A stretch of DNA of 64,000 nt from Actinomadura graeca. GTDB lineage: Bacteria > Actinomycetota > Actinomycetes > Streptosporangiales > Streptosporangiaceae. The stretch covers positions 3,968,001-4,032,000 of the forward strand of contig NZ_CP059572.1 in NCBI RefSeq assembly GCF_019175365.1, read 5' to 3'. Below, piece after piece: positions 1-64,000 of the stretch (within the stretch, counting starts at the first letter, position 1; each line of letters opens with the position of its first letter). The notes under the pieces are model-generated. The model was given only the letters and a program-made list of their open reading frames with translations. It did not search any database and was not told where the DNA came from. Both the position numbers and the translations under genes were made by a program.

Positions 1-1
1 G

Positions 2-259
2 CTGCGGGCGGGGGTGCCCGTGGTGCTCTGGCACCGGGCGGAGGAGATCGCTTCGAATACGCGGGAGGCGGTGCGGCAGGTCGTCGACCGCCCCGACATC
101 AAGGCTCTTCCCACTCATCTCAGGCGCCTTCGAGGAAACACACCGCAGGCCGATGACCGTAATGGACGCACATCCCTGGAGGTAACCCTCCTATGGGATG
201 ACCCGAATCACTTCCTGGACGATGCCAGCGCTCTGCGCGCACCAGTAGCACGGGCGTGA
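2..259 (+). CDS. VMAP-type protein, C-terminal fragment (5' end outside window)
   Basis: The frame is open from the window edge and stops at 257-259. The visible residues read AGVPVVLWHR near the start and VTLLWDDPNHFLDD near the end. This fits the C-terminal domain of the vWA-MoxR-associated proteins (VMAP-C), which typically closes on an LxWDDP motif. In the VMAP ternary conflict systems the VMAP protein is encoded beside a MoxR AAA+ ATPase and a vWA-type protein, exactly what follows here. The upstream catalytic or sensor part lies outside the window, so which effector it carries cannot be said. About 170 bases separate it from the ATPase gene. The assignment rests on a short stretch plus strong context. 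Confidence 0.7.
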   Translation: MRAGVPVVLWHRAEEIASNTREAVRQVVDRPDIKALPTHLRRLRGNTPQADDRNGRTSLEVTLLWDDPNHFLDDASALRAPVARA

Positions 260-430
260 CAGTCGTGATGATGACCGATAAAGGGATCGTGGCCATCGGT
301 GGGTCGTGCGGATCCTTGCGAAGCAGAGCGCCGAAGAGGATCCTCGACCTAAGGTGGCTGTCACCGGTTCTGTCCCAGAGCAAGGATCCCCCGCAAAACC
401 CATAAGCCACGCCAGAAGAGGACATCGTCG

Positions 431-1591
431 ATGGCCGTTGACGAGCCGCACGAGGTCCCCGACCCGCGCGACGTGACATTACCCCCCGGCCCCGCGGCCG
501 ATTCTCCGGGCGATGGTCCCGGATGGTGGATTTATCGCGGTGACGGCCGTCCTCTGCCGGAGGGACGGCTGGCCGCGGCGCTGCCTCCCCCGCCCCCGTG
601 GCGAGCCTTCGAGGGCGCGCCGGCGCTCCCGCCTCCGCCCGCCGACGAGCGCGATCTCGTCCGCCGGCTCGGCCCCGTCAGCGCCCGCCCACGTGTCGCC
701 GATCCCGCGGAGGTCGACGCCGTCAACGCGGCGATCCTCCTGCGACGACCGCTTCTGGTCACGGGGAAGCCCGGGTCCGGGAAGACGACCCTCGCGTACC
801 GGATCACCCGCGAGTTAGGGCTCGGCCGGGTGCTGCGCTGGCCCATCGGCAGCCGGAGCACCCTGCGCGACGGACTGTACGAGTACGACGCGATCGGCCG
901 GGCGCAGGACGCGGCGACGGCCCGCCGGATGCCCGGGCGCGACACCGACGACCTATCCGACGCACCCGGCCCAGGTGATCCGCACCTCGCCGCGCTGACC
1001 GACGCCGGAGTAGGGCATTACCTCCGGCTGGGCGCGCTGGGAACCGCGCTACTACCCTATGAACTTCCGCGCGTGCTGCTCGTCGATGAACTCGACAAGA
1101 GCGACATCGACCTGCCGAACGACCTTCTCGACGTCTTCGAGGAGGGTGAATACCGGATCACCGAGTTGTTCCGCATGAGCGCCCGCGAGCCCGTGGTGAA
1201 AGTGCACACCGCCGACCCCGACGGAATGGCCGAGATCGTGCGAGGAAGAGTGCGCTGCCGCGCATTCCCCATCGTCGTCATCACCAGCAACGGCGAGCGG
1301 GAGTTCCCGCCCGCGTTCCTGCGCCGGTGCCTGCAATACACCATGAAAGAGCCGGACGAGTCGCGTCTCGCCGACATGGTGGCGGCGCATTTCGCCGAGC
1401 GGTCCGACGAACCCACCCGGCGGCTGGTCCGCAGCTTCCTGGACCACCGCGGCGTCCGGCGCGAACTCGCGGCGGACCAGTTGCTCAACGCCGTCTACCT
1501 CACGACCTCCGGCGCGCGGGGCCCGGACACCGATTGGGAACGGCTTTTGGATCTCATCTGGCAACGGTTGGAAGTGGCGGCCCCTGAGTGA
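431..1591 (+). CDS. MoxR-type AAA+ ATPase of a VMAP conflict system
   Basis: A 386-residue AAA+ ATPase. Walker A is GKPGSGKTT at residues 112-120, Walker B is VLLVDELDKSD with D219/E220, sensor 1 is probably the Asn in ITSNGERE, and FLRRC near residue 300 is a likely arginine-finger region. The first 80 residues are proline-rich and probably disordered. MoxR ATPases work as chaperone-like remodelers, usually with vWA-domain partners. The neighbours here are a VMAP-C protein upstream and a SAV_2336-type protein downstream, whose GTG start overlaps this stop by 4 bp (GTGA), so the two are translationally coupled. The ATG at 431 is the first start after the upstream gap. The ATPase call is secure; its role in the conflict operon is inferred from context. 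Confidence 0.9.
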   Translation: MAVDEPHEVPDPRDVTLPPGPAADSPGDGPGWWIYRGDGRPLPEGRLAAALPPPPPWRAFEGAPALPPPPADERDLVRRLGPVSARPRVADPAEVDAVNAAILLRRPLLVTGKPGSGKTTLAYRITRELGLGRVLRWPIGSRSTLRDGLYEYDAIGRAQDAATARRMPGRDTDDLSDAPGPGDPHLAALTDAGVGHYLRLGALGTALLPYELPRVLLVDELDKSDIDLPNDLLDVFEEGEYRITELFRMSAREPVVKVHTADPDGMAEIVRGRVRCRAFPIVVITSNGEREFPPAFLRRCLQYTMKEPDESRLADMVAAHFAERSDEPTRRLVRSFLDHRGVRRELAADQLLNAVYLTTSGARGPDTDWERLLDLIWQRLEVAAPE

Positions 1592-4500
1592 GCGATCGGT
1601 TCGGAGACCCAGCGGCGCGCGGCACGGGACGTTCGGGCGGGCCCGCCGGTCGACCCGTCTGGCACGAGGTCTCCGACGTCATCTGGCTGGCCGCACAGAT
1701 GAGCGCCGCCGAGCGCGCCGCGCGCCGCGAGGACGACCCGGCCGAGCCGCGCGCGCCTCGGGCCGATCACCGGCGGCCCGCCGGTGGTGGGTCCTCCGGT
1801 GCCGACCGCGCCAAGCCGTCGGAGGCCGATGGGCCTGACGAGGCATCGCGCGGTTTCTCCGCCGATGTCGGCGCCGCGACCGGAGCGCCGTCGCCGGTGC
1901 AGCCGGCGACTCCTCGTGCCGGTGACCCGCCGCGCTTGCGTCCGCTACGTCCGCCGGAACAGAACGGGCAGGCCCAACCGCCCTCTTCCTCCCTGTCCGC
2001 GTGGATCGCGCCGTTCGCGGAGGTCCGGCCGCTGACCGACCGCCGCCGCCTCGAACAGGCCTTTCGCCCGTTCAAACGGACGGTCGCGTCCCGGCGGGGC
2101 GAGGTGGAACTGGACGACGAGCCGACCGCGACCCGCGCGGCGCAGGACGGGCTCTGGCTGCCACAGACACGCCCCGTCCCAGAACGGTGGCTCGATCTCG
2201 ACGTCGTCGTGGACGACGGGCGGCTGGCCGCGCTCAACCGCCCGACGACCGACCGGTTCCTCGACTGCCTCGGGGCGGTCGGGGCCTTCCGGATCATCCG
2301 CGCGCACCTGCTCGACACCGACGGCGGCGAGACCGGGGCGCTGACGCTGCGCGAGCCGGGCCCGCTGGCCACCACGCACGCCGCCGCCGGGCTCACCCTC
2401 CGGGGACGCCGCGACCGGCGGCTCGTCCTCGTGCTGACGGACGGGATCGGGGACGCCTGGCACTCGGGGGCCGCACAACGCCTGCTGGCCCACTGGGGCG
2501 GGCAGGCACCGGTCGTGCTGATCAACCTGCTCACCCGCCGCCAATGGCGGCGCACCGGACTCGCCACCCGGGCCGCCAACCTGTTCACGCCGGGCCCCGC
2601 GGTCGCCAATCGGTTCTACCGCGTGCGCTACCCCGCGGCACCGTTCGGCGGCGACCCCGATGCCGCGCCGGAGCCCGCGAACCGTTCCCATGTCCACGTG
2701 CCCGTCGTGGAACTGGACGCCGGCCAGCTCGCAGGCTGGGCGGGATTCGCGACGGCGCGCCGCGGCGACTGGTACGGTGCGGTCGCCGTCTGCGGCGACC
2801 CCCACGAACCCTCCAGGATCTCGGATCCGGCGTTCGTCGACGACGCCATGAGCGCCGAGTCGCCCCCGCCGGAGATCGTCCGGCGGTTCCGCGCGGCGGT
2901 CAGCCCGACCGTGTACGCGCTGGCCGTGCACTTGGCGGCGGCCCCGCTGAACGCACCCGTCATGCGGCTCGTCCAGCGCACGATGCTCCCGGAGTCGCGG
3001 GCCTCTGACCTGGTCGAACTGGTCGGCAGCGGACTGCTGAACCGGGTCGCGCCAGAGCGGGGGCCGGCGGCCGACGCGGGGGACGAGGTCGTCTTCGACT
3101 TCGCCCCCGGGGTCCGTGACGAGCTCCTCGCCGGTGGCCTCCGTTCTGACACGACACGTGTGCTGACCACGGTCGCGGGGTATTTGGCCGACCGTGTCAC
3201 CGGATTGCGTGATCTTTCGAAATTGATCACCGTGCCCGAGCGGATCGACATACCGGAATTGACTGACGAACTTCTGCCGTTCGTCCTTCCGGTCCTTCAC
3301 GTCCTCAAAGCACTCGGCGGCCCCTACCGGCGGCCGGCCGACGCGCTCGACGCCAAACTTCGCGGCAAGACCGCCCATTTTTCTGGAAAAGGGCCGGATG
3401 GAATAGCCCGGGATGCGGGAATGACTGGCTCCATGCAGTCGTCGCTCGAAATCGCCGCACTCGACGAGCAGCTCACCGGCCCCGAGGACATCATCAAGGC
3501 CCCCCACCTTGGAGTCGGTGTGACAGTTCGAGATATACCGGAGAAGGCCGGTCGCAAGGCGAACGAGCCGCCGCCCGTCTGGGGGAACGTACCTCCCCAG
3601 AACATTAGCTTCACGGGACGTGAAGAGCTGCTTGAGCAGTTGCACGAGCGTCTCTCCCTGGGAACCACGGCGGTACTTCCCCAGGCGTTGCACGGAATGG
3701 GCGGCGTCGGCAAATCACAGATAGCCATCGAATACGTTTACCGCCATATGGCGGACTATGATGTGATTTGGTGGATCAGATCCGAACGGCCCGGCCAGAT
3801 CCAGCAGGATCTCGCCGAGCTGGCCGCCGAACTCGATTTGCCGGTCAGCCAGGAGGTCAATGTCGCGGTACCGGCCGTCCGCGAGGCACTGCGCCTCGGC
3901 CGCCCCTACCGCAACTGGCTGCTTGTGTTCGACAACGCGGAGGAGCTTCAGGACGTCCGGGACTTCTTCCCCACCAACGGCCCGGGCAAGATCCTCGTCA
4001 CCTCCCGCAACCAGGACTGGACGAAGATCGCCAAGTCCCTGGAGGTCGACGTCTTCGCCCGTGAGGAGAGCAAGGCACTGCTCCGCCTGCGGGGTCCGGA
4101 TCTCGCCGACGCCAAGGCGGACGAGCTCGCCGAGGTCCTTGGTGACCTTCCGCTGGCGATCGCCCAGGCCGGAGTGTGGCTCGCCGAGACGGGCATGCCG
4201 GTCGACGAGTACCTGCAACTGTTCCGGGAGAAGCACGAGAAGGCGGCCGAGCTGCTGGCGGACGCCGCGCTGGTGGCCAATGAGCTGCCGGTCGCCGCGG
4301 CGTGGAACGTCTCCCTGGACCGGCTGCGGACGAGCGACCCCGCGGCGCTCCAGCTGCTCCAGGTCTGCGCCTTCTTCGCCCCGGAGCCTATCTCCCTGCA
4401 GATGCTGTCGGGCGCGCGGAACGTGGAGGGCCCTCCCGAGCTGGTGGAGGCGCTGGGCGACCCGATCAAGCGGGGGCGGGCGATCCGCGCGATCAACAGG

Positions 4501-6057
4501 TACGCGCTGGCCAGGATCAGTCACAAGGACAACACGATCATGCTGCACCGGCTGGTGCAGCGGGTCCTCGTCGGTCAGATCCCCGCAGGTGAGGACGTCG
4601 AGCTTCGCCGGTGCGGATACCAGCTGATGACGAATTTCGACCCGCGCGACCCAACGGTACCGGCCAACTGGCGGCGCTATGCCGATCTGCTGCCGCATGT
4701 CCACTACTCCGGTGTCGTCGCCTTCGACGACCCCTGGACTCGTCGGCTCGTCCTCAACGAGATCGACTTCCTCTTTCAGTGGGGTGACCACCGGGGCTTC
4801 CTCGAGCTGGCGAAGACCGCGGTGAAGATTTGGACCGAGACCCTCGGTGAGGGCAACGAGCAGACGCAGGAGGCCCTCCTCCACCTCGGCCGCGCGCTCC
4901 GCCTGCGAGGGCGGTTCCAGGAGGCATACGACAACCACGTTCGAGTCCGCGACCTCCGTGCTGAGGAGCATGGGATGGACGACGAACGCACGATCGAGGC
5001 GCAGCGCTTCGTCTCCGGCGACCTGCGTTACATGGGGCAGTTCAAGCAAGCCCTCGAACACGACAAGCGCTCCTACGAGGCATTGCGCCGCATGTACGGC
5101 GAGGACGACCCGATCACCCTGCAACAGGCGCATCTCTACGCCATCAGTCTCCGCCTCAACGGCGACTTCCGGACGGCGCGCGATATCGACCGACAGACCT
5201 ACCGGCATCTGGTGGTCGTCTTCGGCGAGAACCACGGCCGTGCCCTGTCATCGCTGGCGGCGATCGCCGTCGACGAGATGGAGCTGGGCCATTTCGATGA
5301 GGCGAGGGAGCTGACGCGGCAGAACGCGCAACGTCTGGAGTCCGCCTTCGGCAGCAGCTACGCGGGCCTCGCCGAGAGCCTGACGGCGTTCTCCGTCATG
5401 GAACGCAAAGCCGGCGAGCACGAACGGGCACTCGACCTCTCGACCGAGGCGCTAGAACGCTACAACGAGCAGTTCGGGTCGTACCACCCCGGCTCGATCT
5501 CCGCCGCCCTGAACCACGCGGTGAACCTGCGCCAGGTCGGCAGACTCGACGATTCGATCAAGCTGGCGCGCGTGACGGCACGGAACTTCCTGAAGATGTT
5601 CGGCCCCGACCACCCCAACACACCGACCGCGAACGTCAATCTCGCGGTCGCCCTCCGGCTGAACGGGCAGATCGACGAAGCCAGGAAACTGGACGAGGCG
5701 GCGCTGGACACCCTGTCCAAGGTCCTCGGTCTCGATCACCCGCGCGCGATCGTCTGCGCCATCAACCTGGCCAGCGACCACTACACGGTCGGTGATTTCC
5801 AGGAGGCCATGGAAAGGGATCGCCGGACGCTGGAACGAGCGCATCGCGTCCTCGGCGAGGAGCACCCGACCGCGCTCGCCTGCATGTTCAACCTCGGGCT
5901 CGACCTGCGTGGGTTGGAGGAGGTACCCGAAGCCGACGAGCTGACGGAGCGGGCCATCGACAGTATGCGCAGGGTGCACGGCCCGAAGCATCCCGCCACC
6001 ACGTCCGCGCGGGAGGGCGTCCGCGCGGACTGCGACATTTATCCGATTCCGGTCTGA
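1588..6057 (+). CDS. SAV_2336/NB-ARC/TPR protein (FxsT-like conflict-system protein)
   Basis: A 1489-residue STAND-type protein. After a disordered, proline- and charge-rich N-terminus (about residues 40-135) comes the SAV_2336-type domain, with vWA-like segments LDLDVVVDDG and LVLTDGIGDAWHSG. An NB-ARC NTPase follows, with P-loop GMGGVGKS at residues 703-710 and LLVFDN as its Walker B-like strand. The C-terminal third (about 1060-1480) is a long series of roughly 42-residue TPRs carrying the LG..HP..L signature of the Kinesin/TPR_12 type. This architecture matches the FxSxx-COOH system protein FxsT and the vWA arm of VMAP systems. The expected action is sensing by the TPRs, ATP-driven oligomerisation and effector activation with the coupled MoxR and VMAP. 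No FxSxx-COOH peptide, radical SAM FxsB or TIR-like FxsC was found nearby. Confidence 0.85.
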   Translation: MSDRFGDPAARGTGRSGGPAGRPVWHEVSDVIWLAAQMSAAERAARREDDPAEPRAPRADHRRPAGGGSSGADRAKPSEADGPDEASRGFSADVGAATGAPSPVQPATPRAGDPPRLRPLRPPEQNGQAQPPSSSLSAWIAPFAEVRPLTDRRRLEQAFRPFKRTVASRRGEVELDDEPTATRAAQDGLWLPQTRPVPERWLDLDVVVDDGRLAALNRPTTDRFLDCLGAVGAFRIIRAHLLDTDGGETGALTLREPGPLATTHAAAGLTLRGRRDRRLVLVLTDGIGDAWHSGAAQRLLAHWGGQAPVVLINLLTRRQWRRTGLATRAANLFTPGPAVANRFYRVRYPAAPFGGDPDAAPEPANRSHVHVPVVELDAGQLAGWAGFATARRGDWYGAVAVCGDPHEPSRISDPAFVDDAMSAESPPPEIVRRFRAAVSPTVYALAVHLAAAPLNAPVMRLVQRTMLPESRASDLVELVGSGLLNRVAPERGPAADAGDEVVFDFAPGVRDELLAGGLRSDTTRVLTTVAGYLADRVTGLRDLSKLITVPERIDIPELTDELLPFVLPVLHVLKALGGPYRRPADALDAKLRGKTAHFSGKGPDGIARDAGMTGSMQSSLEIAALDEQLTGPEDIIKAPHLGVGVTVRDIPEKAGRKANEPPPVWGNVPPQNISFTGREELLEQLHERLSLGTTAVLPQALHGMGGVGKSQIAIEYVYRHMADYDVIWWIRSERPGQIQQDLAELAAELDLPVSQEVNVAVPAVREALRLGRPYRNWLLVFDNAEELQDVRDFFPTNGPGKILVTSRNQDWTKIAKSLEVDVFAREESKALLRLRGPDLADAKADELAEVLGDLPLAIAQAGVWLAETGMPVDEYLQLFREKHEKAAELLADAALVANELPVAAAWNVSLDRLRTSDPAALQLLQVCAFFAPEPISLQMLSGARNVEGPPELVEALGDPIKRGRAIRAINRYALARISHKDNTIMLHRLVQRVLVGQIPAGEDVELRRCGYQLMTNFDPRDPTVPANWRRYADLLPHVHYSGVVAFDDPWTRRLVLNEIDFLFQWGDHRGFLELAKTAVKIWTETLGEGNEQTQEALLHLGRALRLRGRFQEAYDNHVRVRDLRAEEHGMDDERTIEAQRFVSGDLRYMGQFKQALEHDKRSYEALRRMYGEDDPITLQQAHLYAISLRLNGDFRTARDIDRQTYRHLVVVFGENHGRALSSLAAIAVDEMELGHFDEARELTRQNAQRLESAFGSSYAGLAESLTAFSVMERKAGEHERALDLSTEALERYNEQFGSYHPGSISAALNHAVNLRQVGRLDDSIKLARVTARNFLKMFGPDHPNTPTANVNLAVALRLNGQIDEARKLDEAALDTLSKVLGLDHPRAIVCAINLASDHYTVGDFQEAMERDRRTLERAHRVLGEEHPTALACMFNLGLDLRGLEEVPEADELTERAIDSMRRVHGPKHPATTSAREGVRADCDIYPIPV

Positions 6058-6403
6058 GACGAATCGACAGCCGCACGAAAACACGACTTCCCCTTCGGGG
6101 GGCCTACGTCTGACTTGAGCCTGTTTCATTGACAAGCAAACTGGGTAAGAAACACTCTCGTCATCGCGCTTCGATGGATGACGAGGCATAATTGCCGGAC
6201 CTGGACACGCCACGGCCGCCCACGTACAGTGGGGGAGCACATTTATGCATCACCACGGATTGTCCATTCTTGCCAAAATTCGGCGATCACGTGAGCGTAG
6301 CGGGAATCCAGCCGATCCGGCCGCCAAGGGATCGGGGTCGCGGACAGTGCCGTCCTCTCACCGAGAACCACCGCGATGCTCCCCCCTGAGGACGGAGGAG
6401 GTA
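6058..6403. other. Intergenic region after the conflict operon
   Basis: No gene is supported here. An ATG at 6245 lies in frame with the DUF397 gene downstream, but the added residues are Arg/Pro-rich and have no ribosome site. The region carries a short CCCC-TTC-GGGG hairpin near 6090, a TTGACA-like box at about 6130 and a 9-bp inverted repeat listed separately. Confidence 0.5.
6157..6185. repeat. 9-bp inverted repeat, operator or terminator candidate
   Basis: CTCGTCATC at 6157-6165 is the exact reverse complement of GATGACGAG at 6177-6185, with an 11-base spacer. It has no T-run, so an operator upstream of the DUF397 gene is as likely as a terminator. Function is not established. Confidence 0.4.
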
Positions 6404-6625
6404 ATGGGCGGTCAAGGAGACTGGGCCACGGCGTCATGGCGCAAGAGCAAGAGATCCGGCTCAGATGACCCACCCGGTGGAGGATGCGTCTCTCTTGCGG
6501 CCTCCGCCTCGTGCGGTGCCATCAGGGACACCAGGAACCCCTGCGGAACGATGATCATTATTCGCAAGGCCGCCTTGCGCAGGATGCTGGACGAGATCAA
6601 GAACGGCGTCTTCGACCTGCCGTGA
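6404..6625 (+). CDS. DUF397 domain protein (variant)
   Basis: A 73-residue protein of the DUF397 family, small actinobacterial proteins usually encoded next to XRE regulators of the Scr1 type. The W-x-K-S-x-x-S start motif is WRKSKRSG, followed by GGGCVSLA (usual GECVEVA) and IRDTRNP (usual VRDSKDP). The start at 6404 is chosen because GGAGGAG lies just upstream. The C-terminal half is divergent: the usual G-P-x-L-x-F-x-x-x-x-W-x-x-F block is replaced by MIIIRKAALRRMLDEIK, without the Trp. No XRE partner adjoins it; the nearest Scr1-type regulator in the window is at 54214. It may be a free-standing or decaying copy. Confidence 0.75.
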   Translation: MGGQGDWATASWRKSKRSGSDDPPGGGCVSLAASASCGAIRDTRNPCGTMIIIRKAALRRMLDEIKNGVFDLP

Positions 6626-6712
6626 TGCGGCCTGTCACCGGTTGGAGGCGCGGCGGCCGCTGTTGCCGCCCGTGACGTCCACCGCGGAATCCGCGCCTCC
6701 GCTCCCGTCGGC

Positions 6713-6922
6713 TCAGCCCTCGAAGGCGTCGGCCTTCACGGCGCCGATGAACGCGCGCCAGGAGTTCATGGACAACGACAGCCGCGGACCCTCAGGGTCC
6801 TTCGAATCGCGGATGGCCCGGGTGACGCCGATCGACGCCACTTCCACGCACACCCCGAGGTCGGGGTCGCTGCTCCGGCTGCTCTTCCTCCAGACGGGCG
6901 TGGACGCACTGGGATGACTCAT
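6713..6922 (-). CDS. DUF397 domain protein
   Basis: A 69-residue canonical DUF397 protein: WRKSSRSS, GVCVEVAS, IRDSKDPEGPRLSLS and SWRAFIGAVKADAF are all present in order. Family members are thought to act as the small toxin-like or modulating partner of Scr1/DUF5753 XRE regulators. The ATG at 6922 is preceded on the minus strand by GGGAGAAG. It faces the divergent DUF397 copy at 6404, and no XRE gene is next to it. The family call is firm; the biochemical role of DUF397 is poorly defined. Confidence 0.85.
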   Translation of the reverse strand: MSHPSASTPVWRKSSRSSDPDLGVCVEVASIGVTRAIRDSKDPEGPRLSLSMNSWRAFIGAVKADAFEG

Positions 6923-7338
6923 GCCTCACTTCTCCCTGTGTCGAATTCCGGCGCCACAGGGAAGTGCGCACGGCCCATGCCCAGTGGCGCATGGGCAGGG
7001 CCATTCTATCGCACGATGAAGAATTCTTCAGCCATTCTCTTCCATCATCTCGCAGAGCCCCCTTTATATCCTGACCCTTACGCACAAAGTGTTCTTTAAT
7101 AGACTCCAACGGAAAAGGTCTAGACCGTCCGATAAGGTGATGATTCCTTTCAGCGAACTGACGCGGGGCCGCCGACGCTGGGTGTTGGCGGTGGGCGGCA
7201 TGAGGGGCGGGCGGTGCCTGCGCGGCCATCTTCGTCCGCCATGTGGACACACTATGTAGTCAGTCGTGTGCATTGAGTAGTTCTACCTGGACGGCGAGAC
7301 TTCTACTGCCCGTCACGGATCGGAAGGAGTCACCTGTC
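6923..7338. other. Intergenic region with an inverted repeat, lower GC
   Basis: No gene is supported. GCCCATGC at 6973-6980 pairs with GCATGGGC at 6989-6996 across an 8-base loop, just upstream of the minus-strand DUF397 gene; it could be an operator. Bases 7000-7140 are clearly more AT-rich than the rest of the window (for example CTTTATATCC and TTCTTTAATAG), as expected for promoters. Confidence 0.4.
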
Positions 7339-7704
7339 ATGCGCCACATCCCCCGCCTCGTCGGTTCCCTGGCCGTGGCCGCCATCGCGGTCACCGGTCT
7401 GATGTCGAACCCCGCCGCCCACGCCGACACCCCCGCTGGAGAGGCCGCCGCGCCCGCCGTCGTCGCCGGCAGCCTGTACGCCTGGAGGGGCGAGCCCATC
7501 GGACCACCCGATCAGATCTTCGAGGGCTTCGATTGCCAGGCCACCAACTACCGGTTCAGTCACTGGCAGGTGGTCAGCGAGGGACCCCCCGAGCTGTGGA
7601 TGGCCTTCGCCGACCCCGGCTGTGAAGAGCCCATCGGCTTCTTCCGGTCCCGGGGTGAACCGGAGACCCGCTTCGGCGTCGGCTCCGTTCAGCGGTGGCG
7701 CTGA
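7339..7704 (+). CDS. Small secreted protein of unknown function
   Basis: A 121-residue protein with a clear Sec signal peptide: a positive start (MRHIPR), a hydrophobic core LVGSLAVAAIAVTGLM and an Ala-x-Ala site ending AAHA. The mature part holds two Cys (FDCQATN and DPGCEEP) that could form one disulfide, and many aromatic residues. The ATG at 7339 is preferred over a GTG 96 bases upstream because GGAAGGAG lies about 9 bases before it. I do not recognise the family. It is monocistronic and converges on the response regulator gene. Confidence 0.75.
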   Translation: MRHIPRLVGSLAVAAIAVTGLMSNPAAHADTPAGEAAAPAVVAGSLYAWRGEPIGPPDQIFEGFDCQATNYRFSHWQVVSEGPPELWMAFADPGCEEPIGFFRSRGEPETRFGVGSVQRWR

Positions 7705-7917
7705 CCGGTCCGGCCCGCACGACCCGGGCCCCGGCCGGCCTGCACACGCGGGATGCCGGGGCTTCGGCCTGTCCTGCGCCTGCGTATACATCGCGGTCAC
7801 GGATCCGGCCGTCGGAGGGCGGCGGTCTGGGCTATTCGGAGTCGGTGGCTTTACCGGCGGGTCGGTGTGCGGCCTCGAATGGGTGAATCCGACCCCGCGC
7901 GGAGTGGGGGCATCGGG

Positions 7918-8550
7918 TCAGAGAAGGCCGATCTCGGCGGCATGGACGACGGCCTCGACCCGGTTGCGTGCGCCGAGCTTCTCCAGCGTCCGCTGGAAAT
8001 AGGTCTTCACCGTGTTGCTGGCCAGTCCGGTGACCCGGGCTATCTCGGCGTTGGTCTCGCCCATGGCGACGCGGCGCAGTATCTCGAATTCGCGGTCGGT
8101 CAGGCCGTGCTTCCTCAGATCGCGGACCAGGGCGGTGCGGTCCTTCGCGGGGGCGGTCCGGGCGACGTCCTCGCCACGGGCCACGCGATCGAGAACCTCC
8201 AGCAGGTAGGCGGGGTCGGCGTCCTTGGGGACGAGGCCGTCGGCGCTGTCGACGACCGCCGCGTCCACCCTGGCCCGGGCACAGAAGATGATCACTTTGA
8301 TCCCGGGGGCGTTCGCGCGCACGTCCTGGATCACCTTGACGGCGAGCGGGTCCGGGAGGCGCAGGTCGAGCAGGACGGCGTCCGGGCGGTGGGACTTCAC
8401 CGCGGTGACCGCCTCCTGCCCGGTCCTGACGTAGCCGACCACCATGAGCCACTGGGTGGTGGCGGCCGCGCTGGAGACACCGGCGTAGACGATGGGATGA
8501 CTGTCGACGACAAGAAGGCGCAGGGCCTCCCGGAGGCCGCTCTTCTTCAT
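7918..8550 (-). CDS. NarL/LuxR-type response regulator
   Basis: A 210-residue protein with a receiver domain (residues 10-125; phospho-acceptor D62 in VLLDLRLPD, switch Lys in LVPKDAD) and a C-terminal LuxR helix-turn-helix (GLTDREFEILRRVA ... NTVKTYFQRTLEKLGARNR). The acidic pair is altered: VDSHP in place of the usual VDDHP, so one Mg-binding acid is Ser. The ATG at 8550 is preferred over upstream in-frame starts because GGGGAG precedes it by six bases. No histidine kinase is adjacent. The gene is divergent from the SGNH/carbamoyltransferase operon and is a plausible regulator of it. Confidence 0.85.
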   Translation of the reverse strand: MKKSGLREALRLLVVDSHPIVYAGVSSAAATTQWLMVVGYVRTGQEAVTAVKSHRPDAVLLDLRLPDPLAVKVIQDVRANAPGIKVIIFCARARVDAAVVDSADGLVPKDADPAYLLEVLDRVARGEDVARTAPAKDRTALVRDLRKHGLTDREFEILRRVAMGETNAEIARVTGLASNTVKTYFQRTLEKLGARNRVEAVVHAAEIGLL

Positions 8551-9143
8551 GAATCTCCCCGACTTCCCTGTTCCAAGGTGCGTCTCTGGTGACGGTCGTG
8601 CCAGCGGACGATCGGTGAGGTTTCGTTGAGCACTGCCTGCTCCTTTCGAGTAAGCAACATACCTGTTTAGTCGCGTTCCGCCCATTCTGTCCCGTTCTAT
8701 CGGTTCATCCTGTCGTGGGATCGGTGCACCGAGCAGGGACTGTGGTTGTGGCGGCGCCCCTCCGACGCGGACGGGGCGCGCGGTAATGCGGGGCACGGAG
8801 GGGCGGAACCGGTCAGGAGGTCGACTGGTGATCATTTTCTCGCCGTTTCCGTCTCAACAGTCAAAAGAGGGGCGGCACTCCCTGTTGATCAATGCTGCTC
8901 GGACGGCCGGGCCACCGCCTTGTCACGTTTCATTCATCGGCGTCTCTCTAGAGGTACGTTTGTCGATTGACCCGCCCTTGGCCGGTTGTGGCCGACGATC
9001 GGCGGGCGGTTCCGGAGCGTGACGGGCTTTCGTCTCCATTCGGAGAGATCCGTTCGGCGTCTCCGCTGTCGGATTCTTTCCGCAGGCGCCTTCTTCTTAG
9101 GCTGGCCTCGCGGATCGGAATTCTGCTGAGGAGACATCAGCCT
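8551..9143. promoter_or_regulatory. Divergent intergenic region between response regulator and SGNH operon
   Basis: A 593-base region without a supported gene. The in-frame extension of the SGNH ORF to 8967 is rejected because the good Shine-Dalgarno is at 9128. It should hold both divergent promoters. Pyrimidine-rich, lower-GC stretches occur at 8640-8710 and 9065-9110. No palindrome strong enough to name as an operator was seen. Confidence 0.4.
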
Positions 9144-10169
9144 ATGAAGACGCAATGCGAGCTTCTGGTTCCGCACATGTCGCAGTACCGGGATTTCGAT
9201 GACCGCGGCGAGACCCGGTACCTGCCCTACCTGATGTACTTCCATCGCACGGACTACCGGTCTGCCGTCATCAACACCGATCGGCTCGGTTTCCGCGTCG
9301 CCCGCGGGGCGGAGGGATCGGGTTCGGTCGCCACGGCCCCGGCGCGCGGTCGGGTGCGGCTGGTCGCGGGGAGTTCGGCGGCGCTCGGGGTGGGGGCGAC
9401 CAGTGACGCGACGACCGTCCCGTCGCGGTTGTGGACCCGGTACGCGCCGTCGACGCCCTGGCTCAACTTCGGGGGACGCAGTCACTCGTCCATGCAGGAG
9501 CTGATCCTGCTGCTCTCCTACCGGCACCTGCTGCCCGAAGTCGACGAGATCGTCATCCTCTCGGGCTTCAACGACCTCGCGACCAGCCGGTTGCCCAAGT
9601 GGCAGGTCGGCGACAACGGCGCGTACTTCTTCTGCGGTGATTTCTTCGAGGCGATGGAGCGATTGCGGAGAAGGGACCGGGGGCGGGGAAGGCGCCGCAG
9701 AGAGCGGCGCGGTGAACGCGTCTCACCGCATACCGCCGCGGCCGCCCGAGATCCCGCGGAGATCGTCGCCACGGCCCTCGACCTGACCTCCCGCCATCTG
9801 GAGGGCTACCGGTCGCTGGCCGGCCCGGCGACGCGGATCTCCTACGTCCTCCAGCCGCTGGCCCCCTGGATCCGCGATGAGCCCGCACCGCAGGAACGGC
9901 TTCTCTTCGACGAACTGGACGGCATGTCCCGGCAGGGGACGTTCACCGAGATGTTCGGCCAGATCGCCACGCGGGAAGTATGGAGTCTCTATTCAGAAGG
10001 TCTTCGCGTCGCGTGCGAGAAGCAGGACGTGAGTTTCGTCGACCTCAATTCCCTCCTCGCGGAGGAGGCCCCGAAGGACAGTTGGATCTTCGTTGACCGT
10101 GCACACTGCACCGACGCCGGGTACGACCTGATTTCTCGCATCATCGCCCGGCAGCTGAACCTGTCGTGA
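9144..10169 (+). CDS. SGNH/GDSL hydrolase-like protein
   Basis: A 341-residue protein with an SGNH-type block pattern: the nucleophile region VRLVAGSSAALGVGATSD (about residues 72-89), a block III-like LSGFNDLA, and block V DRAHCTDAGYDL with the Asp-x-x-His pair. The early segment LPYLMYFHRTDYRSAVINTDRLGFR resembles the proteins annotated as inducer of phenazine A, from memory. Such SGNH proteins often accompany carbamoyltransferase/SxtJ modules, as here. An Arg-rich insertion (about residues 175-195) is unusual. The ATG at 9144 follows GAGGAGA. There is no signal peptide, so it is probably cytoplasmic. It is the first gene of the locus, 25 bp before the 29-residue peptide gene. An acyl or carbamoyl esterase or transferase is possible; the substrate is unknown. 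Confidence 0.75.
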   Translation: MKTQCELLVPHMSQYRDFDDRGETRYLPYLMYFHRTDYRSAVINTDRLGFRVARGAEGSGSVATAPARGRVRLVAGSSAALGVGATSDATTVPSRLWTRYAPSTPWLNFGGRSHSSMQELILLLSYRHLLPEVDEIVILSGFNDLATSRLPKWQVGDNGAYFFCGDFFEAMERLRRRDRGRGRRRRERRGERVSPHTAAAARDPAEIVATALDLTSRHLEGYRSLAGPATRISYVLQPLAPWIRDEPAPQERLLFDELDGMSRQGTFTEMFGQIATREVWSLYSEGLRVACEKQDVSFVDLNSLLAEEAPKDSWIFVDRAHCTDAGYDLISRIIARQLNLS

Positions 10170-10194
10170 CCGCTGTAGCTGATTGGAGAGGCCA

Positions 10195-10284
10195 ATGGGA
10201 GCGCGCGTGCGCAAAGTGATCAAAAACCTCCGAAGGCGTCGGCGTAAGAGCAAGAACGACGCGTCGATCTACCCCATGTTCTGA
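10195..10284 (+). CDS. 29-residue basic peptide, candidate precursor or small partner protein
   Basis: An ORF of 29 codons with its own ribosome site (GGAGAGG three bases before the ATG). It sits between the SGNH gene (25 bp upstream) and the HDO gene (47 bp downstream), all on one strand. The peptide starts MGARVRKVIKNL, continues with an Arg/Lys block (RRRRRKSK) and ends NDASIYPMF. It has no Cys and no membrane segment. DUF5989 proteins, small partners of carbamoyltransferase/SxtJ modules, end in a similar -IYT(L/I)F, as I recall the family. It could therefore be a truncated DUF5989-like partner or a substrate peptide for the HDO or carbamoyltransferase. Coding status is inferred from position, ribosome site and C-terminal motif. 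Confidence 0.6.
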   Translation: MGARVRKVIKNLRRRRRKSKNDASIYPMF

Positions 10285-10331
10285 CTCCTGCACGGGAAGG
10301 CAATGGCGCACACCGGCCGGAGGGCGAAAGG

Positions 10332-12587
10332 ATGCAACGCACACCAGCAAAGGCCGTCCCGAGCAGCGCGGGAGAAAGCGCTGCCCGGACGCTCTACGTC
10401 ACCGCCGCCGATCCCGAGGGCGCGGTTCCAGGAACGGGGCTCTGCGACGACCTCCGTGCGGAAATGCGCCGGTTCGAGGGCCTGGACGGGCCCGGGGACG
10501 CGAATGGGGCACAGCCCTGGCACAGCGGCACGGGCCGATCCCGCGACCTCGATGACCTCCAGCGCGCGGTGCGGTCCTGGGCGGAGACCGCGGAGCAGCG
10601 CCATCTCCTGCTGTACGAGGAGGCGGACACCGGGACGAGGCAGGTGCTGGCGCGGCGGGCGGCCCTCGGCTGCGCGCCGCTCGCGCTGGTGTCGGGTGCC
10701 TGGCTGCAATGGCTGACCGGCCCGGCGAACGCCGATTCCGGCGTCGCCCTGCGGATCCTGGCGCTGTACGCCTCCGACGTCGGTGTCGGCCGCCCCCGCG
10801 GTTCCCGGGGGGACGCGTATCTCACCGTGCTGCGCCGGTTGTCGCTGTCCGAGCACGCCGTGCCGGCCGAGCGGCTCGCGAACGACCCGCGGGTGGCGGA
10901 CGCGGCCTTCCACGTGCCCGCCGTGCTGCTGGCCATGAGCCGCCGTCCCGACGTCTTCGACGCGGAGATCCTCGGCGCCGACCTCTGCCTGCGGGCGGCC
11001 GGGCGTCCACCGGCGCTCGGCGTGGTGAGGCGTGCGGTGCCGGACGCGGACTGGGACGCGCTCGACCCCGGCGCGGCCCGCCATGAGGACGGGCCCCGTG
11101 ACCTCGACCGCTGCCGCGCCGCCGTCGCGGCGCTGCTCGCGGAGTCCACCGCCGACCGGGTGCTCCAGGGCTTCGGCTGGGCTTTCGCAGCCCTGCGCTG
11201 GTGGGACGGTGCGCTGTTCGAGGAGCTCACCGCGTCCTGCGATCCCGCCCACGAGATGGCGGAGCTGCTGCGCCTGAGGGCGCGGGAGGGCGCGGTCTAC
11301 CACCGCGACTTCCGGCTCGACGGCAGATCACTCTCGGACTGGCTGGCCGAGTGCCGGGACGATCCCGGACCGCTGCTCTCCGCGCTGGCCGCCAGCCGCC
11401 TGATCAAGCGGGGACGCTCCGCGGACAGCCCGCTGGTCAACGGCCTGGTCGGGGAGCGCGGCCGCATGTTCCGGGTGTTCTCGCCGGACGACCTGACGGT
11501 GATCCGGCGCTGGATCGACGCCCTCCCCCGCCCGGAGACGGCCGGGACCGCAGGCGGAGTCCCGGCCGGGACCGCAAACGGAGCCTCAGCCGGGACCGCA
11601 GGCGGAAGCCCGCGCGGGAACGGCGCCACCGGCGCGGAGCCGCTCGTCCTCAGGACGCCCCACGCCACCGAGGACGACTCCGGAGGGCGGGCGCCCGAGA
11701 CGCTCCGCGCGGCCTACCACCGGTTGCAGACGCGCGCGGGCGACCCGGCTCTGGCCCGGTACGCCTTCGGCTACGTCCACGGCTGGCTGGCCCGCTCGCG
11801 CCACGGAATCGGTCACGGGGACCTGCCGCTGCCGGAGCGCTGGACGCCGGACGGGCTGCGGCCCTGGCTCGTCGAGCAGCACGACGAGCACGGCCTCCGC
11901 TTCGAGCAGAACACCGGCGCCCCGGTCCCGTCCCGGCGGGAACTGATCGACTCGACCGTGCAGCTGGCACCGCTGACCCTGATCGACGGCGGGTGGCTGC
12001 AGGGCTTCACCGACTACGGGCACGCGTCGTCCGAGGTCGGGCATTTCCTGTTCGAGACGTACTGGGACGAGCTCGGGAACGGCGAGCCGCGGCTGAACCA
12101 CCCGCTGATCTACCGGGAGGTCCTCGCGGAGATGGGCGTCCGGCTGCCTCCGACGGGGTCGGAGGAGTTCGCGCGGTGGCCCGGGTTCGAGGACCGCTCG
12201 TTCGAGCTGCCGGTCTACTGGCTGTGCATCGGCCGGTTCCCGCGCACGTTCCTGCCGGAGGTGCTGGGGCTGAACCTGGCGATGGAGCTGTCCGGCGTGG
12301 GCGGCACGTACCGGCAGGCCAGGATCGCGCTGAAGAGCCACGGGTTCAGCACCCGGTTCGTCGACATCCACAACACCATCGACAACGTCGCCAGCGGCCA
12401 CTCGGCCTGGGCCGCCGACGCCGTGGACACCTACATGGCGGGTCTGCCCGCCCTCGAAGGCCCCGGGGCCCGGACGGCGGCGTGGGAGCGCGTCCGCACC
12501 GGCTACCGGTCGCTCAATCCGCCGTCCGGCCGCCGTGCCCGCCGGGCTGCCCGGCGTGCCCGCACGAAGGGGCGTTCCCATGCCTGA
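10332..12587 (+). CDS. Tandem HDO (iron-containing redox enzyme family) protein, N-terminal half degenerate
   Basis: A 751-residue protein. The C-terminal half (about 430-720) has the iron-containing redox enzyme (Haem_oxygenas_2) pattern: WLQGFTDY...SSEVGHFLFETYWDELGNG (554-583), a mid-helix AMELSG (E652) and FVDIHNTIDNVASGHSAWA with H680, D684 and H690. These are the expected diiron ligands of heme-oxygenase-like diiron enzymes. The N-terminal half repeats the fold (GAWLQWLTGP...SGVALRILALYASDVGVGRPR) but lacks the Glu and His positions, so it is probably non-catalytic. The halves are joined by an AGTA(G/N)G-type repeat linker. HDO enzymes oxidise amino acids or fatty acids. The ATG at 10332 follows GGAGGGCGAAAGG. 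The gene overlaps the carbamoyltransferase start by 8 bp. Confidence 0.8.
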   Translation: MQRTPAKAVPSSAGESAARTLYVTAADPEGAVPGTGLCDDLRAEMRRFEGLDGPGDANGAQPWHSGTGRSRDLDDLQRAVRSWAETAEQRHLLLYEEADTGTRQVLARRAALGCAPLALVSGAWLQWLTGPANADSGVALRILALYASDVGVGRPRGSRGDAYLTVLRRLSLSEHAVPAERLANDPRVADAAFHVPAVLLAMSRRPDVFDAEILGADLCLRAAGRPPALGVVRRAVPDADWDALDPGAARHEDGPRDLDRCRAAVAALLAESTADRVLQGFGWAFAALRWWDGALFEELTASCDPAHEMAELLRLRAREGAVYHRDFRLDGRSLSDWLAECRDDPGPLLSALAASRLIKRGRSADSPLVNGLVGERGRMFRVFSPDDLTVIRRWIDALPRPETAGTAGGVPAGTANGASAGTAGGSPRGNGATGAEPLVLRTPHATEDDSGGRAPETLRAAYHRLQTRAGDPALARYAFGYVHGWLARSRHGIGHGDLPLPERWTPDGLRPWLVEQHDEHGLRFEQNTGAPVPSRRELIDSTVQLAPLTLIDGGWLQGFTDYGHASSEVGHFLFETYWDELGNGEPRLNHPLIYREVLAEMGVRLPPTGSEEFARWPGFEDRSFELPVYWLCIGRFPRTFLPEVLGLNLAMELSGVGGTYRQARIALKSHGFSTRFVDIHNTIDNVASGHSAWAADAVDTYMAGLPALEGPGARTAAWERVRTGYRSLNPPSGRRARRAARRARTKGRSHA
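11541..11612 (+). repeat. Three tandem 24-bp units in the HDO gene linker
   Basis: Units at 11541-11564, 11565-11588 and 11589-11612 each begin GCCGGGACCGCA and encode AGTAGGVP, AGTANGAS and AGTAGGSP. The repeat is in frame and lies between the two HDO halves, so changes in copy number would only alter linker length. Confidence 0.9.
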
Positions 12588-14412
12588 CCTGGTCCTCGGA
12601 CTGTCCGCCTTCTACCACGACAGTGCCGCCGCCCTCGTGGCGGACGGCGTCCCGATCGCGGCGGCGCAGGAGGAGCGGTTCAGCCGCCGCCGCCACGACT
12701 CGGCCTTCCCGGCGAACGCGGTGCGGTACTGCCTGCGCGAGGCGGGCGCCGTCCTGGACGATGTCGGCGCGATCGCCTACTACGAGGACCCGAGGCTCAA
12801 GTTCGGCCGGGTCATGGCGACCTTCGCGGGCGCCGCGCCCTTCGGTTTCGCGGCGTTCCGCGATGTCTTCCCGACGTGGCCGTCCTGGAAGCTGCGCATG
12901 GCGAGGACGGTCGAGCGGCGGCTCGGGGACCTCGGCATGGGCCGGGCGCCCGGGATCGTGATCCGGCGCCATCACGAGTCGCACGCTGCATCGGCGTTCT
13001 ACCCCGGTCCGTACGAGTCCGCGGCCGTCCTCTGCGTCGACGGTGTGGGCGAATGGGCCACGACGACCATCTGGCACGGGCAGGGCGACCGGCTGGAAAG
13101 CCTCGCCGAACTGCGTTTCCCGCACTCGCTCGGGATGCTGTACTCCGCCTTCACCTACTTCTGCGGCTTCAAGGTCGACTCCGGCGAATACAAGCTGATG
13201 GGACTGGCGCCCTACGGGACACCCCGGTACGCGCCACTGATCCGGGAGAAGCTGATCGACCTCAAGGCGGACGGCTCGTTCCGCCTCGACCTGCGGTACT
13301 TCGAGTTCCTGCGCGGGCAGGTCATGACCGGCCGGGCCTTCGAGCGGCTCTTCGGCGGCCCGCGGCGGGTGCCCGAGGGGCCGCTCACCGAGCGCGAGTT
13401 CGACCTCGCGGCGTCCGTGCAGCAGGTCACCGAGGACGCGGTCATGCTCCTGGCGCGCACCGCCCGCCGCCTCACCGGCGAGTCGCGCCTGTGCATGGCC
13501 GGCGGCGTGGCGCTGAACTGCGTCGCCAACGGCAAGGTCGCCCGGGACGAGGGGCTCGATGAGCTGTGGGTGCAGCCCGCCGCCGGGGACGCGGGCGGGG
13601 CGCTCGGCGCCGCGCTCGCGGTCGCCCTGGAACGGGGGGCGTCCCGCACCGACCTGGGCACAGGCCGGGACGCGATGTCCGGGTCGCTGCTCGGCCCCTC
13701 CTACGGTGACGAGGAGGTCGGCGCCTACCTCGACGCGGCGGGCATCCCGTACACGCGTCCGGGCCCGGACGCGCTGGTCCGGCGCGTGGCCGGCGAGCTC
13801 GCCGCCGGAAGGATCGTCGGCTGGCATCAGGGACGGATGGAGTTCGGCCCCCGCGCGCTGGGCGCCCGCTCGATCCTCGGGGATCCGCGCGACGCCGCCA
13901 TGCAGTCCACGATGAACCTGAAGATCAAGTTCAGGGAGTCGTTCCGGCCGTTCGCCCCGTCGGTGCTCGCCTCCGACGCCAAGGACTACTTCGAGCTGGG
14001 GCAGGAGAGCCCGTACATGCTCCTGGTCGCCGACGTCGCGCCCGCGCACCGGGTGGCGGCCGACACCGGCGGGGTCACCGGCCTGGACCTGCTGCGGGTG
14101 CGGCGCTCCACCATCCCCGCGGTGACCCACGTCGACTCGTCGGCGCGGGTGCAGACCGTCACCGAGGACGCCGGGCCCGTGTACCACCGGCTGCTCACGG
14201 CGTTCAAGGAGGCGACCGGCTGCCCGGTGCTGGTGAACACCTCGTTCAACGTGCGCGGCGAGCCGATCGTGAACACGCCGCAGGAGGCGTACGCCTGCTT
14301 CATGCGCACCGACATCGACCTGCTGGTCATCGGCGGCTTCCTGCTCGACAAGGCGGACCAGCCGGCGTGGCGGGAACAGGACGACTGGCGCTCGGAGATC
14401 CCCCCGGACTGA
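12580..14412 (+). CDS. NodU/CmcH-type O-carbamoyltransferase
   Basis: A 610-residue carbamoyltransferase of the TobZ/NovN/CmcH/NodU family. It transfers carbamoyl from carbamoyl phosphate via carbamoyl-adenylate to a hydroxyl. The N-terminal Kae1-like domain shows FYHDSAAALV, EERFSRRRHDSAFP and the metal-binding HHESHAAS; later come MAGGVALNCVANGK, AAGDAGGALGAA and the C-terminal WHQGRMEFGPRALGARSILGDPR and FRPFAPSVL blocks. Length is typical. The ATG at 12580 overlaps the HDO stop. An SxtJ-like gene and a full carA/carB pair follow, the latter presumably supplying carbamoyl phosphate. The family is secure; the acceptor is unknown. Confidence 0.93.
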   Translation: MPDLVLGLSAFYHDSAAALVADGVPIAAAQEERFSRRRHDSAFPANAVRYCLREAGAVLDDVGAIAYYEDPRLKFGRVMATFAGAAPFGFAAFRDVFPTWPSWKLRMARTVERRLGDLGMGRAPGIVIRRHHESHAASAFYPGPYESAAVLCVDGVGEWATTTIWHGQGDRLESLAELRFPHSLGMLYSAFTYFCGFKVDSGEYKLMGLAPYGTPRYAPLIREKLIDLKADGSFRLDLRYFEFLRGQVMTGRAFERLFGGPRRVPEGPLTEREFDLAASVQQVTEDAVMLLARTARRLTGESRLCMAGGVALNCVANGKVARDEGLDELWVQPAAGDAGGALGAALAVALERGASRTDLGTGRDAMSGSLLGPSYGDEEVGAYLDAAGIPYTRPGPDALVRRVAGELAAGRIVGWHQGRMEFGPRALGARSILGDPRDAAMQSTMNLKIKFRESFRPFAPSVLASDAKDYFELGQESPYMLLVADVAPAHRVAADTGGVTGLDLLRVRRSTIPAVTHVDSSARVQTVTEDAGPVYHRLLTAFKEATGCPVLVNTSFNVRGEPIVNTPQEAYACFMRTDIDLLVIGGFLLDKADQPAWREQDDWRSEIPPD

Positions 14413-14452
14413 CGGCGAACGGCCCCGTTTCCCACCGAGAAAGGTGCCCACC

Positions 14453-14629
14453 GTGCGCACTGTGCCGCTCTTCCTCGCCTACTACTTCGTCCTCACCCCG
14501 TACGGCCTGGCACGGCGGGTGATACGCGACCCCCTGGCCCGCAGGCCCGACCGGCGCGCCGCGTCCTACTGGACGTTCACCGCTCCAGCGAGGTCCTCCG
14601 GGACGGCGAACGATCCGGGCCGGGTGTGA
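14453..14629 (+). CDS. Mini SxtJ-like membrane protein
   Basis: A 58-residue protein starting GTG after GAGAAAGG. One hydrophobic stretch (VPLFLAYYFVLTPYGLA) is followed by RRVIRDPLARRPDRRAASYWTF. This matches the C-terminal part of SxtJ-family proteins, where a TP-x-G-L-x-x-R segment and a DPL-x-R-x-x-D...SYW tail follow the last helix. SxtJ proteins accompany carbamoyltransferases, including in the saxitoxin cluster, but normally have extra helices; here only the last one remains. It sits 40 bp after the carbamoyltransferase and 3 bp before carA, and may tether the carbamoyltransferase to the membrane. The role is inferred. Confidence 0.65.
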   Translation: MRTVPLFLAYYFVLTPYGLARRVIRDPLARRPDRRAASYWTFTAPARSSGTANDPGRV

Positions 14630-14632
14630 GAC

Positions 14633-15830
14633 GTGCCCGCACCCGGCGCGACCACGGCGTCCGAGACACCCGCGGTGCTCCTTCTAGAAGACGGCCGCGC
14701 CTTCCACGGCCGGTCCTACGGCGCGGTCGGCGCGACCGTCGGCGAGGCCGTCTTCGCCACGGGGACCACCGGCTACCAGGAGACCCTCACCGACCCCTCC
14801 TACCACCGGCAGGTCGTCGTGATGACCGCACCGCACATCGGCAACACCGGCGTCAACGACGAGGACGGGGAGTCCCGGCGCATCTGGGTCGCCGGGTACG
14901 TCGTGCGCGATCCCGCCCGGACGCCCTCCAGCTGGCGCTCCCGCCGCCCGCTGGAGGAGGAGCTCGCGGGGCAGGGCGTCGTCGGGATACGGGGGGTGGA
15001 CACCCGCGCCGTCACCCGCCATCTGCGCGAGCACGGCGCGATGCGGGCAGGCGTGTTCTCCGGCCACGCCCTCGCCCGCTCCTCCGGCCACGCCGGCATG
15101 GACGCGCTGCTGCGCACGGTCCGCCGCGCACCGCGGATGGCGGGGGCGGATCTGTCCCACGAGGTCACCACCGTCCGGCCCTACATCGTCCCCGCGGTGG
15201 GCCCACGGCGTTCCACCGTGGTCGCGGTCGATCTCGGCATCAAGGCGATGACGCCCGCGCTGATGGCGGAACGCGGCATGGACGTGCACGTCCTGCCGTC
15301 CACCTGCGACGTTGACGACGTCTACGCCCGCGAACCCGACGGGGTGTTCTTCTCCAACGGCCCCGGCGATCCGGCCGCGATGGACGCGCACGTCGCCCTG
15401 CTGTGCGATGTCCTCGCCAAGGGCACTCCCTTCTTCGGCATTTGCCTGGGGCACGAGCTGCTCGGACGGGCCCTGGGATTCCCGACGTACAAGCTCGGGT
15501 ACGGCCATCGCGGCATCAACCAGCCGGTGCGGGACCGCGGCACCGGAAGGGTGGAGATCACCGCGCACAACCACGGGTTCGCGGTGCGGGCGCCGGCCGA
15601 CCGGGTCCCGGTGACCGCGTACGGCCGGGTCGAGGTCACCCACGTCTGCCTGAACGACGGCGTGGTCGAGGGGCTCCGCTGCCTGGACCTGCCCGCGTCC
15701 GGCGTCCAGTACCACCCCGAGGCCGCGGCCGGGCCGCACGACGCCTCCTACCTGTTCGACAGGTTCGCCGAGCTCATGAGCGGCACGGCGGGCCGGTCGC
15801 GGTCCACGACCGCAAGCCGGGAGACCGATC

Positions 15831-15847
<17 letters not shown>
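14633..15847 (+). CDS. carA: Carbamoyl-phosphate synthase small subunit (pathway-dedicated copy)
   Basis: A 404-residue glutamine amidotransferase subunit that releases ammonia from Gln for carbamoyl phosphate synthesis. The N-terminal CarA domain shows [10 protein letters not shown] and [14 protein letters not shown]. The class I GATase domain shows FFSNGPGDP, the nucleophile Cys in [18 protein letters not shown] and [11 protein letters not shown] with the catalytic His/Glu. GTG at 14633 is the start, 3 bp after the SxtJ-like gene. The 3' end overlaps carB by 17 bp. No pyrimidine gene (pyrB, pyrC, pyrF) is near; the gene sits behind a carbamoyltransferase, so it probably supplies secondary metabolism rather than UMP or arginine synthesis. 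A second, housekeeping copy is expected elsewhere. Confidence 0.93.
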
Positions 15848-19109
<3,262 letters not shown>

Positions 19110-19167
19110 CGCCCGGCCCGCACGCCACCGAGGGGCCCGGCGGGACCGCGGCCCCTCGGCCGGAGAC

Positions 19168-19926
19168 ATGATGTCCCCTCTTGAGATGGTCGTGGTCGCG
19201 CTCGCCGGGGTGTTCGCCGGCGGCATCAACACCGTCGTCGGATCCGGCACGCTGGTGGCTTTCCCCGCGCTGCTCGCTGTGGGCTACCCGCCGGTCGTCG
19301 CGAACGTCTCCAACAGCCTCGGCCTGGCACCCGGCTCGCTGAGCGGCGCCTACGGCTACCGCGACGAGCTGCGCGGCCAGCATGGGAGGGTGCGGCGGCT
19401 CCTGCCCGCCTCGCTCGCCGGCGCGGTCACCGGCGCGTCGCTGCTGCTGGTCCTGCCAGCGGACGCCTTCTCGGCGATCGTGCCCGTGCTCATCCTCGTC
19501 GCGCTGGTGCTGGTGGCGGCCCAGCCCTTCCTGGTCCGCCGGCTCGCCTCGCGGCCGGAGCGGCGGCACGAGCACGGCGGCCTCCTCCTGTGGACGGGCG
19601 TGCTCCTGGGCGGCGTCTACGGCGGCTACTTCGGAGCCGCGCAGGGCGTGCTCCTGCTCGGGCTGATGGGCGTGCTCGTCCCCGAGGAACGCCTCCAGCG
19701 GATGAACGCCCTGAAGAACCTGCTCGTCGCGATGGTCAACCTGACGGCCGGGATCGTCTTCGTCTTCGTGGCGCACGTGGCCTGGACCGCGGTGCTGCTG
19801 CTCGGGGCGGGGTCGGTGGTCGGCGGCCAGATCGGCGCGCGGGTCGGGCGCAGGCTGCCGCCGGCCGCCCTCCGGGCGGTCATCGTGGTCGTCGGCGTCG
19901 CCGCCGTCGTGAAGCTGAACCTCTGA
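19168..19926 (+). CDS. TauE/SafE-type sulfite or sulfonate exporter family protein
   Basis: A 252-residue membrane protein with about seven or eight helices. The first repeat has the family signature AGGINTVVGSGTLVAFPALLAVGYPPVVANVSNS. The second repeat has GGVYGGYFGAAQGVLLLGLMG, NALKNLLVAMVN and VVGGQIGARVGRRLPP. Members export sulfite, sulfoacetate or related small anions, though many are uncharacterised. It starts 58 bp after carB (ATG-ATG doublet at 19168) and ends at a strong hairpin, so it may be the last gene of the operon. It could export the carbamoylated product or a small by-product; the substrate cannot be read from sequence. Confidence 0.85.
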   Translation: MMSPLEMVVVALAGVFAGGINTVVGSGTLVAFPALLAVGYPPVVANVSNSLGLAPGSLSGAYGYRDELRGQHGRVRRLLPASLAGAVTGASLLLVLPADAFSAIVPVLILVALVLVAAQPFLVRRLASRPERRHEHGGLLLWTGVLLGGVYGGYFGAAQGVLLLGLMGVLVPEERLQRMNALKNLLVAMVNLTAGIVFVFVAHVAWTAVLLLGAGSVVGGQIGARVGRRLPPAALRAVIVVVGVAAVVKLNL

Positions 19927-19946
19927 GCGGGCCGCCTTCCCGGAGC

Positions 19947-19985
19947 GCCCGCCGGCGCGAGGGTGGACTTCTCACGCCGGCGGGC
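19947..19985. terminator. Hairpin between convergent TauE-like and LysR genes
   Basis: GCCCGCCGGCG (19947-19957) is exactly complementary to CGCCGGCGGGC (19975-19985) across a 17-base loop. It lies about 20 bp after the TauE-like stop and before the convergent LysR gene ending at 20202, as expected for a GC-rich transcription terminator without a U-tract. Confidence 0.55.
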
Positions 19986-20201
19986 ACGAGGACGCTCTTC
20001 CCGGGTGCCTGGGGATGGCGGGAAGAGGGAGCGCCGGTTACCCAATGCCGCGAACGCTCCGGGTCCGGGGTACCGGACGTCCACGATGCGCGGGAGGTGC
20101 GCTGGAACGGCCGTTGTCCGGGCCCGTCTCGCGGGGACATCGTCACCCGCGCGGCCCCGTGACCGGTACTTCCACTCCGCCATAGCGCCGGGCTCTGGGT
20201 C

Positions 20202-21173
20202 CTACGTGGGGCGGTCGAGTGTCCGGGGACGCGCGTCGGGGTGGTCGGCGAGCCAGGGCAGGGTGGCGACGTGGCGCCGGATGACGGCGTCGTACAGCTC
20301 GTGGTGTGTGCGGTGAAGGACGTCGATCTCGGCGTTCGTGATGGTGGCCGTGCGCCAGCGGATGACGCGGTAGGCGTCGGTGGCGTGCCCGTCGAGGGCG
20401 ACGACGGTGATCCCCTCGGCGGGCTTCCAGGTGGGCGCGGCGAGGGCGATCGCCAGCCCGGCCGCGATGAAGCCGATGATGCCGCTCATCTCCATGTCGG
20501 CGTGGCGGAAGCGGGGCGTGAACCCGGCGTCCTCGCACGCGGCGCGCAGCATGGCGGTGCCCCCGTCGTCGCCTCCCTGCGGGGGGATCCAGGTCTCATC
20601 GGCGAGATCGGCCAGGCGGACGCGGCCCCGGGCGGCGAGCGGGTGCCCGGACGGCAGCGCGACCCCGCAGGGCTCGACCGTGATCAGGCGCTCGGCGGTG
20701 CCGGGCGGGCACGGCGGCGCGTGCGGGCTGGCGGGGCGTCCCATGAGGACCACGTCGACCTGGTCCTTGGCGAGGAGGTGGGTGAGGACGGCGCCGGAGT
20801 AGTCCAGGCTGGTGGTGACGGTGCGGTGCGGCAGCCCGGCCTCCAGCAGGCGCAGCCAGCGCCCGAGCAGGATGTGGGAGTGGGTGCCGAGCCTGAGGCC
20901 GGTGCGGGTGCCGCTGCCGGGCAGGGTCGCGAGCAGGTCGTCCATGTCGGTCAGCACCCCGCGGGCGCGCGCCACGACGTGCCGGCCGAGCGCGGTGAGG
21001 GCGATGCCGTGGCGGCTGCGGACGAACAGCGGCCCGCCGAACGCCTTCTCCATCCGGAGGAGCTGCTTGCTGAGCGTGGGCTGGGAGACGCCCAGGCTCG
21101 CCGCGGCGCGCGTGATGCTCCCCGTCTCGGCGAGCTGGCTGATCACGCGCAGGTGGCGTATTTCAACGTGCAT
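20202..21173 (-). CDS. LysR-type transcriptional regulator
   Basis: A 323-residue LTTR. The N-terminal winged helix reads HLRVISQLAETGSITRAAASLGVSQPTLSKQLLRMEKAFGGPLFVR, the standard LysR signature. The effector domain begins near residue 90 (GLRLGTHSHIL) and includes WIPPQGGDDGG and FIAAGLAIALAAP. LTTRs bind small ligands and act on divergent promoters; the divergent neighbour across about 410 bases is the small membrane protein gene that precedes the SbnA-like and MFS genes. It is likely local control of that second transcription unit. The ligand is unknown. Confidence 0.92.
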   Translation of the reverse strand: MHVEIRHLRVISQLAETGSITRAAASLGVSQPTLSKQLLRMEKAFGGPLFVRSRHGIALTALGRHVVARARGVLTDMDDLLATLPGSGTRTGLRLGTHSHILLGRWLRLLEAGLPHRTVTTSLDYSGAVLTHLLAKDQVDVVLMGRPASPHAPPCPPGTAERLITVEPCGVALPSGHPLAARGRVRLADLADETWIPPQGGDDGGTAMLRAACEDAGFTPRFRHADMEMSGIIGFIAAGLAIALAAPTWKPAEGITVVALDGHATDAYRVIRWRTATITNAEIDVLHRTHHELYDAVIRRHVATLPWLADHPDARPRTLDRPT

Positions 21174-21584
21174 GGCGTGAAGTTATGCATGCGTGGCAGG
21201 GTTCGCAAGGGCCCGGCGCTGTCAATCTCGCTTTTATGAAGAATGGCGGCCGAACAAGAAACTTTCCTATTAATTGGCCACTCGGGGCCGGAGACCCCAC
21301 ATCGGCGCAGGCCATTCGGCCGATGGCCGCCATTCCGCGCCCGAGAATTGTCGAAGATCACGCTTCGGGCGGGCGGATTTCTTCGGCGGCGGCACGGCGC
21401 GCCGGCGTGCGCCCGTATGCTCCGGGCACGCCAGAACTGCCCACTCTGCCCGGCGTTGAACGGCGGCCGCCGTCCGGACGTACTGGGCCACCAAGGACCT
21501 TCTACGCCCCCTGGATCAACATTGAAAAACTCTCCTATTCGCGCAATGGAAACATTCATCACCCTCGGTTAACCTTCCTTGGTC
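21174..21584. promoter_or_regulatory. Divergent LysR control region
   Basis: A 411-base gap without a supported gene; ORFs across it are unstructured in composition. It contains AT-rich patches near 21225-21275 (for example TCCTATTAATTGG) and 21510-21560. It should hold LysR-dependent promoters, but no clear T-N11-A palindrome could be fixed. Confidence 0.4.
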
Positions 21585-22034
21585 ATGCGCACGAGAGGTG
21601 GAATACGACATCCCAGGCCGGTGGGCCTGGGGTTGTGCATTCTGCTGTCCCTGGCGGTTTTTCTCGCCTACGGGGTCCCGTGCACGCCCCTCGGGGACTG
21701 TCATGGCGAGCACATCCCGTCGGCGGCCGCGGAGGCCGTCCCGGTACCGAGCGCCTGTGACACCGACACCTCCGTGCCCGCACTGGTGCTGCATCACGAG
21801 AAATGCCATGAGGCGCCCCCCGACGCGACCATGCCCCGCGGCGGGACGGTGGAGGCGCCCGCCCAGCCGCTTCTGCCGGACCTGACCGCCGCACCGGCCG
21901 CCGCACTGACGGCGGCCTCCGACGGCGGGCTCCCCTCTCCGCCCCGGTGGCGGGGCAGGTTAGTCGGCTTCGGGCCGGCGGAACACCGCACAGGTGCCGC
22001 CGCCCTGGCCGTCCTTTGCGTTTTCCGGTCCTGA
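21585..22034 (+). CDS. Small secreted or membrane-anchored protein, Cys/His-containing
   Basis: A 149-residue protein whose N-terminus has one strong hydrophobic segment (PVGLGLCILLSLAVFLAYGV), a signal or anchor. After it come two close Cys (VPCTPLGDCHGEH), then CDTD and LHHEKCHEAP, a possible metal-binding or disulfide region. The rest is Pro/Ala-rich. An upstream TTG at 21579 is possible; the ATG at 21585 is the simpler start. It resembles the small DUF6153-like actinobacterial membrane proteins only in overall layout. It is the first gene of the unit leading to the SbnA-like gene. Function unknown. Confidence 0.55.
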   Translation: MRTRGGIRHPRPVGLGLCILLSLAVFLAYGVPCTPLGDCHGEHIPSAAAEAVPVPSACDTDTSVPALVLHHEKCHEAPPDATMPRGGTVEAPAQPLLPDLTAAPAAALTAASDGGLPSPPRWRGRLVGFGPAEHRTGAAALAVLCVFRS

Positions 22035-22112
22035 CCGGCCGCCCGCCTCGGCGTCACGCCGAGCACAGAAACATGACCTGTCACGTTTCGCGGCCGAAGA
22101 GGACCATTCGCT

Positions 22113-23231
22113 ATGAAGCCGATGAGCGGCACCCGTATGCCCGAGCTCCTGGACGTCATCGGGCGGACACCGGCGATACGCCTGCGCAATCTCACGTTGG
22201 ACGGTGAGGCGCAACTGATCGCCAAACTGGAGAACACCAATCCCGCGGGCAGCCTGAAAGACCGTCCCGCCTGGCACATCGTCGAGTACGCCGAGCGGGC
22301 CGGGCTGCTGCGCCCCGGCGGGACGATCATCGAATCGTCGTCGGGGAACTTCTCCATCGCACTGGCGATGATCGGCGCGTCGCGCGGTTATCGCGTGATC
22401 GCCGTCGTCGATCCCAAACTCACGCCGACCAACCGCGGTCTGCTGGAGGCGTTCGGCTCGGAGATCGTCGTCGTCGACGAGCCCGACGACTCGGGCTCGT
22501 ACCACAAGACGCGGATCGCCTACGCCAACCGGCTGCACCGGGAAATACGGAACTCGTTCCGTCCCGACCAGTGTTTCAACCCGCTCAACAGCCGGGCGCA
22601 TTACCGGACGACCGCCCGCGAGCTGCTCGCGCAGACCCGGCGGCTGACGGCGGTGGTGTGCACCGTCTCCACCGGGGGGCAGCTCGGCGGCATCGCCAAG
22701 GCCGTCAAGGAGCGCGCCCCGCACGTCGCGGTGATCGGCGTCGACGTGTGGGGCTCCACCGTCTTCGGGGGCGAGCCGCACCCCTACCTGGTGCCGGGCG
22801 TGGGGCTGAGCTGGACGCCGTCCAACCTCTCGGACCTGTCGCTGGTCGACCGGGTCTACAAGGTGACCGACGAGGACGCCTTCCGCGCCTGCCGGACGCT
22901 GGTGCGCAGCGAGGGCCTGTTCGCCGGGGTCTCGACCGGCGCGGCCCTGACCGTCGCGCTGGCCGAGGCGATGCGCGCCCGCCCGGGACGGCAGGTCGCC
23001 TTCCTGGCGGCCGACCGCGGCGAGCGGTACCTGGCCACGGCGTTCAACGACGACTGGCTGAAGGCGCACGGGCTCACCACCGCGACCGCGCCCGAGGGAC
23101 TCCGCGCACGCGCGCGCGAACTCGTGCCCCACTCGACCAGGCCGGCCGCCGAGTGCGCGAACCACCGGCCGGGCCTGGCCGCCGAGCTCGGCTGTCCGAG
23201 CATCGTGCTGGCCCGCTCCGAGTGGCGGTGA
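22113..23231 (+). CDS. SbnA-like PLP-dependent beta-replacement enzyme (cysteine synthase fold)
   Basis: A 372-residue fold type II PLP enzyme. The Schiff-base Lys is in NPAGSLKDRPAWH, the substrate loop is ESSSGNFSIALA, and VSTGGQLGG binds the phosphate. The KDRPA, VVDPKLTPTNRGLLEAFG and VIGVDVWGSTVFGG segments resemble SbnA, which joins O-phosphoserine and glutamate on the way to 2,3-diaminopropionate, more than CysK. The partner dehydrogenase SbnB is absent, so the product may differ; O-phosphoserine-dependent cysteate-like chemistry is an alternative. The last 35 residues extend past the usual end. Start ATG at 22113 with GAAGAGGA upstream. It is 3 bp from the MFS gene, so enzyme and exporter are probably co-expressed. 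Confidence 0.8.
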   Translation: MKPMSGTRMPELLDVIGRTPAIRLRNLTLDGEAQLIAKLENTNPAGSLKDRPAWHIVEYAERAGLLRPGGTIIESSSGNFSIALAMIGASRGYRVIAVVDPKLTPTNRGLLEAFGSEIVVVDEPDDSGSYHKTRIAYANRLHREIRNSFRPDQCFNPLNSRAHYRTTARELLAQTRRLTAVVCTVSTGGQLGGIAKAVKERAPHVAVIGVDVWGSTVFGGEPHPYLVPGVGLSWTPSNLSDLSLVDRVYKVTDEDAFRACRTLVRSEGLFAGVSTGAALTVALAEAMRARPGRQVAFLAADRGERYLATAFNDDWLKAHGLTTATAPEGLRARARELVPHSTRPAAECANHRPGLAAELGCPSIVLARSEWR

Positions 23232-23234
23232 GGG

Positions 23235-24491
23235 ATGCTCACCCTCCTGCGCGAGCGGGCGTTCCGCCGGTTGTGGCTGAGCTACTCGGCCTCGGCGGCG
23301 GCGACCGGGATGATGCCCACGGCCCTGACGCTGGCCGTCCTGGACGCCTCCGCCGGGCTCTCGGCGCTCGGCCTGGTCCTGGGCGCGCGGACCCTCGGAT
23401 TCGTCATCGGCTCCCTCCCCGGCGGGGTCATCGCCGACCGGTATCCCCGCGCGGCCGTGCTGACGGTCTCCAGCGCGGTCCGCGGCGGCGCCACGGCGGT
23501 GGTCGGGCTCTGGGCGGACCTGCCGCTCCTGGCCGTCTGCGCCGCGATCTGCTGCGCGGGCGCGGGCGAGGGCACCTTCCGCAGCGCCTACCAGGCCCTC
23601 GTCGCCGAGCTCGTCGACGAGGACCGGCTGCACCAGGCCAACGCCGCCACCACGCTCAGCCTGCGGATCTGGCTGGTGGGCGGCCCCACCGCGGCCGTGG
23701 CGCTCTACACGCAGTTCGGACGGGGCGCCAGCCTGACGATCGCGGCCGCGCTGTGGCTGGGCTCGGCGCTGCTGACCGTCACCGTCCCCGCCGGGCGCCC
23801 GTCTCCCCCGCCGGCGGGCGCGCGGGCGAACGCGCTGGCGGAGTTCCGGGAGGGGCTGGCCGAGGCGCGCCGCCACCGCTGGTTCCTCGCCGGCATCACC
23901 GCCCTGGTGTTCTGGCTCGCGCTCGGCGAGGCCGCCAAGTACGTGATGCTGCCCGTGGTCAGCCAGCAGCGGTTCGGCTCCAACGCGCTCATCGGTGCCG
24001 CCCTCGGCGCCTACTCGTGCGGCGCGATCGCGGGCGCCCTGCTGATGAGCCGCTGGCGGCCCCGCCGCGTGGGCGTGCCCGCCATGGTCATGCTGGGCTG
24101 CTACGGCCTCGTCCCGCTCTCCCTCGCGCACGCCTCCCACAGCTGGACGATCATCGCCGCCTGCGCCCTCGGCGGGGTGGGCATCGAGGTCTTCAACATC
24201 CCGTGGTTCACCGCGATCCAGCGGGAGGTCCCCGCCGGCCTCCAGGCCCGCATCTCGTCGCTGGACTTCCTGGTCTCCTACGGCATGAGCCCGGTCGGCT
24301 TCGCCGTCATCCCCGTCGCCGTCGGTGCCCTGGGGGCCACGGCGGTCCTGGACGCCGCCGGCCTCCTGGTCATCGGCAGCGCGCTGGCGGCCCTCCTCGT
24401 CCCCGGGACGACCCGGTTCAGCGACCCGCGCGCCGGGGAGGTGGGAACGCCGGAGCCCCAGGCGGGCAAAGCCGGGGCCGGGTCCGGGTGA
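23235..24491 (+). CDS. MFS transporter (drug/metabolite exporter type)
   Basis: A 418-residue protein with about 12 helices. LRERAFRRLWLSYSAS at the start and GGVIADRYPRAAVL after the second helix (the MFS loop 2-3 motif) place it in the MFS group of macrolide-efflux type. The ribosome site overlaps the end of the PLP gene (GTGAGGG then ATG). Tight linkage to the SbnA-like gene suggests it exports the product of this locus or an intermediate. The substrate is not readable. Confidence 0.88.
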   Translation: MLTLLRERAFRRLWLSYSASAAATGMMPTALTLAVLDASAGLSALGLVLGARTLGFVIGSLPGGVIADRYPRAAVLTVSSAVRGGATAVVGLWADLPLLAVCAAICCAGAGEGTFRSAYQALVAELVDEDRLHQANAATTLSLRIWLVGGPTAAVALYTQFGRGASLTIAAALWLGSALLTVTVPAGRPSPPPAGARANALAEFREGLAEARRHRWFLAGITALVFWLALGEAAKYVMLPVVSQQRFGSNALIGAALGAYSCGAIAGALLMSRWRPRRVGVPAMVMLGCYGLVPLSLAHASHSWTIIAACALGGVGIEVFNIPWFTAIQREVPAGLQARISSLDFLVSYGMSPVGFAVIPVAVGALGATAVLDAAGLLVIGSALAALLVPGTTRFSDPRAGEVGTPEPQAGKAGAGSG

Positions 24492-24677
24492 CACCCCTGT
24501 GACCGCGGGACGGCGTGCGGCGGCGCCCTTCTCAAGGAAAGGGATCGTGGGGCAAAGCATGCCGCCTCGTGATTCGTTCTGGAGCGGCCCGGAAATAGCA
24601 TGGTCGTACGCCATGGTTTTGGACGGCGCGGGAGAATGCGCGATGAATGTGCCGCGCATCTGAAGGGCCGGGTCCGC

Positions 24678-25820
24678 ATGAGACGATGGGCTTATGACTT
24701 TCCGGTCGTGTCCAGGCTCGACGAATGGATGCGGGAGCGGAACTCGTGGGTGCTCTGCGAGGAGATCCGCTCCAGCGCGCGCGAGCTGACCTGCCGCCTG
24801 GACGCCGCGTCCGCCCGGCCGGGCCGCTCCGGCGACGACGTGCGCCTGCTGGAGGGGGCACGGGACGAGCTCCGGCGCGCCGAGAACGTCATCGACTTCG
24901 ACAAGCACCGGCGGGGCCCGACGGCGTCGCACGTCACGACCGCGCAGCTCCACCTGAACTCCGCCCGCTCCCTGTGGATGAAGACCCTCACCCCGGAGGA
25001 GCTCGAACCGTACCTGCCGAGCCTGTTCATGCTGGTCAAGGAGCACCTGGCCCCCGCCGACCCGCGCAGGATCGCGGCCGAGGCGATCGGTGCGGACCTG
25101 GCGGCCGCGGTGGCGGAGGAGGGGGCGCCCGGCCTGACGGCCCCGCAGCTGATGGTGCTCATCAAGGCGGTGGACGCCGCCCGCGAGGCCGCCCTGCTGG
25201 AGAAGCTGCGCGCCGAGAGCTTCGCCCGCATCGTCCGGTGGATGGCCGCCTCGCTGTTCTGCCTCGCGGTCTCGATCGGCACCCTGGCGGCGATCTGGAA
25301 GTCGGCCGTCCCCTTGTGCTTCACACCGGCGGGCGGAACCTCGGCCGGGGACGGGGTCGGCATCGTGTGCCCCGGCCGGTCCGCGCCGGCGATGCCCGCG
25401 GACGAGGTCGGCGCCGAGATCGCCGACGTCGCCCGGCGCGGCGACTACATCACCATCGAGATCGTGGGTATGACGGCGGCGAGCATCGCCGCGGCGTCGG
25501 CGTTGCGCAAGGTCAGGGGGACGTCCACGCCCTTCGGCATCCCGGTCGCCCTGGCCGTGCTGAAGCTGCCCACCGGCGCGCTCACGGCGGTGCTCGGGCT
25601 GCTGCTGATGCGGGGCGCGTTCATCCCTGGCCTCAACGCGCTCGAATCGCCGGCCCAGGTCATCGCCTGGGCGGTCGTCCTCGGATACTCGCAGGAGCTG
25701 TTCACGAAGTTCGTCGACCGGCAGGGGCAGGCCGTCCTGGAGGGGGTGCGCGGACCCCCCGAGGCGGCGGACCGGCGCCCGCCGCCGGAAGGGACGCCCG
25801 ACGCGGGGCGCCGGGCCTGA
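24678..25820 (+). CDS. Hypothetical membrane protein
   Basis: A 380-residue protein not assigned to a family. The first 185 residues are soluble, charged and helical, with Arg/Glu-rich segments (SRLDEWMRERNSWVLCEEIR). Membrane helices follow at about 190-215 (IVRWMAASLFCLAVSIGTLAAIW), 290-320 (PVALAVLKLPTGALTAVLGLLLM) and 330-350. Between the first two is an extracytoplasmic loop with two Cys (PLCFTP and GIVCPG), possibly disulfide-linked. The tail is Pro/Arg-rich. The ATG at 24678 is preferred to one at 24600 because GAAGGG lies upstream and the extra residues look non-coding. It stands alone between the two biosynthetic loci. Confidence 0.7.
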   Translation: MRRWAYDFPVVSRLDEWMRERNSWVLCEEIRSSARELTCRLDAASARPGRSGDDVRLLEGARDELRRAENVIDFDKHRRGPTASHVTTAQLHLNSARSLWMKTLTPEELEPYLPSLFMLVKEHLAPADPRRIAAEAIGADLAAAVAEEGAPGLTAPQLMVLIKAVDAAREAALLEKLRAESFARIVRWMAASLFCLAVSIGTLAAIWKSAVPLCFTPAGGTSAGDGVGIVCPGRSAPAMPADEVGAEIADVARRGDYITIEIVGMTAASIAAASALRKVRGTSTPFGIPVALAVLKLPTGALTAVLGLLLMRGAFIPGLNALESPAQVIAWAVVLGYSQELFTKFVDRQGQAVLEGVRGPPEAADRRPPPEGTPDAGRRA

Positions 25821-25976
25821 CAGAGGCCCGCGCATTCCCTTGAAATTTCATCACGAACGCTTGGTAAAGGGCGGCGTCCGGCTCTTTGCCCGAATCTTCC
25901 CTGCTGGCCGTTGTGTCATTAACGCGGTGTTGTGGATTGTGTCTGGTAAGAACCCGATCCCAAGGAGGGAATCGTC

Positions 25977-26255
25977 ATGGCGGACCCAGAAGTCAGGGAA
26001 TCAGCGAAGACCAAGGCGCCGCCCTGGCCCGGTCGCTACTTCAAGCAGCCGCCGCCCATGGAGGGCAAGAACAACGACGTCCGCACCTGGCAGGCCCAGA
26101 TGCGCAAGCGCGGCTGGAGGATCGACGCCGACAACTGGTACGGCCCGCAGTCCGAGGCCGTCTGCTACGAATTCCAGAGGGAGAAGAAGCTGAAGGTGGA
26201 CGGGATCGTCGGCCCGAAGACCTGGGCGTGCGCCTGGGAGTGTCCGATCACGTAG
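25977..26255 (+). CDS. Small peptidoglycan-binding-domain protein
   Basis: A 92-residue protein that is almost entirely one PG_binding_1-like domain: NDVRTWQAQMRKRGWRIDADNWYGPQSEAVCYEFQREKKLKVDGIVGPKTW has the repeated alpha-helical hairpin with the final DGIVGPKTW motif. It has a strong ribosome site (AAGGAGGG) but no signal peptide or membrane segment, so how it reaches peptidoglycan is unclear. Three Cys are present, two near the C-terminus. It converges with the lantibiotic operon across a hairpin. Lantibiotics of this family bind lipid II, so a link to immunity is conceivable but unproven; it may be a phage-lysin-derived fragment. Confidence 0.8.
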   Translation: MADPEVRESAKTKAPPWPGRYFKQPPPMEGKNNDVRTWQAQMRKRGWRIDADNWYGPQSEAVCYEFQREKKLKVDGIVGPKTWACAWECPIT

Positions 26256-26303
26256 CCGGAGGCTGCCGTGAGCGTTCCCGTCCCGTCGGCGGCGCTCACC
26301 CAG

Positions 26304-26334
26304 AGGCGTGCCGGAGCCCCGTCCCGGCACGCCT
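26304..26334. terminator. Terminator hairpin at the end of the lanthipeptide operon
   Basis: AGGCGTGCCGG (26304-26314) is perfectly complementary to CCGGCACGCCT (26324-26334) with a 9-base loop. It lies about 10 bp after the methyltransferase stop on the minus strand and about 50 bp after the peptidoglycan-binding gene on the plus strand, and likely stops transcription in both directions. Confidence 0.75.
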
Positions 26335-26344
26335 GTGTTCTGCG

Positions 26345-27295
26345 TCAGCTCTGGAGGATCGTCCATCCGGCGGGGAGCTTCGTCGCCTCCGGGACCGGAA
26401 GGCCGGACGCGGCGAAAAGGTCGTTCCATTCCGCCAGCGGACGGAGCCGCCCGCCGAAGTGCAGGAGCAGGTCCAGATCGCCGAGCGCGTGCTCGGTCTC
26501 ACCCGGGAGCGGGACCATCTCCACGATGAGCAGATGCCCGTTCTCCTTCAGCGCCGCCTGGCAGTTGCGGAGGATCGTCGTGGCCGTCTCGTCGTCCCAG
26601 TTCGCGAGGACGCGGCACAGGATGTAGACGTCACCGCCCGGCGGGACCCAGGTGCGGATGTCGGCGCCGACCCGGTCGATGCCCTGCGGGCACGACGTGG
26701 CCTGGAGCGTCGCCTCAAGTTCCACCAGGGTGCCGCGCGCGGTGGTGTGCTTGGTGAGGATCCGGTCCAGCAGATCACCGAGGCCGCCGCCGAGGTCGAC
26801 GACGCGCTTGCCGGAGAAGTCGTAGGCGGTGGCGACCGCGTCGAACAGGTTCGGCTCGGGGACGGCATGGCTGTAGGCGGACGCCAGGTCCGGCCGCTCG
26901 TTGAGGCGGTTGAACACATGGGTGCCGAAATGCTTCTCGAACGGGCTCGCGCCGCTCATCCCCTCGGCGAGGGCGGTCGCGGCGGGCGCGGACATCTCGG
27001 CGGCGACGCGGGCGATGTGCCGTAGCGGGTTGTCCGCCGCCGTGGTCAGCAGCCGCCCCTCCTCCGTCAGGGAGTAGAGGCCGCCCGGCACGGTATGGAC
27101 GATCCCGATGGCCGCCAACGCGTTCAGGAACTGTCTCATCCGGACCGGGTCGGTGCCGGTGCGCCGGGCCAGCCCGTCAGGTGTCGCGCCCGGGGGCGTG
27201 ATCAGATCGGGGACGCCCAGCCGGACGGCGGTGCCGACAAGCGCCGTCCCCCGATATCCGAGCGCCAGAGACAGTACGCGCTGCGCGGGATCCAT
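26345..27295 (-). CDS. SAM-dependent O-methyltransferase family 2 protein, last gene of lan operon
   Basis: A 316-residue methyltransferase of the acetylserotonin/hydroxyneurosporene O-methyltransferase family. An N-terminal winged-helix dimerisation domain (LGYRGTALVGTAVRLGVPDLI) precedes the Rossmann domain with VVDLGGGLGDLL for SAM. The family motif VLHDWDDE is here RVLANWDDE, so the usual catalytic-base His is Ala; the reaction may differ or the base be supplied elsewhere. ATG at 27295 lies 2 bp after the previous stop, so it is in the lan operon. Possible roles are methylation of the lanthipeptide or of a cofactor-derived group. The substrate is inferred from context only. Confidence 0.85.
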   Translation of the reverse strand: MDPAQRVLSLALGYRGTALVGTAVRLGVPDLITPPGATPDGLARRTGTDPVRMRQFLNALAAIGIVHTVPGGLYSLTEEGRLLTTAADNPLRHIARVAAEMSAPAATALAEGMSGASPFEKHFGTHVFNRLNERPDLASAYSHAVPEPNLFDAVATAYDFSGKRVVDLGGGLGDLLDRILTKHTTARGTLVELEATLQATSCPQGIDRVGADIRTWVPPGGDVYILCRVLANWDDETATTILRNCQAALKENGHLLIVEMVPLPGETEHALGDLDLLLHFGGRLRPLAEWNDLFAASGLPVPEATKLPAGWTILQS

Positions 27296-27297
27296 CG

Positions 27298-28008
27298 TCA
27301 ACCCTCCATGAGGCGGTAACCGGGTGTGCATGCCTCCGCCAGCGTCCACAGGCACCCGACCGTGACGGGCAGGTAGAGCCGGAGCTCCGGGACTCCCGTC
27401 CGTCCGGCGATCGCGTGGAAGTCGCCGAAACGGCCGTCGGGCCATTGGCGGGCGGCGAGGAACCCCACCGGTTCGGCGGGGATGGGGTGGTCGAGGTAGC
27501 CGGTGGTCCGCAGCAGGAGCGCGCCCAGCTCCAGGTCGGCGCAGCGCAGCGCCCGGATGGCCAGGGCGGGCAGCACCAGCGCGGCGGCCGGTTCACGGAA
27601 GGCCGCCGGGACCTGGAGGGGATCCGATCCGAAGCCGGTGACGGCGCTGATCGCGTCGCAGCAGTCGCGGAGCTCGTCCGGTCCCTTGGTGAGCAGGTCG
27701 TAGGGGTCGGCGTCGGACGGCCACTCCGGGGGCGGCGGCGCCGCGGCCGGGGGCCCGGGGGACGGGAAGCCGAGCGTCGTCAGGGTGATGTGGGTGAGCC
27801 GGACGAGCGTCGGGTCGTACGGCGTGAGGTCCACGTGCGCGAGGAGGTCGGCGCAGTGCGCGGCGGCGTTCTTCAGGACGGGCCCCGCCGCCGAGCAGAG
27901 CCCCAGCCCGGCCAGCCCGTACATCGCGGCCCACGGGTCGCGTGTGGCGTCGTCCTCGAACAGGCCCGACAGCCAGGCGGCGGAGCGTTCGAACGTCTCA
28001 GGACGCAT
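27298..28008 (-). CDS. DUF6895-like protein, smaller paralogue
   Basis: A 236-residue, Cys-containing, helical protein with no membrane segment. It resembles in style the larger protein encoded just upstream (alternating Leu/Ala helices, LLLRTTGYLDHPIPAEP), and both look like actinobacterial DUF6895-type proteins. A proline-rich linker (PSPGPPAAAPPPPEWP) divides it in two. It overlaps the upstream gene by 11 bp and is 2 bp from the methyltransferase gene. No catalytic motif can be named. A role in lanthipeptide maturation or immunity is only a guess from the operon. Confidence 0.55.
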   Translation of the reverse strand: MRPETFERSAAWLSGLFEDDATRDPWAAMYGLAGLGLCSAAGPVLKNAAAHCADLLAHVDLTPYDPTLVRLTHITLTTLGFPSPGPPAAAPPPPEWPSDADPYDLLTKGPDELRDCCDAISAVTGFGSDPLQVPAAFREPAAALVLPALAIRALRCADLELGALLLRTTGYLDHPIPAEPVGFLAARQWPDGRFGDFHAIAGRTGVPELRLYLPVTVGCLWTLAEACTPGYRLMEG

Positions 28009-29008
28009 CGGGCGCCTCCCACACGATCGCGGCCATGGCCGTCACGAGGGTGGTGTGGTAGCAGGTGGCGAAGACCTGCCCGGGTGCCCCGCCGTCGCGG
28101 GGGTCGTGGTGGGGGCCGGGGACGAGGCCGTCCGGGTGCTGGGCGCCCTGGAGGCAGCGCCAGGCCACGTCGGTGAGGCCGTCCGGGGGGAGGCCGAGCG
28201 CGCGCCAGCACAGCAGCAGCTCGGCGGTCAGGTCCCAGTTCCGCCACGCCACGTACTCGGCGAGCAGGAGCCGGACGAGCGCCCGCGCGTTCCCCACCGT
28301 CTCGCCGCGCGGGTAGGGCCGCGCGCCCATGTCGGTCACGGCGAAGATCACGTGGGTGATCGCGTAGGCGTCCAGGTCGGACAGGTGGCAGAGGCTGAGC
28401 CGCTCCGCGAGCAGCGACCGGCCGATCAGGTCGCCCACCGGCGGCAGGAGGTGCTCGACGCGTCCGAGGTCGAGGTAGTAGCGCAGTTCCAGCAGCCCCG
28501 CCGCGGTGCGCGCCAGCGCGTGGGTGGAGCCGCCGGCCGCGGCGACCCGGTCGCGCAGGTAGGAGTTCAGGTGCGGGACGGGGGTGCGGCCCGTCCGCTC
28601 CAGCAGGATCGCGAGGGCGGCGTAGTGCGGGAACAGGGCGTGGACGCGGGCGAAGCGCTCCTGGCAGGCGGGCCCGGCGAACACCTCGGCGGCGAGGTCC
28701 AGGGCCCGGTCGGTCTCCAGCCTCGTCACGGGCCCGAACCCGCCGCGCTCGGCCGCCAGCCGCCCGAGGATGACCAGCTCCAGCAGCGGGCCCTCGGGGA
28801 AGGCGTCGGGGGCGGCGGGCGGGCGGCGGCGCCGCGGGTCGAAGAACGGGAGCCGCTGCGTGCACCACAGCAGCGCGCGTTCGCCGAGGTCACGGACGTC
28901 CGCCTCCGCCGCGGGCGCGGACGCGTCCCCGCCGGGCGGCCCGGTGGACAGGGCCTCGCGCACGTCGTCGTCGAGGCGGCCGAACCGCCGGCGCGGAACG
29001 GCGGTCAC
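27998..29008 (-). CDS. DUF6895-like protein
   Basis: A 336-residue all-helical soluble protein. Features that stand out are LRYYLDLGRVEHLLPP, RSLLAERLSLCHLSDLDAYAITHVIFAVTDMG and a C-terminal CYHTTLVTAMAAIVWE. The His/Asp-rich DLDAYAITHVIFAVTD and YHTT segments could bind metal or substrate. The layout resembles an alpha/alpha-toroid-like repeat protein, as seen for DUF6895 proteins; family recall is moderate. GTG at 29008 overlaps the ABC ATPase stop by 4 bp. It is part of the lanthipeptide operon, together with a smaller paralogue. Function unknown. Confidence 0.6.
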   Translation of the reverse strand: MTAVPRRRFGRLDDDVREALSTGPPGGDASAPAAEADVRDLGERALLWCTQRLPFFDPRRRRPPAAPDAFPEGPLLELVILGRLAAERGGFGPVTRLETDRALDLAAEVFAGPACQERFARVHALFPHYAALAILLERTGRTPVPHLNSYLRDRVAAAGGSTHALARTAAGLLELRYYLDLGRVEHLLPPVGDLIGRSLLAERLSLCHLSDLDAYAITHVIFAVTDMGARPYPRGETVGNARALVRLLLAEYVAWRNWDLTAELLLCWRALGLPPDGLTDVAWRCLQGAQHPDGLVPGPHHDPRDGGAPGQVFATCYHTTLVTAMAAIVWEAPDAS

Positions 29009-29895
29009 CGGATACCGCTTCCGGCGCGCTGTCCCGTCCGCGAGGAGTGCAGCAGGTAGGCGTAGGCGTCTTCGAGGGACACCGGGACGGGTTCGGCGGA
29101 TTCGCCCGGCGCGCTGGTCACGACCCGTTTGGCCTGCCCGTACGCCGCGGCGACCGTGCCGAGGACGAGGCTGCCCGGCGGTTCGAGGCCGTCCGCGGGC
29201 ACGAGGAAGACGCGGCCGCGGACGGTCTCCAGGAGGTCGGCGGTCAGCCCCTGGAAGAGCACGCGCCCGTGGTCCAGGACGACGAGCTGCGGGCAGGTCT
29301 GCGCGACGTCCTCCAGGATGTGCGTGGACAGCAGCACGGTGCGGTCCCCGCCCAGCTCCGCCAGCAGCGACCGGAAGCGGATGCGCTCCTCGGGGTCGAG
29401 CCCGGCGGTCGGCTCGTCCACGATGAGCAGCTCCGGGTCGCCGAGCAGCGCCTGCGCGATGCCGACCCGGCGGCACATGCCCCCGGAGAGCGCGCGGACG
29501 CGGCGGTCCGCGAACGGGGCGAGGCCGACCAGGTCCAGCAGCCGCCGCGCCTCCTCGCGCCGCCGCCGGGACGGCAGGCCCTTGAGCAGCCCGATGTACT
29601 CGACGAACTCCTGCGCGGTCAGCTCCGGGTAGAGCGCGAGGTCCTGCGGCAGGTACCCGAGGACGCGCTGGAGGTCGCGGCGCCGCCGCCGGTCGGTGAT
29701 GTCGCGCCCGCCCAGCGAGGCGCGCCCGCCGCTGGGGCGGACGACCCCGACGAGGATGCGCATGAGGGTCGTCTTGCCGGCCCCGTTGGAACCCAGCAGG
29801 CCCACCATGCCGGGGCCGAGGTCCAGCGACACGCGGTCGAGCGCGACGACCCCGCCGCCGTAGGTCTTGCTCAGGTTCTCGGTGACGATCCGCAC
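29005..29895 (-). CDS. ABC transporter ATPase (second lan-operon transporter)
   Basis: A 296-residue ABC ATPase. Walker A is GSNGAGKTT, the Q-loop is YLPQDLALYPE, the signature is LSGGMCRRVGIAQAL, Walker B is LLIVDEPTAGLDPEE and the H-loop is STHILED. The sequence is of the CcmA/BcrA kind that drives ABC-2 permeases in antibiotic immunity. GTG at 29895 lies 2 bp after the stop of the preceding permease. With the two permeases encoded upstream it makes a complete exporter, and immunity against the lantibiotic is the likely job. Confidence 0.93.
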   Translation of the reverse strand: MRIVTENLSKTYGGGVVALDRVSLDLGPGMVGLLGSNGAGKTTLMRILVGVVRPSGGRASLGGRDITDRRRRRDLQRVLGYLPQDLALYPELTAQEFVEYIGLLKGLPSRRRREEARRLLDLVGLAPFADRRVRALSGGMCRRVGIAQALLGDPELLIVDEPTAGLDPEERIRFRSLLAELGGDRTVLLSTHILEDVAQTCPQLVVLDHGRVLFQGLTADLLETVRGRVFLVPADGLEPPGSLVLGTVAAAYGQAKRVVTSAPGESAEPVPVSLEDAYAYLLHSSRTGQRAGSGIR

Positions 29896-29897
29896 CG

Positions 29898-30728
29898 CTA
29901 CTCCCAACGGTAACCCGCCGCGAGGCGGTTCCGGTTGACCATGACGAGGGCGGCCGCCATCAGCGCCAGCGCGGCCAGGACGAGGGCGGCCGCCGACAGC
30001 GCGGCGGTCCCCGCCGTGACGTCCGGGGACAGGGGCGCGAGCCCGAGGCCCTGGTACGAGCGCTCGCCGCCGACGGAGATCGCGACGTACTCGCCGAGCG
30101 GCGACAGCAGGGTCCCGGTCGTCGACGGGATCGGGATCACGTTCGGGTTGAGCATGCACGCCCACAGCCAGAACGCCACGAGCAGCACCCGCGCCGCGGG
30201 CAGCGGCATCAGCAGCGCCAGCAGCGACGCGACGGCCGTGGCGACCAGCAGCCCGGGCAGGATCATCGCGACCGCCAGCAGCAGCGCCGCGCCGAACGCC
30301 TCCGGCCCGCCGTCCAGGACGCTGTGGACCGCGCCGATCGCCAGCAGCGTCCCCGCGACGAGCGTGTACGGCCCGGCGAACGACCCGGCGACGACGACGA
30401 CGGCGCGCCGCCACGGCGGGACGGGGGTGGAGTTGAGCAGGTCCCCGAGCCCCTCGTCACGTTCCCGGACGAGCCGGTCGGACAGCAGCACCCCCACGCC
30501 GATGGGGACGACGTACATCAGCAGGTTCGCCCATCCCGCGACGGCCGCGGCGCCGTGGCGGGGGGTGTCGGTGAAGCCGATGAGCAGGACGAGCGCGATG
30601 AGCGCCACGACCACCAGCGACGACGGCCGCCGGAGGAGCATCAGCCCCTCGTAGCGGACGAGCCCGGCCAGCGGGAGGCGACCGCGCGCCTTGGTCACCG
30701 CGTGCCTGCCCGGCGCCGGGACGGTCAT
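29898..30728 (-). CDS. ABC transporter permease (second transporter, larger subunit)
   Basis: A 276-residue ABC-2-like permease with about six helices. KARGRLPLAGLVRYEGLMLLRRPS is the amphipathic N-terminal elbow; later helices include ANLLMYVVPIGVGVLL and LLLAVAMILPGLLVATAVASLLALL. The ATG at 30728 overlaps the stop of the upstream permease by 4 bp. Together with the 231-residue permease and the ATPase at 29005 it forms one transporter. In frame with it, a stop-free reading frame runs all the way back into the first transporter's permease (see findings); I take the ATG at 30728 as the real start. Confidence 0.88.
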   Translation of the reverse strand: MTVPAPGRHAVTKARGRLPLAGLVRYEGLMLLRRPSSLVVVALIALVLLIGFTDTPRHGAAAVAGWANLLMYVVPIGVGVLLSDRLVRERDEGLGDLLNSTPVPPWRRAVVVVAGSFAGPYTLVAGTLLAIGAVHSVLDGGPEAFGAALLLAVAMILPGLLVATAVASLLALLMPLPAARVLLVAFWLWACMLNPNVIPIPSTTGTLLSPLGEYVAISVGGERSYQGLGLAPLSPDVTAGTAALSAAALVLAALALMAAALVMVNRNRLAAGYRWE

Positions 30729-31420
30729 TGCCGGCTCCGTCCGAGGAGGCGCTCGGTGTCCCGGCAGGCGAGCAGGACGCCCGCGACGGTGAGGGCCGTC
30801 CCGGCGGCGACGAGCGCGAGGCGGCCGGTCAGCCAGTCGGCGCCGAGCCGCGCCGCCGGGGACTGCGCGAGCCAGACGAGCAGTACTAAGACGGCGGCGG
30901 CGCCGCCGGAGCGCAGGACCAGCCCGCCGACGGCGCCGACCCCGGCCAGCGTCACGCCGGGGCCGACCGGGATCAGCGGGGCGAGCAGCAGCGGCGCGGG
31001 ATGGTTCCAGGCGCCGAACAGGCAGAGCCCGCCGATCAGCACCCAGGCGAGGACGACCGACGCGGCCAGCAGGATCCCCACCCGGCGCAGGACGGTGTGC
31101 CAGTACGGGGACGGGAGCGACAGCTGCAACTCCATGACCCGTTCCCTCGTCACGACGGTGGCGGCGCCGAACCCGATCGCGATCGGGAAGATCATCGCGG
31201 CGATCCGGACGGTCGACAGCCCGACGGTGCCCGCGCCGGCCTGGCCGGCCGCGCGGGCGGCGGCCCCGGCGGCGATCACCAGCAGCGCGGTGGCCAGCGG
31301 CGCGGCGAACCCGGCGAGCCCCACCCGGCGGGCGTCGGCGCGCAGCAGTGACAGAGGCACCATGGCCCGTACGTAGCGTCCGGTGCCCGCGAGGTTCACC
31401 TCGATCGCGGTGCTCTTCAT
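30725..31420 (-). CDS. ABC transporter membrane subunit (second transporter, smaller subunit)
   Basis: A 231-residue membrane protein with about six helices (PLATALLVIAAGAAARAAG, IAAMIFPIAIGFGAATVV, ASVVLAWVLIGGLCLFGAW and others). RERVMELQLSLPSPYW looks like the cytoplasmic coupling helix that contacts the ATPase. The ATG at 31420 overlaps the expected stop TGA of the preceding permease (ATGA), and the 3' end overlaps the next permease by 4 bp. It is part of a three-gene exporter, probably for immunity. Confidence 0.85.
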   Translation of the reverse strand: MKSTAIEVNLAGTGRYVRAMVPLSLLRADARRVGLAGFAAPLATALLVIAAGAAARAAGQAGAGTVGLSTVRIAAMIFPIAIGFGAATVVTRERVMELQLSLPSPYWHTVLRRVGILLAASVVLAWVLIGGLCLFGAWNHPAPLLLAPLIPVGPGVTLAGVGAVGGLVLRSGGAAAVLVLLVWLAQSPAARLGADWLTGRLALVAAGTALTVAGVLLACRDTERLLGRSRQ

Positions 31421-32231
31421 CGGACGAGCCGCGGGACAGGCGGGCGGCGCCCGCGAGCGAGGCCGCGCCGATCGCCGCGAGGACCGCGGCGGCCACGGGC
31501 CAGGGCGCGGCGCCGGGCGCGCCGGCGCCGAGCAGCCCGGCCCGCAGCAGGTCGACGGCGTACGTCATCGGGTTGACGCCGACGAGCGCCCGCATCCAGC
31601 CGGGCAGGGTGTCGGCGCGGAACACGGCGCCGGAGAGCATGAACAGCGGCGTCATCGCGACGCCCATGAGCGCCGCCACGGCCTCCGGGCGCCCGGCCGC
31701 CACCGACAGCAGCACGCCGAGCGCGCCGAACGAGACGCTCAGCAGGACGGCCGCTGCGGCGGTCCCGGCGGCGCTCGCGGTGGTGACGCGCACGCCGAGC
31801 AGCATCGCGACCGGCAGCAGGACGGCCATGTGGGTGAGGGCGAGCACCGCGGAGCTGCACGTCTTGGCGACGGGCAGCACCCAGCGCGGGACCGGCGCGA
31901 CCAGCAGTTCCCGCGCGAACCCGTACGTGCGGTCCCAGGCCAGGCTGACGCTGCTGGTCAGCGCGGTCAGCGTGACGTTCATGCAGGCGATGCCGGGGAA
32001 CACGTAGACGCGGATGGGGATGCCGTCGACCTCGTCCACCATGCCCCGGAACGCCACGCCGAACACCAGCATCATCACCGCGACCTGGCCCGCGCTGGAC
32101 AGCAGCAGCCCCTGGTTCCGGACGTGCCGCAACATGTCGCGCTTGCACAGCAGGTACACGCAGACGAGGTAGTGCCCTGTCATGACGCGGTCCCGATGCC
32201 GTCCGACCACGCCGCCCTGATGCGGGGTCAT
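31417..32231 (-). CDS. ABC-2 type permease (first transporter), frame disturbed at 3' end
   Basis: An ABC-2 permease starting at the ATG at 32231, which overlaps the ATPase stop by 4 bp; an ATG at 32183 is an alternative start. Typical parts are the elbow KRDMLRHVRNQG, PGIACMNVTLTALTSSVSLAWDRTYGFARELLVAPVPR, the signature-like VAMTPLFMLSGAVF and VNPMTYAVDLLRAGLLG. After the last helix (AVLAAIGAASLAGAARLS) the frame has no stop and runs on through the next gene to 29898. A one-base shift near the end would give a stop TGA at 31419-31417, overlapping the next ATG as ATGA, in keeping with every other junction of this operon. A base error, a frameshift mutation or -1 slippage are possible. Confidence 0.75.
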
Positions 32232-33151
32232 GACGCCGCCACGCAGGACAGGAAGACCTCTTCCAGGGACGACTGCCGCAGCTCCACCCGGTCGATGCGC
32301 AGGCCGTGCCGCGCGGCGAGGACGCAGAGGCCGTGCACCGACGCCGCCGGGTCGCGGTGCGGGACGAGCACGCCGCCCGGTGCCTCCAGCGCCAGGATCC
32401 CCGCCGCGCCGAGGACCGCCAGCAGCGGCCCCGGCGCGTCGACCGCGAGGTGCACCGACCCCGAACCCGCCGACATCCGCAGTTCGAGGGGGCTGCCCGA
32501 CGCGACCGCGCGGCCGCCCGCGACGACGTGCACCCGGTCCGACACCTCGGCCTCGTCCATGTAGTGGGTGGAGAACAGCACGGTCGTCCCTGCGGTGGCC
32601 ACCTGCGCGCGGACGTCGCTCCAGAACACGGCGCGCGCCTCCGGGTCGAGGCCGGCCGTCGGCTCGTCCAGGACGAGCAGGCGCGGCCGGTGCAGCAGCG
32701 CGCGCACCAGCTCCACGCGCCGGGCGAGGCCGCCCGACAGCCGCCGGACCCGGTCGGCGGACCGCCCGTCCAGCCCGAAGCCGCCGAGCAGCTCCCGCGC
32801 GCCGGACCGGGCCGCCGACCTCGACATCCCGAACAGCCGCCCGTGCAGGACGAGGTTCTCCATCACGGTCAGCTCCGCGTCCAGCGTCGGCTCCTGGAAG
32901 ACGACCCCGAGGTCGCGGCGGAGCGTGGGGTCCTCGCCGCCGATGCTCCGGCCGAGGACCGTCAGCGTGCCGTCCTGGACGGGTGCCAGGCCGCACACCT
33001 GCCGCAGGAAGGTCGTCTTGCCCGCGCCGTTCGGCCCGAGCACGGCGGTGATCTCCGCGGTCCGGGCGGCGAGGTCCAGGCCGTCGAGGGCCGCCACCCC
33101 GCCGTAGCGGAAGCGGAGGCCCTCGGCCCGCACCGCGTCCGGGCGGTTCAC
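32228..33151 (-). CDS. ABC transporter ATPase (first lan-operon transporter)
   Basis: A 307-residue DrrA-type ABC ATPase. Walker A is GPNGAGKTT, the Q-loop is VVFQEPTLD, the signature is LSGGLARRVELVRAL, Walker B is LLVLDEPTAGLDPEA and the H-loop is STHYMDEAE. The C-terminal 80 residues form the DrrA-like regulatory domain, ending SSLEEVFLSCVA. GTG at 33151 overlaps the lanD stop by 4 bp, and its own stop overlaps the permease start by 4 bp. With that permease it is a half-exporter pair, likely for the lanthipeptide itself or for immunity. Confidence 0.93.
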   Translation of the reverse strand: MNRPDAVRAEGLRFRYGGVAALDGLDLAARTAEITAVLGPNGAGKTTFLRQVCGLAPVQDGTLTVLGRSIGGEDPTLRRDLGVVFQEPTLDAELTVMENLVLHGRLFGMSRSAARSGARELLGGFGLDGRSADRVRRLSGGLARRVELVRALLHRPRLLVLDEPTAGLDPEARAVFWSDVRAQVATAGTTVLFSTHYMDEAEVSDRVHVVAGGRAVASGSPLELRMSAGSGSVHLAVDAPGPLLAVLGAAGILALEAPGGVLVPHRDPAASVHGLCVLAARHGLRIDRVELRQSSLEEVFLSCVAAS

Positions 33152-33726
33152 GCGCCCGCCTCCCGCAGCGCCGGCCCGGCGACGCGCTCCCGCAGCTCGT
33201 CCCTGACCGTCGCGACGAGCTCCTCGACGGTCGGCGGCGCGATCCCCGCGACGATGCCGCGGCTGGCCGCCTCGTAGACCCGCGCCGCCACGGGCTCGAC
33301 CAGCCGGTGCCCGTCCTCGCGCAGCGTCGCGGCGTTGCGCCGCACCGCGGGCGAGGCCCACATGTCGGCGTTCATCGCCGGGACGATCAGCAGCGGGCGG
33401 CGGTGCGCGAGGGCGGTGGTCGTCAGCAGGTTGGGCGCGGCGCCGTGGGCCAGCGAGGAGAGGGTGTGCGCCGTGCAGGGCAGGACGACCAGCAGGTCCG
33501 CCCAGCGGGACAGCCGCACGTGCCCCTCGCCGGGGTCGGCGTCCGTGGCGGTCTCGACGAGATGCGCGAGGGTCGTGGCGGGCAGGAACCGGTCGGCCGC
33601 CGGGGTGAGGACGGCCTTGACGTCCACCCGCACCGCGCGCAGCGCCCCGAGGAACGCGGGCAGCTGCAGGATCGCGATCGAGCCCGTGGCCCCGACGAGC
33701 ACGCGGGCCGGGCGCTTGCCGTTCAC
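33148..33726 (-). CDS. lanD: LanD-type HFCD flavoprotein (peptidyl-Cys decarboxylase)
   Basis: A 192-residue FMN-binding decarboxylase of the EpiD/MrsD/Dfp (HFCD) family. VLVGATGSIAILQLP is the FMN-binding start, H69 in EGHVRLSRWADLLVVLPCTA matches the active-site His of EpiD, and VPAMNADMW (116-123) is the PxMNxxMW substrate-recognition motif. It is expected to oxidatively decarboxylate the C-terminal Cys of the lanthipeptide to give the enethiol for an S-aminovinyl-cysteine (AviCys) ring, as MibD does in microbisporicin. GTG at 33726 overlaps lanC by 4 bp. A coenzyme A role is unlikely because the CoaB half is missing and the context is lanthipeptide. Confidence 0.9.
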   Translation of the reverse strand: MNGKRPARVLVGATGSIAILQLPAFLGALRAVRVDVKAVLTPAADRFLPATTLAHLVETATDADPGEGHVRLSRWADLLVVLPCTAHTLSSLAHGAAPNLLTTTALAHRRPLLIVPAMNADMWASPAVRRNAATLREDGHRLVEPVAARVYEAASRGIVAGIAPPTVEELVATVRDELRERVAGPALREAGA

Positions 33727-35348
33727 GCGCCGAAGGCCAGCTCGGCGAACAGGCCGGGGCCCGTGTGACCGCCGCGCCCCGCGTACCCGCCGGGGCCGCC
33801 CGTGTTCGGATCCGTTCCGCCCGCGGTGCCGGTGGCGGGCCCGCCGGTGTCCAGGAGGACGGCGGCGACACCGGCGGCGCCGTCCAGCACCCCGGCCACG
33901 TCCAGCAGGAGCCGCCGGTCGTCCGCCGTGCCGCTCTCCGCGGCCCGGACGGCGTGGCGGTAGCCGAACGGGAGCGCCGGATCGCAGGCGCCGGCGATCT
34001 CGCGTGCGAGGCCCGCCGCGAACGCCCCGAGCTCGCGGGACCCGGGTCCGGCGAGCCGGTGCGCGGCGGCGAGCAGGCCGGACGTCCCGTGGCAGACGGT
34101 CACGCCGTCGAGCTTCCAGGCGTCGCGGGGGCGGGCGAAGACGGCGCGCAGCCCGTCCAGCGCGAGGCGCGACCACTCGGGACGGCCGAACGCGCGTCCC
34201 GCCGCGTCCAGGGCGAGGCCGAGACCCGGCGCCCCGTAGCACCACGCGCTCCGCGCGATCACCTCGCCGCGCGGGGCGCCTTCCAGCTGCTCACGCCAGG
34301 AGACGCGGCACGGCCAGTACGGTCCGGCCTCGTCCCGCAGCGCGCGCCCGGCCAGCCACTCCGCCGCGTAGGACACGCCCTCCTCGGCGCCCGCCGGGGC
34401 CGTCCCGCGCAAGGCGGCGGCCGCGAGCACGGCCATCGGCCCGGCGGGGCCGTGCGCGAACCCGGCGTTGAAGTCGCCGAGCGGGTACGTGCGCTCGTCG
34501 TCGGCGGTCGGCTGGAGGTGGGAGGGCACCCACCAGCCCGGCACCTCGTGGCCGCCGACCCGCACCGGACGCAGGACGGCGGCCAGCTGCTCCAGCCCGG
34601 CGTCCGCGGCGCGGCGCGCGTGGTCGAGGACCTCGGGGTCGCCGGACGGGTCGTCCGCGACGGCCATCAGCAGCCGGGTCAGCCCGCCGATGCCGGAGAC
34701 GACGTCGTAGCCGTGCCAGCCGACGCCCGGTCCCCGATTGCGCCGCCCGGCCTCCTCTTCACAGCGTTTCAGCAGGTCGTCGGCGACCCAGGGGACGAGC
34801 CCGGCGTGCAGCCGCCGGTACGGGGCGCCGGCGCGGCGGGCGGCGGTGACCGCGGCGAGGATGGCCGCCGGGCCGCAGTAGAGCCCGGTCGCCGGGTAGG
34901 CGCGCACCGCGTCGAGCGCGGCCGTGATGTGCGCGTGCGCCATCGGGAGCCACCGGTCGTCCTGGACGGCGGCCTGCGCGGCGGCGAGCGCCACGCCGGG
35001 ATGCCCGTGCGCCAGCGAGACGGGGTTCCAGGTGGAGTGCCCGTAATAGGGGATCTTGTTGCGGGGGTCGCCGGCGATCTCGGCCACGGTCACCGGGTCC
35101 CACAGCTTCGTCAGGACGTGCTCGGCGGCCTCCCGCGCGGCGGCGGACGGCGCGTCGCCGGAACGCGGGGCCGTATCAGGGGGCGGCGCCGTATCCGAAG
35201 GCGGCGCCGCGTCAGGGCGCGGTCCGCCGCCGGAACGCGGTTCCGTGTCGGAACGCGATGCCGGTTCGGTGTGCGTCGTGCTGGCGGGGGGCTTTGCGGC
35301 GGGGGGCGTCGCAGCGGGCTGCGACATCGCGGGGGGAGCGGGGGTCAA
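33723..35348 (-). CDS. lanC: LanC lanthionine cyclase with a proline-rich N-terminal extension
   Basis: A 541-residue LanC. The zinc ligands are C370 (AWCYGAPG) and C419-H420 (VCHGTSG), with the GHPG and DVVSGIGGL turns of the alpha/alpha toroid before them. It adds Cys thiols to Dha/Dhb residues made by LanB. The TTG at 35348 is chosen as start: GGAAGGAAG lies just upstream and it overlaps the lanB stop as TTGA, matching the 4-bp overlaps of the operon; the ATG at 35327 has no ribosome site. About 65 N-terminal residues are an unusual Pro/Ala/Ser/Asp tract with repeated DTAP-like units, absent from standard LanC. Many family members are about 400-430 residues. Confidence 0.93.
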   Translation of the reverse strand: MTPAPPAMSQPAATPPAAKPPASTTHTEPASRSDTEPRSGGGPRPDAAPPSDTAPPPDTAPRSGDAPSAAAREAAEHVLTKLWDPVTVAEIAGDPRNKIPYYGHSTWNPVSLAHGHPGVALAAAQAAVQDDRWLPMAHAHITAALDAVRAYPATGLYCGPAAILAAVTAARRAGAPYRRLHAGLVPWVADDLLKRCEEEAGRRNRGPGVGWHGYDVVSGIGGLTRLLMAVADDPSGDPEVLDHARRAADAGLEQLAAVLRPVRVGGHEVPGWWVPSHLQPTADDERTYPLGDFNAGFAHGPAGPMAVLAAAALRGTAPAGAEEGVSYAAEWLAGRALRDEAGPYWPCRVSWREQLEGAPRGEVIARSAWCYGAPGLGLALDAAGRAFGRPEWSRLALDGLRAVFARPRDAWKLDGVTVCHGTSGLLAAAHRLAGPGSRELGAFAAGLAREIAGACDPALPFGYRHAVRAAESGTADDRRLLLDVAGVLDGAAGVAAVLLDTGGPATGTAGGTDPNTGGPGGYAGRGGHTGPGLFAELAFGA

Positions 35349-38300
35349 GGATCTTCCTTCCGGGTGTGGCGGCGGCGCTCCGCGTGATGGAGCGCGCACG
35401 CGCGGGCCAGGGACATCGCGGCGGCCTCCCGCTCCAGGCCGCCCGCGCCGATGATCCGGTTGCAGTGCATGTGGAGGAGGCTGCCGACGATACGGCTCTC
35501 CGGCGTCCACGGTTCGACCAGGTTCCGGGCGACGTCCCGGTAGGCCGTGAGCGTCGCGTCCCGGTGGCCGAGGAGGTCCAGCACCGCAGGGCCGCCTGGC
35601 AGCTCACGGAGCCCAGGCCACCCGCCGGCCGGGTCGATGAGCGCGGCCCTGCGGTGCCTGTCCCGCCGGAATCCCGGCGGGACGTCATGGGGCGGCCCGG
35701 TGGTCGACATCCAGGCCGCGACGGGGTCGTGCAGCCAGCGCGTCCCGACGGCCGCGCGGTCGTCCGCCGCGACCGGCCCGCCCCAGGCGTGGACGAGGGC
35801 GGTGACGCCGATCGCGGCGAGGTCCACCGGGTCGAGCCCGTGCTCCCGGGCCAGCCGCAGCAGGCCCATCGCGGTCTCCGAGTCGGCCTGGAAGAAGCGT
35901 TCCGCGGCGTCCATCGCCTCGGGGCCGCCATAGCGCTCGTACTCGGGGTCGTAGGCGTCCAGGACCAGCCGTCCGGCGAGCCCTGCGCGTTCCCAGCCCG
36001 ACACGGTGTCGTGCAGAAGGGAGAGGACCGGGCCGTTCAATACGGCAGCGTCTCCATGCAAGCGCAGCCGGATGTGGAATCCGGGGTCGGTGTAGCGGAT
36101 GAAGAACCAGCGGTCCACGCCGCCGAGCGCCGCGGCCTTGCCCACGAGCTCCGGCAGGTGGTCGCGGACGAGCACGTCACTGCGCTCCGGCGCCATGTAC
36201 AGCTTGGCGTACAGCCAGCCGGCCCCGGGTTGCACGGCGCGCGGACGGTCCGTCAGGAGCGGCGCCCAGGTGGGACGCGGGCGCCGGTCGGGTTCCCGCC
36301 GCCGCACGGGCAGGACGATCTCCGCGACGTACCCGGCCTCCCCGTCGCGCGCCGCGTCTCCTCCGGTGCCCCCGCCGCGCGCCGCGTCGCCCGGGGAGAA
36401 CCAGCCGTCGGCGAAGTCCTCGCCGCCCGGCACCTCCTGCGCCACCAGGCTCATGCCCCGCTTCAGCTCGTTGCGGAGCAGTTCCACGTCCCAGCCGTCC
36501 CGCAGGTCGAGGCGGATCCGCTGGTCGTTGCTCGTCGCGAGGATCCGGGCGGGGACTGCCCAGCGGTCCCGCCAGTCCGCGAGCGCCGCCGCGAACCGCG
36601 CCGGGTCCGCCGCGTCCGGACGCAGCGGCTCCAGCGACCAGCTCGCCGACCACAGCACCGTCCGGCCGTAACGGACGCGCGGCAGGTACGGCGCCGCGCC
36701 CATCGCCGACCAGTCCCACGGCGACCACATCTGGTGGTGCTCGAACGCGATCTCGCACAGCAGCCGCACGGCGTTCGGCGCCTGCGTCCGCACGTTGAGC
36801 ATGTTGTGGAACACCGGCCGGACGATCCTGCCGCTCGGGGCGTGCACCGCGTAGAGCCCGCCGAGGGACGCGCCCACGGCGATGTCGTCCAGGTCGATCT
36901 CCTCAGGGCCGCCCGCCTCCTCGCCCGAGTCCGGGAGCGCGGCGACCCCGACCGACAGCCGCGTGTCCGTCCAGCCGGGGTCGCGCGCGATGTTGCCGCT
37001 GCGCGCGTGCCTCGGCTCGTAGCGGACGACGACCGGGAGCGCCTCCCCGCGGGCGGAGTCGCGGACGCAGGCGGCGACGGTGCCGCGCGCCGCCTCGGGG
37101 AGCACGTCGCCGAACCGACCGAACGTGGATCCGTCCAGGTGGGAGCCGGGGTTCGGTGACACCACGAGACGGAGGTCACCGCGGTCGACGGCCGCCTCGT
37201 CGGCCGCGACGACGTGCAGGTACAGCTCGAAGCCGGGCGGCGCGGAGTCCGGGTCGTGCTCGCCCTCGCACAGCGCGTCCAGGAGCGCGTCGTCCAGGAC
37301 CACCTCCCGGCGGCCGTCGCGGACCGCGTCCCAGAGCAGGGACGTGAGGAGCCGCGCGATGCCGGGCGGCCGCACGCCCGGCGCGTCCTGCGACGGGTCC
37401 CCGTCGCCCGCGCCGCCGCGCGGGCCGGGCGGCCAGGAGTACCCGGCGGGCGCGCCGAGCCCCCGGTCGGCGTCCAGCAGCTCCTTGACCGGCACGAGCC
37501 GGCCGAGCCCGTACCGCTCCACGAACTCGGCGTGGTACCCGCGCAGCGCGGGCGTCCCCAGCAGGGGAGGGGCGAGCCGCCACAGCACCTCGGCGGCCCG
37601 CGCGCCCTCGGAGGCGACGTCCATGGGAAGCTGCACCCGGTGCCCGAGCCGCAGGTCCACGTGGACCGCGGAGTTGGTGTGGGCGTTGGCGGCGCCGCGG
37701 ACGTCCCGCAGCAGCCGCACGGCCTCCTCCGGTTCGGCGGCCGGGAGGGCGCGGACGACCCGGTCCAGCGCGTCCAAGCGGGCCCGGACCTCCGGATCCC
37801 CCACCCGGGCATCGCCGCCGCCCGCGTGCGCGGCGGCGGCCTCGCGGTCGACGCGGCGGAGGACCGCGTGCGTCTCCGCCAGCCGGTCGCCAGGGCCGAG
37901 CCGCGGCCGCAGCTCGGTGACCAGCACCTGCTCGGCGACCAGCCCGCGCACCAGCCGCAGGACGGCGTCGTCCGTCGCGCGCGCGAACCGGGCGAGCAGC
38001 GCCGCGGCGAGCTCGTGCACCGCCACGGGCCGCCGTGCCAGCCCGAGGGCGGCGAGGACGACGGGCGTGGCGCGCACGGAGGTGACCGCCCTGCCATCGC
38101 TGCCCGGGTCGATGTCCGGATTGGTGGGATTGGGCATGACCACTCGGTCCCCGTGCGTCTCCACGAGCTGGTGGGTCTGCACGCGCAGCCACCACAGCAC
38201 CGCCCCGTCCAGTTCCAGGACGCGGGTCAGCCGCGCGAGCACGGCGTTGTCGGCGCGGGCCACGACGCGGTGGCCGGCCGGATCCGACCAGACCACCTTG

Positions 38301-38695
38301 GTGTTCCCCGCGAACGCGACCGACGTCACGCCCGCGAACAGCCCGAACGGCGTCGGCCTCGTCGCGGCGCGCCGCGCGTAACGGTGCACGGCGAGCGCGA
38401 CGCGCACGGCATCGCCGCCGGCGCGCGCACCGGTTGCGGTTCCGTTCTCGGTTTCGTCCAGGACGGAACGCACGCCCCGGACCAGGTCGGGGCTGGCCAG
38501 TTCCAGCGCCGCCATGAAACGGGCGTCCGACACCGCCGCGCGGAGCAGCCGCGCCGCGTCCTCGACGCCGGGTGAACCGGGGGCGCCGGGAAGGGGATCG
38601 AGGCGGAACGCGGCGGGCAGCACCGGCGCGCGCAGCATTCCGGCAGGCCACGGCTCGAACAGCGGCGGCCTCGCCTCGGCTGGTGACTGGGACAC
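35345..38695 (-). CDS. lanB: LanB lanthipeptide dehydratase (full length)
   Basis: A 1116-residue class I dehydratase that glutamylates Ser/Thr of the precursor using Glu-tRNA and eliminates to Dha/Dhb. The N-terminal glutamylation domain starts MLRAPVLPAAFRLDPLP and includes RRAATRPTPFGLFAGVTSV, the family signature. The C-terminal elimination (SpaB_C) domain has WLYAKLYMAPERSDVLV, WFFIRYTDPGFHIRLRLHG and YDPEYERYGG. GTG at 38695 is chosen because GAGGGAAG precedes it; longer starts run into the hairpin after lanA. It follows lanA by 100 bp, with a strong stem-loop between. Both domains are in one protein, as in NisB and MibB. Confidence 0.95.
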   Translation of the reverse strand: MSQSPAEARPPLFEPWPAGMLRAPVLPAAFRLDPLPGAPGSPGVEDAARLLRAAVSDARFMAALELASPDLVRGVRSVLDETENGTATGARAGGDAVRVALAVHRYARRAATRPTPFGLFAGVTSVAFAGNTKVVWSDPAGHRVVARADNAVLARLTRVLELDGAVLWWLRVQTHQLVETHGDRVVMPNPTNPDIDPGSDGRAVTSVRATPVVLAALGLARRPVAVHELAAALLARFARATDDAVLRLVRGLVAEQVLVTELRPRLGPGDRLAETHAVLRRVDREAAAAHAGGGDARVGDPEVRARLDALDRVVRALPAAEPEEAVRLLRDVRGAANAHTNSAVHVDLRLGHRVQLPMDVASEGARAAEVLWRLAPPLLGTPALRGYHAEFVERYGLGRLVPVKELLDADRGLGAPAGYSWPPGPRGGAGDGDPSQDAPGVRPPGIARLLTSLLWDAVRDGRREVVLDDALLDALCEGEHDPDSAPPGFELYLHVVAADEAAVDRGDLRLVVSPNPGSHLDGSTFGRFGDVLPEAARGTVAACVRDSARGEALPVVVRYEPRHARSGNIARDPGWTDTRLSVGVAALPDSGEEAGGPEEIDLDDIAVGASLGGLYAVHAPSGRIVRPVFHNMLNVRTQAPNAVRLLCEIAFEHHQMWSPWDWSAMGAAPYLPRVRYGRTVLWSASWSLEPLRPDAADPARFAAALADWRDRWAVPARILATSNDQRIRLDLRDGWDVELLRNELKRGMSLVAQEVPGGEDFADGWFSPGDAARGGGTGGDAARDGEAGYVAEIVLPVRRREPDRRPRPTWAPLLTDRPRAVQPGAGWLYAKLYMAPERSDVLVRDHLPELVGKAAALGGVDRWFFIRYTDPGFHIRLRLHGDAAVLNGPVLSLLHDTVSGWERAGLAGRLVLDAYDPEYERYGGPEAMDAAERFFQADSETAMGLLRLAREHGLDPVDLAAIGVTALVHAWGGPVAADDRAAVGTRWLHDPVAAWMSTTGPPHDVPPGFRRDRHRRAALIDPAGGWPGLRELPGGPAVLDLLGHRDATLTAYRDVARNLVEPWTPESRIVGSLLHMHCNRIIGAGGLEREAAAMSLARACALHHAERRRHTRKEDP

Positions 38696-38746
38696 CCGGA
38701 CTTCCCTCTCTCCGGCTGGACTCCGGCTCCACCGGAACGGTTGTCG

Positions 38747-38789
38747 GACGGCCGGCCCCGACCGCGCCCGAAGGGCGGGGCCGGCCGTC
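38747..38789 (-). terminator. Stem-loop between lanA and lanB, attenuator candidate
   Basis: A perfect 14-bp inverted repeat (38747-38760 with 38776-38789; core CGGCCGGCCCCG) with a 15-base loop sits about 10 bp after the lanA stop on the minus strand. In lantibiotic operons such hairpins act as partial terminators or RNA stabilisers, so that lanA message exceeds that of the enzymes. No U-tract follows. Confidence 0.7.
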
Positions 38790-38795
38790 ATCGGA

Positions 38796-38987
38796 CTAGC
38801 AGCAGCACCAGCTGCAGAAGCTGCCGCCGCCCGGGCTCGTGCAGCCCGGAGTGCAGACCGCATGGCTCGTCACGGACGGGCCGGTGGTGACCGTGATCAC
38901 GGAGCTGTCGATGTCGAGGTCGAAATCGGCGTCGAAGTCCATGTCCGAGCCGGGGGTCGTCGTGCCCTCCGTCGCGTTGACCGGCAT
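38796..38987 (-). CDS. lanA: Class I lanthipeptide precursor, microbisporicin/NAI-107 family
   Basis: A 63-residue precursor. The acidic leader has an FDLDI box (LanB/LanC recognition, the FNLD-like motif) and ends in TTGPS, like the NAI-107 leader end (TAGPA as recalled). The predicted 25-residue core starts VTSHAVCTPGCTSPGGG and ends SFCSWCCC. From memory, NAI-107 has VTSWSLCTPGCTSPGGG and SNCSFCC, so rings A-D can form. Differences: W4 to His, S5 to Ala (no Dha5), L6 to Val, N19 to Phe, F22 to Trp, and one extra C-terminal Cys. The ATG at 38987 has GGGAAGGGAAAG upstream. The product should bind lipid II via ring A/B; the LanD partner implies a C-terminal AviCys. No protease gene is in the window. 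Confidence 0.93.
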   Translation of the reverse strand: MPVNATEGTTTPGSDMDFDADFDLDIDSSVITVTTGPSVTSHAVCTPGCTSPGGGSFCSWCCC

Positions 38988-39571
38988 TTCTTTCCCTTCC
39001 CTGGGCGTACTGACGGTTCACTGGAAATCCGCGTGGAGTTCCAGCCGCCCTGACCTGGTGCCGAAACGACTCGTGCACCTCCGCCTCCCGGGCGACGAAT
39101 TAGCCGCCTCCTCAACCGACCGGGACAAGGTGACTGCCATGATCTGTGTTGCGTGCCAGCGGTGTTCAAGAGGTGGCTGTGAAGCTGGCAGTAATGACAC
39201 TCAGCGCTGACTATGCGCCAGGGCGGCACTACGCAACGTCACTGTTTCCGTCTCGGTCGCATTGCGTCGGTGGCCGTGTTCGGAGCGGCTCTGGGGAGCT
39301 TCCGCGGACCGGTCGCGGACCCGATTCTCATGTGCTGAACAGGCGTCCTTGACCTGAATACGTCATCCTACTTGATGACCTTGAAAAGGGTTTCGCGGCC
39401 GTTCTCCGCACGAGCTCTCGGCCAAGGGTGTCCACGGACCGTGATGGCCGTTAGTCTCACCGCGGTAACGAGCGACGCCCGATCTTTTCCGGCTGCCAGG
39501 ACTGCCAGATACGGTCTGTCCGCGCACCACGGCGGCCGGAGGGCCCGGGACGGCTATCGGGGAGCACGACC
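38988..39571. promoter_or_regulatory. Divergent control region of the lanthipeptide cluster
   Basis: A 584-base region without a supported gene, between lanA (minus) and the ECF sigma operon (plus). Both promoters must lie here. In microbisporicin and planosporicin clusters the ECF factor drives lanA and itself from GAACC-N15-GCTAC-type sites (recalled). A partial match is listed at 39337. A short inverted repeat, GTCATC-N6-GATGAC, lies at 39362-39379, directly after it. No equally good site facing lanA was found. Confidence 0.5.
39337..39361 (+). promoter_or_regulatory. Candidate ECF-sigma promoter upstream of the sigma operon
   Basis: GAACA, 15 bases, then AATAC, against the recalled MibX/PspX consensus GAACC-N15-GCTAC: 7 of 10 positions agree with correct spacing. 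It lies about 210 bases before the sigma-factor start and is followed at once by a GTCATC/GATGAC dyad. This is a weak match and could be chance. Confidence 0.3.
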
Positions 39572-40153
39572 ATGACAGATGTCGACACGTACGACCTGCC
39601 GGGCGGTGACATCGGCGATGAGGACCTCATGGCCGAGGTCTGCCGCGGGCGGGAGTCCGCGCTGCGGGTGCTCTACGACCGCCACAGCACGGCCATGTTC
39701 CGCCTGCTCCTGCGCCTCACCTCCAGCCGCCCGCAGGCAGAGGAGATCCTGCAGGAGGTCTGGCTGGCAGTGTGGCAGTCCGCGTGCCGGTTCCGCGGCG
39801 AGTCGTCCGTCCGCGGCTGGCTGCTCGGCGTCGCCCGCCGCCAGGCCCACAACCGGCTGCGCCGCCGGGAGTTCGCGCTCGCCCCGCTGGAGGAGGCGTC
39901 CCACGTCCCCGACCCGGGCGCCGACGTGGAGGCCAGCGTCCTGTCCGCCGCCGCCCGCGAGACGCTCACCGACGCGATCATCGCGCTCCCCGAGCATCTC
40001 CGCGAAGTCGTCGTCCTGGCCCTCGTGGACGAGCTGCCATACCGGGACGTGGCAGCCGTGCTCGGTATACCCGTCGGTACGGTGAAGAGCAGGATGTCGC
40101 ACGTGCGGGCCAGGCTCATGCGATCGTTGGTGGAAAGGCAGGAGTCGCTGTGA
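39572..40153 (+). CDS. ECF RNA polymerase sigma factor of the lanthipeptide cluster
   Basis: A 193-residue sigma-70 family ECF factor. Region 2 reads DLMAEVCRGRESALRVLYDRHSTAMFRLLLRLTSSRPQAEEILQEVWLAVW and SSVRGWLLGVARRQAHNRLRR; region 4 reads LPEHLREVVVLALVDELPYRDVAAVLGIPVGTVKSRMSHVRARL, the promoter -35 reader. Its stop overlaps the GTG of the membrane anti-sigma gene (GTGA), a standard sigma/anti-sigma coupling, like mibX-mibW in microbisporicin. It probably activates the lan operon and itself. The position next to lanA on the divergent strand supports this. Confidence 0.93.
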   Translation: MTDVDTYDLPGGDIGDEDLMAEVCRGRESALRVLYDRHSTAMFRLLLRLTSSRPQAEEILQEVWLAVWQSACRFRGESSVRGWLLGVARRQAHNRLRRREFALAPLEEASHVPDPGADVEASVLSAAARETLTDAIIALPEHLREVVVLALVDELPYRDVAAVLGIPVGTVKSRMSHVRARLMRSLVERQESL

Positions 40154-41037
40154 CGCATTTGTCCAACGAAGAGATCGCGCGCGCGGCCCGTGCCGCCGAC
40201 CGCCGCCTGACCGGTGACCCCGACGTCCCGTCCTACACGGCCCTCCTCGGCGGCCGGCTGCCCGCCCGCCACGCCCCGGCCCGGCACGCCAGGCCGGTCC
40301 GGCGGCACGCCCAGACGCCCGTCCCGGCGCCCGTCCCGGCCCCGCATCCCGTCCCGCGCCCGGCTCCGCACCGGCGCCCGGCGTCCACCCGCCCCTCCCT
40401 CGTGGAGGCGCTCCGGACCGCCGCCGAACTCACCTCCGCCCAGGTGCGGCTCCTCCCCCGGGCCCTGCCGACGCTCTCGGCCATCGGCCTCGCCGGGGCC
40501 GTCCTGCTGGCGCTGACGACACCCGGCACGACGGCCGTCCGCCTGTTCGGCGCCGCCGTCACCCTGATCGTGCTGGCCGGCGCGCTCTGCGTCCGCGGCG
40601 CCCGCCGCGACCCCCGCGGCGAGCTGCTGCGCACGCTGCCGGTCGGCCCCCGCGCCGTGTTCCTCGCCCGGCTCACCCTCGTCCTCGGCTGCGACGCCGC
40701 GGCCGCGCTCGTCGCGTCCGCCACCGCCGGGCTCGCCGGCGACACCCTGCGGACCGGCGAGCTGATCTCCGCGTGGCTCGGCCCGTCGCTGCTGTCCTCC
40801 GCCGTCGCGGTCACGCTCACGGTCTGGCGCTCGTCCGTCCTCGGGATGCTCGGCGGCGCGCTGACCTGGACGCTCGTCACCCTCCCCGGCACCGGCGGCG
40901 CGCACGAGAGCGGCCTCGGCGCCCTGTTCGGCCGCACCTGGGCCACCACCCCCTGGGTCGCGCCCGCCGCCCTCGCCCTCTTCGCTGTCGCGACCGTCCT
41001 CGCCGACCATCCGAGGACCGTCCGACCCGAACGGTGA
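40150..41037 (+). CDS. Membrane anti-sigma factor (MibW-like)
   Basis: A 295-residue protein: a short cytosolic N-terminus (THLSNEEIARAARAADRRL), a long Pro/Arg/His linker (about residues 40-80), then about six membrane helices (for example SAIGLAGAVLLALTT, VTLIVLAGALCV, AAALVASATAGLAG). The classical HxxxCxxC zinc anti-sigma motif is absent. By position, coupling and topology it corresponds to the multi-helix anti-sigma proteins MibW/PspW of related clusters. It is expected to hold the sigma factor inactive until a cell-envelope signal, perhaps the lantibiotic acting on lipid II. The function is inferred from context and topology. Confidence 0.75.
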   Translation: MTHLSNEEIARAARAADRRLTGDPDVPSYTALLGGRLPARHAPARHARPVRRHAQTPVPAPVPAPHPVPRPAPHRRPASTRPSLVEALRTAAELTSAQVRLLPRALPTLSAIGLAGAVLLALTTPGTTAVRLFGAAVTLIVLAGALCVRGARRDPRGELLRTLPVGPRAVFLARLTLVLGCDAAAALVASATAGLAGDTLRTGELISAWLGPSLLSSAVAVTLTVWRSSVLGMLGGALTWTLVTLPGTGGAHESGLGALFGRTWATTPWVAPAALALFAVATVLADHPRTVRPER

Positions 41038-41094
41038 ACCACCGACCCCCCCGTCGCTACGTACTACCCGTACGAGCGACCCGAGGGAGGCGCG

Positions 41095-41691
41095 GTGGGA
41101 GAACTCCGCCTGATGAGCCGGACGGCCGGCGTCATGGTGATCTGTGACAGCCTTGGCGACCAGTTCGAGCCCTATACCTCCTGGCTGGACGGCCTTGGGG
41201 TCCGCTGCGCGTTCACCGGCGACGTGCCGTCCGCCGTCCGCCGGGACCGGCCGCCCCTGGTGGTGCTGCCCGTCTTCACCGAGGTGAACGCCCGGCGCCT
41301 GCACGAGCTGACCGACGAGCACCCCGGCGTCGCCGTCCTCGGCGTCGTCCGCGACCTGACCGGGCACCAGACGCACCGTGCGATCCACCACGGCGCCACC
41401 TGGGTCCTGAACATGCTCCTGCCGACGCAGTGCTACAAGGACGTCCTGCTGACCCTGGCGGGCACGTACCTGACCCGCGGCCCCACGTCGGCGCCCACGA
41501 GCGAGGACGAGGACGAGGAACTGATCCGCCTCCTCTGCGGCACGGCCACCGTCGCCGAGATCTCGAAGCACTTCTACTGCTCCGAACGCTCGATGTACCG
41601 CAGGCTCCGCTCCCTGTACTCCCGCCTGGGCGTCCGCGGGCGGAACCAGCTCCGCGCCCACGTCGCCCGCTCACGCCAGGACGTCACCTAG
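41095..41691 (+). CDS. LuxR-type regulator of the lanthipeptide cluster (MibR-like)
   Basis: A 198-residue protein. The N-terminal 140 residues look like a degenerate receiver (VMVICDSLGDQFEPYTSWLDGLGVRCAFTG ... PPLVVLPVFTEV ... GATWVLNMLLP) lacking the phospho-acceptor Asp. The C-terminus is a LuxR-like helix-turn-helix (ELIRLLCGTATVAEISKHFYCSERSMYRRLRSLYSRLGVRGRNQL), preceded by an acidic Asp/Glu linker. GTG at 41095 has GAGGGAGG upstream. It lies 57 bp after the anti-sigma gene. In microbisporicin the LuxR-type MibR is the master activator that triggers lanA expression; the same role is likely here. Confidence 0.85.
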   Translation: MGELRLMSRTAGVMVICDSLGDQFEPYTSWLDGLGVRCAFTGDVPSAVRRDRPPLVVLPVFTEVNARRLHELTDEHPGVAVLGVVRDLTGHQTHRAIHHGATWVLNMLLPTQCYKDVLLTLAGTYLTRGPTSAPTSEDEDEELIRLLCGTATVAEISKHFYCSERSMYRRLRSLYSRLGVRGRNQLRAHVARSRQDVT

Positions 41692-41704
41692 GGAGGACCT
41701 TGCC

Positions 41705-41773
41705 ATGCCGCTCGGACGACTCATCCCGAACTCGCAGGCAACCGTCCAATCCCACCCGAACGTGGTGACCTGA
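41705..41773 (+). CDS. Possible 22-residue peptide
   Basis: A short ORF with a good ribosome site (GGGAGGA, then seven bases to the ATG) right after the regulator gene. The peptide begins MPLGRLIPNSQATV and contains no Cys. It stops 4 bp before the next GTG start, so it could be a coupling leader for the secreted protein gene or a chance ORF. Confidence 0.3.
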   Translation: MPLGRLIPNSQATVQSHPNVVT

Positions 41774-41777
41774 ACCG

Positions 41778-42182
41778 GTGCGCCACCTCACCACGGCCGT
41801 CCTCACGGTCAGCCTGGGCACCTGCCTGGCCGCCCGCTGCGAACCGGTCCCCCCGTCCACCCAGTGCTCCGCGAAGTCGTGCACCATCACGATCGGCCGC
41901 GCGTCCACCCGCCGCCAAGCCGACCGACTGGACCACGGCGGCGCCACCAACGTCATCATCACCGCGACAGGCCACCTGGCCTGCGAGATCCTCGCCCACG
42001 CCCTGCCGACCCAGGTCGTCTGCGAGGTCACCGGAGCCGTCCTCGGCCAGAAGATGATCACATCCCTGCGCCGCGCCGCCCGAGGCGGCGACTGCCTGCG
42101 CATCCACTTCAGGGCCCCGACCCGCAAGCACTGGAGGGCGGTCTCGTCCGCCCCCTATTCAGGCCCCGCCTGCACCGCGTAA
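41778..42182 (+). CDS. Small secreted Cys-containing protein of unknown function
   Basis: A 134-residue protein from GTG 41778 with a short signal-like N-terminus (MRHLTTAVLTVSLGTCLAARC) and six further Cys in pairs across the mature part (TQCSAKSCT, ACEIL, VVCEV, GDCLR, PACTA). It is disulfide-rich and would be exported. ITIGRASTRRQADRL resembles no enzyme motif I know. It follows the regulator by 86 bp and may belong to the sigma operon. It could be an envelope sensor or immunity protein; this is speculation. Confidence 0.6.
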   Translation: MRHLTTAVLTVSLGTCLAARCEPVPPSTQCSAKSCTITIGRASTRRQADRLDHGGATNVIITATGHLACEILAHALPTQVVCEVTGAVLGQKMITSLRRAARGGDCLRIHFRAPTRKHWRAVSSAPYSGPACTA

Positions 42183-42270
42183 CCGCCCCTGACCGAAAGT
42201 GGTCGCACACGTGCGGACAGTCGCGTCCGGCGTCAATCTTGGTGCGGAACGAAAGGACAGGTGATCCCCG

Positions 42271-42564
42271 GTGCCGGAACCTGTGGAGACCGCGCCCGCC
42301 CCAGCCACCGAGGCGTCCATGCTGGGCCGCTTCGTCGCCCTGTTCACCCCGGTCTTCGTCGTCGCCGCCGGCTGGTTCGCCGGCCTGGTCGCCCAGATCG
42401 TCCCCGGCGCCCACCTCGACGAGACCCAGCTCACCACCTTCATGATCGCCGCCATGACCGCCGCCCTCGGCTCCGGCTGGAAGTGGCTCCAAGGCTGGCA
42501 ACAACACGAACGCCTGGTAGCCGAAGGCAAAGCCACCCCCCTAAAACCCGCCACCCCCAAGTAG
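42271..42564 (+). CDS. Small two-helix membrane protein (holin-like layout)
   Basis: A 97-residue protein from GTG 42271. Two hydrophobic helices (MLGRFVALFTPVFVVAAGWFAGLVAQIV and TTFMIAAMTAALGSGWKWL) are joined by a short polar turn, with a charged C-terminal tail ending in a PKPATPK-like stretch. The layout resembles phage-type holins found singly in actinomycetes. GAAAGGA lies somewhat far upstream. It is the last gene before the restriction island. Function unknown. Confidence 0.6.
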   Translation: MPEPVETAPAPATEASMLGRFVALFTPVFVVAAGWFAGLVAQIVPGAHLDETQLTTFMIAAMTAALGSGWKWLQGWQQHERLVAEGKATPLKPATPK

Positions 42565-42748
42565 CGCGATCCACCCAGGGAGACGCGGCGGAAATTGCCG
42601 GACCGCACTGCTGCCCGGCACCCCAGGTGCAAGCGGCTCAGAGGCTCCAAGCCCGGGCAGCGGGGACCCCTGCTGATGTCTAAGTGCTCTGCGGGGAAGG
42701 AGTCGAAGGAGTATCTTTGCCCACGACATCCTCCGAAGAGCGAAATGA

Positions 42749-43303
42749 GTGAGCCGTAGCATCGTGTCCGCCGATGATGGTAGCGACCGCAGAGAGAAGG
42801 CGTGGGCGTCCGGCACCTACCCCCGCCCGGCCAACGAGGGCCGTTCGCGGAACATGAAGGCAAACCGCCGCTCGGATACCAAGCCGGAAATTGCGCTCCG
42901 GCGCGCATTGCATGCTCTCGGTTATCGCTATCGCAAGGACTTCCGGCTCGATCTCCCCGGGGGCACTCGCGTCCGGCCAGACATAGTCTTCACCGCCCGC
43001 AAAGTGGCGGTATTCGTGGACGGTTGTTTCTGGCATGTCTGCCCTGAGCACGGCCGCGAGCCGACGAGCAACGAGTGGTACTGGACTCCCAAGCTCCGCC
43101 GCAACGTCGAGCGTGACCGGGCAGCGGACGACGCGCTGAAAAACGCCGGCTGGCGGGTCGTGCGCCTGTGGGAACACGAACCGCTCCCCGCTGCTGTCCA
43201 GGCCGTTGTCGTAGCCGCGGGGCCAGCCAGCGTCGAACGCGAGCCCCAAATTGCTTCAGAGACTGACCAAGATAAATCCGACGAGCCAATTAGCCTTACT
43301 TGA
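42749..43303 (+). CDS. vsr: Very short patch repair (Vsr) endonuclease
   Basis: A 184-residue Vsr. Family landmarks are NRRSDTKPEIALRRALHALGYRYRKDFRLDLPGGTRVRPDIVF with the metal-binding Asp, FVDGCFWHVCPEHG with its zinc-site Cys/His, and the C-terminal WRVVRLWEHE. Vsr nicks 5' of T in T:G mismatches made when 5-methylcytosine deaminates, so it protects sites of the C5 methyltransferase at 49819. The GTG at 42749 keeps the SDRREKAW block that a decayed copy at 49469-49691 also shows. It marks the left end of the restriction island and converges with the HNH-like gene. Confidence 0.92.
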   Translation: MSRSIVSADDGSDRREKAWASGTYPRPANEGRSRNMKANRRSDTKPEIALRRALHALGYRYRKDFRLDLPGGTRVRPDIVFTARKVAVFVDGCFWHVCPEHGREPTSNEWYWTPKLRRNVERDRAADDALKNAGWRVVRLWEHEPLPAAVQAVVVAAGPASVEREPQIASETDQDKSDEPISLT

Positions 43304-43398
43304 ATCGGCTGACACTGGTCTTCCGCGGTAATGCCGGGCCCTGGATTCAGGCTGGAGGCGTGCCTTGGTCACGGGGCTCGCCTGCAGGCCGCCACCTT

Positions 43399-44070
43399 CT
43401 ACAGCTGCCGGGCCACCGCTTCACGATCTTCGACAGGGAGCCTCAGGTACTGGGCCCATGCCTTCTCAGCCGCCGTGGCGGGACGCCGTCCCGCTCTTAT
43501 CCACGAGGTCAGCGCCGCGCGATCCGGGCCAGCCAGGCGGCCGATGGCTTCGAGCAATGCATCAGGAGACGGCATCCTTCCGGCGGAGGCGCCGGCTCGA
43601 CAGCGCTTGCATTCGGTGACAAGACGTGGCTTGCCCGCCTCGCCCGCCCGGCGGGAGATCGAGAGCTGCGCCGTCTGGTGCTGAGCGTCAGGATAGGCTT
43701 CGCCGCCGGTAATGCCACAGACAGTGCACATGTACTCGTCGCGCGCCATGATCGCTGCCCGCTCCTTCGCGGAGATGGTCACCGTTCCCTTCGGGGTTGC
43801 CTTTCCCGGCTTCCAGACTTCCTCGCCCGCCTTCACGAAGCGAAGCTCGCTGGGGTCGAGAGCTGAGTCCTCCTTGTTGGTGTCGATCACCCATTCGTGG
43901 TCACGGAGGTCACGCATCCGGCGGTCGGCCTGCTCCACCCCTGGGAACGCCGCCCGTAGCTGCGCCTTGGTGAACACGCTCCCTTCGCCGATCTCGCGGA
44001 GCAGCCACAGCGCGATCCGGATCTTCGTACCGCGCTTCACGGAGGTGTCGTTCCAGTCAGGGATAGTCAC
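43399..44070 (-). CDS. HNH-like nuclease domain protein of the restriction island
   Basis: A 223-residue protein. The N-terminal 70 residues form a winged-helix-like domain (TKIRIALWLLREIGEGSVFTKAQLRAAFPGVEQADRRMRDL). Then come ARDEYMCTVCGITGGEAYPDAQHQ and LVTECKRCRAG, a CxxC...CxxC zinc frame typical of HNH/His-Me finger nucleases, although the catalytic His pair is not in standard form (AYPDAQHQT). It is divergent from the ParB-like gene over a 103-base gap. It may be a nuclease or DNA-binding partner of the NaeI-type system. I do not know this exact family. Confidence 0.7.
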   Translation of the reverse strand: MTIPDWNDTSVKRGTKIRIALWLLREIGEGSVFTKAQLRAAFPGVEQADRRMRDLRDHEWVIDTNKEDSALDPSELRFVKAGEEVWKPGKATPKGTVTISAKERAAIMARDEYMCTVCGITGGEAYPDAQHQTAQLSISRRAGEAGKPRLVTECKRCRAGASAGRMPSPDALLEAIGRLAGPDRAALTSWIRAGRRPATAAEKAWAQYLRLPVEDREAVARQL

Positions 44071-44173
44071 AGCGACCCCAATAGCAAGGTTGGCGCATGT
44101 CGGACTGCAGAGTGTCGGTGGGGACTACCATGATAGTTGCGCACGTACCACACCCGTATATGGAGAACCTTTC

Positions 44174-45607
44174 ATGAGCCCAGTGCGGCCACCTGGCGCC
44201 ACCGAGAACGAAGATCTTGTCAAGACCAGGCTGGCTGCTGTAGGCAAGGGCGGCGGCACTCCCGAGACGTTCCGGATCGAGTGGCGCAGCGAGGGCAACC
44301 GCAATCTCCCGGTCATCGACATGCCGGTGAGCGCGCTCTACTACAATCCCGAGACGCACCGCATCCGGGCGCAGCGTGCCCACGACCCAGCGCGGGATGC
44401 GGCTCTGACGGCTGATCCGTGGACCCCGCAGAGCCAGGCGTACCTTCATGACCTCCTCATGGCCAAACCGGACAACCCTGATATCCAGGACCCCGATTTC
44501 GTCGCCCTGATGGAGGACCTGAAGAACAACGCGCAGAACACCGCGGGCCTGATCACCCCCACGGGCATCGTGGTGGACGGCAATACCCGGTGCGCCGCAT
44601 TGCGGGAAATCGGACAGCCCAATATCCGCGTTGCCGTCCTTCCCGAAGACTGGGGCTGGGGCGATGTCAATGACGTGGAACTTAGCCTTCAGCTGCGCAA
44701 GACCTTCCGCCGGGACTACTCGTTCATCAACGAGATCATCGCGCACGCCGAGCTCCTCGCAGCAGGCCGCTCCCTCGACGAGACCGCCGCCGCGTTCCGT
44801 AAGAAGAGGAAGACCATCGAGCAGGGGCAGTGGGCATTGGCTCTCATCGATGAGGCCATCAAGCGCAGCCGTGCTGCCTTGGACGACGGAACTGGCGTCC
44901 AGCTTCGCCGACTGGATTTTGAGGGCCACCAGGAGTCCCTCAGGGAGATCTACGAGCGGTACAAGCGTGTCCGGGCACAGGACCCCGACCTCGCCCAGCG
45001 GCTCAGGGAGGCCAGCCTGGCGGCGCTCTTGGTAGATGCCGCCAAGACCGACATCCGCAGTATCTGGCTCGTCGAGGATTTTGATGAGAAATACCTCAAG
45101 CCCAAGCTGACAACCGAGCTCAAGGTCGCTCCCGCCACGTCCGAGCCCGCTGGGGTGAGTATCCCGGGGCTCAGCATCACGATGGACGCCGAGGATTCCA
45201 AGATCAAGGAAGCCAGGGCCACCACAGACAAGCTGCTGAGGGCCAAGGCCCGGTCAGCCTCAGCGGCGAAGCTGTCACCGGCCGAGACCGCCCGGAATTC
45301 GGCGCTCATCGCCGAGGCGGACAAGGCCATCAGGGAGAGCCTCCGGCAGGCCAACCGTGACGTCCGCCAAGCACAGCGGAAGATGGCCGCCCCCGAGAAG
45401 CTAGACGAAGCGACCGACGCTCTCCGGGCCTGCATCGACGACATCGCCAAGGCCCGTGCTCAGAATGTCCTCGATAACGAGGCGCTGGATGACGCCTTGA
45501 TGGGGCTGCGCGACACCCTCACGCGGCTCGGCCGGACGGCGGCACGTGGTGTGCGGGGCGAGCCCGGCCCGGGTCTGTCGTGGCTGCTGCTTGCGACCAT
45601 GGACTAG
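44174..45607 (+). CDS. ParB-like protein of the restriction island
   Basis: A 477-residue protein. The N-terminal region has a ParB-type nucleotide-binding pattern: NLPVIDMPVSALYYNPETHR, then LKNNAQNTAGLITPTGIVVDGNTRCAALREIG, where G-x-x-x-P...VVDGNTRxAAL matches ParB boxes I-II. A DEKKT-like central domain (RRDYSFINEIIAHAELLAAGRSLDETAAAFRKKRKTIEQG) looks like a ParB helix-turn-helix. The C-terminal 150 residues are a long Ala/Arg-rich coiled coil. ATG at 44174 has GGAG upstream. It is the first gene of a row with an SNF2 helicase, a DUF3883 protein and NaeI; ParB-like CTP switches may load or license the helicase. The role is inferred. Confidence 0.8.
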   Translation: MSPVRPPGATENEDLVKTRLAAVGKGGGTPETFRIEWRSEGNRNLPVIDMPVSALYYNPETHRIRAQRAHDPARDAALTADPWTPQSQAYLHDLLMAKPDNPDIQDPDFVALMEDLKNNAQNTAGLITPTGIVVDGNTRCAALREIGQPNIRVAVLPEDWGWGDVNDVELSLQLRKTFRRDYSFINEIIAHAELLAAGRSLDETAAAFRKKRKTIEQGQWALALIDEAIKRSRAALDDGTGVQLRRLDFEGHQESLREIYERYKRVRAQDPDLAQRLREASLAALLVDAAKTDIRSIWLVEDFDEKYLKPKLTTELKVAPATSEPAGVSIPGLSITMDAEDSKIKEARATTDKLLRAKARSASAAKLSPAETARNSALIAEADKAIRESLRQANRDVRQAQRKMAAPEKLDEATDALRACIDDIAKARAQNVLDNEALDDALMGLRDTLTRLGRTAARGVRGEPGPGLSWLLLATMD

Positions 45608-45617
45608 GGATCGGATC

Positions 45618-47450
45618 GTGCCCAGTCTCCGGCTTGAGCTGCAAGCATCCGGTACCGCCGTTCTCATGCGTGTCCCGCCCGAACGCGCAGAGGACCTTCG
45701 TCAGCTCGCTGGCCGGTTCCTGACCGCCCGGCATCAAGGCCCCAGCCTTGTAGAGCTGGAACTCGAGGATCTCCTCGCCAATCTTCGTGAACTCGCCGAC
45801 TGGCCGGCACCACAGGATGTGACGTGGCAGCCCGAGCTCAGGGTCCTCGTTGAGGGTAACCACCGGGACACAGCAGCAGCCGGCAAACGCCTCGAAGCAC
45901 CGGAGTCCCCCGCCCTGCCCGCGGACGAGATCACCGAATTGCTCGCCGCGTCCGGCTGGTCAGCTCCGGATCCGCTCACGGCGTTTCAGCTCAGGGACAT
46001 TGCCAAGCTGCTGTCCATGAGTCATGGCGCGAACTTCAGTGTTCCCGGGGCCGGCAAGACCCGGGTCTCACTGGCGACGTTCCAGGTCCTCCGCGTGCAG
46101 GGCCAGGTGGAAAGACTGATGGTGGTGGCCCCGAAGGCCGCCTTTGAGAGCTGGTTGTTCGAGAACCAGGCGTGTCTAGAGACGCCTCTCTATGTACAGG
46201 TTTTGGACAGCGGGCGGCTGCCCGACCCGGCGGCCCAGCTCATCGTGGTGAACTACGAGGGCCTGGCTAAGCACCAGGTGGCGCTGGCGAAGTGGCTCGC
46301 AATGAAGCCATCGATGTTCATCCTGGATGAGGCACATCGGATGAAGCGAGGCGCCAACGGGGTCCATGGTGCGGCTTGCCTGGCGCTGGGACCGCGGTCC
46401 CGCCGCCGCCTCATACTGACCGGCACGCCCGCGCCCAACGGCGTCAAGGATCTGGAGAACCTCCTGGGCTTCGTCTGGCCCGGAGAAGGCCGCAGGATAG
46501 TGACCCGGGCCGTGGGCAACGGCGATCTCCGGCACGCCAGCCGTGTGCTGCGGCCCCTCTTCACCCGCACAACCAAAGGAGAACTCGGCCTCCCTGAGGT
46601 CAACGTGAAGATCCGGAGACTAAAGCTTCCGGATCTTCACCGAGAGATCTATGGCGCGCTGACCGGTGAGATGAGCGCGCGAGCGGCGCGGGTAGCCCAT
46701 CCTGAATCCCAGGAGGGCCTGGAAGCACTGGGCAAGATCCTCATGTATCTGCTCATGGCCGCGACCAGCCCCGCCCTCCTCGCCGTGGGCGATACCAAAT
46801 ACGAGGCGCTGCGGTTCCGGGTGCCACCGCTTGATGTCCCCCGGGACGCGACGCTGTACCAGTTGCTGGAGGATCTCCCCAGCTACGAGCTGTCGCCGAA
46901 GTACCAGGAGACCTTGGCCATCGTCGACGCGAATGCCAGGGCTGGACGGAAGACCCTTGTGTGGTCGACATTCATCCGCAACCTGACCACCCTGGAAGTG
47001 ATGCTCGCCCCCTACCTGCCCGCCACCGTGCATGGTGGCACCCAGGATCGGGAAGATCAGCTCAAGAGATTCCGCGAGGACCCAGACTGTCACGTCCTGC
47101 TTTCTAACCCCGCAACCCTTGGCGAAGGCATCAGCCTGCACCAGGTGTGCAATGACGCGGTGTACGTCGACCGAGATTTCGCGGCCGGCCGGTATCTGCA
47201 GAGCCTCGATCGCATCCACCGGCTCGGGCTGAAACCTGGCACGGTCACTAACATCACAGTGCTCGCGGCGGACAAGACCATCGATGACAGGGTCGAGCAG
47301 CGCCTGGACACCAAGCTCCAGATCATGGAGGCGGTGCTGGATGACCCCGCCGTCGGACAGCTGGCCGACCTCGAAGAGGAGCCTCCCGCCGCAGCCCAGG
47401 CCGACATGTCTGCTCTGCTGGAGCATCTGAATGTCCGTCCTGCCCGCTGA
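45618..47450 (+). CDS. SNF2-family DNA helicase/translocase
   Basis: A 610-residue SF2 ATPase. Motif I is VPGAGKTRVSLATF, motif II is ILDEAHRMK (DEAH), motif III is LTGTPAPNGVKD; the second RecA domain has TLVWSTFIRNL, HGGTQDREDQLKRF, LLSNPATLGEGISLHQ (motif V) and DRIHRLGL (motif VI). The N-terminal 120 residues are a separate accessory domain. GTG at 45618 follows AGGGA. It is 10 bp from the ParB-like gene and overlaps the DUF3883 gene by 20 bp. SNF2 proteins move along duplex DNA and occur in DISARM and related defence systems; here it probably works with the neighbouring nuclease. Confidence 0.93.
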   Translation: MPSLRLELQASGTAVLMRVPPERAEDLRQLAGRFLTARHQGPSLVELELEDLLANLRELADWPAPQDVTWQPELRVLVEGNHRDTAAAGKRLEAPESPALPADEITELLAASGWSAPDPLTAFQLRDIAKLLSMSHGANFSVPGAGKTRVSLATFQVLRVQGQVERLMVVAPKAAFESWLFENQACLETPLYVQVLDSGRLPDPAAQLIVVNYEGLAKHQVALAKWLAMKPSMFILDEAHRMKRGANGVHGAACLALGPRSRRRLILTGTPAPNGVKDLENLLGFVWPGEGRRIVTRAVGNGDLRHASRVLRPLFTRTTKGELGLPEVNVKIRRLKLPDLHREIYGALTGEMSARAARVAHPESQEGLEALGKILMYLLMAATSPALLAVGDTKYEALRFRVPPLDVPRDATLYQLLEDLPSYELSPKYQETLAIVDANARAGRKTLVWSTFIRNLTTLEVMLAPYLPATVHGGTQDREDQLKRFREDPDCHVLLSNPATLGEGISLHQVCNDAVYVDRDFAAGRYLQSLDRIHRLGLKPGTVTNITVLAADKTIDDRVEQRLDTKLQIMEAVLDDPAVGQLADLEEEPPAAAQADMSALLEHLNVRPAR

Positions 47451-48339
47451 ACCGATCCTCCGTGCGGCTAGGCGCTGGGCAGACCACCTGCGGCATTCGT
47501 CCGTGGAGCGGGCACACGCTGTGTTCGCCAACCACCCCGGCTATCTTGATCTCACCCCGACTCAATACGGAACGGCCCTTACCTGGCTCAGAGAAGTCGG
47601 CATAGTCACCGAAGATGGGTCCCTGGCCCACAGCGGCAGTCCTGTGGAGCTGGCATTGTTCGAGGCGGCGTTGCTGAACGCGAGCCCGCTGTGGCTCCGC
47701 GACGCCGACCAGCTGATCAATATGCCCGACGACCTGCCGGAGGACGCAATTTCCGCCGGTGAAGCGCTCGGGTTGTCACCGCGCCAGGCCACCGCCGTCG
47801 TGCACACCGCCTGGGGCAAAGTCGACGCAGCCGCACGCAAGCAGATCGGATCCGCCGGTGAGGAGGCACTCGCAAACCTCCTTACCGAGCTCACAGGCGT
47901 GACCGTGGATTATGTCGCTGACTATGCCGATGGGCTCGGGTACGACATCGCCGTCCACGCCGACGGGCTCCACCTCGATCTCGAGGTCAAGACCACGACG
48001 CGACGCGGCCGGCTGACCATCTACCTCTCACGCAATGAGTACGAAGTCATGCGAGACAACCCTGCCTGGCGGCTCACCGTCGTATTCCTCAACTCCGAGC
48101 GGCAAGCGGGTGCTGTCGGGACAATTGATCCAGGGTGGGTTCGGCGTCACGCCCCGGCTGATGCCACCCCGCTCGGCCGATGGGAGTCCGTCCGCTTCGA
48201 TATCCCCCCGGATGCCATACAACGCGGGCTTACAGACATCAGCGACTGGGCTGGCCCTCGCCTCAGCGGGCGTCACCTGCTCCGCGCCGGAACGGGCGAA
48301 CGCCCGCCAGCCTGGATCAGTGCCGCCCCCGCAGTCTGA
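47431..48339 (+). CDS. DUF3883 (PD-(D/E)xK-like) protein
   Basis: A 302-residue protein. The C-terminal domain (about 145-225) reads SAGEEALANLLTE, then GLGYDIAVHADGLHLDLEVKTTTRRGRLTIYLSRNEYEVMRDNP, the DUF3883 pattern with the nuclease-like D...ExK set (GYDI and LEVK). The N-terminal part is a helical, probably winged-helix region (YLDLTPTQYGTALTWLREVGIVTEDG). DUF3883 proteins are common in helicase-containing defence islands. It overlaps the SNF2 helicase gene by 20 bp, so the two are likely partners and this may be the nuclease of the pair. Confidence 0.85.
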   Translation: MSVLPAEPILRAARRWADHLRHSSVERAHAVFANHPGYLDLTPTQYGTALTWLREVGIVTEDGSLAHSGSPVELALFEAALLNASPLWLRDADQLINMPDDLPEDAISAGEALGLSPRQATAVVHTAWGKVDAAARKQIGSAGEEALANLLTELTGVTVDYVADYADGLGYDIAVHADGLHLDLEVKTTTRRGRLTIYLSRNEYEVMRDNPAWRLTVVFLNSERQAGAVGTIDPGWVRRHAPADATPLGRWESVRFDIPPDAIQRGLTDISDWAGPRLSGRHLLRAGTGERPPAWISAAPAV

Positions 48340-48378
48340 GGGAGCCATGCACGAAGCCCTGCCGGCTAGCCTCCCCTC

Positions 48379-49359
48379 GTGCCCACATCAGAAGATCAGC
48401 CCCCTCTCTTCGGTTCCAGTGGCTCACACGACCGGGAGCTGGAACTGGTCCGGGCCCACCTCCTGGCCCTGGATCCGGACGGCTCCAGGTTCGCAGCCGC
48501 GATAAGGCGATCCCTCGACATGCTGCTCGACGGGCCTCACACCGGCCGGTACGACTGGGACCAGTTGTACAAGACCGAGAAAACGCATTGCGGCACAGTC
48601 GTCGAGATCAATCTGCAGCGCGAATTCAAGTTCGACGGTGGCCAGACGCTCGACTATTCCATCGTTGGCTATGACGTCGATTGCAAGTACTCCCAGACAT
48701 TCGGCGGGTGGCAGATCCCACCAGAGGCCGTCGGCAAGCTGCTGCTGGTCGTCTGGGCCAACGACAGGAAGGGGCTCTGGTCCGCCGGCCTGATCCGCGC
48801 ACGCAAGGAGTGGCTCAACACCGGGAACAACCGCGACCGGAAGATCACACTCAAGGCCGTCCATCGCAACAACGTCCGGTGGCTGTTCAAGGATGCTCCG
48901 CTTGCGGAGAACGCCCTGCTGCGCCTTCCGGAGCGCGACCTGGATGCAATCTTCGCCAAGCGTTCTGGCCAGCAGCGGGTGAACGAACTCCTGAGTCGCG
49001 CCACCGGTATCCGGCTCACCCGGATCGCCATCTGGACGGTCGCGACAGCCAATGACAAGCCTAAAGACGATCCGACCCGGCGCATCCGCGGCGGTAGACA
49101 AGGGGCACGAGGCCAGCTGAGGCCGAAGGGGGTCGTCATCTTCGGCGACTATGAGAGCCATCGCGAAGCTGCACGGGCCCTTGGGCTCCCCGTCCCCGGT
49201 GACGGGGAGTACGTCAGCATCCGGCTCGCACGGCGGAGGCTCCGCCACGGTGATGCTCCGCACATCACGCTGGATGGCGAGGACTGGGTCGTCGCCGGGC
49301 CTGAAGACCCCGTTGAGGCGGCTCCTGCACTCCCCGAGATCAAGAAGGCGACTGGCTGA
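48379..49359 (+). CDS. NaeI-family type II restriction endonuclease
   Basis: A 326-residue protein, close to the 317 residues of NaeI. The Endo domain shows GRYDWDQLYKTEKTHCGTVVEINLQREFKF, then LDYSIVGYDVDCKYSQTFGGW with the catalytic Asp...Asp-x-Lys (DVDCKYS), and PPEAVGKLLLVVWANDRKG. The C-terminal half is the Topo domain, needed for two-site cleavage (effector DNA). NaeI cuts GCCGGC; the target here is likely the same or related. GTG 48379 lacks a clear ribosome site and lies 40 bp after the DUF3883 gene. The cognate methyltransferase is probably the C5 enzyme at 49819. Confidence 0.92.
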   Translation: MPTSEDQPPLFGSSGSHDRELELVRAHLLALDPDGSRFAAAIRRSLDMLLDGPHTGRYDWDQLYKTEKTHCGTVVEINLQREFKFDGGQTLDYSIVGYDVDCKYSQTFGGWQIPPEAVGKLLLVVWANDRKGLWSAGLIRARKEWLNTGNNRDRKITLKAVHRNNVRWLFKDAPLAENALLRLPERDLDAIFAKRSGQQRVNELLSRATGIRLTRIAIWTVATANDKPKDDPTRRIRGGRQGARGQLRPKGVVIFGDYESHREAARALGLPVPGDGEYVSIRLARRRLRHGDAPHITLDGEDWVVAGPEDPVEAAPALPEIKKATG

Positions 49360-49468
49360 CCTCCGCCCACGGCCTCTTCAAGAGCTAACGGACTCAGCTA
49401 CGACACACCTCCCGTGTTCCACTGCGTTCTGTCCGATCTCTCGAGTAACTTCGAACTCGCGTTCGGTG

Positions 49469-49691
49469 GAGCCGACCCGGCAGCTTCCACGACGGTAGAT
49501 GGCCGGGCCGGACGCGTACACCGCTGGGAAGGTCGAAGTGAAGAGCCTCGCGATCGGACATGCAGCGCGCGTCGAAGCGCCGTCTCGGGCTTGGTGTCCG
49601 AACGGCGGCTGGCCTTCGTGTTTCCGGGAGCGCCCCTCGGTCGCCGCGCGGGGCTCGTTCCCACCCTGTCCAGGTGTTCTCTCGCCGGTCG
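49469..49691 (-). pseudogene. Frameshifted remnant of a second vsr gene
   Basis: On the minus strand, pieces of Vsr appear in successive frames: SDRRENTW near 49690 (compare SDRREKAW in the intact gene), NTKASRRSDTKPETALRRALH at 49557-49622 (compare NRRSDTKPEIALRRALH) and REALHFDLPSGVRVRPGHL at about 49500-49555 (compare RKDFRLDLPGGTRVRPDIV). The segment that would hold FVDGCFW is not recognisable. At least two frameshifts and a 3' loss make it non-functional. It lies between the NaeI and methyltransferase genes and faces against them. Confidence 0.85.
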
Positions 49692-49818
49692 CTGCCGCTC
49701 CCGCTGGACACGGTGGCACCGACGCTCGCTCGATTCACTCTACGGGCGGTGTCATGAGGGAAGATACTGCCTATGACCCCATCCCCGCTGGGCTCACGAA
49801 CACCACCAGGAGGCCGTA

Positions 49819-51072
49819 GTGGCAGATCTTGAAGTCGTCGAGATCTGCGCAGGCGCAGGGGGCCAGGTCCTGGGCTTGGAGCAGGCGGGTTTCCGTCACC
49901 GCCTGGCCATCGAGCTCGACGAGAACGCTGCCACCACGCTCTCGGAGAACCTGGAGGGCAGCCGTGGCCTCCTGCCCTGGAGCATCGTCCAGCGCGGCGA
50001 TGTGGCCGACCCGGAAGTCTGGAAGCCTTCCGACCATGAAGGCATCGCGCTCCTGGCTGGCGGTGTGCCGTGCCCTCCGTTCAGCGTTGCCGGTAAGCAG
50101 CTTGGCGCCAACGACGAGCGTGATCTGTTCGCCTGGGCGGTCGAGCAGCTGGAGTTCATGCAGCCGAAGGCTCTCTTGCTGGAGAACGTCCGGGGGCTGA
50201 GCCTGCCGCGGTTCACCGGTTACCGCCAGCATGTCCTGGACCGCCTCCAGGAGTTTGGCTACGTCGGCGAATGGAGACTCCTGCACGCGTCCGACTTCGG
50301 TGTTCCCCAGTTGCGGCCTCGGTTCGTCCTGGTAGCTCTTCAGGAGGAGTACGCCCCGTACTTCCACTGGCCGGAGCCTGCCGGCGAAGCTCCGACCGTC
50401 GGCGAGGCACTCCTCGAGCTGATGAGTGCGAACGGGTGGGAAGGGGCCAGGAAGTGGGCCAAGAAGGCAGACAAGATCGGCCCCACGATCGTCGGAGGGT
50501 CCAAGAAGCATGGTGGCGCCGATCTCGGGCCGACACGCGCCAAGCGCGCCTGGGCCCAGCTGGGCGTTGATGCTCTCGGCGTCGCCGACGAGGCACCAAA
50601 GGCTGGCGATACCTTCGAGATCGGTCCCAAGCTCACCTGCGAAATGGTCGCCCGGATCCAGGGCTGGCGCGACGGCGAATGGATTTTCACCGGCCGCAAG
50701 ACCTCTCGGTACCGTCAGATCGGCAACGCCTTCCCTCCTCCTGTAGCCCGGGCGGTTGGCGAGGCGATATCCGGAGCGCTCAAGAAGAGGGGTAAACCCC
50801 GTGAGCGAGAAGTCCCCGAGGAGGACCCGATCTACCGGGTGCTACGGGATCACGGAGACTTCATGACTGCGACGCAGCTTGCCGCAAAGCTCAATCTCGA
50901 GGCCCCTGAGCTGGAGCATCGCATGACCTTGCTGGGCCGCGATTTTCACATCGAGAAGGCCGACGGCGACAGCACCGTCGCCTACAAGCTCGGCGCGTTC
51001 AAGGCGTTCACCGGCCAAGATGACCACGAACGCCACGAGCTGTTTCTCCAGCATCGGGCGAAGATCAGCTGA
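49819..51072 (+). CDS. DNA (cytosine-5-)-methyltransferase
   Basis: A 417-residue C5 methyltransferase. Motif I is VVEICAGAGGQVLGLEQAGF, motif IV is LLAGGVPCPPFSVAGKQ with the catalytic Cys (PCP in place of the common PCQ), motif VI is LLLENVRG, motif VIII is PQLRPRFVLVAL and motif X is YRQIGNAFPPPVARAVG. After residue 325 an added domain of about 80 residues (IYRVLRDHGDFMTATQLAAKLNLEAPELEHRMTLLGRDFHI) looks like a winged helix, not part of the usual enzyme. GTG at 49819 follows AGGAGG. It should protect host DNA against the NaeI-type enzyme; the Vsr gene in the island fits 5mC repair. Confidence 0.93.
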   Translation: MADLEVVEICAGAGGQVLGLEQAGFRHRLAIELDENAATTLSENLEGSRGLLPWSIVQRGDVADPEVWKPSDHEGIALLAGGVPCPPFSVAGKQLGANDERDLFAWAVEQLEFMQPKALLLENVRGLSLPRFTGYRQHVLDRLQEFGYVGEWRLLHASDFGVPQLRPRFVLVALQEEYAPYFHWPEPAGEAPTVGEALLELMSANGWEGARKWAKKADKIGPTIVGGSKKHGGADLGPTRAKRAWAQLGVDALGVADEAPKAGDTFEIGPKLTCEMVARIQGWRDGEWIFTGRKTSRYRQIGNAFPPPVARAVGEAISGALKKRGKPREREVPEEDPIYRVLRDHGDFMTATQLAAKLNLEAPELEHRMTLLGRDFHIEKADGDSTVAYKLGAFKAFTGQDDHERHELFLQHRAKIS

Positions 51073-51110
51073 CCCAGGGTGGCCGCGGCCGAGCCCGGCT
51101 ATCCGTACCC

Positions 51111-51404
51111 CCACGGCGTTCTCCGCAGAAATACTTTGAGCAGGCTAGTAAGCCTTTGGTCTCTAATGGATTGGCGCTCTGCAAGATCCATCACGCCGCA
51201 TATGACGCCAATATTATCGGCATACGGCCAGACCTTGTTATTCACGTGCGGAGCGACATTCTTGAGGAGGTCGATGGGCCCATGCTCAAGCATGGGCTTC
51301 AAGAGATGCACGGCGTCGCGCTCACAAGGCCGCGTCGGCACATCGACCAACCGGACCCGGAGGCAATCGAGCTACGCTACGAAGCTTTTCGCGCCACAGG
51401 GTAG
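51111..51404 (+). pseudogene. C-terminal remnant of an HNH endonuclease gene
   Basis: The frame reads PQKYFEQASKPLVSNGLALCKIHHAAYDANIIGIRPDLVIHVR... and ends EAIELRYEAFRATG. This is the C-terminal half of HNH endonucleases often placed beside restriction genes, with the N-HH motif (SNGLALCKIHHAAYD) intact but no start or N-terminal half. The only start, TTG at 51156, has no ribosome site and would cut the domain. Bases here are clearly less GC-rich than neighbours. It marks the decayed right edge of the island. Confidence 0.75.
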
Positions 51405-51526
51405 TCACTGCCACCCCTGACGTTCGAGGGAACTGCGTGGTTCCCGTCAGGCCGTAGATGGCCGGCGCGCCTGGGCGTTTTCCGGGTGTTCATGTTTGGG
51501 TCGTTTTGGGTTGGTAGCTGTGGTGC

Positions 51527-52330
51527 GTGGACAGCGCATTCGCTCGTGTTGTGGCGGTGGCCTGCTTGGGGCTCACCGGGTGCACGGCGGCTACGGCGTC
51601 GGTTTCCGGGAAGGACGCGCTCGTGGTCGGGGTCAAGGCCGACCAGCCGGGGCTGGGGTTGCTGGAAAAGGGGACGTACCGCGGGTTCGAAGTCGACGTG
51701 GGGACGCATATCGCCAGGCGGATGGGGGCGAAGCGGGTCACGTTCAGGACGGTGACATCGGCCGATCGTGAGCGGTTGTTGAACGACCACTCTGTGGATT
51801 TGGTGCTGGCTTCGTACTCGATCACGCCTGACCGGGCCAAGGCGGTCACTTTCGGTGGGCCCTATTACGTCGCCCATCAGGACATCATGGTGCGGCGGGG
51901 GGAAGAAGGCATTCAGAACGTGCGGGACCTGGCGGGGCGCCGGTTGTGCCAGGCGAGCGGGTCGGTGTCGACGGAACGCGTGGTGATCGGGCTCGGGATC
52001 CGGCCGCGGCTCGTGCCGTCGCCCTCGTACAGCGAGTGCGTCCGGAAACTGCTCGGCGGGGACGTCGACGCGGTGTCGACGGGTGATCTGGTGCTGGCCG
52101 GGTTCGCCGCCCGGTACCGGGACAGAGTGAAGATCGTGAACGCGCCGTTCACCGACGAGCGGTACGGCGTGGGGTTGCGCAGTGGTGACGTGGACGGCTG
52201 CGAGAAGGTCAACCGGGCGCTGACCGTCATGTACCAGGACGGCACCGCCGCGCGTTTGCTGCGCAAATGGTTCGGTGCGTCGGAGCTCAGCCTGACCACG
52301 TCCGTCCCCGAGTTCGAGGGGTGCTCCTGA
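51527..52330 (+). CDS. Extracellular solute-binding lipoprotein (family 3, amino-acid type)
   Basis: A 267-residue periplasmic-binding-protein-like lipoprotein. The lipobox is CLGLTGC (lipidated Cys at 19). The SBP family 3 pattern follows: ALVVGVKADQPGLG, TYRGFEVDVGTHIARRMG, VDLVLASYSITPDRAKAVTFGGPYYVAHQ. It would bind an amino acid or similar ligand outside the membrane. No permease or ATPase is adjacent; instead a protein of unknown function follows directly (TGA then GTG) and an XRE-ImmA gene after that. It may be a sensor rather than a transporter part. GTG at 51527 has no strong ribosome site. Confidence 0.88.
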   Translation: MDSAFARVVAVACLGLTGCTAATASVSGKDALVVGVKADQPGLGLLEKGTYRGFEVDVGTHIARRMGAKRVTFRTVTSADRERLLNDHSVDLVLASYSITPDRAKAVTFGGPYYVAHQDIMVRRGEEGIQNVRDLAGRRLCQASGSVSTERVVIGLGIRPRLVPSPSYSECVRKLLGGDVDAVSTGDLVLAGFAARYRDRVKIVNAPFTDERYGVGLRSGDVDGCEKVNRALTVMYQDGTAARLLRKWFGASELSLTTSVPEFEGCS

Positions 52331-53002
52331 GTGTCGGAGGCGGTCGCTAGCGTGGGGCCCGTGGAAGAGCGCAGGGTTTGGGGCGAGTTGCTGGCCGCCG
52401 GGTTCCTGCATGCCGTCAAGGAGGCGCATCGTGAGGCCACCCTGGCGGTGTTCGGGGGGTTGAGCCGCGCGGCGGGCTTCAAGGAGCGGTCGTTCGGTGT
52501 CGGGGCGTTCGACGTCCTGGAGTCGCAGATCGACCGGGTCTTCGAGGGGGACGACCGGGTCTTCCGGGACGATCTGAACGGGTCCCCCGGGTGGCGGTAC
52601 GGGCCGTACCGGGTGCTGACGAAGCGGCACGAGTTCGGCGCCGTGCGGGCGGTCCGCTGGGACCGGGACAGCCCGACCAAGCAGTCCGTGGCGCGGCAAG
52701 GCTATGTGGAGGATCCGCAACTTGCGCTGGACCTGGGGATCCAGCGCGACACGCCCGGGGTGCTGACGTTGGTGCTGGCCCACAGCGCCAGCGAGGAGCC
52801 GCTGGAGATGGAGCTCTTCCTGGGGCGGCCCAGGTGGAACGCGGACGGGGGGACGGCCTGGCACTGGGTGCGGGAGCTGAGTGACGAGGCGCTCGGACGT
52901 GATCCACGCCGTAAGCTCGTCGAGCGGACGTTGCCGCTGTGGAGCGATGAGGCCGACGTGCCCATGCGGCTCCGAGGAGAGACGAGCGCTGAAACGGCTT
53001 AG
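52331..53002 (+). CDS. Protein of unknown function coupled to an XRE-ImmA protein
   Basis: A 223-residue soluble protein starting on the GTG right after the lipoprotein stop and ending in TAG that shares a base with the next GTG (TAGTG). It is rich in charged and aromatic residues: AAGFKERSFGVGAFDVLESQIDRVFEGDDRVF and GWRYGPYRVLTKRHEFGAVRAVRWDRD. I recognise no domain. The tight link to an XRE-ImmA/IrrE gene is the arrangement of toxin or substrate proteins that are cleaved by their ImmA-type partner. A toxin-antitoxin-like pair is a reasonable guess, not proof. Confidence 0.65.
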   Translation: MSEAVASVGPVEERRVWGELLAAGFLHAVKEAHREATLAVFGGLSRAAGFKERSFGVGAFDVLESQIDRVFEGDDRVFRDDLNGSPGWRYGPYRVLTKRHEFGAVRAVRWDRDSPTKQSVARQGYVEDPQLALDLGIQRDTPGVLTLVLAHSASEEPLEMELFLGRPRWNADGGTAWHWVRELSDEALGRDPRRKLVERTLPLWSDEADVPMRLRGETSAETA

Positions 53003-54075
53003 TGGACGATGATCGGATGGCCCGGCGGGCCGCCGGGCTGCTGTTCGACTGTGAGCGGCTGACGCTGGCCCGGCGGCTCAGGGGGCTGCGCAAGAACCAG
53101 CTCGCGCAGAGCGTCGGAACGACACCGAAGGCGATCGGGCAGTACGAGGCCGGCGTCCACCGCCCCTCGGACGGGACGCTGTCGCGGCTGGCCATCGCCT
53201 TGGGCGTCCCGGTGGAGTTCTTCCGCCCGGGCCGGAGTCCCGTGTCCATGGACGGTGCCCACTTCCGGTCCCTGCGGTCGACCACGCAGATCGAACGCGA
53301 CCAGGCCCTCGCCTACGGGCGGATCGCCACGGATGTGGTCGCGGCCCTGGAGGACCTCGTCGATTTTCCCCCGGTCGACCTGCCGGAATACTCCGTGCCC
53401 CTGGACGAGATCGCCGGAAGCGGGCCCATCGAGGCCGCGAGGGTCACGAGGAAGGCGCTCTTCAGCGAGCCCGGCCCGGTACCGCACATGGTCCGGCTGC
53501 TGGAGGGCCGGGGAGTGATCGTCCTTGTTCTCCCCGAGGCCGCCGAGCGGGTCGACGCGTTCAGCGTGGGCGTCCATCCGCGTCCCATGGTGTTCTTCAA
53601 TCCGGCTAAAGGCGATTACTGGCGCAACCGTTTCGACGGTGCCCATGAACTGGGTCACCTGGTGATGCATGCCGACGCGGAACCCGGCGGAAAGATCGTC
53701 GAAGACCAGGCGCACCGGTTCGCGGCGGAATTCCTGATGCCCGAAGAGGACATCGTCCGCGAACTGCCTGGAAAACCCGACTGGGAACGCCTCTCCGCGC
53801 TGAAAATCACGTGGGGGGTCAGCATGGCCGCGCTGCTCTACCGGGCGCGCACGCTGGGGATCATGAAGGAAGGCGCGTACCGCGACGCGATGGGCGCGAT
53901 GGGCTCACGCGGGTGGCGGCGCCGGGAACCAGGCGAGGCCAGGGCACTGGAGCAGCCCACGATGCTGACCCGGGCGGTGGAGCTGGTCGGCGACGCCGGC
54001 ACCGACCGCGACCGCCTCGCCGAGCGCGCGCGGGTCACCCGGGCCGATCTCGATCTCCTCGTCCCACGGCGTTAG
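53002..54075 (+). CDS. XRE helix-turn-helix/ImmA-IrrE metallopeptidase fusion
   Basis: A 357-residue protein. The N-terminal XRE domain reads LTLARRLRGLRKNQLAQSVGTTPKAIGQYEAGVHRPSDGTLSRLAIALGV. The central ImmA/IrrE zinc peptidase domain has FDGAHELGHLVMHAD (HExxH near residues 214-218) and HRFAAEFLMPEEDI, the conserved downstream part. Such fusions are repressors that cut a partner or themselves on a stress signal, and many regulate phage or toxin genes. It overlaps the upstream unknown gene by one base, so co-translation is likely. Confidence 0.92.
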   Translation: MDDDRMARRAAGLLFDCERLTLARRLRGLRKNQLAQSVGTTPKAIGQYEAGVHRPSDGTLSRLAIALGVPVEFFRPGRSPVSMDGAHFRSLRSTTQIERDQALAYGRIATDVVAALEDLVDFPPVDLPEYSVPLDEIAGSGPIEAARVTRKALFSEPGPVPHMVRLLEGRGVIVLVLPEAAERVDAFSVGVHPRPMVFFNPAKGDYWRNRFDGAHELGHLVMHADAEPGGKIVEDQAHRFAAEFLMPEEDIVRELPGKPDWERLSALKITWGVSMAALLYRARTLGIMKEGAYRDAMGAMGSRGWRRREPGEARALEQPTMLTRAVELVGDAGTDRDRLAERARVTRADLDLLVPRR

Positions 54076-54213
54076 GTGCTGTAATTGGAACGATCCCCAC
54101 TCGGGAGCGTCCGAAAGTGCAAGTTACATATCTCTGTCCCACGGATCCCTGCGCGCGCGCCATTACCTGTGAGAAGCTCCGAGGGTTGTCGGGAACGAGA
54201 CGCTGGAGATCTT

Positions 54214-55077
54214 GTGCTGGACAATCGGCAGGCCGGGCCCACGGCGCTGCGCATGCACATCGGCGCGCGACTGCGCCGGCTGCGGGAGGAAAAGGGCATC
54301 GGGCGCGTCCAGGCCGGCACGGCGATCCGCGGCTCCGCGTCCAAGATGAGCCGGCTGGAACTCGGACGTCACGGCTTCAAGGTCCGTGACGTCCAGGACC
54401 TCCTCGACCTCTACGGGGTGGACGACGCCGCCGAGCGCGCGAGCCTGCTGGAACTCGTCCGCCAGTCCAAGGAGCCGGGCTGGTGGCAGGCGTACGGCGA
54501 CGTCGTGCCGAGCTGGTTCGAGCAGTACCTCGGGCTGGAGCAGTCGGCCACCGCCATCCGCAACTACGAGGTGCAGTACATTCCCGGTCTGCTCCAGACG
54601 CGCGCCTACGCGCGAGCCGTCATCGGCCTGGAGTACCACGACGCCAGCGACGGCCTCGACCGGCGCCTCACCGTCCGGATGACCCGCCAGGAGATCCTGT
54701 ACCGCACGATCGCCCCGGCGACGATGTGGGCGATCATCGACGAGGCCGCCCTGCGCCGCCCGATCGGCGGTCCCGAGACGATGCGCGGCCAGCTCGAACA
54801 CCTGATCGCGGTGGCCGAGGGCATGAGCAACGTCAACGTGCAGGTACTGCCGTTCGCCGCAGGCGGTCACCTCGCCCTCGGCGGCCCGATCACGATCGTC
54901 CGCTTCGCGCAGCACGACCTGGACGACATCATCTACCTCGAACAACTCACCGGTGCGCGGTACCCCTACGGCCCCGAGGCGACCCGCTATCAGGAGGTCA
55001 TGGACCTTCTGGCCATCCGCGCCTCCCGTCCGTCCCGCACCGCCGCCTTCCTCAAGGACCTGCTCGCAGAGTTCTGA
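54214..55077 (+). CDS. Scr1-type XRE regulator with DUF5753
   Basis: A 287-residue protein: XRE helix-turn-helix at the start (IGARLRRLREEKGIGRVQAGTAIRGSASKMSRLELGRHGFKVRDVQDLLDLYGV), then the DUF5753 domain (QYLGLEQSATAIRNYEVQYIPGLLQTRAYARAVI ... MTRQEILYR ... LEHLIAVAEGMSNVNVQVLPFAAGGH). This is the Scr1 family, whose members usually sit beside a DUF397 gene; here no DUF397 gene is adjacent, though two occur at 6404 and 6713. GTG at 54214 is chosen over 54085 because GGAG lies six bases before it. The 138-base upstream gap should hold its promoter. Confidence 0.92.
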   Translation: MLDNRQAGPTALRMHIGARLRRLREEKGIGRVQAGTAIRGSASKMSRLELGRHGFKVRDVQDLLDLYGVDDAAERASLLELVRQSKEPGWWQAYGDVVPSWFEQYLGLEQSATAIRNYEVQYIPGLLQTRAYARAVIGLEYHDASDGLDRRLTVRMTRQEILYRTIAPATMWAIIDEAALRRPIGGPETMRGQLEHLIAVAEGMSNVNVQVLPFAAGGHLALGGPITIVRFAQHDLDDIIYLEQLTGARYPYGPEATRYQEVMDLLAIRASRPSRTAAFLKDLLAEF

Positions 55078-55547
55078 TCACTCCCGCGGCCGCTGGTAAG
55101 CGTTCTCTGCCGTCTGGGAAGGCGGAACCGCACCGCGACGCCGATCGGGCCTGCATCGGCGGATGGTCGCGCGGCGGGGCGGGCTCCGGTGCCGCATGTG
55201 GGTGTCAGCGGGCCGTCACTTGCTGCCACGTGCGGACGGGAACAGGGCGTTTCGGCGTCCGCGATATCGGTGACATGGAGTGATCAAGCGAGGTGTTGGA
55301 TTTCGGGACGAGTTATTAGGGCCGTTTCGGCTATCGATGCACCACACTCTCTCTAGGACCTTCCTCCTCTTTGTCCTAATTTGAGATCACGTTTTTCGGT
55401 AAGAGGAGCGGCGCGCGTTCTCCGCGGGGCGGTTGGAGCGCGCGTTGTTCGGTCGCGTCAGCTCAGCGGTCGCACCGTTGCCGCGCCGGGGGGACGGCAC
55501 GTCGCCACGGTGCGCCCGACGTTCGGGGCCAGCCGAGAGGTGATCGG
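55078..55547. other. Intergenic region, lower GC in its middle
   Basis: A 470-base gap without a supported gene. The middle (55310-55400) is comparatively AT-rich, with TTATTAGG, CCTAATTTGAGATC and ACGTTTTTCGG, and likely carries the promoter of the dimethylformamidase-like gene. No clear terminator or repeat was found. Confidence 0.4.
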
Positions 55548-57998
55548 ATGATTGCGCGCAGCCGAGTGGGAACGGCCCTGCTGGCCACGGCGCTGGTCGC
55601 GGTGGCGGCCGGGTCCGGGCCGCTGTCCACCGGGGTGGGGGCGGCGACGCGGCCGCAGACCCCGAAGATCGAGCCGCCGCCGCTGCCCGCCGACCCGAGG
55701 ACGCCCCAGGAGGGCCTGGACAGCCTCGGGATCAGCGGTTATCCCGACCGGCTGAGCGTCGAGCCGGGCGAATCGGTGAAGTTCAGGGTGAGCACGAAGA
55801 GCGCGGCGTACCGGGCGACGATGGTGCGTGTCGTGCACGGGGACGCCGATCCGCGCGGGCCGGGGATCAAGGAGCAGGTCGTCCAGTCCGACGCCAACAA
55901 GGAGTATCCCGGCAAGTACCAGACACTGCCGCTGGGGTCGTACGTGACCGTCCCCGACAACCGTGACCTGCGGGTGGACGGGAGCTTCACCATCACGGCG
56001 TGGATCGCGCCGACCACCGTCCCCGGTTCCAAGCTCAACCCCACCGCCTATCAGCGGACGCCCGTCGGCACGGGTGCGGTGCAGGGGATCGTGACCAAGT
56101 GGTCGGACGAGGAGAAGGCCGGCTACGGCATGGTCGTGGACCGGGACGGCGGGCTGGGCCTGCGCTTGGCCGACCGGTCCGGGCACATCAGCACGGTGAG
56201 CACGGGCGTGAAGATGAAGCCGTGGACGCCGGCGCTGCGGGGCGTCGAGCCGGGCGGTGCCGTCCGGCCGCAGCATGTGAACTCCTCCGGCTGGTACTTC
56301 GCCGCGGTCTCCTATGACGCCGGGTCCGGCAAGGTGAGGCTGCACCAGTATCCGCTGACCGGGCACCCCAACGACTCCGAGGCCGTCGTCACCCGCACGA
56401 TCGACGCCCGCGGGCTGAAGAACGCCACGGCGCCGCTGCTGATCGCCGCCTACCAGGGCGCGCAGGGCCGTCCGGCCGGGTTCTACAACGGCAAGATCGA
56501 CGCTCCGAAGGTGTTCGACCGGGCGCTGGACGACCGGGAGATCCGCTCCCTGCAGCGCGGCGGGTCCGCCGGAGGGGCGGTGGCGGCCTACGACTTCTCC
56601 CAGAAGATGGACGGCGACCGGGTCGTCGACACGTCCGCGAACCGCCTGCACGGCCGCGCGGTCAACCTGCCGGTCCGGGCCGTCACGGGGCACGACTGGA
56701 AGGCCGACGAGCAGGACTACAAGCTGGTGCCGGAGCAGTACGGGGCGATGTACTTCCACGACGACGACCTGGGGGACGCCGCCTGGGAGCCGGGCTTCAC
56801 CTGGCGGGTGCCCGAGAACGCCCGCAGCGGTGTCTATGCGGCGAGGCTTGAGGCGGACGGGCGCATCTACCACGCGACGTTCGTGGTGCGTCCGAAGCAC
56901 GGCAAGCCCACGTCGAAGGTCGCGTTTCTGGTGCCGACGTTCAGCTACCTCGCCTACGGCCTGACCGGCGACTTCGTGAGCGGTCTCAGCCAGTACTCCC
57001 GGCACACCGACGGAAGCGGCGTGGTCTACTCGTCCGCCCTGCGGCCGATCACGAACCTGCGGTCGTACGCCACGGGCCGCAAGGGCGAGGGCAGGCCGTG
57101 GCAGTTCGAGGCCGACACCCACATCATCGACTGGCTGGAGTCCACCGGGCGCACCGTCGACTACATCACCGACCACGATCTGCATCGTGAGGGCGCGAAG
57201 CTGCTGGACGACTACAAGGTCGTCATCACCGGCAGCCACCCCGAGTACACCTCGGAGCCCATGCTGGACGCCTTGCAGGGCTGGCTGAACGACGGCGGCC
57301 GCCTCATGTACCTGGGCGGGAACGGCTTCTACTGGGTCACGCCGCTCGACCGCACCGGCACCTACACCGAGCTGCGCCGGCACGACGGAACCGAGGCGTG
57401 GCAGGGCGCGCCCGGCGAGCACTACCACAGCACCACCGGCGAGTACGGCGGGCTGTGGCGCTTCCGCGGGCGGCCTCCACAGCAGCTGGTGGGCGTCGGG
57501 TTCACGGCGCAGGGCTTCGGCTCCCGCATGGGAACCGGCATGTACAGCCGTCCCCTGGACCGCTCGCCCCAGAGCCACGATCCGAGGGCCGCGTGGGTCT
57601 TCAACGGCGTCAAGTCCACCGGTCCCATCGGCGACTTCGAATCGCTGCAAAGTCCCGGCGGGCCGATGGGCGAGGAGCTCGACCGCGCCGACTACGCCCT
57701 GGGCAGCGCCGACAACACGATCGTCCTGGGCTCGGGCACCGGGTTCGGCGACGAGTACCTGTTCGTGAAGGAGGAGAACAACACCGCCAACCTCATGGAG
57801 GGCGGGACCATCAACTGGCTGGTCCGCGGCGACGTCACCCTGACCCGCTATCCGAAGGGCGGCGCGGTGTTCTCGGCCAGCTCGATCTCCTGGGCCGGGA
57901 GCCTGTTCTACAACAAGTACGACAACGACATCGCCACGATCACCGGGAACGTCCTGACCACGTTCTCCGCCGACAAGCCTCTGCCGGGTACCGGCTGA
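55548..57998 (+). CDS. Secreted N,N-dimethylformamidase beta-subunit-like protein with LamG domain
   Basis: An 816-residue protein with a signal peptide (RSRVGTALLATALVAVAAGSGPLSTGVGAA). The middle N-terminal region (about 120-360) is a LamG/concanavalin-like domain (FTITAWIAP, SSGWYFAAVSYDAGSGKVRLHQYP, GFYNGKIDAPKVFDRALDDREI). The C-terminal half matches the large subunit of DMF amidohydrolase: FSYLAYG at 465-471, ITGSHPEYTS with H564 and E566, and GRLMYLGGNGFYW. Tyr, His and Glu bind the single iron in DMFase. Start ATG 55548 follows GAGAGG. The export signal is unusual for this family, so the natural substrate may be an extracellular amide. It leads an apparent unit with an MFS and a propeller gene. 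Confidence 0.88.
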   Translation: MIARSRVGTALLATALVAVAAGSGPLSTGVGAATRPQTPKIEPPPLPADPRTPQEGLDSLGISGYPDRLSVEPGESVKFRVSTKSAAYRATMVRVVHGDADPRGPGIKEQVVQSDANKEYPGKYQTLPLGSYVTVPDNRDLRVDGSFTITAWIAPTTVPGSKLNPTAYQRTPVGTGAVQGIVTKWSDEEKAGYGMVVDRDGGLGLRLADRSGHISTVSTGVKMKPWTPALRGVEPGGAVRPQHVNSSGWYFAAVSYDAGSGKVRLHQYPLTGHPNDSEAVVTRTIDARGLKNATAPLLIAAYQGAQGRPAGFYNGKIDAPKVFDRALDDREIRSLQRGGSAGGAVAAYDFSQKMDGDRVVDTSANRLHGRAVNLPVRAVTGHDWKADEQDYKLVPEQYGAMYFHDDDLGDAAWEPGFTWRVPENARSGVYAARLEADGRIYHATFVVRPKHGKPTSKVAFLVPTFSYLAYGLTGDFVSGLSQYSRHTDGSGVVYSSALRPITNLRSYATGRKGEGRPWQFEADTHIIDWLESTGRTVDYITDHDLHREGAKLLDDYKVVITGSHPEYTSEPMLDALQGWLNDGGRLMYLGGNGFYWVTPLDRTGTYTELRRHDGTEAWQGAPGEHYHSTTGEYGGLWRFRGRPPQQLVGVGFTAQGFGSRMGTGMYSRPLDRSPQSHDPRAAWVFNGVKSTGPIGDFESLQSPGGPMGEELDRADYALGSADNTIVLGSGTGFGDEYLFVKEENNTANLMEGGTINWLVRGDVTLTRYPKGGAVFSASSISWAGSLFYNKYDNDIATITGNVLTTFSADKPLPGTG

Positions 57999-58038
57999 CC
58001 TGCGCCCGCCCCGTCCGCCGGTTCGCTTCGGAGGCCCC

Positions 58039-59283
58039 ATGTACGTATCGGTACGCGGAATCCCGCGCGGTACGAGGCCGACGACCCGGGTGCCCCGGGT
58101 CGTCGTCGTCCTCGGCGTGGTGAGTCTGATCACGGACGTCTCCACCGAGATGGTGACGGCCGTCCTGCCCCTGTTCGCGACGCTCGCGCTGGGCCTCACG
58201 CCCCTGGCGTACGGGATGCTGGACGGTCTCTACCAGGGTGCGACCGTCGTGGTGCGGCTGCTCGGCGGCTTCTTCGCGGACCGGCTGCGGCGTCCGAAGG
58301 CCGTGGCGGGCGCGGGGTACGCGCTCGGCGCCGCGTCCAAGCTGATGCTGCTGCCCGTGGCGGGTGCGGGGGCGCTGTCGGCGGCGATCGGCGTGGACCG
58401 CGCGGGCAAGGGGCTGCGGACCGCGCCGCGCGACCTGCTCATCGCCACCGCGGCCCCGCCGGACCGGCTCGGCAGGTCGTTCGGCGTGCACCGGGCGCTG
58501 GACGCGACGGGCGCGCTGCTCGGTCCCGTCGTGGCGTTCGGTCTGCTCGCGCTCGCCCCGGGCGACTTCGACATGATCTTCATGGTCTCGTTCTGCGCCG
58601 CCGTCCTCGGCCTCCTGCTCTTCCTCCACCACGTGCCGGAACACCGCGGGGCACGACACGGGGGCACGGACGCGGGGCGGCCCGTCTCGGTTCGCGATGT
58701 GGCGGCGCTGCTGCGGATCGGCGGGTTCCGCCGGCTGCTGTGCGCGGCCGCCCTGCTGTCGGCGGCGACGATCGGGGACGGCTTCCTCTACCTCGTCCTG
58801 CTGGACAACGACGCGGTCACGACCCGCTGGTTCCCGCTGCTGTTCGTCTGCACGAGCCTGGTCTACCTCGCCCTGGCCGTGCCGCTCGGCCGGATCTCCG
58901 ACCGCTACGGCAGGACCCGCGTCTTCACCACCGGGTACGGGCTGCTGCTGTGCGCGTACCTCACCGCGATCCTCACCGGCGGGCCCGCCGGGGCCGCGCT
59001 GAGCCTGGTATTCCTCGGCTCCTACTACGCGGCGACCGACGGCGTGCTGCCCGCGGCGGCCGCGCCGCTGCTGCCCGCCGGGCTGACGGCGACCGGGATC
59101 TCCGTCGTCCAGGCCGCGGTGGCGGGCGGGCGGGCCCTGGGCGCGGTGGTCTTCGGCGCGGTCTGGACGGCCGCGGAGGGCGACGCCGCGGTGTGGACCT
59201 TCGCCATCGCCCTGACGGCCGCGCTGATCGCGGCCATCCCCCTGATCACCCGAGCGCGCGACCACCGGACGGAGACCCGATGA
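58039..59283 (+). CDS. MFS transporter
   Basis: A 414-residue, 12-helix MFS protein. The start of the first helix is VVVVLGVVSLITDVSTEMVTAVLPLFATLALGL, a signature of the group with STEM motif seen in uncharacterised exporters; the loop 2-3 motif is GGFFADRLRRPKAV, followed by GVDRAGKGLRTAPRDLLIA. The stop overlaps the ATG of the propeller gene (ATGA). It lies 40 bp after the DMFase-like gene, so it may carry the substrate or product of that enzyme. The substrate is unknown. Confidence 0.9.
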   Translation: MYVSVRGIPRGTRPTTRVPRVVVVLGVVSLITDVSTEMVTAVLPLFATLALGLTPLAYGMLDGLYQGATVVVRLLGGFFADRLRRPKAVAGAGYALGAASKLMLLPVAGAGALSAAIGVDRAGKGLRTAPRDLLIATAAPPDRLGRSFGVHRALDATGALLGPVVAFGLLALAPGDFDMIFMVSFCAAVLGLLLFLHHVPEHRGARHGGTDAGRPVSVRDVAALLRIGGFRRLLCAAALLSAATIGDGFLYLVLLDNDAVTTRWFPLLFVCTSLVYLALAVPLGRISDRYGRTRVFTTGYGLLLCAYLTAILTGGPAGAALSLVFLGSYYAATDGVLPAAAAPLLPAGLTATGISVVQAAVAGGRALGAVVFGAVWTAAEGDAAVWTFAIALTAALIAAIPLITRARDHRTETR

Positions 59284-60317
59284 CCGAGCCCAGCCCGCGC
59301 AGGATCAGGGACGGCAGGATCATGGTGGCGATCACGGTCCTCGTCATCGCCGTCGCGGCGGGCTGCGTGACCTCCTCGGTGCTGCGCGCGGGCGCGGCGG
59401 GCGGAGACGGGCACGGCGGCGGGCCGGACCTGCCGAAGGGGCGGCAGATCGTGTTCCGGTCGCTGCGTCCCGGTCCCCAGTTCGGCCACATCGCCGCGCT
59501 CCCTGCCGCCGACCTGGGGCGCGAGCGCGTGGTGCTGCCCACCCGCTGCGAGCGGACGGCCGCCTCGTCCGCGGGCGGCCTGTGCCTGCGGCAGACGCGC
59601 AACCCGATCCAGCTGTTCGCCGCCGAACTCCTGGACTCGCGGCTCCGCCCCGGCAGGCAGATCCCCCTCAACGGGATCCCGAGCCGTGCCCGCGTCTCCG
59701 ACGACGGCCGCTACTACGCCACCACCGCCTTCGTGACAGGGCATTCTTACCTCTCGGACGGCTTCTCCACCGAGACCGTCATCGGACGGGTCGGCGGCGA
59801 CCCGGTCGGCAACATCGAGCAGTTCACGTTCATCTTGAACGGGCAGCCGAACACGAACGTGGACCGCAACGTGTGGGGGGTGACGTTCGTCCCCGGCAGT
59901 GAGCGGTTCTTCGCGACCGTGGCCACCCAAAACCGCAGATACCTTGTCGAAGGCGACATCGGGCGGCGCACCCTGACCGCCCTGCGCGACAACGTCGAGT
60001 GTCCGTCGCTGTCCCCGGACGGCCAGCGCCTGGCCTACAAGAAGCGGACCGGCCTCAACAGCGATGTCTGGCGTTTCCACGTCCTCGACCTGGCGTCCGG
60101 TGTCGAGACCCCGCTCGCGGAGGCCCGCAGCGTGGACGATCAGGCGGCGTGGCTCGACGACGGCCACGTGATGTACGGGGTACCGAAGGGCGGCCCAGGG
60201 GGACGCAACGCCGACGTCTGGGTCGTGCCGCTGCGCGGCGGCGCCCCGCGCCTGCTCATCCCGGACGCCGACTCACCGACCGTCCGCTCCCCCGCCAAGG
60301 ACGGCCCGCTGCACTGA
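59280..60317 (+). CDS. Membrane-anchored PD40/TolB-like beta-propeller protein
   Basis: A 345-residue protein with an N-terminal signal or anchor (IMVAITVLVIAVAAGCVTSSVL; AAGC could serve as a lipobox). Propeller-type repeats follow: RARVSDDGRYYATTAF, CPSLSPDGQRLAYKKR, DDQAAWLDDGHVMYGVPK and NADVWVVPLRGGAPRLL, the PD40 pattern (SPDGxxLAY). These proteins act as binding or scaffold parts outside the membrane. The ATG overlaps the MFS stop by 4 bp. It may be an accessory protein of the DMFase-like enzyme or the transporter; this is inferred from the operon. Confidence 0.85.
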   Translation: MTEPSPRRIRDGRIMVAITVLVIAVAAGCVTSSVLRAGAAGGDGHGGGPDLPKGRQIVFRSLRPGPQFGHIAALPAADLGRERVVLPTRCERTAASSAGGLCLRQTRNPIQLFAAELLDSRLRPGRQIPLNGIPSRARVSDDGRYYATTAFVTGHSYLSDGFSTETVIGRVGGDPVGNIEQFTFILNGQPNTNVDRNVWGVTFVPGSERFFATVATQNRRYLVEGDIGRRTLTALRDNVECPSLSPDGQRLAYKKRTGLNSDVWRFHVLDLASGVETPLAEARSVDDQAAWLDDGHVMYGVPKGGPGGRNADVWVVPLRGGAPRLLIPDADSPTVRSPAKDGPLH

Positions 60318-60347
60318 CGAGCACCGGACGAATCCGCCAGCGGTCAC

Positions 60348-60881
60348 TCAACGGGGCGTCGCACCGAGGCTGGCCTTGACGCACAGCAGTGCCGCCCGTC
60401 TCGACGTCCGCGCCGTGGACACCTCGGTCATGAACCCCTTCCGCCGCAGGACCCGATCGAGGTCCGCCGCCACCTGCCCGGCCCGGTCGGCGGACGGGGG
60501 CTCATAGAACAGGTACAGCGCGCCGCCCGGCTTCAGGATCCCGCCGATCACGCGCAGTTCCGCGGCCGGGTCGCGGACCCAGAACAGGTTGACGTTGACC
60601 GCGAAGATCTTGTCGAACCGCTCGCCGTCGAAGGCGGCGGTCTCCAGCGCGGCGGTGCGCACCACGGCCCTGCCCGCCGCGATGTCCTCCGCGTTGCGCC
60701 GCTCGGCCCGTGCGGTCTGCGTCGCCGACCGGTCGATGGCCGTGATCCGTCCCGTGCCGAGCCCCGGGCAGACCAGCGCGACCGCGACGCCGCCGCCGCA
60801 GCCGATCTCCAGCACCTCGTCCGCGGGCTCGATCGCGAGCGTCCGCACCGCCCACGCCAACCGCTCGGGCACCGCCTCCAT
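60348..60881 (-). CDS. Class I SAM-dependent methyltransferase
   Basis: A 177-residue Rossmann methyltransferase: VLEIGCGGGVAVALV is the SAM-binding motif I, ITAIDRS motif II, and FDKIFAVNVNLFW the post-motif strand. The short length suggests no substrate-binding cap domain. Similar genes occur widely in actinomycetes as housekeeping or unknown methyltransferases. It converges on the propeller gene, 30 bp away, and starts 36 bp downstream of the second MFS gene on the same strand. The substrate is unknown. Confidence 0.9.
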   Translation of the reverse strand: MEAVPERLAWAVRTLAIEPADEVLEIGCGGGVAVALVCPGLGTGRITAIDRSATQTARAERRNAEDIAAGRAVVRTAALETAAFDGERFDKIFAVNVNLFWVRDPAAELRVIGGILKPGGALYLFYEPPSADRAGQVAADLDRVLRRKGFMTEVSTARTSRRAALLCVKASLGATPR

Positions 60882-60917
60882 GGCCCGACCGTACAGGCCG
60901 CCCGCACGCGAACGCGG

Positions 60918-62090
60918 TCACGCCCGCCACCTCGCCCCCATCACCAACACCAGCGGAACGAGGACGAACGCGCCGCCCGCCGTCGCCATCGCACCCGCCG
61001 CCCCGCCGGTCAACGCCACCAGGCCCGGGACGGCGGGCTGGGCGATCCCCCAGGACGAGCCGTGGACGGCGAACCAGCGCGCGCGGTCGGGCGGTGGCGC
61101 GGCGTCGGCGATCAGTGCAGGCCAGCGCCCCTGGAGGAGGCTGTCCACCGCCGCCCATGCCAGGTATGCCGCGACCGTGGACGGGACGGTCCGCCCGGCG
61201 GCCATGGCCAGCGCCAGAGCACCGAGCAGGAGCGTCCCGAGGGCGAGGACGCGTTCGTCGCCGACGCGGTCGAGGGACCCGCGTCCAAGACGGCCCGTCA
61301 CCGGGGCCAGGACCGCCCCACCCGTCAGGGCGAGGCCGGGCAGCCACTCCGGCGCTCCGCGCTGAAGCAGGACGAACGGCACGAACATCAGCACGGCCAG
61401 GGACCCGCAGGCGAACGCCGTGCCCGCGACGGTCAACCGGACCAGCGCCGGGGGCGGCCACCACCGTCCGGCGGACGGGAGCGGATCGTCCCCCGTGGAG
61501 AAGGGCAGGGGCGCGCCGCCCCGGGCGGACGGCACGGTGTCCAAGCAGGCCAGCGCCAGAACCGCTGCGGAGAGGCAGGTCGCGGCGTCCACCACGACGA
61601 GCCACCGGACACCGATGGGGAGCAGCACGGCGGCCAGCAGCCCCGCCACGGCCCCGGACGCGACCAGCGACGTCCCGAGCAGGTTGTAGACGGCGGCCCT
61701 GCCGGGCCGGCCGTCACCGCCGGGCGCCGTCAGGCGGGCAAGGGCCTCCTGCGTGGCGGGTTCGTAGAGCTCGAACGCCAGGCCGACCAGGGCGACCGCG
61801 ACCAGGAATCGTGCGGAGCCGTGGGCGGCCGCGAGGAGCAGCAGCGCGGTTCCGGTCGACGCCAGGCCCAGGACGATCACCGTGCGCGGGGCGAGGCGGC
61901 CGAGGAGGAACGCGCCGAGCAGCCGGGAGAGGAGGGCCGCGACGCCGAAGACTCCGAGCGCCCAGGAAGCCACGCCGGGGCCTGCGAGCACGGCGAGGAA
62001 CGGCATGACGAACGCGCCGAGCTGGTTGAGGACGCGGACGGCGACCAGCGCCTTTATGTCCGGGGGTAGTGCTCGACTCACTTCGGGCAA
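60918..62090 (-). CDS. MFS transporter
   Basis: A 390-residue membrane protein with about 12 helices. LNQLGAFVMPFLAVLAGPGVASWALGVFGVAALLSRLLGAFLLGRLAPRTVIVLG is helix 1-3 with the loop motif GRLAPR. The start is either TTG at 62090 or GTG at 62081; neither has a good ribosome site. It resembles drug and metabolite exporters. It is divergent from the pentapeptide-like gene across about 40 bp, and precedes the methyltransferase gene. The substrate is not readable. Confidence 0.85.
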   Translation of the reverse strand: MPEVSRALPPDIKALVAVRVLNQLGAFVMPFLAVLAGPGVASWALGVFGVAALLSRLLGAFLLGRLAPRTVIVLGLASTGTALLLLAAAHGSARFLVAVALVGLAFELYEPATQEALARLTAPGGDGRPGRAAVYNLLGTSLVASGAVAGLLAAVLLPIGVRWLVVVDAATCLSAAVLALACLDTVPSARGGAPLPFSTGDDPLPSAGRWWPPPALVRLTVAGTAFACGSLAVLMFVPFVLLQRGAPEWLPGLALTGGAVLAPVTGRLGRGSLDRVGDERVLALGTLLLGALALAMAAGRTVPSTVAAYLAWAAVDSLLQGRWPALIADAAPPPDRARWFAVHGSSWGIAQPAVPGLVALTGGAAGAMATAGGAFVLVPLVLVMGARWRA

Positions 62091-62131
62091 GAGTACGAAC
62101 CGCCTCTGACAGTTCAGTAGCGTTCACGTCC

Positions 62132-62842
62132 ATGCCCTCCCGAACAACGCCCTCCAGACCGAACAGCACGCCGAGCACGCCGGGCAAGACGAAGAAGGCG
62201 AAGGGGCCCGCGCGCCCCAAGGCGCCCGTGGCGCCGACGGCGGCGGGGCCCGAGCACGATCTCGTCGACGACGCCGTCCATCGCGATCTGGCGTTCGGGG
62301 CGTTGGACCTGGGCGGCAGGGACGCGCAGGACGTCGACATCGAGCGGTGCGTGTTCGACGGGACCCGGCTGCCGGGCACGCTGCTGGAGCGGGCCACGAT
62401 CTCCGACGCCGTGTTCGACCGCTGTGACCTGGCGAATCTGAGGTTCACGAACTCGCGGGCCTTCGCGGTGGCCGTCAGCGGGTCGCGGATGACGGGCGCG
62501 GCGTTCACCGACTGCGCGTTGCAGGACATCGTGGTCGAGGGGTGCCGCGCCGACCTGGCGGGGTTCCGGTTCAGCGCCTTCAAGCGGGCCGTGTTCCGGG
62601 ACTGCAACCTTGAGGGCGCGACGTTCCAGAACGCCGACCTGCGCGGCGTCCGGTTCGAGGGGTGCAGGCTGCGCGGGGCCCAGTTCAGCGGGGCGACCAT
62701 GGCGGGCGCGCGGTTCTCCGGCTGCGACCTGTGGGGCGTGGCCGGGGTGCAGAGCATGGCCGGGGTGACCGTCGCGGCCGAGGACGCGCCGGGGCTCCTG
62801 GCCGGTTTCGCCGCCGAGCTCGGCATCACCATCGAGGGCTGA
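62132..62842 (+). CDS. Pentapeptide-repeat-like protein
   Basis: A 236-residue protein. After a Pro/Lys/Ala-rich N-terminus of about 50 residues come repeats of the A(D/N)LxX type: CVFDGTRLPGTLLERATISDAVFDRCDLANLRFTNSRAF, AVFRDCNLEGATFQNADLRGVRFEGCRLRGAQFSGATMAGARFSGCDLWG. These should fold as a right-handed quadrilateral beta-helix, as in Qnr/MfpA proteins that mimic DNA and protect gyrase. The ATG at 62132 is chosen over 62069; the gap to the divergent MFS gene is short. Role unknown; fluoroquinolone protection cannot be claimed. Confidence 0.85.
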   Translation: MPSRTTPSRPNSTPSTPGKTKKAKGPARPKAPVAPTAAGPEHDLVDDAVHRDLAFGALDLGGRDAQDVDIERCVFDGTRLPGTLLERATISDAVFDRCDLANLRFTNSRAFAVAVSGSRMTGAAFTDCALQDIVVEGCRADLAGFRFSAFKRAVFRDCNLEGATFQNADLRGVRFEGCRLRGAQFSGATMAGARFSGCDLWGVAGVQSMAGVTVAAEDAPGLLAGFAAELGITIEG

Positions 62843-62879
62843 TCGAACAGGTGTTTGACTCGGCAGGTATCCTGGGGGT

Positions 62880-63506
62880 GTGACCAGCGCTTTCCAAGGC
62901 TCGCTGCTGGACGGGACGGACGGGACCGGCCCGCGCCCGCTCAGTGCCGCACGCCGGACGCGGCTGGCCCGCGGCGCCTGGATCGACGTCCTGCCCGGCT
63001 GGATTCCCGGCGCGGACGCGCTGTTCGAGCGGTTGCTCACGTCCGCCCCCTGGCGGGAAGAAAGCAGGCGCATGTACGACAAGGTGGTGGACGTCCCGCG
63101 CCTGCTGGCGTTCTACCGCGAGGGCGACGCGCTGCCCGATCCCGTCCTGGACGAGGCGAAGGCCGCCCTCGACGAGCATTACGCCGCAGAGCTGGGCGAA
63201 CCGTTCCGCACCGCCGGGCTGTGCCTCTACCGGGACGGCCGCGACAGCGTGGCCTGGCACGGCGACAGGATCGGGCGCGGCTCGACGGAGGACACGATGG
63301 TCGCGATCCTGTCCGTCGGGGCGCCGCGTCCGCTGCTCCTCCGTCCGCGCGGCGGCGGCGAGACGATCCGGCACGAACTGGGGCACGGCGACCTCATCGT
63401 GATGGGCGGGAGCTGTCAGCGGACGTGGGAGCACGCGATCCCGAAGAGCGCCCGTGCGAGCGGCCCCCGGATCAGCGTCCAGTTCCGTCCGCGCGGGGTC
63501 CGCTGA
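62880..63506 (+). CDS. AlkB-like 2-oxoglutarate/Fe(II) dioxygenase
   Basis: A 208-residue DNA/RNA dealkylation-type dioxygenase. The iron ligands are H127 and D129 (VAWHGDRIG) and H185 (RTWEHAIPK); the 2-oxoglutarate-binding Arg is in ISVQFRPRG, preceded by GPR. LCLYRDGRDSVAWH and HELGHGDLIVMGGSCQRTW complete the family pattern. Such enzymes repair 1-methyladenine and 3-methylcytosine by oxidative demethylation. GTG at 62880 sits 37 bp after the pentapeptide gene. The length is typical for the AlkB family. Confidence 0.92.
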   Translation: MTSAFQGSLLDGTDGTGPRPLSAARRTRLARGAWIDVLPGWIPGADALFERLLTSAPWREESRRMYDKVVDVPRLLAFYREGDALPDPVLDEAKAALDEHYAAELGEPFRTAGLCLYRDGRDSVAWHGDRIGRGSTEDTMVAILSVGAPRPLLLRPRGGGETIRHELGHGDLIVMGGSCQRTWEHAIPKSARASGPRISVQFRPRGVR

Positions 63507-63654
63507 GCCATTCCGGAGCGCCGACACGAGTCGAAGCGCTGAGAACACCCCCGAAGCGCCGACACCACCCCGGAACGGGGCGAAGACCTCGCGGGCGGAC
63601 GAACGGCGATGGCACGATGAACGGTGATCCTTCCCGGTGGCTGAGGAGGCCCGT

Positions 63655-64000
63655 TTGCTGCGTCTGGTCGTCTCGCAGACCTCCCCCCGGGCGTATCGGA
63701 CGGTGCTCGACGCGCTCCAGGCGCCCGCCCCTCCCTACGGCCCGCCCGGACGGCACATCCTGATCGAGCCGGGCCAGTACCCCGCGACGGGGTTCCGCAG
63801 TTCGGGGGACTTCGTGCTGACGGCGGCCGGAGGCCCCGGGACGGTCACCCTGGACGGCGCCACCGACGCGACCATCGAGGTCACCGGCAACGTGACGCTG
63901 CAAGGGCTGGTCGTGCGGAACTGGAGCGACGAGGGCAGCGCGCTGGACGTCGCGGAGGGCAGCGTCCTCGCCGAGCAGTGCCGGTTCGTGAGCCGCGCCG
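63655..64000 (+). CDS. Right-handed beta-helix repeat protein, N-terminal part (runs off window)
   Basis: The first 115 residues of a protein that begins at TTG 63655, preceded by GAGGAGG at 63643-63649; an in-frame GTG at 63637 is an alternative. The text reads RLVVSQTSPRAYRTVLDALQAPAP, then HILIEPGQYPATGFRSSGDFVLTAAGGPGTVTLDGATDATIEVTGNVTLQGLVVRNW. The repeated V-T-L/I-E-V rungs fit a parallel beta-helix (Beta_helix/pectate-lyase-like) fold. In actinomycetes such N-termini are often fused to AAA+ ATPases of type VII-like systems; the rest is outside the window. Confidence 0.7.
   Translation, partial: MLRLVVSQTSPRAYRTVLDALQAPAPPYGPPGRHILIEPGQYPATGFRSSGDFVLTAAGGPGTVTLDGATDATIEVTGNVTLQGLVVRNWSDEGSALDVAEGSVLAEQCRFVSRA

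Follow-up and report, generated by a model that had tools for sequence, protein, structure and literature searches.

The closest described systems are the lantibiotics NAI-107 and microbisporicin. NAI-107 binds lipid II through its rings A and B, and precursors of its type end at Cys23-Cys24; a chlorinated Trp4 and a hydroxylated Pro14 are microbisporicin's own. A passage of PMC4203916 places NAI-107 in the late preclinical phase. For the mib cluster of M. corallina, a passage of PMC4973701 describes MibX as acting on GAACC-N15-GCTAC promoters of mibJ, mibQ, mibR, mibX and mibE, though not on mibA, which depends on MibR.

Actinomadura graeca 32-07 carries one chromosome and two plasmids, and its nearest relative is Actinomadura macra, at 89.61% ANI (PMC8631618). 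The stretch of A. graeca DNA analysed here (64,000 nucleotides, the window) holds a complete-looking gene set for an NAI-107 relative in a soil actinomycete. Judged from its genes, it is probably a working Actinomadura cluster for a class I lantibiotic of the NAI-107/microbisporicin type, and it encodes a real, apparently undescribed variant of this known type.

The precursor peptide and its relatives

The initial annotation had placed an NAI-107-like precursor at 38796..38987, and an open reading frame of exactly this extent is present, although it is read from the minus strand; translating the interval on the plus strand gave no such peptide. The 63-aa lanA product (minus strand, 38987-38796) is MPVNATEGTTTPGSDMDFDADFDLDIDSSVITVTTGPSVTSHAVCTPGCTSPGGGSFCSWCCC, followed by a stop codon, and a purine-rich sequence, GGGAAGGGAAAGAA, is found a short way 5' of the ATG. 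The leader (38874-38987) has an FDLD box and a GPS/VTS junction, at which cleavage is predicted from alignment with NAI-107. The core (38799-38873), directly after GPS, is VTSHAVCTPGCTSPGGGSFCSWCCC, with cysteines at positions 7, 11, 20, 23, 24 and 25; the six cysteines and the -CSWCCC end that had been proposed are thus read directly from the translation.

The core of the NAI-107 producer Microbispora sp. ATCC PTA-5024 (P0029) is VTSWSLCTPGCTSPGGGSNCSFCC. Both cores are identical through the centre CTPGCTSPGGGS and differ at His4, Ala5, Val6, Phe19 and Trp22 of the window peptide, which also adds Cys25, so that every difference listed beforehand holds against this reference. With one cysteine more than the NAI-107 type, the window peptide is a variant and not a standard member. 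It has the pattern x-TS-x3-CTPGCTSPGGGS-x-CS-x-CC, and all five residues that normally serve as ring donors (Ser3, Thr8, Ser13, Ser18 and Ser21) are in register; beyond these, only Thr2 and Thr12 are left. The donors (S41, T46, S51, S56 and S59) and Thr12 (T50) are invariant in all 25 rows of an alignment chosen from 62 family members plus A. macra; P0011, outside this alignment, has Ile at position 8, so the donors do vary in the family as a whole. The Pfam Gallidermin profile (PF02052) scores the window peptide at 19.1 bits (cut-off 21), an assignment that is nevertheless made in the protein database, and TIGR03731 of NCBIfam scores it at 21.3 bits (cut-off 29.3).

The loss of Trp4 had been said to match the lack of a halogenase gene. 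Neither of the two halogenase matches in the whole genome lies in the window, nor does any of the 36 P450 matches, and the correspondence is consistent but weak: Trp4 is missing from 41 of the 61 other family precursors, as counted in the precursor sequences.

When about 5.8 billion proteins were searched with a profile, 62 family members were obtained, each standing for one 90%-identity cluster; the A. macra precursor is not listed separately among them, and P0002, the window's row, represents three member sequences. The other gallidermin-type actinobacterial precursors (P0004-P0064) share the leader box and the core pattern with the window peptide but mostly end directly in -CC, as do 55 of the 62 members, whereas -CCC ends are found in three: P0002 and two metagenomic precursors of another group, P0043 and P0056, which end -CSFCCC. 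Three more have tails past -CC (P0007, P0013 and P0033) and one is truncated (P0064). Among the NAI-107-like precursors with tails, P0007 ends -CCIFK and P0033 ends -CCVPI; on these the usual AviCys could not form without trimming. Elsewhere in the same taxonomic family, a small peptide, MSDFDLDPEVDRHPQTPTPESPQITSVSLCTPGCQTGFLACFSQACNPTGGCKISK, is encoded at L007:1510-1680 on the plus strand (genome G330); by eye it looks like a precursor of the nisin kind, and its leader box is similar.

An orthologous, syntenic cluster with the same -CCC end is present in A. macra NBRC 14102, with the lanA product VTSHSVCTPGCTSPGGGSFCSWCCC. The two precursors are 93.7% identical in amino acids, with changes at 14.3% of third codon positions and 3.2% of first and second positions, and at the DNA level the final 11 sense codons of lanA, together with its stop, show no difference. 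Ten other genes of the cluster are 76-100% identical, with third-position changes of 11.5-28.3%. Because the end recurs in this orthologous cluster, it is no artefact, and by this sequence comparison it is neither chance nor a sequencing error. The A. macra core has Ser5 in place of Ala5, which makes a Dha5 possible in its product. A tree was built from 62 rows (P0013 and P0064 left out, A. macra and locus L003 brought in); it rests on a short alignment and leaves many forks unresolved, but the -CCC rows form two pairs, each well supported. The best tree has two changes to -CCC, and a single origin was obtained in 25% of 200 bootstrap trees. On these sequences the -CCC end is rare, yet recurrent in two precursor groups.

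Gene content and regulation of the cluster

Downstream of lanA on the minus strand lie genes for LanB, LanC, LanD, an ABC ATPase and a permease. The LanB dehydratase (35345..38695, 1116 aa, start chosen by eye) matches PF04738 (542 bits) and PF14028 (177 bits), both scored on a longer open reading frame. Its best solved structure is 5ehk ('Lantibiotic dehydratase', E 1.5e-185), which we take to be MibB. The LanC cyclase (33723..35327, 534 aa, start likewise chosen by eye) matches PF05147 (E 1.7e-35, on a longer frame), and the flavin-dependent cysteine decarboxylase LanD (33148..33726, 192 aa) matches PF02441. They are followed by a LanT-like ABC transporter ATPase (32228..33151; PF00005, drrA-type matches) and a LanU-like ABC-2 permease (31420..32231, extent approximate; PF01061), the frame of which runs on after a one-base length difference from A. 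macra near its 3' end.

Further along the same strand are two ABC permease-like membrane proteins, a second ABC ATPase, a DUF6895 protein and a 236-aa protein. The first membrane protein (30725..31363), MibE-like by position, has its start taken from a promoter motif, a weak PF12698 match (E 0.01, on 30725-31420) and 89.6% identity with A. macra; the second (29898..30728) has a weak PF12698 match (E 0.021) and 90.6% identity. The ATPase (29005..29895), MibF-like by position and 97.3% identical in A. macra, scores 130 bits against TIGR03740 (lantibiotic protection ATPase), below the cut-off of 309.75. Separate LanB and LanC proteins are thus encoded with a Ser/Thr/Cys-rich precursor, as in class I lanthipeptides, and a LanD decarboxylase in the same gene row, as in the NAI-107 type. 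These genes and lanA support the proposal that the cluster makes an NAI-107-type class I lantibiotic and has the LanD that AviCys formation requires. The central sequence, the five ring donors, LanBCD and the transporter genes are common to microbisporicin/NAI-107 and the window; the sixth, terminal cysteine and the five substitutions are the window's, and Trp4 and any halogenase or P450 match are missing from it. Additional LanB genes occur elsewhere in the genome.

Between lanA and lanB, folding predicts a hairpin (38747..38789, minus strand) of -38.5 kcal/mol (z -3.0), with a counterpart of -41.2 kcal/mol (z -3.9) in A. macra; the stem letters differ between the species and the pairing is preserved. 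This hairpin is possibly a partial terminator and may let transcription of lanA exceed that of the enzyme genes.

As in the mib cluster, an ECF sigma factor is encoded beside lanA. The MibX-like gene (39572..40153, plus strand; PF04542 and PF08281; 96.4% identity with A. macra) is followed on the plus strand by a 297-aa hydrophobic protein (40144..41037), MibW-like by position and by hydrophobic stretches read by eye, for which NCBIfam gave no match and Pfam none that was significant (best E 0.21); it is a probable membrane anti-sigma factor. Next is a 198-aa protein (41095..41691, plus strand), a probable MibR-like regulator on the evidence of position, promoter and a helix-turn-helix seen by eye. 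Searches of Pfam and NCBIfam returned no significant family match for it, such as to the LuxR-type C-terminal DNA-binding domain expected of a MibR. All 198 aa are identical in its A. macra counterpart (100%), although 20.7% of the third codon positions differ.

The exact motif GAACC-N15-GCTAC occurs twice in the window (0.08 expected from shuffles): at 41036..41060 on the plus strand, before the MibR-like gene, and at 31373..31397 on the minus strand, before the second transporter set. Both copies recur exactly in A. macra, where the spacer letters are different, and their placement is like that before mibR and mibE as described in part of PMC4973701. With up to two mismatches allowed, 66 matches were found and 51 expected, so that such matches are uninformative. 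In contrast to the mib cluster, where mibX itself is preceded by the motif, no convincing motif but a single near match was found before the sigma-factor gene. The region between lanA and this gene (38988-39210) is nearly invariant, by eye, with respect to A. macra, and possibly holds regulator binding sites. With LanB, LanC, LanD, transporters, an ECF sigma factor and these promoter motifs, the cluster looks functional. Similarity to A. macra stops at about 42.56 kb; beyond it, genes for a helicase, a NOV_C protein, a NaeI-type restriction endonuclease and a cytosine methylase (45546-51072, plus strand) form a probable restriction-modification island.

A DUF6895 gene and its neighbour

The window cluster has a DUF6895 gene after its second transporter set. 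The 336-aa product (27998..29008, minus strand) is a candidate peptide epimerase and the single match of its family in the genome (PF21836, E 2.3e-60, 204.9 bits, cut-off 23.8); with the start used, its gene shares 4 bases with the end of the ABC ATPase gene. His219, Asp259, Glu263 and His318 are invariant among 20 aligned members, the window's included, and the structure model is an alpha/alpha barrel (pLDDT 88). The title of Shi et al., ACS Catal. 2026 (cited in PMC13352647), names a DUF6895 epimerase for lasso peptides. Since the window protein belongs to the same family, a D-residue in the lantibiotic product is possible, although the window gene lies in a class I lantibiotic cluster and the epimerase of that title acts on lasso peptides.

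Of 341 genomes in the window's taxonomic family, 36 carry DUF6895, and the stretches around 29 of 39 matches were examined for Lan relatives. A LanB relative was present in five, four of which come from one genus, and a LanD relative in one; 23 of the 29 had no relative of LanB, LanC or LanD, which indicates that the DUF6895 family is not tied to lantibiotics. At one locus of genome G282 (L064), about 7-8 kb separate the DUF6895 gene from a LanD relative of 43.6% identity, and no LanB relative was found there or in L071; L064 possibly encodes another type of AviCys peptide. The 236-aa protein whose gene overlaps the DUF6895 gene (27298..28008, minus strand) had no Pfam match and has no family assignment; a relative of it adjoins DUF6895 in two of the 29 stretches (L063 and L066).

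LanD and the predicted processing of the C-terminus

EpiD, a relative of LanD, prefers substrates that end in cysteine and have a bulky residue at the antepenultimate position. The best solved structure for the window LanD is MrsD (1p3y, E 2.6e-26), and the window protein shares with MrsD and EpiD the flavoprotein family, the catalytic His and the MN motif: PAMN is present, and His69 of the GHV motif is invariant across an alignment of 12 sequences that includes the window's. LanD is about 84-88% identical in A. macra, conserved roughly like its neighbours. The window protein has PCTAH where MrsD has PATAN, and its expected substrate ends in -CCC; PCTAH or PCTAN occurs at this place in the LanDs of the window, A. 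macra and P0068-P0070, and PATA in P0071 and P0073, which seem to be paired with the -CC precursors P0052 and P0022. These sequences hint that the LanD substrate pocket changed together with the -CCC end. The C-terminal cysteine is given as the target of LanD in part of PMC11162475, which also describes the class V lanthipeptide sistertide as having the AviMeCys motif T-X4-C (Thr29/Cys34).

The chemistry of the product is predicted from these genes. Because the peptide has three terminal cysteines where two are usual, its last ring is probably closed in another way or a thiol is left over. LanB would dehydrate Ser3, Thr8, Ser13, Ser18, Ser21 and probably Thr2, and LanC would close rings A, B and C in the manner of NAI-107. 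Since LanD acts on a C-terminal cysteine, decarboxylation is expected at Cys25 unless this residue is trimmed. LanD would decarboxylate Cys25 oxidatively, and its enethiol would add to Dha21, giving an AviCys ring of five residues instead of four; the wider motif of sistertide suggests that ring size is no obstacle in principle. Ser18 would then pair with Cys23 (or Cys24) and, with five donors for six cysteines, one thiol would stay free; the end with rings A and B is expected to bind lipid II in the way that NAI-107 does. The calculated neutral mass of the 25-residue core after six dehydrations and decarboxylation is 2294.84 Da; it falls to 2276.83 Da with seven dehydrations and to 2191.83 Da with six if Cys25 is lost, and the A. 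macra core with seven gives 2292.82 Da. Several points count against this reading: the preference of EpiD fits -WCC and not -CCC, a free thiol alongside the Dha/Dhb stages would be reactive, and the ring donors vary in the wider family, as P0011 shows. We consider an AviCys between Ser21 and Cys25, larger by one residue, with one free thiol and otherwise NAI-107-type rings, to be the most likely outcome, at even odds of being right. The full combination of this ring, a free conserved thiol and a D-residue set by the DUF6895 protein in an NAI-107-type lantibiotic is put forward more tentatively.

Removal of Cys25 by a peptidase before LanD acts would leave -SWCC, an ordinary end, as -CC closes 55 of the 62 relatives; the rings would then be the usual ones of NAI-107, and the AviCys would form at Cys24. 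Tails after -CC (-IFK, -VPI) do exist in the family. This reading is doubtful: no peptidase family was matched among the genes scanned around the cluster, in a search that was not exhaustive, and both precursor groups have a cysteine as the extra residue, with no change from one species to the other. That LanD is inactive on -CCC, leaving the C-terminal carboxylate, terminal lanthionine rings and one cysteine free or in a disulfide, would agree with the breach of the EpiD substrate motif and with PCTA instead of the PATA of P0071 and P0073; it appears unlikely, as lanD remains part of the operon, its catalytic residues are intact, and at 87.5% identity it is conserved to about the same degree as its neighbours.

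Three consecutive TGC codons at the end of lanA make lengthening by slippage conceivable, and the third cysteine could be a neutral by-product without chemical effect, or the cluster silent. We judge this quite improbable: -CCC is retained between species despite the third-position changes in the cluster genes, it occurs in the second precursor group too, and a chemically neutral additional thiol is hard to imagine. Least likely is a sixth thioether to the extra cysteine, formed on dehydrated Thr12 (or Thr2), because the usual five donors are present and only these two threonines are to spare. Every one of the 25 aligned precursors has Thr12, but this residue is just as invariant in those with five cysteines, lies outside the C-terminal ring region, distant from Cys23-25, and stays unmodified in NAI-107.

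The near-constant end of the NAI-107 family has seemingly been altered by nature, and the alteration retained in two species. The cluster offers a direct test of LanD's choice of cysteine and of the limits that class I lantibiotics set on AviCys ring size. Chemical groups could be attached to a free thiol, if present, as a natural handle, and another route to D-residues in lantibiotics might come to light through the DUF6895 gene. If the enlarged Ser21-Cys25 AviCys is indeed formed, it would mean an altered C-terminal chemistry on the scaffold of an antibiotic lead, in two precursor groups.
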